Shown here in pieces: positions 1 to 40,870 of a stretch of 40,870 nucleotides of DNA. Position 1 is the stretch's first letter, and every line of letters begins with the position of its first letter. Below the pieces are notes generated by a model that saw nothing but the letters and a program-made list of their open reading frames with translations, did not search any database and was not told the origin of the DNA. The position numbers and the translations under genes are program-made. The stretch comes from a virus, in the IMG/VR virus record IMGVR_UViG_3300012263_000005, positions 1 to 40,870 of that record. One strand, written 5' to 3'.

Positions 1-625
1 CCATAGCACTGAGTTGTGTTTGCCAGTCAACTGTTTTAGCTTGGCTTCCTGCATAATTTACAGAAGCATTAAATCTTACTTCGCCGCCAGAATTAAAAAA
101 TTGTCTACGTTGTAGTGCATCGTTAAACGTAACTTTTACAATATGTGTTATTGTACCGTTCCAGGCGCCGGTATTTGCGAAAGATCTTGTACTAAAAATC
201 GGCATGCCAACTGATGTTAACAAATTCAATTCGGCGGCCTGTGTTGCGGAATCTATTAAAAATCGATCTGTTTCTACGTTCGTGCCTAATGCTTCTAATG
301 CTTGGATGTATGCTAATTCTATTTTGTCAGCACTAGGATTAGTGTCAAAACCGCCTTCGACAAACGGATCGATTGTTGTAGAAGAAACTCCAACTTGATG
401 TACACGTAATCTTATAAGATCTATATAGAGATTTTCGTACTGTTCTGCGGTAACTTTATCAGTAGCTAAAGTATTAACGTCATAATCTCCTACAACAGCT
501 ACAGTAGAAAAGAGTTGTCCGTAGCCGTAATTAGGAAAAGACAAAGTAGAATCACCTAGTATTTTATTTACTAGGGTTCTTAAGGTGTTGTATCTACTAG
601 CTGTTACAGGTATAGTTGTTGACAT
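1..625 (-). CDS. Virion structural protein, paralogue A (3' end outside window)
   Basis: Open from ATG at 625 down to the window edge (208 codons visible), so the C-terminus is missing. I do not recognise a named T4 homologue. The protein is clearly paralogous to its upstream neighbour at 675-1604: both share an early ILG...GYGQ stretch, a DLIRLRVHQVG / DMIRARIHQVG helix, a DRFLID / DKFLIH motif, and an AWNGTITH / SWNGLIVH segment leading to RRQFFNSG / RRHFFNTG. That colinear pattern over about 200 residues indicates tandem duplication. Position at the distal end of a tail-fibre cluster suggests a tail fibre, adhesin or fibre-connector role, but this is inference. A TATAAATA late-promoter match lies 17 bases upstream of the start. 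Confidence 0.75.
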   Translation of the reverse strand, partial: MSTTIPVTASRYNTLRTLVNKILGDSTLSFPNYGYGQLFSTVAVVGDYDVNTLATDKVTAEQYENLYIDLIRLRVHQVGVSSTTIDPFVEGGFDTNPSADKIELAYIQALEALGTNVETDRFLIDSATQAAELNLLTSVGMPIFSTRSFANTGAWNGTITHIVKVTFNDALQRRQFFNSGGEVRFNASVNYAGSQAKTVDWQTQLSAM

Positions 626-642
626 TTACAATTCTCTCAATG

Positions 643-650
643 TATTTATA
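643..650 (-). promoter_or_regulatory. Late promoter motif TATAAATA
   Basis: The minus strand reads TATAAATA, an exact match to the T4 late-promoter -10 element, in the 49-base gap between two virion genes and 17 bases from the ATG at 625. gp55, which recognises such elements in T4, is encoded in this window. Function is inferred from the motif and its position. Confidence 0.6.
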
Positions 651-674
651 GTAATTATATACTAAGAGAATTTA

Positions 675-1604
675 TTATGCGAGAGTTGAAGAGTTAAAGT
701 ACGACGGTGCTGCTACTTCTACATAATCGCCTGTTGCTCTGTAATGTCTTACAGTGCTTTCTAATCTGCCATTAACATTATTGTCTACGTTATTGTCTAC
801 AACTACATCGTTAAATTCAATTCTAAAAACAATTCTAGTATTTCCATCTAGTCTTGCTTTGATTGTATAGATGTTGCCAGCGTAAATTGCACTGTAAGTA
901 CCAGATCCGATCTTTTGATAGATCACTTGTAAGCCGCCGTTTAGATCATAATTGCCTATGCTCGATCCGCCGCCTGTGGTAGATATAGTTGCGTTTGCTC
1001 CAAATTTTACTGTTCCTACCTGAGCACAAAGTTCTGCCCAGTCTAGTCCTTTGGGTTGACTAGCAACACTATTGTTGGCCTGAATCCAAATTTCGCTGCC
1101 TGTATTAAAAAAGTGGCGACGTTGATCTTCGTTAACAAAATTGATCTGTACTTCGTGTACAATTAATCCGTTCCAGGAAACTGTTCTAACGCTGCTTATG
1201 CCAGGTTCGATAGTAGCTTGACTGGGGTGTATTAGAAATTTATCTGCTTCGATCGTAGTCATTAAACGTTCAAAATCAGCAATACCTTTTTTATCACCAT
1301 CAGCATCTATTTGTGTTTGACCTAGGTCGTTTACAAAAGAACTAGTTTCTTCAGCAACTACATTTAAATTTTCTATAACTTCAGCAATGCCTACGTCGCC
1401 TGGTCCAACTTGGTGTATCCTAGCACGAATCATATCAGCATACATATTATTTAAATCATCTGCTACAATAGTAGCGTTGCCGTCGTTGAGAACGTTAGCA
1501 CTGGTTATGGTTTGCCCATAACCATTTTGTCCTGCACCATTTCCTAGAATAAGTTCAACTCGTGCCTGTAAGTTATTAAGTCGTGCTGCTGTGATTTCTG
1601 CCAT
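675..1604 (-). CDS. Virion structural protein, paralogue B (309 aa)
   Basis: Complete 309-aa ORF with an AAGGAA ribosome site just before the ATG. No signal peptide or membrane segment is visible. Residues about 1-200 match the protein encoded at 1-625 motif by motif (GYGQ, R-x-R-x-HQVG, DKFLI, WNG-x-I, QRR-x-FFN). The last ~100 residues are rich in beta-strand-like sequence with a glycine-rich GGGSSIG linker, followed by YTIKARLDG and RIVFRIEFND strands, which suggests a beta-sandwich tip. It lies 9 bases after the fibre gene at 1614-3092 and so is probably on the same late transcript. Probably a tail-fibre or fibre-associated protein; the exact role is unknown. Confidence 0.75.
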   Translation of the reverse strand: MAEITAARLNNLQARVELILGNGAGQNGYGQTITSANVLNDGNATIVADDLNNMYADMIRARIHQVGPGDVGIAEVIENLNVVAEETSSFVNDLGQTQIDADGDKKGIADFERLMTTIEADKFLIHPSQATIEPGISSVRTVSWNGLIVHEVQINFVNEDQRRHFFNTGSEIWIQANNSVASQPKGLDWAELCAQVGTVKFGANATISTTGGGSSIGNYDLNGGLQVIYQKIGSGTYSAIYAGNIYTIKARLDGNTRIVFRIEFNDVVVDNNVDNNVNGRLESTVRHYRATGDYVEVAAPSYFNSSTLA

Positions 1605-1613
1605 GGTGGTTCC

Positions 1614-3092
1614 TTAAACTTTCAGTACACATTCTACTAGTTTTTCGCCCTCATCGCTGTTTGTTTCTAAAGCAACACCCACTAATCCGTTTGAAGCTAT
1701 AGTTGACGCTACTCCATCTTTCCAAGCATATACAGCTTGACCTTTTGACACTGGTCCTACGATTCTAACAGGAACACGTCCTTTGAGACCAATTGCTTGC
1801 CCTTCGCAATCGCTGTTCATTAGGTAAGCAGGTTTATCTGAAATTACACCTATTGCTATATCACTAACTGTTGCTGCTCTTGTTTCAGCAGTGCCTCCTA
1901 CTGTCATTACAGTTCCAACTGAATATTCTTGATCTGTTGTATACTTTTCTGCAAGGTCAGCGTAGCGAGCTTGTGTTGCGATACCTTGGAATAGATTAGC
2001 AGCTAGATTTCCTGTTGCATCTCTCACTGCTACACTGTTGTTCGTTGCACTTACGCTGGCTGTGCGGAAATCTGATCCCACTCTTAAACTGGTTGCTCGA
2101 CTTGCTTCTCCGACAAAGTTTACAGCATACACATCTTTCCAACGTATGCTTGAATTACCTAAGTCAAATGTATTGTCTGTATCTGGAATAAGTCCCACAG
2201 TGCTAGCTGTTACAACCGTTGTTAGTACACCGGCACTGTTAGTTGCTTTAATTTTAATTACACTGCTTTGACCTGTAACGTTTTGTAATACAGCTTGGTC
2301 GCCGTTTTCGATAATAAGTTGAAGATCTTGGCTATCACCCACAGTCAAGCCGGCAGCACCAAATCTAACCACGCTGTCGAAACTTACGCCAGTTCTTCTC
2401 ATATATTCTGCTGCTACAAAGCCGCCTAGTTTTTCTGCGTTTGAAGCAGTGCCCCAAAAATTAAAATCTCTACCTATTACACTAGTACTGTTAGTAATGC
2501 CTGCGTTGGCCAACTGTGTCCACTTTAAGGTAATACCTTTTTTAATTCTATCAAAACCTGTTATAGGAGTAGTTGCGTTAAGATCAAATTCGTTTGTGCT
2601 TACAACAAACACAATCTCGTCTTCGATAGTAGCAGCAATAATGCCTCGATTAGCGCCTGTAGTGTCAAGTACTTCACGGCTTTGCATTTGCGTTACACCT
2701 TCGCCGGCATTTTGCGGGCCGATTAAGATATAACTAGTTCCATTAAATACATAAAGTTGATCGTTGCCGCTGTCCCACCAAAAATCACCTATTGCTAGTC
2801 CAGTAGGTTCTGTTGTAGCAATTTCTGATCCGCCTGTTGTACGAAATTTTGTTCCATCATAAAACTTTAACTTGCTGTTAGCAGTGTCAAACCAAATTTG
2901 GCCACTCAGGGGTCTTGCGGGCTGATTTGCTCCTGAAAAGTTTTCTAGTAGATAAAGGAAATTTTCATTTTGTATTTCGCCGTATCCAGCATAGTTTTTA
3001 CCTATAAACTTTAGATCAGTTGTTTGATCTATTGTGCCGTCTTCGACCGCAGTTAGTAGTGTGTTGTTATATCTATCAATTTGATATGCCAT
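1614..3092 (-). CDS. Tail fibre-like protein 1 (492 aa), shared N-terminal domain
   Basis: First of three tandem fibre paralogues. Its N-terminal ~120 residues (FIGKNYAGYGE, NENFLYLLENF, PLSGQIWFD, LKFYDGT, GDFWWDS, LYVFNGTSYILIGPQ) recur in the next two genes and probably form the attachment domain. The middle is strand- and repeat-like, with an NTFDLGNSSIRWKDVYA segment typical of phage fibre shafts. The C-terminal ~110 residues (from about YADLAEKYTTDQEYSVGTV) are a compact beta domain common at the end of phage fibre proteins. I see no serine/lysine pair that would mark an intramolecular S74-type chaperone. It is the shortest of the trio, the only one preceded by its own late-promoter motif, and lacks the collar domain found in 5001-7061. 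Confidence 0.82.
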   Translation of the reverse strand: MAYQIDRYNNTLLTAVEDGTIDQTTDLKFIGKNYAGYGEIQNENFLYLLENFSGANQPARPLSGQIWFDTANSKLKFYDGTKFRTTGGSEIATTEPTGLAIGDFWWDSGNDQLYVFNGTSYILIGPQNAGEGVTQMQSREVLDTTGANRGIIAATIEDEIVFVVSTNEFDLNATTPITGFDRIKKGITLKWTQLANAGITNSTSVIGRDFNFWGTASNAEKLGGFVAAEYMRRTGVSFDSVVRFGAAGLTVGDSQDLQLIIENGDQAVLQNVTGQSSVIKIKATNSAGVLTTVVTASTVGLIPDTDNTFDLGNSSIRWKDVYAVNFVGEASRATSLRVGSDFRTASVSATNNSVAVRDATGNLAANLFQGIATQARYADLAEKYTTDQEYSVGTVMTVGGTAETRAATVSDIAIGVISDKPAYLMNSDCEGQAIGLKGRVPVRIVGPVSKGQAVYAWKDGVASTIASNGLVGVALETNSDEGEKLVECVLKV

Positions 3093-3117
3093 TTAGTTTA
3101 CCCCTAAACATTTATAT

Positions 3118-3125
3118 TATTTATC
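3118..3125 (-). promoter_or_regulatory. Late promoter motif GATAAATA
   Basis: The minus strand reads GATAAATA in the 37-base gap between two fibre genes, 25 bases before the ATG at 3092. It is one base from the T4 late consensus TATAAATA, and the same octamer precedes gp6 and gp25 in this window. Confidence 0.55.
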
Positions 3126-3129
3126 GTTT

Positions 3130-5004
3130 TTACGAATATGTAGTAGTGCTCTGATATTGCCATACTGATCCAGTAGACTGGTACGTCATCATTGTTCTCG
3201 ACGGTTCTAGCACAACTGTACCGCTAGCACCTTCGGGATCAAACACAATATCTTGTACTACTGATTCGTTTTGTGTTCCGTTTGAATCAACTGCTATCAG
3301 GCTGATATTTTTTACACTTTCAATGTCTACGCCTTCTACTGTTGCTCCAGCATAAGATGTTGTATGTATTCTTGCTATTTTACCTGTGTTAATACCTACA
3401 GGTGAATATAATTCAGTTAAAAAGCTGCCAACTGCTGTTTGAAGTGTTGCTCCAGCGCCTAAACCAGTGATGTCCATGCTAAAAACAATAGGTTCTATAG
3501 CAATTTGTATATCTACATAAATCTTAGTAGCAGCATCTTGATTGTTTTCAGGATCAGCTAGACCTGTTATTTTTCTACTGTCTTGAATTGCAATATCACC
3601 GTTAGCAGTAATGTTAACACCGCTGGTTGCGGTAATATTCATAGCAGCGTTTGAACTGATGATTGTTCCATCAATACCAATACTGTCTACATTTAAATAT
3701 AGCAGTGTACCAATCTCATCAAGATCTAATGCTTTTTGAACGTTAGTTAAGCTTGTATTTGTAATCTTATCAACTCCGCCTATTTTATATGTTTTAGCAG
3801 TGTCAGTTAAGTCTACATTAACGTTGGTGCTCCACGCATCTGTAGTGTTCTTCCAGGTCCATAGCTTTTGACCAACGTTACTAGTGTCAAGGATTAAACC
3901 AGCGTTGTCTGCATTAATTCCAGTTAGTGTTGAACCGGTTGATGTTTTGGCTATTTCGATATTTTTATCTTCTACTCTCAGAGTAGCGACATCAATACTA
4001 GTAGTAGCACCTTCTACTAGTAAATTGCCAGTCACACGTAAATCACCTTCGACGTCCAGTGTATACTGTGGAAGTCTATTTACATTGAATATACCAACTC
4101 TAGCAGTGCTTGCGTCAATGTATACACCATCTACTGTTAGAGCTCCGAAGGCACTACTGCGCACTCTAAGGCTAATGTCATGATCAGTTAGCTGATTTTC
4201 AAAGAAGAATCTTGGGCCTACAACTTTTTGAACATGGTTTTGAGATAGACCAATTGTTAGACCACCTGAGTTTTGTATAGTCAATGTTCCTGTTGTAATC
4301 CCGTTTGCGTTTGATGGTAGAAAACTGTCAGCTGTTCTAACTACGCCGCCTGCAGTGACCAACGCATTTGCTGAATCTGCTATACCTCTGTATTTAAAGT
4401 TAGCTTTGTCAATAATGTTAAATCCGGGGAATATAGTTCCGTTAGGATTAGTCGCTGTAACAAGTCCGCTGATTCTTTGACTAAAGATTGGAGTAAATTC
4501 GATATTACTAAACAGTCCAACTAGTTGATTGCCTACAAATAGATTAGCCACTGTTCTAGAACGGCTTTGTTCGTCTAGTATACTACCTATTTGAAAGCCG
4601 CTGACACCTTGTTGTTCGGTATATTGTGGACCAACCAGTATAAGATCAGTTCCATCAAAAGCATACAGTTGATTTCTTAGATTGTCAATCCAGAGATCAC
4701 CTGCAACCATCTGAGGGCGAGTTGATTGTACAAATGGTCCGCCGCTTGCTTTCCATACTGTACCGTCATATACTTTGAGTCTTTGGTCATTGGTGTCCCA
4801 CCATAGCTGACCAGTTAACGGATTGCTAGGGGCCGCAGTGTTAGCAAAGTTTTCTAATAATTTAATAAAGTTTTCGTTAAAAAATTCACCGTAGCCTGTG
4901 TAGTTTCTGCCAACCAACACAAGATTAGTGCTGTTGGTATCGATTTGGCCGTCGATCAAATCAGTTAACAGTGTCCCGTCAGTCTTGTTTAGTTGATAAC
5001 TCAT
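3130..5004 (-). CDS. Tail fibre-like protein 2 (624 aa)
   Basis: Second fibre paralogue. The N-terminal domain repeats the family pattern: LVGRNYTGYGE, NENFIKLLENFAN, PLTGQLWWDT, LKVYDGTVWKASGGPF, GDLWIDN, LYAFDGTDLILVGPQ. Further on is a shaft-like region with YTLDVEGDLRVTGNLLVEG, a pattern common in trimeric phage fibres, then a middle part rich in short beta repeats. The last ~110 residues are a distinct beta-rich tip. The start codon overlaps the stop of the preceding gene by four bases (ATGA), so translation is probably coupled to the collar-domain fibre upstream. No enzymatic motif is visible. It probably forms part of the tail fibre or a short spike; receptor specificity cannot be told from sequence alone. 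Confidence 0.82.
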   Translation of the reverse strand: MSYQLNKTDGTLLTDLIDGQIDTNSTNLVLVGRNYTGYGEFFNENFIKLLENFANTAAPSNPLTGQLWWDTNDQRLKVYDGTVWKASGGPFVQSTRPQMVAGDLWIDNLRNQLYAFDGTDLILVGPQYTEQQGVSGFQIGSILDEQSRSRTVANLFVGNQLVGLFSNIEFTPIFSQRISGLVTATNPNGTIFPGFNIIDKANFKYRGIADSANALVTAGGVVRTADSFLPSNANGITTGTLTIQNSGGLTIGLSQNHVQKVVGPRFFFENQLTDHDISLRVRSSAFGALTVDGVYIDASTARVGIFNVNRLPQYTLDVEGDLRVTGNLLVEGATTSIDVATLRVEDKNIEIAKTSTGSTLTGINADNAGLILDTSNVGQKLWTWKNTTDAWSTNVNVDLTDTAKTYKIGGVDKITNTSLTNVQKALDLDEIGTLLYLNVDSIGIDGTIISSNAAMNITATSGVNITANGDIAIQDSRKITGLADPENNQDAATKIYVDIQIAIEPIVFSMDITGLGAGATLQTAVGSFLTELYSPVGINTGKIARIHTTSYAGATVEGVDIESVKNISLIAVDSNGTQNESVVQDIVFDPEGASGTVVLEPSRTMMTYQSTGSVWQYQSTTTYS

Positions 5005-7061
5005 GTTTCTGTTCCAGTATAGATAATATAATTCACAGCTAGGTATGGGTTCATTACGCTTAGAGGATCTCCTAGAGAACCAGTTGTTTGTACACCGCCG
5101 CTGGACGCAAGACCCTGTGTACCGCCAAGACCAGGTTCGATAGTTAATGTTACAGCATTGTCATCAACTGGTTCACCGGAGCCAGCACGTATACCGTAGA
5201 ACTGTGTTCCGCTTTCGCCTTCTAGATCGTGCTCGTGTTCTGGTAAGTTGTTAACCCCTACTGTTGTAGTTTCGCTACCTGCGTTTCCGCCTATAGCATC
5301 AGCAGCAATGTTAGTAACTCTGTTAGCACTTGGCCCACCTAGATTATCAAGACCTAACGGAACTCTGCCTCTCATGTCAGGCAATGCAAAAGTGTTAACT
5401 CCACTGTCACTTAGTAGAGACGGGTCTCTAAAGTTGAATCTAATTGCTTCGAATAATAGAGTATAGTCTGATTTAAAAACTTCTGATCCGTCACAGAGTA
5501 GCCAACCTGCGGGGGCAGTTTCTCCTCCAAAGGGCATCATAGCACCAGCTGGAATAAGCGGAATGCTTTTTAAGAAGTTGCGTTTGGTAATTTTGTAAAC
5601 ACCAGTTTCGCCGATTACTCTATTGATAAGGATTTCATCAGCATTATTAGCATCAAATATTGTTTCTTTGTTTGATATAAAGCTGTTGGCAATTCTCACG
5701 TCAAAAGTTTTTGTAGTTCCGCCGGTTTGACCATCAAACGCAAAGCTGGTATTTTCTACGTCGCCGCTTACACCAAAAGTTGTAGCACTGGCCAATCTGT
5801 CTGCTGATCCTGCTCTACCGCTGACTGTACCGCTTACGTTGCCTTGTAGATTACCAAAGAAAGTCTGAGCATACACTTGATCGTAACGAAGATTAGTAGC
5901 ACCTATGTTCCTTGTAACATTTTGATCAGGAACAATGTTTCCTGATATAATCGTGCCGCCGACATCAAGGTCTGCACCTATATATGCGTTTAGTGCTACA
6001 GCTAGGCCGCCTTGGGTAACAATCGACCCTGTGCTGATATTAGAACTGTTAACTGTACTTTCAACTCTTAGTACACCTGTTTGAGGTTCGCCTGTTTTTG
6101 ATGATATCTTAATGTTGCCTCTAATATCAAGGGCTTCTTCAGGCGCAGCATTGTTAATACCTACTAGGCCAGCACTGTCAATTCTCAGTATAGTAGGTGT
6201 GCTGGTTCCACTTCTTAAACGGAAATCAATATTTGATCCGCTGGTATTGTGTTGTATAACCCCAGCTTCGCCATCTATACCAATACTAAGCTGCCCGCCT
6301 GTGCCTATTTTTAAACCTTCGTTGTTTTTAATTCTAAGATCAAAGTCTGTAGATGAGCTAGCATTGCCTCTTAAAAAGTTACTAGCAGGAATAGTCTGAC
6401 CTGCAACTACTAGGTTTTCTGCTTTTTCCGCAGTGCCCCAGTATTTTAGAACATTTGTGCCTACCAATGCTTCAGCACTGATATTCATGCCTGGATTAAC
6501 ACCGCTTCTAAAACCTGGTATTGCTGTTTTAGGAACAAACTGTTGCGCACTGATTATTATAGCAGTTTGATCTTGTATTTTTATCGAAAGCACATTATAT
6601 ATTTGATCATCCGTACCCACTATCGATTCGGCTTGTGCTCCAGTTAGTAGTCCATCGCTAAATTCTGGGCCGACCAGTACCCAACTTGTACCAGTAAACA
6701 GATATAGCTGCTGACTTTCAGTGTTTACCCAGAGATCGCCTGCGTTTGAATTTGCTACAGCAGGTTCTGCGTTGGCTTTTTTAAGACCACCTGATGCGAC
6801 CCAATTAGTGCCATCATATATTTTTAATTGATCTACACCTAAGCTGGTATCATACCATAGTTGTCCTTCTACTGGACGCTGTGGTGCAGTAGAATTAGCA
6901 AAGTTTTCTAAAAGATGTAAAAAGTTTTCAGCAAACACCTGTCCATAGCCTGTGTAGTTTCTTCCTACAAATACTATACTGGTTTCATCATTAATTGTAC
7001 CGTCTTCAACAGTAATAATGCCTTTGTTAACAAAGTCGGTATATTTAATTTCGTATGCCAT
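5001..7061 (-). CDS. Tail fibre / tail-collar domain protein 3 (686 aa)
   Basis: Largest of the three paralogues. The N-terminal domain has VGRNYTGYGQ, ENFLHLLENFAN, PVEGQLWYDT, LKIYDGTNWVASGG and LYLFTGTSWVLVGPE. The central shaft includes LDIRGNIKISS and NIGATNLRYDQVYAQTFFG, the latter matching NSSIRWKDVYAVNFVG of fibre 1. The C-terminal ~170 residues contain a phage tail-collar domain: PAGAMMPFGG, APAGWLLCDGSEV, LPDMRGRVPLG, then a His/Gly-rich loop (NLPEHEHDLEG) and a final NPYLAVNYIIYTG strand. In the family this domain sits in fibre or short-tail-fibre tips and can bind metal through the histidines. The stop overlaps the next start by four bases; 10 bases separate it from the upstream virion gene. 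Confidence 0.88.
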   Translation of the reverse strand: MAYEIKYTDFVNKGIITVEDGTINDETSIVFVGRNYTGYGQVFAENFLHLLENFANSTAPQRPVEGQLWYDTSLGVDQLKIYDGTNWVASGGLKKANAEPAVANSNAGDLWVNTESQQLYLFTGTSWVLVGPEFSDGLLTGAQAESIVGTDDQIYNVLSIKIQDQTAIIISAQQFVPKTAIPGFRSGVNPGMNISAEALVGTNVLKYWGTAEKAENLVVAGQTIPASNFLRGNASSSTDFDLRIKNNEGLKIGTGGQLSIGIDGEAGVIQHNTSGSNIDFRLRSGTSTPTILRIDSAGLVGINNAAPEEALDIRGNIKISSKTGEPQTGVLRVESTVNSSNISTGSIVTQGGLAVALNAYIGADLDVGGTIISGNIVPDQNVTRNIGATNLRYDQVYAQTFFGNLQGNVSGTVSGRAGSADRLASATTFGVSGDVENTSFAFDGQTGGTTKTFDVRIANSFISNKETIFDANNADEILINRVIGETGVYKITKRNFLKSIPLIPAGAMMPFGGETAPAGWLLCDGSEVFKSDYTLLFEAIRFNFRDPSLLSDSGVNTFALPDMRGRVPLGLDNLGGPSANRVTNIAADAIGGNAGSETTTVGVNNLPEHEHDLEGESGTQFYGIRAGSGEPVDDNAVTLTIEPGLGGTQGLASSGGVQTTGSLGDPLSVMNPYLAVNYIIYTGTET

Positions 7062-7071
7062 TATCTATCCC

Positions 7072-7674
7072 TTACCCTGCTAAACTCTGTACTCGTACGG
7101 TATAATCTATCTGTATCAATCTGTTCAGTGACTTTTGTACAGGGTGGAAAATAACGTGAGTTAAAAGTCTGCCTGTAGCGTCTGGGTTATAACTACGCAG
7201 GCCCAGTTCATCAAATACAAACGCATCATCAGCATTGGTAGCTGTGTCAAATGCCTGTTGACCATTGGGTTCGCCATAGTCTAACAAACAGCTAACAAGA
7301 ATGTCAGTATAATTTGTGCCGCTTACATGACGTGTTTCAATTTTGTTGCGAGCGGAATCAGTGTTGTTTACGCTGCGATCATCTACAATCTTAGTATAGG
7401 TTTGATTGTACAGGCTAGCATTAGTACCATTTGAGTTTGGTGTAAGATATGTAATCACACCAGTTTGGTCTACAGTAGTTCCGCCGTTACCAAAGCTCAT
7501 TTCGTATATAAACCCTTGGCCAGCGTTGCTCAAGCTTTCAGCAAGAGCAATACTCATATTTTCATAATGAATGGCATTTCTTTTGTCAATATAGACATGA
7601 TTAGTTGTAGGATCGAATATCTTAATATGACCTTGTATTCTTACACCATTGTTGTCTTGCATGTTTCCGCTCAT
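7072..7674 (-). CDS. Virion structural protein (200 aa), unknown role
   Basis: The frame is open from an upstream ATG at 7722, but the ATG at 7674 is preferred. It has an AGGAAAAAC ribosome site and lies 16 bases after an AATAAATA late-promoter motif, whereas the longer start would lie inside the giant gene's end and ahead of that motif. The protein begins MSGNMQDNNGV and carries a GHIKIFDP...DKRNAIHYENMS segment, which I recall from conserved structural proteins of T4-like marine phages. No catalytic motif, signal peptide or membrane segment is seen. It sits between the giant tail protein and the fibre trio, so a role connecting baseplate and fibres is plausible but unproven. Confidence 0.75.
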   Translation of the reverse strand: MSGNMQDNNGVRIQGHIKIFDPTTNHVYIDKRNAIHYENMSIALAESLSNAGQGFIYEMSFGNGGTTVDQTGVITYLTPNSNGTNASLYNQTYTKIVDDRSVNNTDSARNKIETRHVSGTNYTDILVSCLLDYGEPNGQQAFDTATNADDAFVFDELGLRSYNPDATGRLLTHVIFHPVQKSLNRLIQIDYTVRVQSLAG

Positions 7675-7690
7675 TGTTTTTCCTATACTG

Positions 7691-7698
7691 TATTTATT
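7691..7698 (-). promoter_or_regulatory. Late promoter motif AATAAATA
   Basis: The minus strand reads AATAAATAC at the very end of the giant gene (it overlaps its stop codon), 16 bases before the ATG at 7674. The placement fits a late promoter for the downstream virion gene and fibre cluster. Confidence 0.5.
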
Positions 7699-10600
7699 CT
7701 GGTAGCTCAGTTGTTCCAGCACGTAAGAATCTTGCTATGCTATTTTCAGCAGTTGACAGTGATTCTCCCAGTCTAGTCCAAGTTTGTCCTATTTTTTTGA
7801 CCACTGTGATTCTAGTTTCGTTTGCAGGAATTGTCGAAGTACCTAATGCTGTAGAATTACCATTTTCGTCTAAGTAGACGTCAGTAACTTCGAGTTGGAT
7901 GTCTTGGATATTTCTAGCAGCAATTTGTGCAGATGTATACAACTCCGATACTAGTATTGTTAATATGTCGCCGACTTTATAATTAAATCCGCGATTTGTT
8001 GCTCTACTTACAGAAACTACTCCATTAGTTAGTGTAACATCAAACTTAGCAAATAATCCAGAACCGCCGGCTGCACTTATAGTATATATTGTAGGTTGTA
8101 TAATGCCCGAGTCGTCTTTGTAAGTACGAGTATCAAGCATTGGATCTAATTGATATTTTTCTGTATCAATTATTGTATAAGAATTATTCTTTTCGATAAA
8201 CTCGTTTATCGGGTCAACTCCAAATTCTTTCAGTGCTATTGTATCGCCTTTCGGACTATCAAGTGCTATAGTAGGATTAAACACGTCTAGTGATGTTTTT
8301 CGCAGGCGTGTGCCGCTACTAAACACTTCTATATTATTGTCTGTTATAGTAAATCCAGGCACAAATGTATTTGTTACCTTAATAATATCGTTATCTGTTG
8401 TTTGTTCGTTATATACCAGTGTCTGATCCTTGTATGGAACAGTCTTGCTAGCATTTTGATCAAACAGTTTTTCAGCCGCAGGATGAACTACAGGAGTACC
8501 TGTGCCCAGTGTACCTCTGCGCAACTGACGCAGTGTATTTCCTTCTTTTACAAAGTATTCAATACGTTCGCTGTTGATCCAAACGATGCCGGGCAAGTTG
8601 CCGCCTTTGTTTGGTTCTGCTAGATCTGTTCCGTCTACTACTTCAATTCTTAGATCATAATAGTTTAATGGTTGTGCAAGTGCTGTTGTTGCAGTGTCGA
8701 GACGCTTGAAGTGTGTACGATTCAGCATATCCTTAAACTGTCTGTAGGCAAATCTTGGCGCATTTACAGGCATAGTAAAATGTATTATGTCAATGACATC
8801 ATTTGCCGCTGGCAGACGTACTAGTCTAACCTTGGTTCTATCATCAGTTACATAATAATCAACGCTGGGTGTTAATAGTTCTCCATTTACAGCTACCCAA
8901 ACATACTCTGCATCAACAGCAGGTGTTCTCAGTGCTATTTCGCCCACTGTTAATCTATTGTATGTAACATATTGTACATCTTCAGGTATTAGTGTAGTTC
9001 TAGCAACTACATCATAGTTTATTCTTTCAATTCCTAGTACGTTGTGATTGCTAAATTGATAAATTTCTACTGTAGTGCTGTTAGTCGGAGCAGTGTTTAG
9101 TATAACAGTCTTGTTTGAAATTCTGTAGTCACCATCTGTAATCACATAGACCTCAACAAAGTCGCCTGGAGCACCAACTTCATCTGCTAGTATAATGCTG
9201 CTGTTGGCAATTTCTAAACGCCACTGTACTGGAGACACAATTTCAACTCCGTTAAGGAATACACTAACATCCTCAACTCCCAGCGATCCCACTGGTTGTT
9301 GGAATGTTTCAAGCGCAAACTCTCTTTCACTTAGTTGAGAAATTGTAAATTGCTTGTTATATCCAGCGTTTAGTATAGTGTTGCCGACTTTAACTAAGAT
9401 GTTGTGTTCATTTGGCAGAGCATAGAACGGTGCAGACAACAGTTCAAATTGTGTATCTGTACCATTGGCAACGAACGTGTCTTTTGATACTTGACTATAG
9501 TTTATTTCTGTGTTAGTATTAAATATAACCCAGTATATAGTCTTATCTGCTGTGGTAGGAGTATCAAATCTAAATGTTGCTCTATTATCGTCCTCAAACA
9601 GTGTAACAGTTTCAGCTTCTCCGTCAACAGTTACATAGACGCTGGCAGTGTCGACCCATTCTACACTAGTTTTGTAGTCAGTTTGACCTTCCACAGATGT
9701 AAAGAATCCGTAGTCCATAATATCCTGTGTACCAAGACCCATTGTGAGAATGTTTAGTTCTACGCCGTCAACTGGGTTAAGAATAGTTACAGTGTTGTCG
9801 GTCCAGTCTATAGTATATTCATCGTCTGCTAGGATTTCGTTGTCTAGTTTTACAAATACACTGTCGGCGTTGCCGGGTGTTGTGCCCAGTGCGTACTGTG
9901 TTATGCTTGCGTCCATAATATAGCTTTGGCTATATATGGTGCCTTGACCACCGCTTTCTCTAGTGTAAACTTTGATGTCAAGTGTATCAAGTACTTGGCC
10001 TGGGACTAGTTCTTCTGGGCCGCTGCTGGTTGTAGGTGTTACAAAGCCATCACCGTCTACTATGATTTCTTCTGGGTTCAGACCTTTGGCAGTTTGGTAT
10101 GACAGGTCACCGCCTGACAGTGCTACATCATAACTCAACGGATCAGGAATAACACTACCATCGCTGGTAATTTTTCTAACAATTAGAATATCACCATCTA
10201 GTAGCGATATACCTCTGTCATCAAGGTCTATAATTTTAGTAACGCCATCGCCTGTGATACTGTTGGTAATTGCTGTTGGATTTACGGGTGTGCCTAGGTC
10301 GTAGTCAGGGTCGTCAAGTCTTACACCATTTTTATAGATGTTGTAAACTATGCCATTTTCTAGAACATTGGTCAATTCTACAGCAATAGTAGAACCGTCG
10401 GCTATGAATACTTCATCTTCAAACGTGTTGTCAAAAGTATCCCAAGTATCTGTATACCATCCTTGACTGTCCCAGCCGCTTGGTCCGCCGAAATCAAATC
10501 CGCGCACTTCAACTCCGCCATAGTCTACACCACTCATAAGCTGTGCTAGATCGTTGCCCAACATACCTGCTACTGGTGTATAGGCGAATTTGATTCTATC

Positions 10601-13600
10601 TTCCGCACTCAACATGCTGAGAGGTCTGTAGTATCCGACTGTGATGGTTGCTTCATTTGCAGGAGGACGAGTAAACGTTATACGACCTTTTTGATAGGAA
10701 TATCCGTCTGTAATTTTCTGTGTGCCTGGGCCTGCTGCGCTGTTTACATCGCCATAATTAAACTCTTTAGCAAGTGTTTCAGCAGTTGGTATATAATCGA
10801 CATTGCTGTAGGTATATTGACTTCTTAATTGTTCTACTCCGTTGACAGATATCTTGACTTTTCTGTTGTCAAGATCCATTGGCCATTCTAGATTAAACAC
10901 TGTGTTGATGTTTGTTCCTGAGAATGTTTCTGTTTCTGCTAGATCTTCAAAAGTGTAAACTCCTGCTGTTCTATCAAACTTGATTCTGATGCTGGGTGTT
11001 CTTACTAGACCATTGCCCAATATAGCACTGGCTGCGGCGACTACTCCATCGTCAGTCTGCGGGCCTTCAATAACAACACGGGGTGTAGTGATATATCCAC
11101 TGCCAGGATTAGTTATTTTAATTTCGGTAATACGACCGTAACCTAGATAAGCTTTTGCTGTGGCTCCTGTGCCTTCACTTGATTCAAATCTAATTCTTGG
11201 TTCACTGGTATATCCGCTACCTGGGTTAGCTATTTGTATTTCTTTTATACTATAACCTATGTTGTCTGCCCAGTGCTTTCTAGGATATGACTCACTCAAC
11301 ACATTAGCCCCAACCAACACACCGTCTTGTATAACAGCTCTGCTGGCTTCTATACGCTTGGTCAATCTGTCGTAGTAAGGAGCATTGTCAAAATCAGTTA
11401 CACTGCTGTTGGTGCTGTCTAAGCTAGTGTACGAGCTAATGAATTCTCTAATCTTAGTGCTATATGGCTTAACTTCTTCAACATAGGCTTCGAAACTTGG
11501 AAGCTTGTTGTTTTCAAAGTTAATTTTTTGCTCAAGTTCTCCGAGATTATGCTTGACATTAACAAAGCTAGACTTGAACATCCAATCAACTCTCTGTTGC
11601 TCTGATAGGATGTAACGCAGGCTAGCAAAGAACAACTGATTGTATTCTACTGCTAGGTCTGTGACGAGAATATCGTCTCTCAGTGTTTCTAGAATAATTC
11701 TCAACTCTTTGGCAGGATTGTTATCGTAGAACCAGCTGTCAAAGCTGCGGTTGTCGAAGCCTACTGTGTTTTTACTAAAATCATAGAGACTGTCGCTGAA
11801 TTGTACAGTTCCATTTTGACGACCTATGGTTTTATAGTTTATAGTGTAGTCTTCTGTGTCTTCGTTGGCAACTTTTTCTAACAGTAGCCAGCCGCCAGTA
11901 CCCACATTATTGATTTTAACTATATCACCGACTAGGTCATCTAAGCTGGTTAATAGATACGCTCCTTCGATTTCATAATCTATATTTGTAAATTGATTGA
12001 AGCTAGACGCATACCAGTCAGCGTAATTCCAGTATATACTTACGTCAAAGTCTTGTAGGCTGCTTCTGAACCAGGTGTTAGCAGTGTCGTTCCATGAGTA
12101 CAATGCCCACTTTCCGTTCAGTGTTTCGTCACTGTTTACTAGTACAGAGAATCTTCTTGTATTAACTAGAGTGCTTTCATTATAGCCGCTGCCGTCATTT
12201 ACAACTTCGGCTGACACAACCTGTCCTAGATTGTTTATAGTTAGTTCAATGTCAGCATTAACTCCAGTGCCTACAATATCTACACTAGGTGCTGTTTTGT
12301 ATCCGCGGCCACTGTCAACTATGTCTACACGTATTAGACGACCGTTTAGAATTACTGGGCTTAGTCTAGCAGGTGTTACTTTGTTAGTGCTTACAAAACG
12401 CAGTTCAGAATAGGTATCAACTGCTAGGTCATACAGCTTTGTGGCTGTCGACGGTGTTGGCTCTTTTTCAAAAAGTCTGTCTATGTCATATTGGTCTACA
12501 ACAAGATTTTCTGCTAGCACTAGGTTGGCACGTTCTATAGTCTGCTTGAGTGCTTCTATTCTGTTGACAAACATGCCCTGTCTTGGACGGTTCTGTATAC
12601 CATAACGCTTGGCTATAGGAATATTAGGATCAGGCACTGGTCTATTGTTGGTGTCAACGCCTATCAAGCTGTCAAACCACTTGCGTTCAATGTCAGCATC
12701 AGGACGACTGCGATCTAAGCCGTCTGACATTAGACGATACTGTGCGTGAGTGTTTTGTAATTTTTGTGAGCCAACATTGTAACGAATGTTTAGAACTAGA
12801 TCATCTGATGTTACTAGGTTATCAAAATTGTTAAGAACAAATTTATTCTCACTTAGGAAACTAACAAATCTGTATCCCTGTTCTCTTGGTCTGGCTACTA
12901 GATTAGCCATTTCAAATGTACTGATGCTTCTGTCTCTAGTAGATGGAATTGTTCTCTTGTTTTGTACCCAGTAGTAATACTTGGTACTGAATATTTGGGC
13001 GATATCATCGTATGTCAATCTAGCACTGTACTTGCTGTTGACGTAAGGAGCAGTTCCACTTACGCCCAGTTCGATACCTTCATCAGTATCTGCTAGTTGA
13101 TTCCATTGACTTGGTAGATATTCACTTTCTACCCATTCATAGATATCAATAGTAGCATCAGGCATTAGTTTATTCCACTCGTTCTTTTGGAACGCAGTAG
13201 TGCCCTGGTATGCGAAACTAAATCTAGCGGTATTGATGTTCCACCATGTTTGACCTACGTGTTCACCTGCCCAGTATCTGCTGGGATCAACTGTTAAATC
13301 TGTTAGATCACCTACGTTGTAAGCAGCAGGATCAAATCCTATTTTGTAGGTCAATTCTTGTTCTACAATACCAGGTATCTTGCCCTGTATAGGATCAACA
13401 TAGTCAACATAGCTGACTATTTGATTTGTACGCTTGTTATATAAGAATACACCTTCAATTCTCGATACATCTACAGGAGTTACGCTTGATCTTAACGTAT
13501 TCCATGCTGTAACGCCTTTTGGTTTTCTGTAGTCTACCACAATGCCCTTGCTTGAATCGCCAGCACTGTGTGAAGGCACGCCCACATACACATGGTTAGC

Positions 13601-16600
13601 ATTGGCTAACAGTATTTCGCCAAACTCTGACTGAGCAGTGTCGTAACGGAATTGTTCGCTGTATACTAGTCTATCATTTAATTCTTCAAAGATATAAACT
13701 ACACCTGTGTCTAGTTTGATATTTCTAAAATTAGTGAATCCGTTGTCAAATGTTACGTCACCGTTGTCAAAAGTAGTTGGTATTCTTTGATCGCCATTTA
13801 GACTCGAAACTGCTAAATTATCTTCGCCAAAACTAATATCATATCCAAACTGTTCGCTTTCTTCGTTGTTTGGAGGAGTTAATGTTTGACTTAGTACAAA
13901 CTCTCCATCAACTTGTGTATAAACATAAACCTGTCCTTGATCAGTTTTAGCAGTATCGTCAAGCGGAGCACTGATAGCAAACTGTGTGCCAGCTGGATTA
14001 ATAGTGATCTTTCTAGCCCAGTTGATAGTGTTTTGTAGCTGCGGTGCGTCAATAATTTGATCTAGCAGATACTTGTCGTCCGTTTCTCTGTAGATCAACA
14101 CTTTGGTTTCGCTAGTGCTGCTGGCATCGACTAATTCAGCAGTTACTACAATTACCTGTGCGTCACCACTTACATCATACGCATTGCTAAACTGAGCAAT
14201 ATTTGTAACTGGGTCAAACACTGCTTCATCATAAGATGCTATATCTGTTAGGTTTGGCAGATATCCTACATAATCAATTAGATCAGTTATCTCTGCCCAC
14301 ACAGTTGTTGAAAACGGTTCGTTGGCAGCTATGTTAGTTGTAGCTCTGTAGAATTTGTTGTTGAATCGTACAATGCTACCTACTGCGTAACCATAGCTGT
14401 TGTCCCAGTCTCCTCTGTAGTCAGTGTCCTTGCCTCTGCGCCAGCTGATATTGTTCCAATAAATAGGATCCTGTATTCTGTTTTCAGTTTCTGACATATT
14501 TTTAAGAGCAACGTAATAGTCATCTCTATAAATTACAATATCGCCTTCTGAATACGCAGTAATCTGATATTCGCCACGGAAGCGATCAGTAGGTTTGACG
14601 CCATGACGGAATATTTCTATACTGCCTGGATGTTCTCTTCTCTCTGTTGAGTCATCTCCAGGAAGCACAACACTATTGCTTGAAACAAACAGTGTGTAGT
14701 AGTTGTCAACCTGTTTAATTTTAACTGATTTGCCGAATCCTCTGTTGGCTGTTCTGTACTCGCTTACAAACAGTTTTTGGAATCTATATCTTCCGTCTGG
14801 TAATTTACGGAATATTGCTACAGCGCCTTCACCGTTGGGGCCTGCTGTTCCAAATTCATCAGCTGAAATGTGATATACCTGTGTATAATCTTTGTTTAGA
14901 CTGAACGGTGGGTTTGGTAATCTTTGTACACCTTGTTCTATTATTTCGTTAAAGAAGAAATACTCTTCATCTACCACTGGCGGTATTTCATTCCATGCTC
15001 TAGTATCGTTAAAATCTGAACTGTGTTCAAATACTATTAATTTTCCAACTTCATTTGTTCCGACAGCGATATCATTTCCTGGATCGTTCACAGTTCCGAT
15101 AACACGGTCAACATCGCCCGGGCCTCTAATTATATTGTTGGCGTTGCGTCTTATTTCGTAACGTCCAATATTATTTTGTTGTAACCATGAGCCCGATAAT
15201 ACTTTTACATAAACTCTTACACTATTAAAATTACGTTTCATATACATAATTTCTGCACTACTGGTTGTTGTAGTTGTAAGTGCTAGGCCGCCTGCGCCAT
15301 CTCTCGGAGTTTGTACATCTTCAATAATGTCTCCTACTTGCGGCTCGAAAGGAAATCCACCAAAGTCAAATCTAGTAAATTCAAAATCAATATATCCGTC
15401 CCATAGATCATATATAGTCTGTGTTTTATTAGTTACAGAATAGTTTCCAGTAATTCCAGCAGTTTCTAATGCATCGGTCAAATCTCTATTGTCTAGGTCG
15501 TACACACGGAATTCAAAGCTGTCTCCTGTAGACAATGTGTCAGTAAATAATTTACCTGCTCTTACAACCCAAAGGTCACTAGGAATTTGTTGTTCTGTAC
15601 CGTTAACACCGTCAGCGCCTGCTGGGTCGCCACGGTATGACAATTGAGTAATAACGCTTACTCTATTTCGATTGAGAACATAGTTACCAATTGTAACTAT
15701 TGTGTCTTGAATATTGTAATAAGAATTTAACGATCTATTAGAATCTTGTAGACGAATGTCAGCATACACTAAGCCTCGGCCTATATCATAGTAACGTCCA
15801 TTATTAGAATAACTAGGGGTTTCGATATACCAAAAACCTGCTACTGCATCGGTTGTACTGAATGTATTCTCTTCTGTATAAAATCCTACAAAGTCTACAT
15901 CTTCAATAAACAATTCGCCTGTGATATCAAACGTACCGTTGGTATCTTTTAGATACAATACAGTACTGTCTCTGCGGGTGCCTACATAAGCAACTTCGGC
16001 TTGGCCAGTATCTGTTGTAACTGTATCTCCTACGCCAGGCAGGGTAATAAAAGTCTCTATGAAAAATACATGATCAATCTTTTCTATGATTTCATGATCT
16101 TGCTGTAAAAATTCAGGAGTTATCTGTGGTATTTCGCCGTCAAATGGCAGGAATACATCCAGTGTTGGATATGCAAAGCTGCGTCTGTTCCAAAATAGAT
16201 TTACGACATCACCAGCTTTTGTACCTAGATACATGTCTCGAGGAGCTCTTACTAGTAGGTGATCTACTGTGTTGCCTTCTAGACCAGGGTCGCCTGCAAC
16301 TAGCAGAGTTAAGCTAGTTGAGTCCGCATCTGCGCTGCTGGCTATATTAATGTAATTGTCAAATGTGCTGAATGGCTGTGTTGTGATTTGTGGTAGAATT
16401 TCTCTATTTGCTTTCCAGAGGCTGTCGCGGTCTTTGACTATATCATTTTTATTGTAGGCAGCATCAGCATCAAAGTCGCCTTTGAATCTTGTGTTAACTC
16501 CGCTGGCTGTTGGCAATCCTACTACTAGATATTCGCCGTCTTCAGTTACATCTAAACTAGAAGCAAATCCACTATCTGAAACTGTGAATAAATCACCGTC

Positions 16601-19600
16601 GTCTAATACCAATTCTTGGTCTATATTAAAATTAAATGTTTCTTTGGTTCTGCGATAGTAAAAAATCTTGCCGTTGCCGTCGCCTGGGGCTGCTACAAAT
16701 AAATTGTTGTTGTCAGGAGTAGCTGCTATGTTGGTGCCGAAATCTTGTACAGTGCTGTCAAATTCAGAAAGATTTACAAGTGTCTGACGGTTTACGTAAA
16801 CAGGATCGTTTTCTAAAACTGACCAGTCTCCATTATAATTGTCGACCCACACACGCTGTTGGTTGTACAATTTTTCTTGTGCTAGCTGTGCTAATTCATC
16901 TAAATCGTCAACTCTTACACTTCTTAATTTAGTCAGTATATAACTCTGTGTAGCAAAAGGAACAATTTCATTATCTTCAGGAACCTGTATTTTAACTTCT
17001 TCTAGGCTTACGCTGTCTACTTTGTAGATGCTGTTTATGTTAAATTCTTGTGCTGATCTAACACCTACAAGATCGCCAGCCTGTACATGATCCTTGGCCC
17101 ATTTGTCTAGATAGAGACTGCGTAAAGGTATCCCTTCGCTGTTAAGTTCTTGACGATCTTCTAGTTCAATTACGTTAGCATTGGTTGACACATGTTGGTA
17201 TACGTCCCAGGGTGTAGCATTTACTTCAGTGACCCATACATATTCGCCGAGTCCCAGTTGATTCACATCACCTGTGTTAAGTTCGTCAGTGGTGCCTGCT
17301 ATAAATGTAACATCTTCTTCGTTGACATAGCCTGCTGAACGTATGTATTCGTCAACTAACGGTTTAGTTGGGAAAGGTGTGTGATCATAATCTGCAGGGC
17401 GATCATACATTTCAAAAGGCAGTATACGATAAATTTTATCAAAGTTAACAGCAGGTATACTGTTCACAAGTTCTACTGATTGCGGTGATTCTTGAATTTT
17501 GTCCTGCTTGAGATTGATTTCTATTTGCTGAATATTATCCACAGCACCATATCTGCCGACCTGTAGTGCCCATTCTTCAAAGAATTCTAAGCTTTCTTCG
17601 CCAGCACTGCTGAGTTTGACAAACATCTTGTCAAGAGCATTTTTAGTGCCTTTGTCTTGAATCATTCCTTGATAGAATTTGTATTGGCTTACATCGTCGT
17701 TGATAATGTTTGCTAGATACTGACGCTTTTGATAACCAGTTAGGTGCTGTGCCATCTTTTGTAGTTCAGCATCAAATCCGTCTGTGTCGAGATCGTAGAA
17801 ATCTGCGAACTGATTAATTCTGTAATCAAAGTTTGTGATCAGTTCAGCCTCTGGCTTTTCATTTAATCTAAACCAGAAGTTGCTGTTAAAATCTTTAGTG
17901 CCCGGAGCATTTTCTGTAGCCACATAGAAGAATTGCTTGTATTTTACTAGGCTACCGATGGCATAGTCTTTCCACTGTGTCCATTCTGTGGTTTTGGCAT
18001 CATCAAACACAAATCCAGGAATGTTTAAACCGCCGTTCCAACCGTCTGAACGATATCCTGCTACTTTAATTCTGTCTCTTCTATAACCAGTGCTGGGTTG
18101 ATAAAGAACGTCGTTGAATATAGTACGATTGTTGACCAATACAACATGCTCTTTTTGTACAAGAGGTAACGCAATAGAATACAGGCCTTCGTCTGTGCTA
18201 ACTATTTCAAGACCGAAACTGTTTTCATCTCTTAGCAAACTTCCAAATTCTCTTGGAAGTGATTGTCCGTCTGATTGAAGTAAGCTGTAGTTATAAAAAT
18301 CATCATAGATATCATCAACTACTACAAATTCTCTTTGGAAGAAGAATCTGTTGGCAGCAGGAGAAAGTGTAATAACAGTGCCACTGGCCCAACCCTGTGT
18401 GGTCCAGAATAAGAATTCTCTAGCGGCGGCATTCCAGTTGTTTACACGACCTTCAGATTCTACAAAATTAAAATCAAATCCAAGGTCATTTAATCTTGCG
18501 CCATATCCTAATAGGAAATCAACTACGTCTTGACTGGTTCTCAGTACTGTGCCGTAAGGTATAGAAAGAGGTTTTCTTGATTCAAAGTTTTTCTTAAACT
18601 CAGCAGTTTTTCCTCCTACTATCGGAAGAGCAGGCAGTCTTGCTAGATTGTCTGTATTAAAAGTGTCACCCGAAGTAAAGGTTGCTGTTGCTCTATAGAA
18701 TGTATTATTGAATTGTACAACTTGACCTTCTTGATATCTTTTGTCGTTTTCCCATTCTGCTGCTGTTTCTGATATACCACCCACAGTGACCGCTGTGCTG
18801 CTGGTTCCTGCTTGTGGAGCATAGTAATCGAAGAATGGTGCGTCGTTGTTATAACCTCTAACAATAAATCCGTTGGCTACTTTTTCAACGGCCACACCAC
18901 TGTACACTGCCAGTTCAATAGGCGAGCTGGTATTGAAGAATATTTGATAATTTTCTTGTGGGACAAAGATGCCGCCTTCAAAATTAGCACTGGGTGATCT
19001 GCTTTCTAGTATTAGGTTTAATTTTTGAGTATCGCTAAATCCTGCTAGTTTAAATCCTAGTTGATTTATTAGCGTTGTTAACTGTGTTTGATAATCACTG
19101 TATACTGCTAGTACATCGCTGGCTACTAGATTGTAGATGTAGTTTACAAATCCGGCAGTGAGTATTCTTTCGTCGTCAGCAAATGTGTTAGGGAATACTA
19201 TGTCTGTGTTTGAGATAGGCTTGCTAGATTGTTGATAAACTTTTTGGCCGGCTAGGTTTCTTGATATTCTGCTTACGTCAAATCCTGCGCCCATTGTTTG
19301 TGCAGGCTTGTTTAACAACATACTGGTAATTAACGCAAACGGATATTGTGAACTTCTACGCCATGCTGTTTCTACAGGTGCTTCGTCGCCGAAGTTAAAG
19401 TTGCCAGTGCTCAATCTCAACACAAAATTCTTAACATAGCCGGAGCGTAGGGGAGATTTTAAATTGCCTTGATTGTCTGCTGGGATAAAGTTGGCCAGGC
19501 CGGCACGAACAAATTTATCCTTTACTTGTATTTCTTTACCAGGTTCTCTTACAATGCCCTGCTCTAGGTCTCTCCAAAGTATAAGGTTATCGCTGGTATA

Positions 19601-22600
19601 TGGTGCTGGACCATAAACTGTGTTCCACCATGTTGGCTTGATTGTGAATCCCAACATTTCCCATGGATGTGAGTGAGGACGATCTGTGTCATACGCACGC
19701 TTGTACACACCTCTCCAAAATCCTGGTGCTAGTTCTCCTTGTGGATTGTTAGCATTTGAATAGTTGAATGTAAATTCGTTTAGACGATCGTAGAAGAAAT
19801 TGTCAGTGTAATCGTTGTCAACCAGTTTTAACCATTGTGTAAATTCTGTTAACAGACTTCTGTTTAGTTCTGTTCTAGTAAATTCACTAGATCTAAAATC
19901 GCCGCCTGCAAATCCGTAGACGTCAGTTATATCTTCTGACCATTCAACTTTGATGTTGTTGAATATTCTTTTTTCTAGTTCTAAAAGTAGCTCGTCTCTA
20001 TAGTCTAGGTATGCTCTAATATAGCTGCCGTCGTGACCTCTTACAAAAGGTATGCCCACAGGATACGCATCTATTTCAATATTGTCTTGGCCACCACGAG
20101 TGTTTTCTGCTGATGCTGCCATGTACAGTGTTCTGTTTAGACCTTTGAACTGTAGAGATTCAATTGTGCCTGTGCCTCCCAGAGCTGTGTCTGCTGCTCT
20201 AGCTGCTGAACGTGAAGTGTATACTGGATAGAACCATCCTCTGGCTCCTAGCAGCGGATGACCGTCGACTATAGAACCGTAGATTTTATATGGGCCTTCT
20301 GAAGCGGGCTCGTCAGTTTGGAAAGTATCATCAATAGTTAATTCAGGTTCGTACTTTGGATACAATCCCAACTTGCTAGGTGTTGGGGCAACAAAGCCGC
20401 CATCTGTTGTAGCATATTCTACTATTTCAATAGTGTCGCCTTCTCGTTGATCAGCACTGATAAGAGCATATCCATCGGTGTTAAATGTATAATCTCTGTT
20501 GTGTGTTAGTTGACGACCATTGAGGTAAATCAGCGCACTTCTAGCACTGGGATCGCTTAGAGAAAATGTTCGGCTCAGAGCATAGAATGTTGATCTGGGA
20601 TCTAATACTTCGTATTCGATTCTATTGAACGGACCATAGCCTATCATATCTGAGAAATAGAAAGGCTGACTTTTGATCTTGTCCTTGTTCATTTCTGCTA
20701 GAACTCTGTCAACGTGTATTCTAGTTTCGCCGTCGAATCCCAGTGTTTCGGCAGTTTCTAAAAACACACGCTTGAACTTAGCATATTCATCTCTGCTGTA
20801 TCTCAATGCCTTGACAATGTTGTAGTCTTTGGTGGTAAGGTGATACAAAGGTAGGTTGATTGGTCCGGTGTGCTTTACAAACTTTTTACCGTATCTGTCA
20901 ATATCGCCAAGATCTCTGATGTTGCTGGTTCCTGGGAATACTCCGCTGAACTGATTCAGTTCTTCGACCATGCTGCTAACATGATCAATTACTTCGCCTA
21001 GTGTAAATTCAGTCACGTCTTGGTTCAGTGGATTGCGCTCAAGGTTATGAGGAAATTCATAATATCCGTTGACATTTTTAACTGTTGTGCTGCGAGTTTT
21101 TATTACAACTACGTCGCCTTCATTGAGATCTTGATAAAATCTCACAAACGCTCTTGAATTAATTCTGTCGATTTCATAGTCTTGAAGTCTAACTTTTAAG
21201 CTGTTGTTAACCTGTACAATTACCTTGAGATCATTTAGATCGCCTGCACGATCATAAACGTCTACTTCAAAACTGTTGACTGTTAGATCGTCGGCGATGT
21301 ACTGTGTTACGACATACTGCTTGCTTAGAGCAGGCACACTTGACCATCCGTTAACCCAAGCAAAGTCAGTTCTGGTGCGATATCTTCTTAGGTTTGCTGT
21401 GTCTGTGGTAACTGTTTCTACACCACTGTCAGTTTGTACTGTAAAACTGTCAGTAAGTAAATTGAAGTCAAACAGTATGTCACCGCTGTTTTCAATATTT
21501 CTATATGTTAGAGCAAAATCTAATTCAGGATCAGTCGAGCCGGTGTCCTGTCTATAGCTGAATATTTTTGTCCCTCTAAATGTAGCACTGTCAAACACAT
21601 CAGTATCTGCGAACTCGTTGCCCTGTGGACAGCATAGATCAAACAGCGGAGGTTGGTTGCGCTGTGTTTTTTCCTGTGCTATTTGCCAGTCTGTGCCGTT
21701 GTAGAAAAATGTTTGACCAGTATATCTATTACCCTGTGTAACAAACACTGTTTCGTTTTCTAAAGGATCAGTGTCCGCTGTTTCAACTAGACTAATCTGT
21801 CTGTTATTTCCTATTTCTATAAAGTTTACTTGATAGATTTTACCACGCACTAGTATGTCAGTATCTGCTATAAACAATACTCTCATACCATCAGCAATAT
21901 CAACACCGTCTACGTTATATCCTAATTGACCTTCTATTGTACTAAACACATCTTGAGTAAATGTATCCACAAGATCAACATCACGTTTGGCTTCTGTACC
22001 AAAGTTGTACAGTTTAAGTCCTGCTTCAAATTCAATAATAGGACGCTTGGCTCTAGTTTCTTCGTCAATGTTAACTGGTAGATCGTTGCGCAGAAAACTA
22101 GTCTCAACAACACTTCTATGGAACCAACGGTTGTAGCGACTCCATGCATTTCTATCACGTGCGGCTCTGTTGATTACTAGGTAATCTTTTTCAGCTGGGA
22201 AAGAACTAGCATTAGCAAATGGCAGTACATCAAACTGATCTGAATCAAAAGGTATTAATCTGTTTTCAGAATAAGCTGCTGGAATAATTAGATCAACGTC
22301 TTTGATCAAACAAATCTTGTCGCCAACACCTTCGACGTACCATTGATTCTGATTGTATTCAGCAGGAGTAACGTCACCAGTGAATTGTAATTTCATACCG
22401 TTTGACAGTTCTATTCCATCTGCGTTGCGATAGGTCTTCTTGCCTAGAATATCTGCTTCTACGTCGAGAAAAGTATTTTCTTCTACATCATAGATTCTTA
22501 ACAGACCGCTGGTATCAATACTGTTTTTACTGATATAGTAAAGTCTTTCAGGTGAGTCGGCAGGTATTGTAAATTCAATAGTTCCACGTTCTACATAAAC

Positions 22601-23482
22601 AGTAGCAACTTCTTCTCCATCTTCGCCTAGCTTGCGAATACCGTCTGGATACAGTGTGCTTACATTATCATCAGCTTCAAAGAAAACGCTGCCGCTGCTG
22701 GGAAGGATAATAAAGTCTCCCTGATCGTATTCGTTGCCATAGAGAACGCCGTCAAAAAGTCCGTTAGCTCTTAGACCTTCTGATCCAGCAGTGAGAATAG
22801 CAGTGCCTGGTGTAAACGTTCTGCTGATCGAAAATGCAATAGGATGGCCTGGTGTGTCTATTTCAAATCTGTAGGTCTGTCCTCTGTACAGTTTAAGAGT
22901 TGGGTTTCTAGTAAACCCGTCATTGAACACATAAGCAGTGTTGTCATCTTCTGTCACAGTGGTTACAGTGTAGGTGCTGACGATTTCTCTCTGTTGTCCT
23001 CTTAGAGGAATACTGAGAGGTCCGTTTGGTAGCCAGTAGTATTCACGGAAGTTTACAAATTTGTCCCAGTCTATGTGGGGATCCCAGGCATAGTATTCTT
23101 GGCTGTTTAGACGGTCGTGGTTGTCTGTGTTTGCTCCGAAGAAACGTAGAGATCCTAGATAGTCGTTATAATCTTTGTAGAAGGTAACATTATCCAGTGT
23201 GTCTTTGATTACAGCAGCTGGTTCAAACTGATAATTTTCTCTATCTGCACTTACATCACCGATATAGTTGTCGTCAGCTTTGCGAGCTTTGGCTGTTTTA
23301 CGTCCTACAAATCCACTTAGCTTTTCTGCTACGCCAGGTTGTATCAGCTGATCGATTGTTCCTTGTAGAAACTTTCTGTTGGCTTCTGTTTTAAAAAACT
23401 TCGGTATTAGATCAGATGCTGTGCGCTTGTCATTGCCTGGTGTTGGTAGCGGACTTTCATTTTGATTATCGTTGTACGCCAT
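7694..23482 (-). CDS. Giant tail/baseplate-associated structural protein (5262 aa)
   Basis: One uninterrupted 15.8-kb frame, joined to gp6 by a TAATG overlap. The N-terminal ~170 residues (FFGANTDNHDRL, DPHIDWDKFVNFREYYWLPNG) resemble the start of very large cyanophage virion proteins. Further in are: NG-x-x-L...DY beta repeats near residues 755 and 980; five W-x(n)-Y...G-x-x-V-x-x-x-x-x-x-Y-x-A modules resembling chitin/cellulose-binding CBM5/12 folds (near 1570, 1830, 2330, 2965, 3020); propeller-like repeats between about 2240 and 3330 (LFVAAPGDG, EYLVVGLP, QFAISAPLDD, HVYVGVPSH); GSGY-x-x-x-P repeats near 3720-4150; and a string of NG/DY repeats about 4210-4900. A conserved LPGIVWINSERIEYF block lies near the C-terminus. 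No signal peptide or membrane segment. Probably a baseplate-rim or long-fibre component occupying the place of gp7/gp8 or fibres; which one is uncertain. Confidence 0.85.
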   Translation of the reverse strand: MAYNDNQNESPLPTPGNDKRTASDLIPKFFKTEANRKFLQGTIDQLIQPGVAEKLSGFVGRKTAKARKADDNYIGDVSADRENYQFEPAAVIKDTLDNVTFYKDYNDYLGSLRFFGANTDNHDRLNSQEYYAWDPHIDWDKFVNFREYYWLPNGPLSIPLRGQQREIVSTYTVTTVTEDDNTAYVFNDGFTRNPTLKLYRGQTYRFEIDTPGHPIAFSISRTFTPGTAILTAGSEGLRANGLFDGVLYGNEYDQGDFIILPSSGSVFFEADDNVSTLYPDGIRKLGEDGEEVATVYVERGTIEFTIPADSPERLYYISKNSIDTSGLLRIYDVEENTFLDVEADILGKKTYRNADGIELSNGMKLQFTGDVTPAEYNQNQWYVEGVGDKICLIKDVDLIIPAAYSENRLIPFDSDQFDVLPFANASSFPAEKDYLVINRAARDRNAWSRYNRWFHRSVVETSFLRNDLPVNIDEETRAKRPIIEFEAGLKLYNFGTEAKRDVDLVDTFTQDVFSTIEGQLGYNVDGVDIADGMRVLFIADTDILVRGKIYQVNFIEIGNNRQISLVETADTDPLENETVFVTQGNRYTGQTFFYNGTDWQIAQEKTQRNQPPLFDLCCPQGNEFADTDVFDSATFRGTKIFSYRQDTGSTDPELDFALTYRNIENSGDILFDFNLLTDSFTVQTDSGVETVTTDTANLRRYRTRTDFAWVNGWSSVPALSKQYVVTQYIADDLTVNSFEVDVYDRAGDLNDLKVIVQVNNSLKVRLQDYEIDRINSRAFVRFYQDLNEGDVVVIKTRSTTVKNVNGYYEFPHNLERNPLNQDVTEFTLGEVIDHVSSMVEELNQFSGVFPGTSNIRDLGDIDRYGKKFVKHTGPINLPLYHLTTKDYNIVKALRYSRDEYAKFKRVFLETAETLGFDGETRIHVDRVLAEMNKDKIKSQPFYFSDMIGYGPFNRIEYEVLDPRSTFYALSRTFSLSDPSARSALIYLNGRQLTHNRDYTFNTDGYALISADQREGDTIEIVEYATTDGGFVAPTPSKLGLYPKYEPELTIDDTFQTDEPASEGPYKIYGSIVDGHPLLGARGWFYPVYTSRSAARAADTALGGTGTIESLQFKGLNRTLYMAASAENTRGGQDNIEIDAYPVGIPFVRGHDGSYIRAYLDYRDELLLELEKRIFNNIKVEWSEDITDVYGFAGGDFRSSEFTRTELNRSLLTEFTQWLKLVDNDYTDNFFYDRLNEFTFNYSNANNPQGELAPGFWRGVYKRAYDTDRPHSHPWEMLGFTIKPTWWNTVYGPAPYTSDNLILWRDLEQGIVREPGKEIQVKDKFVRAGLANFIPADNQGNLKSPLRSGYVKNFVLRLSTGNFNFGDEAPVETAWRRSSQYPFALITSMLLNKPAQTMGAGFDVSRISRNLAGQKVYQQSSKPISNTDIVFPNTFADDERILTAGFVNYIYNLVASDVLAVYSDYQTQLTTLINQLGFKLAGFSDTQKLNLILESRSPSANFEGGIFVPQENYQIFFNTSSPIELAVYSGVAVEKVANGFIVRGYNNDAPFFDYYAPQAGTSSTAVTVGGISETAAEWENDKRYQEGQVVQFNNTFYRATATFTSGDTFNTDNLARLPALPIVGGKTAEFKKNFESRKPLSIPYGTVLRTSQDVVDFLLGYGARLNDLGFDFNFVESEGRVNNWNAAAREFLFWTTQGWASGTVITLSPAANRFFFQREFVVVDDIYDDFYNYSLLQSDGQSLPREFGSLLRDENSFGLEIVSTDEGLYSIALPLVQKEHVVLVNNRTIFNDVLYQPSTGYRRDRIKVAGYRSDGWNGGLNIPGFVFDDAKTTEWTQWKDYAIGSLVKYKQFFYVATENAPGTKDFNSNFWFRLNEKPEAELITNFDYRINQFADFYDLDTDGFDAELQKMAQHLTGYQKRQYLANIINDDVSQYKFYQGMIQDKGTKNALDKMFVKLSSAGEESLEFFEEWALQVGRYGAVDNIQQIEINLKQDKIQESPQSVELVNSIPAVNFDKIYRILPFEMYDRPADYDHTPFPTKPLVDEYIRSAGYVNEEDVTFIAGTTDELNTGDVNQLGLGEYVWVTEVNATPWDVYQHVSTNANVIELEDRQELNSEGIPLRSLYLDKWAKDHVQAGDLVGVRSAQEFNINSIYKVDSVSLEEVKIQVPEDNEIVPFATQSYILTKLRSVRVDDLDELAQLAQEKLYNQQRVWVDNYNGDWSVLENDPVYVNRQTLVNLSEFDSTVQDFGTNIAATPDNNNLFVAAPGDGNGKIFYYRRTKETFNFNIDQELVLDDGDLFTVSDSGFASSLDVTEDGEYLVVGLPTASGVNTRFKGDFDADAAYNKNDIVKDRDSLWKANREILPQITTQPFSTFDNYINIASSADADSTSLTLLVAGDPGLEGNTVDHLLVRAPRDMYLGTKAGDVVNLFWNRRSFAYPTLDVFLPFDGEIPQITPEFLQQDHEIIEKIDHVFFIETFITLPGVGDTVTTDTGQAEVAYVGTRRDSTVLYLKDTNGTFDITGELFIEDVDFVGFYTEENTFSTTDAVAGFWYIETPSYSNNGRYYDIGRGLVYADIRLQDSNRSLNSYYNIQDTIVTIGNYVLNRNRVSVITQLSYRGDPAGADGVNGTEQQIPSDLWVVRAGKLFTDTLSTGDSFEFRVYDLDNRDLTDALETAGITGNYSVTNKTQTIYDLWDGYIDFEFTRFDFGGFPFEPQVGDIIEDVQTPRDGAGGLALTTTTTSSAEIMYMKRNFNSVRVYVKVLSGSWLQQNNIGRYEIRRNANNIIRGPGDVDRVIGTVNDPGNDIAVGTNEVGKLIVFEHSSDFNDTRAWNEIPPVVDEEYFFFNEIIEQGVQRLPNPPFSLNKDYTQVYHISADEFGTAGPNGEGAVAIFRKLPDGRYRFQKLFVSEYRTANRGFGKSVKIKQVDNYYTLFVSSNSVVLPGDDSTERREHPGSIEIFRHGVKPTDRFRGEYQITAYSEGDIVIYRDDYYVALKNMSETENRIQDPIYWNNISWRRGKDTDYRGDWDNSYGYAVGSIVRFNNKFYRATTNIAANEPFSTTVWAEITDLIDYVGYLPNLTDIASYDEAVFDPVTNIAQFSNAYDVSGDAQVIVVTAELVDASSTSETKVLIYRETDDKYLLDQIIDAPQLQNTINWARKITINPAGTQFAISAPLDDTAKTDQGQVYVYTQVDGEFVLSQTLTPPNNEESEQFGYDISFGEDNLAVSSLNGDQRIPTTFDNGDVTFDNGFTNFRNIKLDTGVVYIFEELNDRLVYSEQFRYDTAQSEFGEILLANANHVYVGVPSHSAGDSSKGIVVDYRKPKGVTAWNTLRSSVTPVDVSRIEGVFLYNKRTNQIVSYVDYVDPIQGKIPGIVEQELTYKIGFDPAAYNVGDLTDLTVDPSRYWAGEHVGQTWWNINTARFSFAYQGTTAFQKNEWNKLMPDATIDIYEWVESEYLPSQWNQLADTDEGIELGVSGTAPYVNSKYSARLTYDDIAQIFSTKYYYWVQNKRTIPSTRDRSISTFEMANLVARPREQGYRFVSFLSENKFVLNNFDNLVTSDDLVLNIRYNVGSQKLQNTHAQYRLMSDGLDRSRPDADIERKWFDSLIGVDTNNRPVPDPNIPIAKRYGIQNRPRQGMFVNRIEALKQTIERANLVLAENLVVDQYDIDRLFEKEPTPSTATKLYDLAVDTYSELRFVSTNKVTPARLSPVILNGRLIRVDIVDSGRGYKTAPSVDIVGTGVNADIELTINNLGQVVSAEVVNDGSGYNESTLVNTRRFSVLVNSDETLNGKWALYSWNDTANTWFRSSLQDFDVSIYWNYADWYASSFNQFTNIDYEIEGAYLLTSLDDLVGDIVKINNVGTGGWLLLEKVANEDTEDYTINYKTIGRQNGTVQFSDSLYDFSKNTVGFDNRSFDSWFYDNNPAKELRIILETLRDDILVTDLAVEYNQLFFASLRYILSEQQRVDWMFKSSFVNVKHNLGELEQKINFENNKLPSFEAYVEEVKPYSTKIREFISSYTSLDSTNSSVTDFDNAPYYDRLTKRIEASRAVIQDGVLVGANVLSESYPRKHWADNIGYSIKEIQIANPGSGYTSEPRIRFESSEGTGATAKAYLGYGRITEIKITNPGSGYITTPRVVIEGPQTDDGVVAAASAILGNGLVRTPSIRIKFDRTAGVYTFEDLAETETFSGTNINTVFNLEWPMDLDNRKVKISVNGVEQLRSQYTYSNVDYIPTAETLAKEFNYGDVNSAAGPGTQKITDGYSYQKGRITFTRPPANEATITVGYYRPLSMLSAEDRIKFAYTPVAGMLGNDLAQLMSGVDYGGVEVRGFDFGGPSGWDSQGWYTDTWDTFDNTFEDEVFIADGSTIAVELTNVLENGIVYNIYKNGVRLDDPDYDLGTPVNPTAITNSITGDGVTKIIDLDDRGISLLDGDILIVRKITSDGSVIPDPLSYDVALSGGDLSYQTAKGLNPEEIIVDGDGFVTPTTSSGPEELVPGQVLDTLDIKVYTRESGGQGTIYSQSYIMDASITQYALGTTPGNADSVFVKLDNEILADDEYTIDWTDNTVTILNPVDGVELNILTMGLGTQDIMDYGFFTSVEGQTDYKTSVEWVDTASVYVTVDGEAETVTLFEDDNRATFRFDTPTTADKTIYWVIFNTNTEINYSQVSKDTFVANGTDTQFELLSAPFYALPNEHNILVKVGNTILNAGYNKQFTISQLSEREFALETFQQPVGSLGVEDVSVFLNGVEIVSPVQWRLEIANSSIILADEVGAPGDFVEVYVITDGDYRISNKTVILNTAPTNSTTVEIYQFSNHNVLGIERINYDVVARTTLIPEDVQYVTYNRLTVGEIALRTPAVDAEYVWVAVNGELLTPSVDYYVTDDRTKVRLVRLPAANDVIDIIHFTMPVNAPRFAYRQFKDMLNRTHFKRLDTATTALAQPLNYYDLRIEVVDGTDLAEPNKGGNLPGIVWINSERIEYFVKEGNTLRQLRRGTLGTGTPVVHPAAEKLFDQNASKTVPYKDQTLVYNEQTTDNDIIKVTNTFVPGFTITDNNIEVFSSGTRLRKTSLDVFNPTIALDSPKGDTIALKEFGVDPINEFIEKNNSYTIIDTEKYQLDPMLDTRTYKDDSGIIQPTIYTISAAGGSGLFAKFDVTLTNGVVSVSRATNRGFNYKVGDILTILVSELYTSAQIAARNIQDIQLEVTDVYLDENGNSTALGTSTIPANETRITVVKKIGQTWTRLGESLSTAENSIARFLRAGTTELPE
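8770..10860 (-). repeat. Tandem NG...DY beta-repeat region of the giant protein
   Basis: This part of the giant gene encodes divergent repeats of about 80-120 residues with a common core: V-x-V-N-G-x-x-L, a DY or EY pair, then hydrophobic strands ending in a GD-x-I-x-I-like turn. Examples are SVNGVEQL, IYKNGVRLDDPDYDLG, NEILADDEYTIDW, FLNGVEIVSPVQW and AVNGELLTPSVDYYV. Two related copies occur much earlier, at about 21090-21220 and 20420-20540. Repeats were recognised by eye in the translation and are too diverged to show as DNA repeats. Confidence 0.55.
11060..12330 (-). repeat. GSGY-type short repeats in the giant protein
   Basis: Four copies of a G-S/R-G-Y motif are seen in translation: SGRGYKTAPSVDIVG, NDGSGYNES, NPGSGYTSEPRIRFE and NPGSGYITTPRVVIEG. 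The last two are tandem, separated by a TGATAKAYLGYGRITEIKI-type strand. They resemble the short beta-hairpin repeats found in phage fibre and neck proteins. Function unknown. Confidence 0.5.
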
Positions 23483-26400
23483 TAGTAGCTAAAACCTCCG
23501 CCCATAGTGCTTGTTGGTGTGCTAGGAGAACTAGTTATGCCTGTTGTAGCAGTTGTGCTAACGCTGGTTAATACTGTGCCAGTGGCTTGTAGTTCTGTAG
23601 CAGTTAATTCGTCGATGATTTCTACATCCGCAACTGTTGCTGCGCTGATAAAGATTTCATCTGGTTCTGATTTGATTTCAAAAAGACTTCCAAATGACTG
23701 TGATCCTTGTCTAGGAACAATAATCACACTCAATAGTTTCGGACTAAGTTGATTCATAATGTAGGCACTCAGTTCTTGGAAGAAAAATGTTTCGCCGAAG
23801 TCCCAGTTTTCAATTGCGAAAAATCTGTCAACAGCCTGTATAATATCTGCTTTGAGTTCATTTTCGTTAACTACTAGATCTTTATTTCTTACAATTTTAA
23901 ATTTCACTTGTAGGTCTTCTTTTGCTTTGCTGCCAAACAGCATCTTATACTTAACCGGATGATAAATCACTTCATCGCTGATTGATTTTATAGAATTAAT
24001 TGCGCTGCCATAGTTTCTAAACAGCTGGTCATTGCTTTCTGGTTTCGGGTCAGTAGCTCTGCCACCAGTGAGGAATTTTCTCACTTCTGTATCATAGTTT
24101 CTAGTAAGCAGGTAAGTGTCGATTATGTTGCTAGCACTTGGGTCAATTCTGTAGTTTGAATCTGCAACATGTACATAATGAAACTTAAGGCCACTGCGAC
24201 CTACAAAAGCTCTGTAGTTGGTATTAATTGTGGTGTTGTTGCGAGATTTATTTAGAGTCTTAAACACACCTTCTTCAAACAGATAAAATACTTGACCTTC
24301 AACTTCCCTGCTGTAAACTATCGCAGCTTCGTTGGTTACAATTTTAACAGTATTATTAGCGTTGTCAAAATATCTAAAATCTTCTACGCCGTCTGTAGTA
24401 GTATAACGCTGTTGAATAATTATTTTTTGCTGAGGATTGGCACTAGGCTCGATTAATTTTTCAAACAGGTCTGGGTCATCTATTACGCCGTCGTCGTCTA
24501 GATCAAAAAATTGTACTTGTATTTTTCTAGTATCAACATAGCCTTCGTTGTCTCTGTAAGCATCGCTGATATTCCATACAAAATCTCTAGTAAAACTATT
24601 GTTAGCGTCTGGTTGCTTGTTGATGTTTAATACTGTGATATTGTCTCTAACTATTTTTCCGGTTTTTGGATCGTAAATTTTATCAGCACTGTCAAAGAAG
24701 AAACGTATTTCTCCAGCACTTTCAAACACATAACGAAGATTTCTGTATGTAATGGTATATGTTTCGCCGTTGGTTTTAAAATACAGTAGCCAGCTTGAAT
24801 CTAGATTCTGTCCGCTGATATCGCCTGCTTTACCTACTGCAAAATCATTAATAGTATTGACATCCGCTGCTAGCACAAGTTCCCAGTCTCGTTGGTCCAC
24901 ATCATATCTCAGAGCATAATCTTTGTAGGCAAAGGTTTGATCGATGATCTGTGTCTTGAGATCATTTGATAACGATCTGGAAAACTTAGGAACGATCTGT
25001 TCTAGTATAGCACCGTTGGGTATAAAGTCAACCAGTGTAACTGCTCCGTCGCCTGCTTCAGTAGGTTCAGCACCATTGCCCGATACAGCAGCTACTCTGG
25101 TCCATTTGTAACTGGTTGCTCCTACTGCTTCTATATTAGTAGTATAAGCACCGTCGGGTAAGAAATATTGCACAGCGCCTGACGATAAAAGTGGTGGAAC
25201 AAATCTCACCAGTGTTCCTGCTTCTACTAATCGCAAATTGTTGGCAGTGAACGAACCCAGTGTGTAAGCGGTGCCGTCTACGTCTTTGATAAATCCTGTA
25301 TATTGATTTGTAAATTCAGTTGTGTTTTCCCAACTGGCATTTAGGTCAGTAACAATAATTTGTGGAAATTCTGAATAGTAGAAATTCTTAAGATTAGTGC
25401 TGGCAATTATATCTTCAACAGTGTTTACAATTATGCCTTCGATATCACTCTGTGTAGCAAAACTAAACTGTGTTTTTGTATCAAATGTTTCTTTATAAAC
25501 TACACCGTCATCTGCGAACAGGCTGGTATTTGAATATTTTCCGCTGGCATCTTTGAGATCAAAGTATCTGCTGATGCCGCTGGATATTCTGTTTACTGCT
25601 TTGGTTTTTATAATGTCTTGGCTGATCGCAAGAGGACCAATGTTGTAGTCTTCACCAGTGATCAATCTATTTTGTGTGTAGTATGTTGCTGGGGCATTTT
25701 GTTTGATGCTGGCGTTTGATTCTGTAGCAGTGCCGTTGGCTACTGTGTTTTGTAATCTTAGGCCAAGTGTAAGAGTTTCTAGCGAACCTGTACGACCTTG
25801 GTATGGCACTTCTATGGTCACAGTGCCTATTGCACCTGGTGCAATAACACTAGGTCTATTAGCACTGGTTCTGTAATAGATTTTAAAATTGCCAGCAGGC
25901 AGGTTGCCAAATACACCATCACTAAACACTAGATTAATTCTGTCGCCTATTCTAGTAGTCACAGCATATACGTTTCTTATATTTTGAAATAGGCTGTTGT
26001 AGATGATGTTGTTGCCTTCTACTGAATCCAGTTTGGTCCAGGCAGTTGTTTCAAAACCGTTGGTGTCAACTGAATATATCCAGACGTCCGAATTGTTAAT
26101 GTTTTCTGCGTCGATAGAAACTATTTGATTTGGAGTAGGATTATTAACAGAAAAAGTTCCGTTGTCTAATTTTCCTTGACGGAAATGCATAAAGAATCCT
26201 GTGTTGTTGCTGCCTGCACCTTGGCCGTCATCACGGAATAAAAACGCAGGACTAGTTCCAGGCAGTGGCGGTTCTTCTTTGATACTGCTGTTGTCGAAAT
26301 CTGTGCTTACTACTTCAAAGCGAGTGCTTACACCTTCTACGTTCTTTGCGAATGGGAAAACTGGAACAGTGCTGTTGGTAGCATTGAATCGATATTTTTG

Positions 26401-26952
26401 TGTTTGTACGCCGTCTATGTTTTCGCTTTTGAGCGGAGTTCCTACAGCATTTGTAACTGGCAGTGCAGCGTTGAGCACTTTGATAAACTGTTCAAAATAA
26501 TTAGAATTTGATTGATCATTCCAGCGAACAACTACGCCAGCAAGATTTACCCCAGAACTGTCTCTTATTGATTCAGTAGTTTTTACTGTGGTAATTTTTA
26601 GTAAACCGTTGGCTGCTTGATTGCGTCTTGGGTTGTAGGCAAGCATTCTAGCAAGACGCAGTATTGATTCTCTACGCTCTGCTGTTTCAAGGAAATTTTC
26701 TCTAGCATTGAGATCAATACGGAAACTTAGATTCTGCCCAAGGAAAGCAATCATATCAATCAGTGCAAGATATTCCGAACTTTCAATATAATCATTAAAA
26801 TCTTCGGGGTAATTTTGACGCAGATAATTGATCATTGTTCTGCGAAGATTGTCGAAATCATAGCTTTGGAAGTCTGCGTTCCTAAAGCTTTGATATACTC
26901 TTTTCCAATCTTCGGCTACTAATAGTCTGTTTTGTCTATCGCTTGAAGACAT
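23482..26952 (-). CDS. 6: Baseplate wedge protein gp6
   Basis: Baseplate wedge subunit that links neighbouring wedges into the ring around the hub and changes shape when the sheath contracts. Family signature near the N-terminus: YPEDFNDYIESSEYLALIDM, FLGQNLSFRIDLNARENFLETA and RLARMLAYNPRRN, the conserved gp6 (gpJ-like) block. At 1156 aa it is much longer than T4 gp6 (660 aa). The extra mass is beta-rich central sequence (about residues 300-900), followed by a conserved-looking region (FRNYGSAINSIKSISDEV, FFAIENWDFGETFFFQELSAYIMNQLSP), and ends in a Ser/Thr-rich tail. Order gp25-gp6 matches T4-like phages. The stop overlaps the giant gene's start by one base, suggesting coupled translation and a close structural partnership. 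Confidence 0.93.
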   Translation of the reverse strand: MSSSDRQNRLLVAEDWKRVYQSFRNADFQSYDFDNLRRTMINYLRQNYPEDFNDYIESSEYLALIDMIAFLGQNLSFRIDLNARENFLETAERRESILRLARMLAYNPRRNQAANGLLKITTVKTTESIRDSSGVNLAGVVVRWNDQSNSNYFEQFIKVLNAALPVTNAVGTPLKSENIDGVQTQKYRFNATNSTVPVFPFAKNVEGVSTRFEVVSTDFDNSSIKEEPPLPGTSPAFLFRDDGQGAGSNNTGFFMHFRQGKLDNGTFSVNNPTPNQIVSIDAENINNSDVWIYSVDTNGFETTAWTKLDSVEGNNIIYNSLFQNIRNVYAVTTRIGDRINLVFSDGVFGNLPAGNFKIYYRTSANRPSVIAPGAIGTVTIEVPYQGRTGSLETLTLGLRLQNTVANGTATESNASIKQNAPATYYTQNRLITGEDYNIGPLAISQDIIKTKAVNRISSGISRYFDLKDASGKYSNTSLFADDGVVYKETFDTKTQFSFATQSDIEGIIVNTVEDIIASTNLKNFYYSEFPQIIVTDLNASWENTTEFTNQYTGFIKDVDGTAYTLGSFTANNLRLVEAGTLVRFVPPLLSSGAVQYFLPDGAYTTNIEAVGATSYKWTRVAAVSGNGAEPTEAGDGAVTLVDFIPNGAILEQIVPKFSRSLSNDLKTQIIDQTFAYKDYALRYDVDQRDWELVLAADVNTINDFAVGKAGDISGQNLDSSWLLYFKTNGETYTITYRNLRYVFESAGEIRFFFDSADKIYDPKTGKIVRDNITVLNINKQPDANNSFTRDFVWNISDAYRDNEGYVDTRKIQVQFFDLDDDGVIDDPDLFEKLIEPSANPQQKIIIQQRYTTTDGVEDFRYFDNANNTVKIVTNEAAIVYSREVEGQVFYLFEEGVFKTLNKSRNNTTINTNYRAFVGRSGLKFHYVHVADSNYRIDPSASNIIDTYLLTRNYDTEVRKFLTGGRATDPKPESNDQLFRNYGSAINSIKSISDEVIYHPVKYKMLFGSKAKEDLQVKFKIVRNKDLVVNENELKADIIQAVDRFFAIENWDFGETFFFQELSAYIMNQLSPKLLSVIIVPRQGSQSFGSLFEIKSEPDEIFISAATVADVEIIDELTATELQATGTVLTSVSTTATTGITSSPSTPTSTMGGGFSY

Positions 26953-26976
26953 GCTGAGATTCCTTGTTTACTATGA

Positions 26977-26984
26977 TATTTATC
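26977..26984 (-). promoter_or_regulatory. Late promoter motif GATAAATA
   Basis: The minus strand reads GATAAATA in the 56-base gap between gp25 and gp6, 24 bases before the gp6 ATG at 26952. Probable late promoter for gp6 and the giant gene. A short perfect hairpin (CAGTTT-GAA-AAACTG, 26985-26999) sits directly upstream of it. Confidence 0.55.
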
Positions 26985-27008
26985 CAGTTTGAAAAACTGC
27001 GTAGTTAA

Positions 27009-27446
27009 TTATAGTAAGCCGTTTGCTTGGTCAAAACGGAATCTCAACTGCTCTGAAATATTATAAGGAAGGTACGCTATTTGACATTCTACACTTATAC
27101 CCTGTTCGTAGGTGTCTACTATTATACTGTCAACACTTACTCTGGGATCAAAGTTAACAATAGTAGTAACATTTTGTATAATCGCTTCCTGAACCTGAGC
27201 AGTAAATGGTTCAAACAGTAGATCCCAAATTATGCAACCAAATGAAGGATCGCTTAATTTCTCACCTTGACGGATATGAAAATGATTGATAATGTCCTGC
27301 TTAATAAGTTCAAAGTCGTAGAGGCTAAATCCTTCGTTTTTAGTGCTAACTGTGCTGAACCCTCTATAGGACCTGCCACTGCTGGCAGTTGACCCATTGG
27401 ATTTAACAGTTACACGTTTGTACAGATTTTTTTCTAGCTCACTCAT
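27009..27446 (-). CDS. 25: Baseplate wedge protein gp25
   Basis: Small wedge protein (145 aa; T4 gp25 is 132 aa) that helps form the wedge core with gp6 and gp53 and touches the first sheath ring. The gp25/GPW family is shown by INHFHIRQGEKLSDPSFGC, LLFEPFTAQVQEAIIQN and NFDPRVSVDSIIV, which follow the usual order of an initial acidic helix, the P-x-F/Y-G-x-x-L/I-W-D-L loop and a beta-hairpin. The first ~35 residues are a Ser/Arg-rich extension. It lies 18 bases after gp5. The late-promoter motif at 27451-27458 ends only four bases before its ATG, so transcripts from that promoter would lack a normal leader for gp25; alternatively gp25 is read from the upstream transcript. Confidence 0.93.
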   Translation of the reverse strand: MSELEKNLYKRVTVKSNGSTASSGRSYRGFSTVSTKNEGFSLYDFELIKQDIINHFHIRQGEKLSDPSFGCIIWDLLFEPFTAQVQEAIIQNVTTIVNFDPRVSVDSIIVDTYEQGISVECQIAYLPYNISEQLRFRFDQANGLL

Positions 27447-27450
27447 ACAG

Positions 27451-27458
27451 TATTTATC
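27451..27458 (-). promoter_or_regulatory. Late promoter-like motif GATAAATA, unusually close to start
   Basis: The minus strand reads GATAAATACTG between gp5 and gp25. The octamer ends four bases before the gp25 ATG, far closer than at the other motifs in this window (16-25 bases). It may yield leaderless gp25 mRNA, serve only downstream genes, or be chance. Confidence 0.4.
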
Positions 27459-27464
27459 TCGTTA

Positions 27465-30131
27465 TTATGAGCCGGTTCTAGATGTGCCGTCAGCATTTTG
27501 TGGTCCTGGTAGATTTGAATCATCGATATCTGATGGTGTTTTGATATCAGTTCCGTCTTCAGGTACAAGCGGTACTCCGTCTGCTCTCTCTGAACTAGGC
27601 CCTAGAGGAATGAATCCTCTAGGGAAATCAAAGGCGCCGCCTTCATTCTTGCGAGCACTGAAATGCATAGCATCATCAATCGAAGTCCAGGCGCCGCCCC
27701 AACCTAGTCCATGTTTATTAGCAAGTTGTAGTGTGTTGGGTGGCATGTCTGTCATAGGTGCGTTAGCAGGACGTGGCGAGTAAAATCCATTAGGATATTG
27801 ATTGTGTACTGGGTTTGGTGGATTGATGTCAATAGCGGCGCCGCTGGCATGAACACTCCAGGATCCTCCGCTAACAGTTTGACGTTTAGCATATCCCAAT
27901 AGAGTGCGTATTTCATAACCACTGTCTTCTAGATCATCAATAAATCCTTGGAAATTAGGTACAAACAATTCTGCTACTTGTGTAGTAAGTCCGCGTTTTT
28001 TAGTTTTAATAGTTCCTAAGGGTCCGTCGCCTACAAAGAATCTTGTAGTAATGTTGTCAGGATTTCCTCTAGCTGCGTCAATCTGTTGATCGCCGCTGAA
28101 TGTATTTACAGAGCCCTGAGACTCAGTTCCGTTTACTATAGAACCATCGCCTGTTCCGCCGTCGAATCCTTGTATGTTACCAGAATTAAGAACTGTCTGG
28201 CTGGTGGTAATTGATCCTTTGTTTTTAGCAAATGTATCAGGTGTTACAATTCTATCATTTGGAGGCAACATGCCAGGATCTTCTCTGTCTGTTTGTTCTT
28301 TTTTAAACGCTTGTGGGTTCATGTTTTCGTGATGCGACCAAGGTTCATGCTGTGGTGCTCTTGTTAGTATACTTTCATATGGTACAGGCTGTTGTGCTCC
28401 AGGAAATGTATAAGGTAGTGTAACTGTAGTTAGCGGAGATACTCTGTCAGCATCTAATGCAGCCTGTGCAGTTAATGCATTTTGCGCTGTGACTGCTGGG
28501 GTGCCAGATCCAGCAAGGTCACTGTTCCAATGAATTAGGCGAGCATCACCGGCTATGATCGACCCACCTAATAGATTAATACCAACCGCAGCTTCGTCGT
28601 ATATACTAGCACCGCTTTGTCGTGTAATACTGGCTCCTGCTGTGGTACGAACTTCGCCGCCTGCTTGTTGGCTTAGTAATCCACCCACTGTTAGTCTATA
28701 ACCAAATCCTATATTTGAATCAAAATTAGCAGCTTTTAGCATGTAACTCTGTGCTACATTATCATGCATAGTGCGGCCTGAAGTTCTAAAGAAACTTTGA
28801 CCTGATTTCATATGTGTTGATTTATCTGACAATGTCATAATATCTTGATTAGCGTGGAGATAATAGCTTTCTTTGACTGTGGTGTTTAGATCTAAATCAA
28901 TAGCAACGTCGCCGTTACCCTTAACTGTTAGTTTATAATCATGTCCTACAAAAAAGTTTGTATCCCAAGCACTTTCAACCTGTACACGGCCACTTTCTTT
29001 GTTATCAAGATATTGTGCTCCATCGCTGTATCTAGCAGTGGCTTTCATATTGATGTTGCGGCCGGCTTCTACGTTAAAATCTCTTTCAGCAGTAAAATTA
29101 ATATCATTGTCTGACATGATGCTGATACTGTCTTGAGCATGAATATCAATTTTACCGTCTGATGTTATTTCTATCCATGCTGTGCCGCGACTGTTGCCTA
29201 TGTAGATTAAATCTTCTGAATTGTGTAATAAAATTTGGTGTCCGGTTCTAGTTCTCAATCTAAGCAATTCGTTTTGCGGTATAGTTTCGTCGCCGCCTGT
29301 TTCGCCGGCTCCTTTGTTAATATAGAACGGTGGTCCTTCCTCTGCGTGAGTAGCACGAACAAATTTGTCATCGCCGTCGTCCATTACAAAGCTGGATCCG
29401 CCCAATCTATTAAAGGGCATGTTGGCACGTCTTCCAACGGCTCCTAGTTCTACTCTGGGGTTGCCAGTTCTTTTATCTGCAGGTCCAGGAGTACTCCATC
29501 CAGATACCATACTGGGAGTATCTCGTCTAGCACTGGTTGTGGTTGTGCCTCTAACTTCATCAAAAAGTAGGCCTTGTACTTCTAGCACATTTGTAAAATC
29601 TTTATTGTAGGGTTTTTTAAACAGTGTTGGGTCTACTAGTTCGCCTGTTTCAATAAGTTTGTTGTATTCGCCTACTGGTAATTTAACGCCTGTTAAATTT
29701 TGAGGTGTAGCTTCGGTTGTGCGCTCTGTACTTGCTCTGCCATCAGGAACCATAAAATTCATATAGTCGTCTTGTACACAACCGATCCAGTATCCGAAGT
29801 TAGGATTTCCTTCAGCAAATATCACAAGAACTCTAGTACCTATGTCAGGTGGTACTGCCCAAAATCCATAGCTTTTTTGAGTATTGGCATATCCGTCGTC
29901 AAGGTTTATGCCTCGGCTAGAAGTAACTCCATAGAACGGTGACAGATATCTCACTGTTAATATTTCGCCGCTGCGTTCTGGACTGTTGCCTGCACCGGTA
30001 TATTTTAATATTTCTACTTCAAGTGATCCCATATATTTTGGATCAAGATTGTTTACTATAAGAGCTTCATATGGTCCTGAGTTTTTTATTATTGTGCCGC
30101 TAGCTGCGGTTCTTGTATAGCTGGATGCCAT
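27465..30131 (-). CDS. 5: Baseplate hub/spike protein gp5 with M15 peptidase domain
   Basis: Central hub protein whose trimer forms the cell-puncturing needle. Domains in order: an OB fold near residues 25-130 (VNNLDPKYMGSLEVEIL, PPDIGTRVLVIFAEGNPNFGYWIG); a hub region; a beta-helix-like needle about 320-480 built of short V/I-x-x-x-x repeats (KIDIHAQDSISIMSDNDINF, NVEAGRNINMKA); a linker; and a C-terminal VanY/D-Ala-D-Ala peptidase (M15) domain about 700-850. Zinc-ligand pattern is intact: His761 and Asp768 (SVHASGAAIDI) and His823 (DDAMHF), with a GLGWGGAW stretch between. T4 gp5 instead carries a lysozyme domain before the needle, so wall cutting here would be peptide-bond cleavage. At 888 aa it exceeds T4 gp5 (575 aa). 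Start overlaps the upstream muramidase-like gene by one base (TAATG). Confidence 0.9.
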   Translation of the reverse strand: MASSYTRTAASGTIIKNSGPYEALIVNNLDPKYMGSLEVEILKYTGAGNSPERSGEILTVRYLSPFYGVTSSRGINLDDGYANTQKSYGFWAVPPDIGTRVLVIFAEGNPNFGYWIGCVQDDYMNFMVPDGRASTERTTEATPQNLTGVKLPVGEYNKLIETGELVDPTLFKKPYNKDFTNVLEVQGLLFDEVRGTTTTSARRDTPSMVSGWSTPGPADKRTGNPRVELGAVGRRANMPFNRLGGSSFVMDDGDDKFVRATHAEEGPPFYINKGAGETGGDETIPQNELLRLRTRTGHQILLHNSEDLIYIGNSRGTAWIEITSDGKIDIHAQDSISIMSDNDINFTAERDFNVEAGRNINMKATARYSDGAQYLDNKESGRVQVESAWDTNFFVGHDYKLTVKGNGDVAIDLDLNTTVKESYYLHANQDIMTLSDKSTHMKSGQSFFRTSGRTMHDNVAQSYMLKAANFDSNIGFGYRLTVGGLLSQQAGGEVRTTAGASITRQSGASIYDEAAVGINLLGGSIIAGDARLIHWNSDLAGSGTPAVTAQNALTAQAALDADRVSPLTTVTLPYTFPGAQQPVPYESILTRAPQHEPWSHHENMNPQAFKKEQTDREDPGMLPPNDRIVTPDTFAKNKGSITTSQTVLNSGNIQGFDGGTGDGSIVNGTESQGSVNTFSGDQQIDAARGNPDNITTRFFVGDGPLGTIKTKKRGLTTQVAELFVPNFQGFIDDLEDSGYEIRTLLGYAKRQTVSGGSWSVHASGAAIDINPPNPVHNQYPNGFYSPRPANAPMTDMPPNTLQLANKHGLGWGGAWTSIDDAMHFSARKNEGGAFDFPRGFIPLGPSSERADGVPLVPEDGTDIKTPSDIDDSNLPGPQNADGTSRTGS
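27600..27624. repeat. Perfect inverted repeat, 10-bp stem, 5-base loop
   Basis: CCCTAGAGGA, then ATGAA, then TCCTCTAGGG. The stem is perfect and lies within the last 55 codons of gp5, just after the peptidase domain. No T-run follows it on the minus strand, so it does not look like an intrinsic terminator. Confidence 0.6.
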
Positions 30132-31486
30132 TATTGAGGTCCTACGTTGTTAGCAGATGGAAAGGCTTTATCTGGTCTAGTTTGTCCTGGTCTTGTCGGT
30201 ATAGTTATTGGGACAGGGCCGTCCGTTCTATTAGAAATGGTAGGCTCAGCGTTTTGTAACACTTCCAGCTGTCTTGTTACAGCACTGGCAAAATCAGTAG
30301 CACTTGTTGATTGACCGCCGGTGAGTGCTGAATTAATAGCACTTTCATTGAACAGTGAACTTGCCCTCTCTACTAGATTAGATAACACAGCACCAGGATC
30401 TGCTAGAGTGCTTAGTGCCTCACTAATATTAGATTGTAGATCACTAGACAGAGCAGATTCAGTGCTGTCTGCGACTGGTCCTGTTGTTGGCGGTTCTACG
30501 CCACTGTTGGTTGTAGCTACTCTAGCCAATCCAATATTGCCATTTATTACAGGTGATGCTGAGGCTGGTCCAGTTCCGTGTATGCCTAGATCTTTTATTT
30601 TTTCTCCAGTCCTAAAGTCATATCTATCATCTAGTGGATCTGTAGTTCTATACTGATAAACAGCGCCTGTTGCAGCCGGTAAAATAGTCGAAGGTATTGG
30701 TCTAGAGCCTGCATTTCCTCCTGTATACGCACCTACTCCTACTCCTGCGGCTTGCGCAGCAATTTGCGCTCTTGGAGTAGTTCCCGCTGCTGGGGCGGCG
30801 GTGTTAGGGCCGTCGGGCGCTAAAGAAATAGTTCTTATATTTCCAGTTTCGGCAGCAAGTATATCTTCTAATTCTTGATATATTGTGTTGGTGCCTTGTT
30901 CTCTTGTTTGTATCCTGTCAGGATCTGTGAGGGATAGATTGGAGTGTATATCGACTTTTGACCTATTATTTGGAGATTCTACTAATGGTTGTATATACTC
31001 TCCATTTTTATCTTTCACATAGTCAGCATAGTAAGTTTCACCTTTACGCACCGGTCTAAAATGTCCTTGCATAGCATAAGGCACAGGCATCGAAGCAAAT
31101 TCTTGTGCTAGTTTAATCATGAATCTATCAGTGGATAGTGTTCCTGCTAGCCATTGATCTGACTGTCTAGTTCTTAATACATACATTATTAATGCATCCT
31201 GTACATCGGGTGTAAATCTAATTCTTGTAGTATTAATGCCTATTAATCCTATAGTATATCGTAATGTTTTTCGAATAAATTGATATCGACCAGCGGCTGA
31301 GCCTTGGTTAGCTGCTATCCTTTGTGTTTGAAAACGATCAACTTCAGCCAGGGTTATTTGTGTAAGCTGTGGATTAGAAGAATTAGGGACTATGCTAGTA
31401 TAAGGATCGACTCCGGCTGTTGCTTCTCCTCTAGCCACAAAAGATAATAGCTGCATTTCTTTATCTGAAATTCTTATTTCTGTCAT
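30131..31486 (-). CDS. Tail-associated muramidase / lytic-transglycosylase-like protein (451 aa)
   Basis: The N-terminal ~160 residues resemble phage muramidases of the lambda-R / GH104-like fold: an early ARGEATAG-x(3)-Y segment with candidate catalytic Glu21, followed by SAAGRYQFIRKTL (residues 63-73), the loop that shapes the sugar-binding cleft in this group, and then helices (VQDALIMYVLRTRQSDQWLAG, IKLAQEFASMPVP). The rest (about 200-451) is low-complexity Ala/Thr/Pro/Gly with helical stretches and may anchor the enzyme in the baseplate. Placed directly upstream of gp5 with a one-base overlap, it probably supplies the glycan-cutting activity that T4 builds into gp5. No signal peptide, so it acts from the virion and not as a secreted lysin. 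Catalytic assignment is by motif only. Confidence 0.7.
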   Translation of the reverse strand: MTEIRISDKEMQLLSFVARGEATAGVDPYTSIVPNSSNPQLTQITLAEVDRFQTQRIAANQGSAAGRYQFIRKTLRYTIGLIGINTTRIRFTPDVQDALIMYVLRTRQSDQWLAGTLSTDRFMIKLAQEFASMPVPYAMQGHFRPVRKGETYYADYVKDKNGEYIQPLVESPNNRSKVDIHSNLSLTDPDRIQTREQGTNTIYQELEDILAAETGNIRTISLAPDGPNTAAPAAGTTPRAQIAAQAAGVGVGAYTGGNAGSRPIPSTILPAATGAVYQYRTTDPLDDRYDFRTGEKIKDLGIHGTGPASASPVINGNIGLARVATTNSGVEPPTTGPVADSTESALSSDLQSNISEALSTLADPGAVLSNLVERASSLFNESAINSALTGGQSTSATDFASAVTRQLEVLQNAEPTISNRTDGPVPITIPTRPGQTRPDKAFPSANNVGPQ

Positions 31487-31516
31487 TTGTCTTTTTTACC
31501 TTGCGCTAATCAATAG

Positions 31517-31591
31517 CTATACTTTAATATAATTAGTTTGTTGATGTGCGCTAGAACGCAAACTGGCTTTCTGTTTATATGGTTGCGACAT
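31517..31591 (-). CDS. Possible 24-aa basic peptide
   Basis: In the 119-base gap between two tail genes an ATG at 31591 opens a 24-codon frame ending in TAG, preceded by AGGAAAA at a usable spacing of about 9 bases. The product begins MSQPYKQKASLRSSAHQQTN and is basic and Ser/Gln-rich; no domain can be recognised. The gap is unusually large for this tightly packed operon, which is the main reason to consider it coding. It could equally be untranslated spacer. Confidence 0.3.
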   Translation of the reverse strand: MSQPYKQKASLRSSAHQQTNYIKV

Positions 31592-31605
31592 TAATTATTT
31601 TCCTA

Positions 31606-34600
31606 TTAAACACTAGAATTGCCTTGTTGACTGTCAATTTTTTGAGCACGGCTTTGGTCTATTGCAGATTGACCGGAAGTATTTTGTCCAGGTCTTGTTA
31701 GTCTTGGTGCAGCACTACCAGTTCTTAGTGGAATCGGCGGCTGGGAATTAATGCCAGAACGTCCAATACTATTGAGAACATTATTAACTTCATCATTTCG
31801 AAATTGATCTAAGTCAAAAATTTCTGTATTAGAAGCAGAATCTGCACTTTGTCCAGGAAACACTCCAGTCCTTGGATCAAATGTTACTCCGCCTGCTCTT
31901 ACAACTGGTGGTAGTCTCGATCCAGGTCTAGCTGCTTGACCTGAACCAGCAACTGTGCCGTCAGAATTAAATGTAGCACCTGTGGCTATATTTTGGGCAC
32001 GCTGCTGTCTTAAAGCGGCATCGTCAGTAGACGCAAAGCCTTCGACTATGCTGGCGGAATTATCTATAGCTAGTATGCCTGTATTTTCGGTAGTAGATTC
32101 GGCGTCTTGTCCTCTGCGTCTTATCAGTTTAATTGTTTGTTCGAAACGACCTTTAGAAAAATTATTAGTAACTGCCCAGCAACTGAACAATCCACTAAAC
32201 TGAGATACAACTTGTGGGAACTCCATAGTAGCACCTTCTATCTGATAATCGAACGGTGTTTTAAAATTAACTACTACAAACACTTCATTTTGCATATAAT
32301 TCATTGTGCCGTCTGTGGTAAGGTTAGGACTACCGGCGGCAGATTGACCAATATAATTTCCAGTCTGTTGTGGTAAGAAAAATGGATCACCTATGATACG
32401 CATTTCTGCTGTGATTAGATCTGACCATTGATTTAGTAGAGTATTTTGAAACATCTGTGCTACTCTTAACTGGACGTTGTCTGACCTAGAAAGAGAGTTA
32501 GGATTTTGTCCGAATTCAGTAACTTCTTCGATTGTTGTGTTTGTTTCGCTGCTTTCTGATTGTCTCGGTGCCGGAAGCAGAGAAGTTCCTTGTGCCGAAT
32601 CGTTGCCTGTTATAACAGACTTGTTGCCAAAGGTTCCGGCACCACCGGGATTTTGTGCAAAATTTGATAGGGCAGTTGTTATATATGCCAAATTGAAATT
32701 TATATCAAAATCTAGCACGTCTTCGTTAACACCAGTATAGATATAATTGTATTCTTTAGCGGCACTGTCTTTGAGCCCTTGAGTGTTTTTTGGTATTTCG
32801 TTAGGGCCGCAGTGTTTTGCCTCATCAAGGGAATAGGTAATTACATTGTAAACATAGATTCTAGCAGGGCGGCCTCTTTCATCTATACTTGTTTCTGTTT
32901 CATCTATATACACCTGTGTTTGTATTTTAAACCATTTTCTAGTTCCGTTAGCGTCGCTGTCTGCTGTGGCATTTTCAGCAGCATATTCGCTCGACAGTAA
33001 GACACCGGTGATTATATTTACAATTGTATCATTTTGATGAAATTGATGTACTCTAGATTTTTCATTAGGAGATAATGTTATATCTGCAGAGTTATTAGTG
33101 TCAGTTTTTTGGTCACGGACTTGACTACCGTCACCCATAGGAGCATCTCCGCTGGATCCGCTATCTTCGTCGATTAGGCTTTTTCCTATAGCATTCATTC
33201 TGCTGGTATCATTAGCAAAATTGTTTAACAATTCAAAAAGTTGCGAACTGGGCGGCACTACTACTGGGTCAAATTCTCCCTCAGGTGCTGATGCTAGTCC
33301 TTGAGATATGGCAACCTGTTCTGCTGGCGTTGTTAGAGAGTCTGGACTTGTGTAGGTTCCTGCTATTACTTCAGCATAGTCGGTTAATTTTTGCGGAAAA
33401 GCAATGATGTATCTATCACCTGTAGACAAAACATCGTTGTCTTCAAGATTGGCTATTCTATCGTTTAACGCAGCACTTACAGAATTAACTTCTCCGTTTA
33501 GAACTTCGTGAACTGTTCTGCCCACAGCATTTATAGTGGTCATACTTTTATTGACAGAGTCACCCAGTCCAGTTTCACTATATGCAACTGCTTCTACATC
33601 GTAGACACTGCCTTGGCCACTAACATTGAATTCCATATTGATTATATTAATCGGAATAAAAATAGGTGCTGTAACAAAATTAGCATCTGTTTCACCGTCT
33701 TCGTTCCATCCTGCAAAGTCTATTCTCAAACAGAATGGTACACCTATAACATTGTCATACCCTTGTTCTGTAGCAGATCCTATGATTGCTTGAACAAAAT
33801 TACCCATGCTGTAGGGTTCTGTTACTTTGAATCTAATAGTAGTTCCCATAGCCAAACCTGTGTTTGAGTTAGGAACGATCACAGCATCTATTTCTAAATC
33901 GTCTATGAAATATTCCGCATGATCTCTAATAGGGACTCCAAAAGCAGTAAATGAATTGCCTGCTGCTTCGTCTAATACTTGATAACGGTTGCTGTATTGT
34001 CCGCCACCTGAACGAATTATGTATTTGTTAAATCCGTTACTTCTGTATAATTCAGGTCGATTGTATTCGCTAGCACTTAAAACACCTAATGTGAGAATAT
34101 AATTGAAACTGTTATGATTTCTCAAAGGGTTTGGTATTTTGCTACGGCTGGCGCTTTTGTCGGCAGCTACTCCTACTCCTCTTATTAAATTTCTAAGAGC
34201 AGAAAATGTATCATCTACAAAATCTTCTAGATTTGAAGTATCACCTATTTCTTCGATTTCCTGTCTAAGAGTATCAAAATCTCCACCCACAGCAAATGCT
34301 AGTTCAGACAAACTTCTAGGTATTACATTTATAATATTTGTAGAAAATTGTTCAAGGTCAAAGTTTCCTATCAGTGAACTCAGTTGTCCAAATGTTGTGC
34401 CAGAAGTAAGACTGGTCACAGCCCCAGTGATTCCACTTATTGTGTTTGTAAAATTAGATACTACAGATCCTATCTGTCCAATTTGACCCAGTTGTCCAAC
34501 TGCTGATCCTTGGCCTGAGGATAACAATTGATTTACGTTTACACTTCCTAGTCCTGAAAGACTTGATATTTGATTAGTTATGCTTGAAAAATTGTTAGCA

Positions 34601-34785
34601 GCAGAGCCTATACTTTGAAATCCGTTGGTTATTTCTCTGGCATTGATATTAACAGAACCAATTTGGCTTTGTGCAGCACCTTGATTAACAGCACCAGTCA
34701 AGGATTGTATATTTGACAAACTAGAATTTAATTGTCTATTTACTTTATTAATTGATGTAGATATGCTTCCAAATTTCAATGCCAT
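31606..34785 (-). CDS. Large baseplate/tail structural protein (1059 aa)
   Basis: Not assigned to a named T4 gene with certainty. The first ~130 residues are Ser/Asn/Gly/Gln-rich with spaced hydrophobics (TSINKVNRQLNSSLSNIQSL), suggesting a helical or coiled-coil assembly region like the start of the 325-aa neighbour. Around residues 200-400 is a folded core with NHNSFNYILTLGVLSASEYN, FIDDLEIDAVIVPN, FKVTEPYSMGNFVQAI and PFCLRIDFAGW, a block I recall from large T4-like cyanophage virion proteins. The C-terminal ~200 residues are again low-complexity. No membrane segments. It begins one base after gp53 ends, so it is co-translated with baseplate wedge and tube-cap proteins; a baseplate-tube junction role is the best guess. 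Confidence 0.75.
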   Translation of the reverse strand: MALKFGSISTSINKVNRQLNSSLSNIQSLTGAVNQGAAQSQIGSVNINAREITNGFQSIGSAANNFSSITNQISSLSGLGSVNVNQLLSSGQGSAVGQLGQIGQIGSVVSNFTNTISGITGAVTSLTSGTTFGQLSSLIGNFDLEQFSTNIINVIPRSLSELAFAVGGDFDTLRQEIEEIGDTSNLEDFVDDTFSALRNLIRGVGVAADKSASRSKIPNPLRNHNSFNYILTLGVLSASEYNRPELYRSNGFNKYIIRSGGGQYSNRYQVLDEAAGNSFTAFGVPIRDHAEYFIDDLEIDAVIVPNSNTGLAMGTTIRFKVTEPYSMGNFVQAIIGSATEQGYDNVIGVPFCLRIDFAGWNEDGETDANFVTAPIFIPINIINMEFNVSGQGSVYDVEAVAYSETGLGDSVNKSMTTINAVGRTVHEVLNGEVNSVSAALNDRIANLEDNDVLSTGDRYIIAFPQKLTDYAEVIAGTYTSPDSLTTPAEQVAISQGLASAPEGEFDPVVVPPSSQLFELLNNFANDTSRMNAIGKSLIDEDSGSSGDAPMGDGSQVRDQKTDTNNSADITLSPNEKSRVHQFHQNDTIVNIITGVLLSSEYAAENATADSDANGTRKWFKIQTQVYIDETETSIDERGRPARIYVYNVITYSLDEAKHCGPNEIPKNTQGLKDSAAKEYNYIYTGVNEDVLDFDINFNLAYITTALSNFAQNPGGAGTFGNKSVITGNDSAQGTSLLPAPRQSESSETNTTIEEVTEFGQNPNSLSRSDNVQLRVAQMFQNTLLNQWSDLITAEMRIIGDPFFLPQQTGNYIGQSAAGSPNLTTDGTMNYMQNEVFVVVNFKTPFDYQIEGATMEFPQVVSQFSGLFSCWAVTNNFSKGRFEQTIKLIRRRGQDAESTTENTGILAIDNSASIVEGFASTDDAALRQQRAQNIATGATFNSDGTVAGSGQAARPGSRLPPVVRAGGVTFDPRTGVFPGQSADSASNTEIFDLDQFRNDEVNNVLNSIGRSGINSQPPIPLRTGSAAPRLTRPGQNTSGQSAIDQSRAQKIDSQQGNSSV

Positions 34786-34786
34786 A

Positions 34787-35086
34787 TCAGTAACCTAATG
34801 TTTTCTTTAAATTATTACCCTGAGGTAGATAGATCTTTGTTCCTGCTACAAAATCATAGATTGGGTCTTTTATAATATCTGGATTTCTCTGAGCAAATAC
34901 CCACCAAAGTTCTTTTTTACCGTAAAGGTCATATGCTAGTAGATCTGGTCTACGAGTATAGCTGGGAGTTATTTCATATAAAACATCATTACCTGCTACT
35001 GGAACAGATCTTGGTTTTAGAATATCTAAATATCCTGACGGATTGATAGGTGTGTTTGCGTATGCTCCTAGATTTTTATTAGCCAT
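34787..35086 (-). CDS. 53: Baseplate wedge protein gp53 (short form)
   Basis: 99-aa protein with the gp53 core: YEITPSYTRRPDLLAYDLYG, then KKELWWVFAQRNPDIIKDPI and a C-terminal DFVAGTKIYLP strand resembling the end of a LysM-like fold. In T4 gp53 the matching part is the segment in which a short-chain LysM-like region reads Y-G-x-x-x-L-Y-W-V-L; T4 gp53 is 196 aa, so this version keeps little beyond that core. gp53 finishes the baseplate wedge and lets wedges join around the hub. Its start overlaps the preceding stop by one base (TAATG), and it ends one base before the next gene. Confidence 0.85.
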   Translation of the reverse strand: MANKNLGAYANTPINPSGYLDILKPRSVPVAGNDVLYEITPSYTRRPDLLAYDLYGKKELWWVFAQRNPDIIKDPIYDFVAGTKIYLPQGNNLKKTLGY

Positions 35087-36063
35087 TATACAAATCCTTC
35101 CGGTCCGTTAACGTGTCTACCTGCTGCAAAGTCTTGTAGGCTAAATCTAGACTGACTGCGTCGAGCATAGTTTGGAGCACAGGTAACTGTGAACACACAC
35201 TGGGTAGGAACATAATTTACTTTACCGTTTTCTTCTACAGTACAAGGAATATAATCTACGTCTTGCGGAAGGTCTGTGGTAAAGTTTGTGATCAATACTG
35301 GAATATTATTGAGAACATAAGTTCCGTAGCCATTTAGTCTTGCTATAAGTGGTGGATTTCCCAACGAACTACTACTGGATCCATAAAACATTTTGGTCAT
35401 GGTTCTTAGATAGTGTAAACAAGCTAGCCAGTATAATGCGTCAGCTTCATTTTCTTGTATAAATTCTCCAGTCACTGTGATATTGTCAACTTGACTGTTT
35501 TCGTAGGCATGATAAACATAGTTTGTATGTGTAGGATGAACCTGTGAATAATTAGCAGTGTGACTGAGTAGTATTGTTGGTGTAAAGGGAAATATCATTC
35601 TATTACCAGTACTGCCTAATACACTCAGCACCTCGCCGCCGGTGTCCATAAGTATCTGCGGTACACTTAGACTTACACGCCAATCGCTAGCATCGGCTGT
35701 TGAAATATTTGAACTGATAATAGCACGACTGATGTTTCTACTCTGCGGAGCAGCGTTGAATCCTACATTCTGTGCTACGTTGCCTATCATTCTTATAGAA
35801 GTACCGATATTTCCAATGCCGCCTCTGCCGCCGTTGATTAGATTGTCAACCACACCCAGCGTGTTTCTTACATTTCTAACAGTGTCACTGATTTCATTTG
35901 CTGCTCTTCCGAGAGGATTAGTACTGACCAATGTTTGAAATTGACTAGCACTGCGATTTATATTAGCAGTGAATCCGTTAATGGTTTGGCTTACCTGTCG
36001 TATGTTTCCAAACGCATTTCCGATGCTGTTATTAAGTCTGTTAAACCCGCTGAATATTGACAT
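35086..36063 (-). CDS. Baseplate tail-tube cap/junction protein (gp48/gp54-like)
   Basis: First gene of the minus-strand cluster (325 aa). The N-terminal ~100 residues are Asn/Gly/Ile-rich, with repeated N-x-x-G/I-x-N spacing that suggests an extended helical assembly arm. The C-terminal ~200 residues form a folded domain (FPFTPTILLSHTANYSQVHP, YHAYENSQVDNITVTGEF, ADALYWLACLHYLRTMTKMFYG) ending in NIPVLITNFTTDLPQDVDYI. The overall shape fits tube-initiator or cap proteins such as T4 gp48 and gp54, which have the same kind of late beta domain and seed tube polymerisation on the hub, and the neighbourhood (gp53, gp5, gp25, gp6) fits too. Which of the two it replaces cannot be decided by eye. 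Confidence 0.65.
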   Translation of the reverse strand: MSIFSGFNRLNNSIGNAFGNIRQVSQTINGFTANINRSASQFQTLVSTNPLGRAANEISDTVRNVRNTLGVVDNLINGGRGGIGNIGTSIRMIGNVAQNVGFNAAPQSRNISRAIISSNISTADASDWRVSLSVPQILMDTGGEVLSVLGSTGNRMIFPFTPTILLSHTANYSQVHPTHTNYVYHAYENSQVDNITVTGEFIQENEADALYWLACLHYLRTMTKMFYGSSSSSLGNPPLIARLNGYGTYVLNNIPVLITNFTTDLPQDVDYIPCTVEENGKVNYVPTQCVFTVTCAPNYARRSQSRFSLQDFAAGRHVNGPEGFV

Positions 36064-36083
36064 AACCTATTGATCTCCAGCAG

Positions 36084-36090
36084 TATTTAG
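36084..36090 (-). promoter_or_regulatory. Late promoter motif CTAAATA
   Basis: The minus strand reads CTAAATACTG 20 bases before the ATG at 36063, at the head of the whole tail cluster. It directly abuts the -35 box of the oppositely directed gp55 promoter (36091). Confidence 0.5.
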
Positions 36091-36119
36091 TTGACAAAAT
36101 TAACTGCGTATATTATAAT
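36091..36119 (+). promoter_or_regulatory. Consensus sigma70 promoter for gp55
   Basis: TTGACA (36091-36096), a 17-base spacer and TATAAT (36114-36119): both hexamers and the spacing match the bacterial housekeeping consensus exactly. It points at gp55, whose start is 27 bases beyond the -10 box. This suggests early transcription by unmodified host polymerase. Confidence 0.88.
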
Positions 36120-36135
36120 AAATAAGTAAACTCCT

Positions 36136-36140
36136 GGAGG
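36136..36140 (+). promoter_or_regulatory. Shine-Dalgarno for gp55 (GGAGG)
   Basis: GGAGG five bases before a GTG codon at 36146 fixes the non-ATG start of gp55. Confidence 0.8.
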
Positions 36141-36145
36141 AACAA

Positions 36146-36988
36146 GTGAGAAAAAGAAATTATCTAAACAATAGAGACATTTTATCAGAAATACACAGAT
36201 CTAAAAATACGTTTAACAGTTATGTTGACAAAGAATATCATCAATACGATATTATTCTACTTGATGTTAATAAGATTAACATTCGCACAGTAGCAGAAGC
36301 AAAACGAAATCGTGCGAAACGAATGGCATTAGAAAATTATGAGACCAGAGCAACAGCAGGCGAAAAGATCAAACTGTCTGAATGCGAGATTGATTATAAA
36401 ACTATAGAAAAGACAGACGTAATTTTTAGAATTATGACGTTTGATCATGTACCCGACGAGCCTGGTCGTAAGAAGAATCCAAAAACGGTTGCAGACGGTA
36501 AGACCAAACTGAACTTTCCGCCCTTTCAGCATTGGAAATACAACGACGCAGGCGAATTAGTCTGTGTAGGCAAGAGTCATTGGGCTGGTGGTATGGAAAA
36601 CGGATGTTTTTCAAAAGACCACGGAAGAGCAACCAACAAACTTGCTATGATGTGGATGAAGTTGGTGGATCGATATGCTACTCGTGGCAACGTTCGTGGC
36701 TATACCTACAACGATGAGATGAAGGGTCAGGCCATACTACAGTTATCACAGATTGGCCTACAGTTTGATGAAGCCAAGTCAAACAATCCGTTCGCATACT
36801 ATACCGCTGCGGTCACGAACAGCTTTGTTCGAGTGATCAATATAGAAAAGCGTAACCAAAACATTAGAGATGACATTCTGGAGATGAATGATCTTAACCC
36901 TAGTTACACCAGACTACATGAAGGTGAATGGGAAGCCAGTGTTAAACGCAATGAGTCAGCTGGTGCTACTGGATTTTCAGACAAATAA
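36146..36988 (+). CDS. 55: Late transcription sigma factor gp55
   Basis: Phage sigma factor that joins host RNA polymerase to recognise late promoters, in T4 with gp33 and the gp45 sliding clamp. The conserved core is in the C-terminal half: a KLAMMWMKLVDRYATRG helix, RGYTYNDEMKGQAILQLSQI, then LQFDEAKSNNPFAYYTAAVTNSF and a basic INIEKRNQNIRDD segment, matching T4 gp55's KNPHAYITQACFNAFVQRI region and related sigma-70 region-2 helices. The first ~140 residues extend beyond T4 gp55 (280 versus 185 aa); they include an RMALENYE-type basic helix and a FPPFQHWKYNDAGELVCVG stretch I recall from marine T4-like gp55 proteins. Start is GTG behind a GGAGG site and a perfect sigma70 promoter. Confidence 0.9.
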   Translation: MRKRNYLNNRDILSEIHRSKNTFNSYVDKEYHQYDIILLDVNKINIRTVAEAKRNRAKRMALENYETRATAGEKIKLSECEIDYKTIEKTDVIFRIMTFDHVPDEPGRKKNPKTVADGKTKLNFPPFQHWKYNDAGELVCVGKSHWAGGMENGCFSKDHGRATNKLAMMWMKLVDRYATRGNVRGYTYNDEMKGQAILQLSQIGLQFDEAKSNNPFAYYTAAVTNSFVRVINIEKRNQNIRDDILEMNDLNPSYTRLHEGEWEASVKRNESAGATGFSDK

Positions 36989-36991
36989 CAG

Positions 36992-37020
36992 TTGACTTTT
37001 GTCCAACGATATCATATACT
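36992..37020 (+). promoter_or_regulatory. Sigma70-type promoter for gp47
   Basis: TTGACT (36992-36997), 17-base spacer, TATACT (37015-37020), in the gap after gp55. Predicted transcripts would start near 37027, just before the gp47 ribosome site. This argues against the longer gp47 frame that opens at 36999 inside the promoter. Confidence 0.75.
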
Positions 37021-37032
37021 TAACAAAACTAC

Positions 37033-37036
37033 GGAG
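37033..37036 (+). promoter_or_regulatory. Shine-Dalgarno for gp47 (GGAG)
   Basis: GGAG seven bases before TTG 37044. It supports a TTG start placed immediately before the first catalytic beta-strand. Confidence 0.65.
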
Positions 37037-37043
37037 TTTAAAT

Positions 37044-38057
37044 TTGTTTAACAAAGCAGCGGTATTCACCGACATACATTTTGGCAATAAAAGCAACAGT
37101 AAAGTACACAATCAAGATTGCGAAGATTTTGTAGACTGGTATATTGAGACTGCGCAAGCAAATGGTTGTGAGGTTGGTATTTTTTGTGGTGATTGGAATC
37201 ACAATCGCAACAGTCTTAACCTCACAACCATGGATGCTGGTATCAGAAGCCTAGAAAAACTTGGCAAAGCCTTTGACAAGTTCTACATGTTCGCAGGCAA
37301 TCATGATCTTTACTACAAAGACAAGCGTGATATCAAAAGCACTGAGTGGGCCAAGCACATTCCAGGCATCACAGTGGTAGATGAGATCAAGGTGATCGAC
37401 GATGTAGCACTGGTGCCTTGGTTGGTAGGTGATGAATGGAAGCGTGTAAAGAAGTTAGAGTGCAAATACATGTTTGGACACTTCGAACTGCCTACGTTCT
37501 TAATGAATGCCATGGTTCGTATGCCAGACCACGGTGAACTCACAGTTGAACAGTTGGCAAAACCCAAGTATGTGTTCAGTGGTCACTTCCATGCTCGTCA
37601 GAAACAGGGTAATGTACACTATATGGGCAATGCGTTTCCACACAACTATTCTGATGCTTGGGATGATCGTCGAGGTATGATGATCCTGGACAGAGCCAAC
37701 GATCTAGAACCTGAATATATCAACTGGGAAGACTGTCCAAAGTATAGAACAGTAAAACTGAGCCGGCTGATAGATGAACAGTCTACCATGATCAAAAGTA
37801 AAATGTATCTGCGGGTAGAACTGGATCTGCCTACCAGCTTTGAAGAGGCCAGCTTTGTTAAAGAAATGTTCATTCAACAGTATGGTTGTAGAGAAATTAC
37901 ACTAATTCCGCAAAAACAGATCAATGAGATCAATACTGATCTGGATATTGCTCAGTTCGAAAGCGTGGATCAGATCGTAGCCAACGAAATTGCTGCTCTA
38001 GACACAGAGTCGTATAACAAAAAACTGCTTTTAGACATTTATAGTGGATTAGAATAA
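37044..38057 (+). CDS. 47: Recombination endonuclease subunit gp47 (Mre11/SbcD family)
   Basis: Nuclease subunit of the gp46/gp47 complex, which resects DNA ends for recombination-dependent replication and host DNA breakdown. The calcineurin-type metallophosphoesterase motifs are in order and intact: FTDIHFG (Asp10, His12), FCGDWNHN, AGNHDLYY, FGHFELP and SGHFHARQ; these bind two metal ions. About 337 aa from the chosen start, close to T4 gp47 (339 aa). The frame is open back to a TTG at 36999, but that codon lies within the promoter. TTG 37044 has a ribosome site and puts the first strand (KAAVFTDIHFG) at the N-terminus as in T4. gp46 follows after three bases, as expected for a complex made in fixed ratio. 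Confidence 0.93.
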   Translation: MFNKAAVFTDIHFGNKSNSKVHNQDCEDFVDWYIETAQANGCEVGIFCGDWNHNRNSLNLTTMDAGIRSLEKLGKAFDKFYMFAGNHDLYYKDKRDIKSTEWAKHIPGITVVDEIKVIDDVALVPWLVGDEWKRVKKLECKYMFGHFELPTFLMNAMVRMPDHGELTVEQLAKPKYVFSGHFHARQKQGNVHYMGNAFPHNYSDAWDDRRGMMILDRANDLEPEYINWEDCPKYRTVKLSRLIDEQSTMIKSKMYLRVELDLPTSFEEASFVKEMFIQQYGCREITLIPQKQINEINTDLDIAQFESVDQIVANEIAALDTESYNKKLLLDIYSGLE

Positions 38058-38060
38058 CCA

Positions 38061-38333
38061 ATGGCAATTAAAATCAAAGATTTAACTGTAAAGAACTTTA
38101 TGAGTGTGGGCAATCAGACCCAGGCTGTTAACTTTAACAGGGAACAACTGACTTTGGTGCTGGGGGAGAACCTAGACCAGGGTGGTGATGACACTGGTTC
38201 ACGCAATGGTACTGGTAAGTGTGTTTGTATAAATACTATTGTAAAGGTAAAAAACACTAAAACTGGTGAAATTTACGAAACAACTGTAGGAGATTTATAC
38301 AATGCCGCGATGGGACAACAATCTAAAAGATAA
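38061..38333 (+). CDS. 46: gp46 N-terminal fragment fused to N-intein
   Basis: 90-aa ORF. Residues 1-53 are the N-terminus of gp46, the SbcC/Rad50-like ATPase partner of gp47: IKDLTVKNFMSVGN (first strand), LTLVLGENLDQGGDD, and the Walker A loop up to NGTGK (residues 49-53). At Cys54 the sequence changes to an intein block A (CVCINTIVKVKN) followed by TGEIYETTVGDLYNA, ending at a TAA stop after 37 intein residues. It cannot work alone: the P-loop lacks its Ser/Thr and everything beyond. The missing part is encoded from 39384. A frameshift or pseudogene is unlikely because the break is exactly at a classic intein site and both splice-junction residues are present. Confidence 0.9.
   Translation: MAIKIKDLTVKNFMSVGNQTQAVNFNREQLTLVLGENLDQGGDDTGSRNGTGKCVCINTIVKVKNTKTGEIYETTVGDLYNAAMGQQSKR
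38220..38330 (+). other. N-intein (IntN, 37 residues) of a split intein
   Basis: Begins with the nucleophile Cys1 immediately after the Walker A lysine. Block A is intact. The piece stops well before block B, so the split is far earlier than in most natural split inteins, whose N-part is about 80-125 residues. Confidence 0.85.
38288..38292 (+). promoter_or_regulatory. Shine-Dalgarno for the nested endonuclease (AGGAG)
   Basis: AGGAG lies inside the N-intein coding sequence, nine bases before the ATG at 38302 in another frame. It implies independent translation of the endonuclease. Confidence 0.7.
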
Positions 38334-39408
38334 TTGTATTAATATTTTGGATAATGTTATTAAAAACTTAAAACCTGATCGTAGAGAATTAATTCTCTAC
38401 GAAATTTTATCTTTAGGTATTATTAATAATAAAAAAAAGATTGAGCAATATATCAGAAATAAGTTAGGATTAACTTCTAAACATGCTCGTCACACAACCC
38501 AATACTGGAGTTTACGCGGCTGGAGCGAAAATGAATCTTACGTAAAGTCAAAAGAGAATAAACAAAAAAATGTTAAAAGTGTATATAGCAAGGAATTTTG
38601 GTTAGAAAAAATTAATCCATATACTAATAAACCTTATACTATCGAAGAAGCAGATTTTGAACGTAATTGTCGGCGTCCTATTCGAAAAGAATACTGGGTT
38701 AAAAAAGGATATAACGAAGTTGAAGCTATGCATCTAGCAGAACAAACAAAGAGCGACAATAATAAAAAAGGAGCTAGTCAATCTGCTAACTCAACAGTGC
38801 GACATGTTGCATCAAAACGATGCGTTGACTATTATACCGCTCGAGATTATTCTGAAGAAGATGCCAAAAAATTAGTTTCTGAATCACAAAAGCATTTTTC
38901 TAAAGAAATATGCATAGAAAAATACGGAAAAGAAAAAGGGTTAAAGATTTGGCAAGAAAGACAAGATCGATGGCAAGCTAGATTAAGCGTAAAATCTGAC
39001 GAAGAAAAGGCCAGAATTAATAGACTTAAACTATCAAAAGGAATTACTGTATCAAAAGCAGAAAAAGAAATAATTAATGAAATTAAAAAAGCTAATAAAA
39101 ATTTAATTGTTTATCCGCAGTATTCGTTATCTGTTAACAACAAAAAACAGTATGTTTATGATATTGTAGTTGATAAAAAGATTATCGAATATAACGGCAA
39201 CTTTTGGCATTGTAATCCAAAGATGTATACAGAAGATTATATAAATCCTAGAACTAAGATAAAAGCATCTGATAAATGGACCAGTGATATTAAAAAAATC
39301 GAATATGCTCAAACTCAAGGCTACGTAGTTATGGTTGTTTGGGAAAGTGATTTTAAAGAAAATAAAGAGGAAGTATTAAAAAAATGCATACAATTTCTAA
39401 CACAGTGA
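38302..39408 (+). CDS. Free-standing Vsr-like (EDxHD-type) homing endonuclease
   Basis: 368 aa, in a different frame from both gp46 halves and overlapping the first by 32 and the second by 25 bases. The C-terminal ~120 residues match the very-short-patch-repair-like nuclease fold: a Glu-bearing helix (EKEIINEIKKAN), YVYDIVVDKKIIEYNGNFWH (catalytic Asp and His), then DIKKIEYAQTQGYVVMVVWESD. The first ~240 residues carry repeated basic helix-rich units (EFWLEKINPYTNKPYTIEEA, EYWVKKGYNEVEA, IEKYGKEKGLKIWQERQDRW) that probably bind DNA; similar units occur in phage homing endonucleases. Much more A+T-rich than gp47 or gp46, a sign of transfer. Expected job: cutting uninterrupted gp46 alleles so the whole cassette is copied in by repair. 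Confidence 0.8.
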   Translation: MPRWDNNLKDNCINILDNVIKNLKPDRRELILYEILSLGIINNKKKIEQYIRNKLGLTSKHARHTTQYWSLRGWSENESYVKSKENKQKNVKSVYSKEFWLEKINPYTNKPYTIEEADFERNCRRPIRKEYWVKKGYNEVEAMHLAEQTKSDNNKKGASQSANSTVRHVASKRCVDYYTARDYSEEDAKKLVSESQKHFSKEICIEKYGKEKGLKIWQERQDRWQARLSVKSDEEKARINRLKLSKGITVSKAEKEIINEIKKANKNLIVYPQYSLSVNNKKQYVYDIVVDKKIIEYNGNFWHCNPKMYTEDYINPRTKIKASDKWTSDIKKIEYAQTQGYVVMVVWESDFKENKEEVLKKCIQFLTQ

Positions 39409-39755
39409 AGAGAAAATTTGTTAATAGCATAGACTTATCAGACTTGGAAATTGAGACTGATACTGGTTGGCAGCTAATAACATCGATACATAAAACTATT
39501 CCATATAATGTATGGATAATCAAAACATCTTCTGGTAAGTTCTTAAGGTGTGCAGATACTCATATTCTTTTTAACGGAGAATTCAATGAAGTTTTTGTAA
39601 AGGACTTAATTGAAAATCAATCTACAATTTTAACTGTAGACGGGGTCGAATTAGTTACCAGTATTGTAAAAAAGTCGTACACCGAAAACATGTTTGATTT
39701 AACTGTAGACAGTAATGATCATAGATTTTATACAAACGGAATACTTTCTCATAAC
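39384..39755 (+). other. C-intein (IntC, 124 residues) of a split intein
   Basis: Contains block B-like LRCADTHILF (His60), block F-like MFDLTVDSNDHRFYTNG and terminal block G ILSHN with the penultimate His and final Asn needed for branch resolution. The next residue, Thr, is the +1 nucleophile and also the Walker A threonine of gp46. Together with IntN it makes about 161 residues, a normal mini-intein size without an internal endonuclease domain. Confidence 0.88.
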
Positions 39756-40870
39756 ACCACAATAATCAACGCACTCAGCTATGCTCTGTATGGTCAAGCA
39801 CTTACCAACATCAAACGCAACAACCTAATCAACAAGATCAACAACAAAGGCATGTTGGTCACACTCCATTTTGAAAAGGATGGGCAGGATTACAGGATTG
39901 AGCGGGGACGTTCGCCCAATGTGCTAAAGTTCTATGTGAATGACCAAGAACAACATCTGACTGACGAGAGTCAAGGCGATAGTAGACAGACTCAAGAGAC
40001 CATCAGCACACTGTTGGGTATGAGTCATGACATGTTCAAGCACATTGTAGCACTGAACACCTATTCAGAGCCGTTCTTGAGCATGAGAGCCAACGATCAA
40101 CGTGCTATTATCGAACAACTGCTGGGTATTACACTGCTAACTGAGAAGGCAGATGCTCTCAAAGAGCAGGTTCGTATAACCAAAGACGCAATCACAGAAG
40201 AAACACTGAAGATTGATGCGATTCGCACTGCCAACATCAAGATCGAAGCTGGTATTGAACAGTTGATTGGTAGACAACGTGCTTGGCAATCGAAAAAGAA
40301 GCAGGACATTGCAAAATTAGAAAGTGCCATTGCCCAATTAGAAGAACTAGACATTGATAAAGAGCTGGAAGCACATGAACTACTGCAAAACTGGAACGAT
40401 CTCAACAATGCTAGTACAGCACTGAACAAAGAACGGTCGACTCTTGAAACTGCACTGTTGAGAGCAGACAGTTCGGTTAAGAAGGCTGAAAAGGACATCA
40501 AAGAACTTGACGATGCTATGTGTTATGCATGTGGTCAAGAACTTCATGAGACCAAGAAAGCCGAGATACTTGCTAAAAAGACCAAAGAGCTAGAAGATGC
40601 AATGTTGTATCAATCAGAAGTAGATACAAAGCTTAAAGATGTGATGAAAGGTCTATCAGAAATTGGCGAAATCAATTATAAGCCCAGCACTTTCTATGAC
40701 ACTGCCAAAGCTGCGTATGATCATAGAAGCAACGTAGACGGATTGAAACAATCATTGAATTCAAAAATTGAAGAAGATGATCCTTACCTTGCTCAGATAG
40801 ATGATCTCAAAACCACTGCTATACAGGAAATACGTTGGGACATGGTAAATGATCTCACCAGCTTTAGAGA
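39384..40870 (+). CDS. 46: C-intein fused to main part of gp46 (3' end outside window)
   Basis: Own ATG with GAGGA upstream and an in-frame stop at 39363, so it is translated separately. Residues 1-124 are the C-intein. From residue 125 the gp46 sequence resumes as TTIINALSYALYGQA, the rest of Walker A plus the following helix, matching T4 gp46 KSTMLEAITFGLFGK. Then come a KRNNLINKINNKG-type segment, RIERGRSPNVLKFYV, LLGMSHDMFKHIVALNTY with the Q/lid-region context, and long coiled coils broken by the zinc hook CYAC (residues 380-383, 40521-40532), which dimerises Rad50-type arms. The signature, Walker B and second coil half lie beyond the window. Activity should depend on trans-splicing with the 38061-38333 product. 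Confidence 0.9.
   Translation, partial: MHTISNTVKRKFVNSIDLSDLEIETDTGWQLITSIHKTIPYNVWIIKTSSGKFLRCADTHILFNGEFNEVFVKDLIENQSTILTVDGVELVTSIVKKSYTENMFDLTVDSNDHRFYTNGILSHNTTIINALSYALYGQALTNIKRNNLINKINNKGMLVTLHFEKDGQDYRIERGRSPNVLKFYVNDQEQHLTDESQGDSRQTQETISTLLGMSHDMFKHIVALNTYSEPFLSMRANDQRAIIEQLLGITLLTEKADALKEQVRITKDAITEETLKIDAIRTANIKIEAGIEQLIGRQRAWQSKKKQDIAKLESAIAQLEELDIDKELEAHELLQNWNDLNNASTALNKERSTLETALLRADSSVKKAEKDIKELDDAMCYACGQELHETKKAEILAKKTKELEDAMLYQSEVDTKLKDVMKGLSEIGEINYKPSTFYDTAKAAYDHRSNVDGLKQSLNSKIEEDDPYLAQIDDLKTTAIQEIRWDMVNDLTSFR

What the first reader, a model, noticed from the sequence alone, without database searches (positions are those of the whole stretch)
38061..40870. gp46 is a fractured gene rejoined by a split intein at the Walker A loop
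Seen: the first ORF stops 37 residues after ...NGTGK, and a second ORF starting 1.05 kb later ends its intein part in SHN and continues TTIINALSYALYG. Joining K53 to this Thr restores a perfect Rad50-type P-loop. Known: inteins favour P-loops, and 'fractured genes' with split inteins have been reported from marine phage metagenomes, in genes such as gp41 helicase, ribonucleotide reductase and terminase. I do not recall gp46/Rad50 among them. Inferred: the recombination nuclease ATPase is active only after trans-splicing of two separately translated proteins.
Basis: partly seen in the sequence, partly recalled or inferred. Interest (0 to 1): 0.92.

Follow-up and report, generated by a model that had tools for sequence, protein, structure and literature searches.

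The report
Mobile split intein inside phage gp46
A phage DNA-repair gene is cut in two by a mobile element whose two halves should rejoin the protein after translation; the element has recently jumped between phages and appears to hide the late switch for its own DNA-cutting enzyme inside the protein-coding sequence of its first half.

Summary
Confirmed: gp46 (Rad50/SbcC-like) is split between Lys and Thr of its P-loop by a 37-residue N-intein (38220-38330) and a 124-residue C-intein (39384-39755). The 1.05-kb gap is a 368-aa Vsr/I-Bth0305I-fold endonuclease ORF (38302-39408) overlapping both halves. The C-intein model is an intein fold; 78 of 79 intein-less relatives show the P-loop whole. 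L002 carries the element at 99.8% identity while flanks fall to 68-76% at both splice points, so the unit moved recently. Its family (at least 539 stretches in IMG/VR) resembles AceL/GOS-TerL 'atypically split' inteins. Not found in the papers searched: a gp46 host; TATAAATA, the T4 late-promoter box, inside the N-intein, in 39 of 57 gp46/TerL loci with an endonuclease-sized gap (5 expected from codon choice) but 2 of 19 split loci without. In two of four close pairs the only change in 100 nt of N-intein after endonuclease loss lies in that box; a third has one of nine there, a fourth none. In about half of 36 loci the box is predicted to pair with the endonuclease start region in longer RNAs, reminiscent of I-TevI. 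Trans-splicing, promoter activity and homing are inferred, not assayed.

The parts
36146..36988 (+). late sigma factor (gp55-like), upstream neighbour; the factor expected to read TATAAATA promoters
   Evidence: phrog_12791 'sigma factor for late transcription' E 3.3e-77
36999..38057 (+). gp47/SbcD-like nuclease subunit, upstream neighbour
   Evidence: phrog_100 E 2.1e-62, Metallophos
38061..38219 (+). gp46 N-extein, 53 codons, ends ...NGTGK
   Evidence: phrog_77 (SbcC-like) E 1.3e-6 on ORF1, residues 1-53
38220..38330 (+). N-intein, 37 residues from Cys1, followed by TAA 38331-38333
   Evidence: 41 aligned N-inteins (collected with a pattern that required the Cys); a profile without the junction residues gives the same start in 92 of 94 loci
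38228..38235 (+). TATAAATA, proposed late promoter inside N-intein codons 3-6; in RNAs made from upstream it can pair with the endonuclease start region
38289..38292 (+). GGAG Shine-Dalgarno of the endonuclease gene, inside N-intein codons Gly-Asp
   Evidence: strong SD at 30 of 47 non-redundant endonuclease ORFs, 6.4% of random 14-mers
38302..39408 (+). homing endonuclease, 368 aa; nuclease domain at residues 248-368 with Vsr/I-Bth0305I fold
   Evidence: 1cw0 Z 11.3, 3r3p Z 10.9; phrog_22677 (unknown function) E 6.8e-17
39367..39370 (+). GAGG Shine-Dalgarno of the C-intein/gp46-C ORF
   Evidence: strong SD at 22 of 57 loci, 6.4% of random 14-mers
39384..39755 (+). C-intein, 124 residues, ends Ser-His-Asn
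   Evidence: AlphaFold pLDDT 91; VIA Z 13.6 to DnaB inteins, 13.3 VidaL, 13.2 Cat
39756..40870 (+). gp46 C-extein, starts TTIINALSYALYG; truncated by the contig end
   Evidence: phrog_77 E 1.5e-48; Pfam AAA_23 and Rad50 zinc hook below their cut-offs

Best explanation
A composite mobile element of 1536 bp (38220-39755) sits between the P-loop Lys and Thr codons of gp46. It encodes a class-1 intein split after about 37 residues, with a Vsr-type homing endonuclease gene between the halves in another frame. Three proteins are made separately: gp46-N with N-intein, the endonuclease, and C-intein with gp46-C. The two intein halves associate and splice in trans, restoring GTGK-TTIIN and hence the ATPase. 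The endonuclease cuts intein-free gp46 alleles and the whole unit is copied in. In T4-type phages that carry the endonuclease, the N-intein coding sequence also holds a gp55-type late promoter and the endonuclease ribosome-binding site, so the endonuclease is made late; in transcripts from upstream promoters the same box can pair with the endonuclease start region. Shown from sequence: anatomy, fold, selection, recent transfer, box enrichment and its frequent loss with the endonuclease. Inferred: splicing, cleavage, promoter and RNA-switch activity. The confidence below is for the split-intein/endonuclease element; I put the promoter at about 0.75 and the RNA switch at about 0.4.
For: Splicing: His60 and SHN invariant in 54 C-inteins, Cys1, +1 Thr or Ser in 93 of 97 loci, the other 4 being truncated; intein fold; profile hits to VidaL and Cat; dN/dS 0.05-0.18 for the C-intein, 0.15-0.23 for the endonuclease and 0.15-0.38 for the N-intein in pairs where dS could be computed, some near saturation. 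Independent translation: own SDs and starts. Mobility: window vs L002, N-intein 99.1%, endonuclease zone 99.9%, C-intein 99.7%, but N-extein 76.1% and C-extein 68.5%, the drop falling at the splice points. Late promoter: TATAAATA in 39 of 57 gp46/TerL split loci with a gap over 600 nt, 5.1 expected from synonymous codon choice; ATA-AAT used in 38 of 38 Ile-Asn cases (7.8 expected); elsewhere in these loci 0.07-0.15 per kb; the box also occurs shifted, at offset 5, 14 or 20 in place of 8. In split loci with a shorter gap 2 of 19. L142 vs L141 and L143, and L195 vs L199: the only change in 100 nt of N-intein lies in the box. 5 of 8 NATAAATA sites in the window start 12-33 nt upstream of an ORF: two baseplate-wedge genes, a tail-fibre gene, an unnamed ORF and the gp55-like gene. 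Opening cost of the endonuclease start region 6.1, 5.7 and 3.3 kcal/mol for RNAs with up to 40 nt more upstream, starting just before the box, and starting after it; n=36 of the 39 box loci, Wilcoxon P 6e-6 and 2.7e-4 against the last.
Against: No splicing, cleavage or transcription assay. L084 shows chimera or recombination at the element. Correlation of flank relatedness up- versus downstream is weak for the window (rho 0.02; median of loci 0.55; L088 0.01), so chimerism or old recombination of gp46 cannot be excluded. TATAAATA is not enriched in the window as a whole (2, mean of shuffles 3.57). L249 lost the endonuclease but keeps AATAAATA, as its partner L248 has; L111 and the truncated L192 are short yet have TATAAATA; 13 of 57 gp46/TerL loci with the gap lack even NATAAATA, and 9 of 10 in other host genes. 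SD itself is not more exposed in late RNA (mean unpaired 0.47 early, 0.50 late), and only about half the loci show box pairing (19 of 36 above 4; median rank 0.16). Family counts are not corrected for relatedness. The N-intein search required GKC, GKS or GRC, so the insertion point is partly by construction.
Confidence: 0.88

Rival explanations
1. The intein halves no longer splice and gp46 works as two non-covalent subunits, as reported for phage Aeh1 NrdA or phage 25 DNA polymerase.
For: Such split T4-like enzymes without splicing exist (PMC2988022, passages). No splicing assay here.
Against: The break lies inside the P-loop between Lys and Thr; splicing residues are kept across the family; purifying selection on both halves.
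Confidence: 0.06
2. Programmed frameshifts (+1 into ORF2, then -1 at A AAA AAA 39378-39384 into ORF3) make one continuous intein-endonuclease protein.
For: A_AAA_AAA lies in ORF2 frame at the ORF3 ATG; N and C halves share a frame in 34 of 47 loci.
Against: A seven-A run is near the C-intein start in 3 of 67 split loci with the gap; 13 of 47 have N and C in different frames; many downstream ORFs have their own SD.
Confidence: 0.03
3. The TATAAATA box is kept for another reason (endonuclease operator, codon or splicing constraint) and is not a promoter.
For: Box lies in coding sequence; I-TevI binds an operator overlapping its late promoter (PMC2988022).
Against: No resemblance of N-intein to homing site in 4 loci tried; box moves between positions and residues; changed in HEN-less sisters whose N-inteins are otherwise unchanged over 100 nt (L142, L195).
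Confidence: 0.15
4. Assembly artefact: the gp46 halves come from different molecules joined across a repeated intein.
For: Near-identical element in two phages; L084 mixes flanks; some contigs end within or just after the element (L086, L087, L172, L177).
Against: Same linkage in L082 and L083, and consistent linkage of the other type in L002 and L085; the split architecture itself recurs in 89 of 97 non-redundant loci.
Confidence: 0.05

Closest known systems
GOS-TerL, AceL-TerL and Cat-TerL atypically split inteins
   Same: Short N-intein (37 aa in GOS-TerL, 25 in AceL-TerL; PMC11766414 passages) and long C-intein; Cat C-intein matches by profile (E 7.9e-6) and fold (Z 13.2); TerL is the commonest host in the loci here (55 of 97 by pattern).
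   Different: Host gene gp46; Cys1 and Thr+1 (table in PMC11766414: GOS-TerL Ser1/Cys+1, AceL-TerL Cys1/Cys+1); endonuclease gene and late-promoter box between/inside the halves. Whether the AceL/GOS loci hold an endonuclease could not be read (original papers not held).
VidaL intein (PDB 6vgv)
   Same: Fold Z 13.3, profile E 5.9e-10.
   Different: Relation inside the family not worked out; compared by C-intein only.
Fractured genes with free-standing Vsr-like endonucleases (Dassa et al. 2009, recalled; paper not held)
   Same: Two gene parts, split intein, endonuclease ORF between.
   Different: Here the split is after ~37 residues; naturally split inteins typically have an N-part of about 100 aa (PMC10189870 passage).
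I-Bth0305I, EDxHD homing endonucleases
   Same: Nuclease-domain fold (3r3p Z 10.9).
   Different: Lies in a split intein; in some relatives the end of the protein looks GIY-YIG (T5orf172 in L096; L122 just under the cut-off). N-terminal part not compared.
I-TevI of the T4 td intron
   Same: Late promoter inside the element, and early RNA structure over the endonuclease start (PMC2988022 passages).
   Different: There in a group I intron; here the signals are inside intein codons and the RNA effect is only predicted.
ShiLan element (out-of-frame HNH in a phage methylase)
   Same: Endonuclease hidden in another frame of a host gene (PMC11855218 abstract and passages); compare the TerL loci L146, L196, L248.
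   Different: ShiLan has no detectable splicing domains; ours are inteins whose endonuclease has its own start, SD and NATAAATA box.

Membership tests
class 1 intein | Cys/Ser1, block-B His, C-terminal His-Asn, +1 Cys/Ser/Thr | tested here: met
   C1, H60, H123-N124, Thr+1 in the window; H60, S122, H123, N124 invariant in 54 aligned C-inteins; C1 and +1
class 1 intein | HINT fold | tested here: met
   C-intein model pLDDT 91, VIA Z up to 13.6 over 108 residues; N- and C-intein were not modelled together
class 1 intein | protein splicing activity | not testable with these tools
   needs expression
atypically (early) split natural intein | short N-intein and long C-intein on separate ORFs | tested here: met
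   37 + 124 residues; contiguous TerL homologue annotated as 159 residues in phage Magnus
fractured gene | host gene in two ORFs with endonuclease ORF between the intein halves | tested here: met
EDxHD (I-Bth0305I/Vsr-type) homing endonuclease | catalytic-domain fold | tested here: met
   3r3p Z 10.9, 1cw0 Z 11.3 over residues 248-368; sequence match weak (TIGR00632 E 0.014, below cut-off; Vsr chains E 0.06-0.08)
EDxHD (I-Bth0305I/Vsr-type) homing endonuclease | the named catalytic residues E, D, H, D | not tested
   invariant E296, H303, E348 seen in the alignment but not mapped onto 3r3p
EDxHD (I-Bth0305I/Vsr-type) homing endonuclease | site-specific cleavage and homing | tested here: inconclusive
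   transfer of the whole unit seen in sequence, cleavage not assayed
T4-type late promoter | TATAAATA (NATAAATA in cyanophages) and a gp55 homologue | tested here: met
   box 38228-38235, gp55 homologue 36146-36988; consensus from PMC2984593 passages
T4-type late promoter | transcription start after the box | not testable with these tools
   needs RNA 5'-end mapping

The most novel reading that the evidence does not exclude
The first half of this intein is a dual-purpose sequence: the same codons form the catalytic N-intein, a late promoter, the ribosome-binding site and, in early RNA, the antisense arm that shuts the endonuclease off. By placing the endonuclease out of frame at the early (N35-like) loop with its own expression signals, the element escapes the steric bar on in-frame endonucleases there, and gene fracture is the price. 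When the endonuclease is lost the promoter tends to be removed. In one TerL subclade the intein is still contiguous and the endonuclease lies wholly in the overlapping frame.
Probability: 0.55. Interest if true: 0.88.

Novelty: new variant of a known kind. Interest (0 to 1): 0.78.

Why it matters
It adds the recombination ATPase gp46, a protein that may itself help homing (PMC2988022 lists 'possibly gp46, gp47' among exonucleolytic functions in intron homing, passage), to the hosts of split inteins. It gives a snapshot of a split intein and its endonuclease moving as one unit, and offers a testable answer to how an endonuclease gene inside an intein is expressed without being fused to it. It also supplies many natural, early-split inteins for protein engineering. 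If the promoter reading holds, protein-splicing codons double as a phage-stage switch, with natural loss mutants to hand.

Tried and rejected
Programmed frameshifting: a seven-A run is near the C-intein start in only 3 of 67 loci. Endonuclease operator resembling the homing site, as for I-TevI: no excess over shuffles in any of 4 loci tried. Linkage test of the window's two flanks by ranking of 71 intein-free relatives: uninformative for the window, its identities being about 66-74%. SD accessibility alone did not differ between early and late RNA; the opening-cost test did. General TATAAATA enrichment in the window: none. Late-promoter box as a universal family feature: rejected, since 9 of 10 loci in other host genes lack it. 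Profile search of the genome collection for the C-intein gave 2 loci out of 35 pattern matches, both in metagenome-assembled genomes. Scans with single C-inteins returned 8, 23 and 2 loci. Pfam names such as IgA0_D2, ROS_MUCR, DNA_pol_lambd_f on endonuclease N-parts were not pursued.

How the family table was made: of 286 stored sequences 202 had a C-intein; 186 of these had an N-intein by a search that required GKC, GKS or GRC, and 16 were dropped; 186 were reduced to 97 by similarity. A profile without the junction residues found the N-intein in 94 of the 97, at the same start in 92 and within 9 nt in 2; L169, L178 and L180 were not recovered and are doubtful. Leaving them out would give 39 of 56 gp46/TerL loci with the box and 0 of 8 in other hosts. 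Of the 16 dropped, L232 and L233 have Ser-Lys before the Cys, so Gly-Lys is not without exception; L184 gave a weak hit; 13 gave none. 'Endonuclease-sized' means a gap over 600 nt; relatedness of the ORF in the gap was checked by BLAST only for the first set (52 non-redundant ORFs over 150 aa, one connected group). No box count is corrected for relatedness.
Full report
OBSERVATION. The window is one whole IMG/VR virus record of 40870 bases. On the + strand lie a gp55-like late sigma factor, a gp47/SbcD-like nuclease subunit, and then three ORFs. ORF1 (38061-38333) holds 53 residues of gp46 up to NGTGK plus 37 residues starting CVCINT. ORF2 (38302-39408) is 368 aa. ORF3 (39384 to the contig end) holds 124 residues ending SHN and then TTIINALSYALYG and more of gp46 (phrog_77; Rad50 zinc hook below its cut-off).

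EMPTY SITES. Of the 80 best gp46 relatives in IMG/VR, 79 match the query only from residue 125, the Thr after SHN, and one (L002) over all 495 residues. Of those 79, 78 read GTGKTTIINAL without a break; in L066, at a contig edge, the pattern was not found. So the element is an insertion between Lys and Thr of the P-loop, and rare among the closest relatives.

INTEIN. Profile search of the PDB finds gp41-1, VidaL and Cat inteins. The AlphaFold model of residues 1-124 (pLDDT 91) matches DnaB mini-inteins (Z 13.6, 108 residues, rmsd 2.5-2.6), VidaL (13.3) and Cat (13.2). In 97 non-redundant loci the residue after the C-intein is Thr in 62, Ser in 31, and unreadable in 4 with truncated C-inteins; SHN ends all 93 complete ones. 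The N-intein starts with Cys after Gly-Lys in all 97, but the search required GKC, GKS or GRC; a profile without these residues gives the same start in 92 of 94 loci it finds and within 9 nt in 2; three loci are doubtful, and two dropped loci have Ser-Lys. By the residues at the insertion site hosts are TerL-like (55), gp46/Rad50-like (29) and others, read by me as helicase-like or ClpX-like ATPases among them (13); these names come from P-loop patterns and reading, not from a family search. Contiguous relatives exist: phage Magnus TerL with a 159-residue annotated intein and Vibrio phage Kuja TerL; 318 phage records match the C-intein, mostly annotated as terminase among those listed, and were not examined singly. 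The split therefore falls after about residue 37 of a normal mini-intein, as in GOS-TerL (37 + 115; PMC11766414 passages).

ENDONUCLEASE. All 52 non-redundant inter-half ORFs over 150 aa from the first set form one BLAST-connected group. The window's ORF2 model (pLDDT 88.8, pTM 0.51) has a nuclease domain (248-368) matching Vsr (Z 11.3) and I-Bth0305I (Z 10.9). Some relatives end instead in what reads as a GIY-YIG domain (T5orf172 above cut-off in L096, just below in L122; none in L128 and L131), so the cutting domain seems to have been exchanged. The endonuclease starts inside the N-intein codons and in 33 of 47 non-redundant loci ends 25 nt inside the C-intein ORF. A strong SD precedes it in 30 of 47 and the C-intein ORF in 22 of 57, against 6.4% of random 14-mers. 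dN/dS is 0.15-0.23 for the endonuclease and 0.05-0.18 for the C-intein in pairs where dS could be computed. [quoted passage not shown] Here the gene lies at the early, N35-like position but is a separate protein; the site assignment is my inference from the N-intein length.

MOBILITY. Window and L002 share the element at 99.1% (N-intein, 111 nt), 99.9% (endonuclease zone, 1053 nt) and 99.7% (C-intein, 372 nt), while the 159 nt of N-extein are 76.1% and 1100 nt of C-extein 68.5% identical; the change falls at the splice points. L082 and L083 repeat the window's arrangement at 100% over the compared 1200 nt upstream and 1100 nt downstream. L084 has L002-type upstream (100% over 315 nt), the element with L002's differences plus small indels that break its N-intein and endonuclease frames, and window-type downstream (99.6%): a recombinant or an assembly chimera.

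LATE PROMOTER. N-intein codons 3-6 read TGT ATA AAT ACT and contain TATAAATA. This is the T4 late-promoter sequence, and NATAAATA is the form in cyanophages (PMC2984593 passages). In the window 8 NATAAATA sites occur on both strands; five start 12-33 nt upstream of an ORF: two baseplate-wedge genes, a tail-fibre gene, an unnamed ORF and the gp55-like gene. Over the window the octamer TATAAATA is not enriched (2 found, 3.57 expected). In the family it is: TATAAATA in the first 45 nt of the N-intein in 18 of 24 gp46 and 21 of 33 TerL split loci with a gap over 600 nt (expected from codon choice 1.9 and 3.2); NATAAATA in 21 and 23 (expected 3.8 and 5.2). Split without such a gap: TATAAATA in 1 of 5 gp46 and 1 of 14 TerL, NATAAATA in 1 and 2; other hosts without the gap 0 of 3. 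Other hosts with the gap: 1 of 10, and that one (L180) is doubtful. Contiguous inteins: TATAAATA 0 of 5 without insert and 1 of 3 with, NATAAATA 1 and 3. Where residues 4-5 are Ile-Asn and the gap is present, ATA-AAT is used in 38 of 38 (7.8 expected). In several TerL loci the octamer is kept at offset 5, 14 or 20 in different residues. In L142 (no endonuclease) against L141 and L143, and in L195 against L199, the only difference in the first 100 nt of the N-intein lies in the box; in L102 against L108, and in L195 against the less close L196, one of nine differences does; L249 and L248 do not differ and keep AATAAATA, a counterexample. A first, smaller table gave 35 of 47 versus 1 of 10, Fisher P 2.5e-4, not corrected for relatedness.

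RNA SWITCH. In the window GUAUAAAU (38227-38234) is complementary to AUUUAUAC (38293-38300) just before the endonuclease AUG. Predicted pairing of box and start region averages 4.07 over 36 loci (of 39 with the box, those where the start region was located) against 1.00 after synonymous reshuffling, but is above 4 in only 19 of 36, and the median rank among reshuffled copies is 0.16. Opening the start region costs 6.1 kcal/mol with up to 40 nt of upstream RNA, 5.7 when RNA starts just before the box and 3.3 when it starts after it (P 6e-6 and 2.7e-4). Unpaired probability of the SD alone does not differ (0.47, 0.50). The pattern recalls I-TevI, where early RNA hides the start and late RNA does not (PMC2988022 passages). 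I rate it as suggestive.

OVERLAPPING FRAME. In one TerL subclade (L146/L212, L196 and L199-type, L248/L250) the intein frame is open through all 298 codons up to the C-intein while the endonuclease (279 codons from its ATG) lies in the +1 frame. Synonymous recodings of the endonuclease give 15-18 stops on average in the intein frame, never fewer than 6, in 2000 trials for each of four sequences (L196 and L199 being 96% alike); the real sequences have 0. The window has 57 (59 expected). A comparable out-of-frame endonuclease, without splicing domains, is in print (PMC11855218, abstract and passages).

NOVELTY. Searches of the held library for intein with gp46; split intein with Rad50, SbcC and phage (three of four terms); inteins with Rad50 and phage; intein with late promoter and split; and endonuclease, intein and overlapping reading frame showed, in titles and abstract starts of their listings, no report of a gp46 intein or of a promoter inside intein codons; I looked at passages of only some of the papers listed. 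Dassa 2009 and the GOS-TerL paper are not held, and InBase could not be searched. Hence: a new variant of a known kind, with the caveat that the unread papers may hold parts of it.

Noticed in passing
L146:5098-6013, L196:2607-3522, L199:2607-3522, L248:2607-3522: TerL inteins that are contiguous while the +1 frame holds the endonuclease: an overlapping gene pair with 0 stops where 15-18 are expected.
   Followed up: partly
L084:1-4842: One contig joins the upstream side of one phage to the downstream side of another across the near-identical intein, with indels breaking the N-intein and endonuclease frames: homing-linked recombinant or assembly chimera.
   Followed up: partly
L096, L116, L122, L128, L131, L133, L155: Endonucleases with the family's shared part but an end that reads by eye as GIY-YIG in place of the Vsr-like domain; Pfam T5orf172 supports L096 and nearly L122, found nothing in L128 and L131; the others were not scanned.
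   Followed up: partly
window 7694-23482, minus strand: A single ORF of 5262 aa among tail and baseplate genes, not identified here.
   Followed up: no
L094:5915-6025, L156:5924-6025: After endonuclease loss a 33-36 codon ORF remains that starts inside the N-intein and ends 25 nt inside the C-intein ORF, as the full gene does; perhaps a translational relay, perhaps chance.
   Followed up: no
window 38220-38300: Synonymous sites of the N-intein are more conserved (pS 0.23-0.34 against L088-L092) than those of endonuclease, C-intein or exteins (0.59 and more); the box and SD explain part of it, perhaps not all.
   Followed up: partly
L217, L218: Two relatives of the C-intein on contigs of metagenome-assembled bacterial genomes, perhaps phage or prophage contigs.
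   Followed up: no
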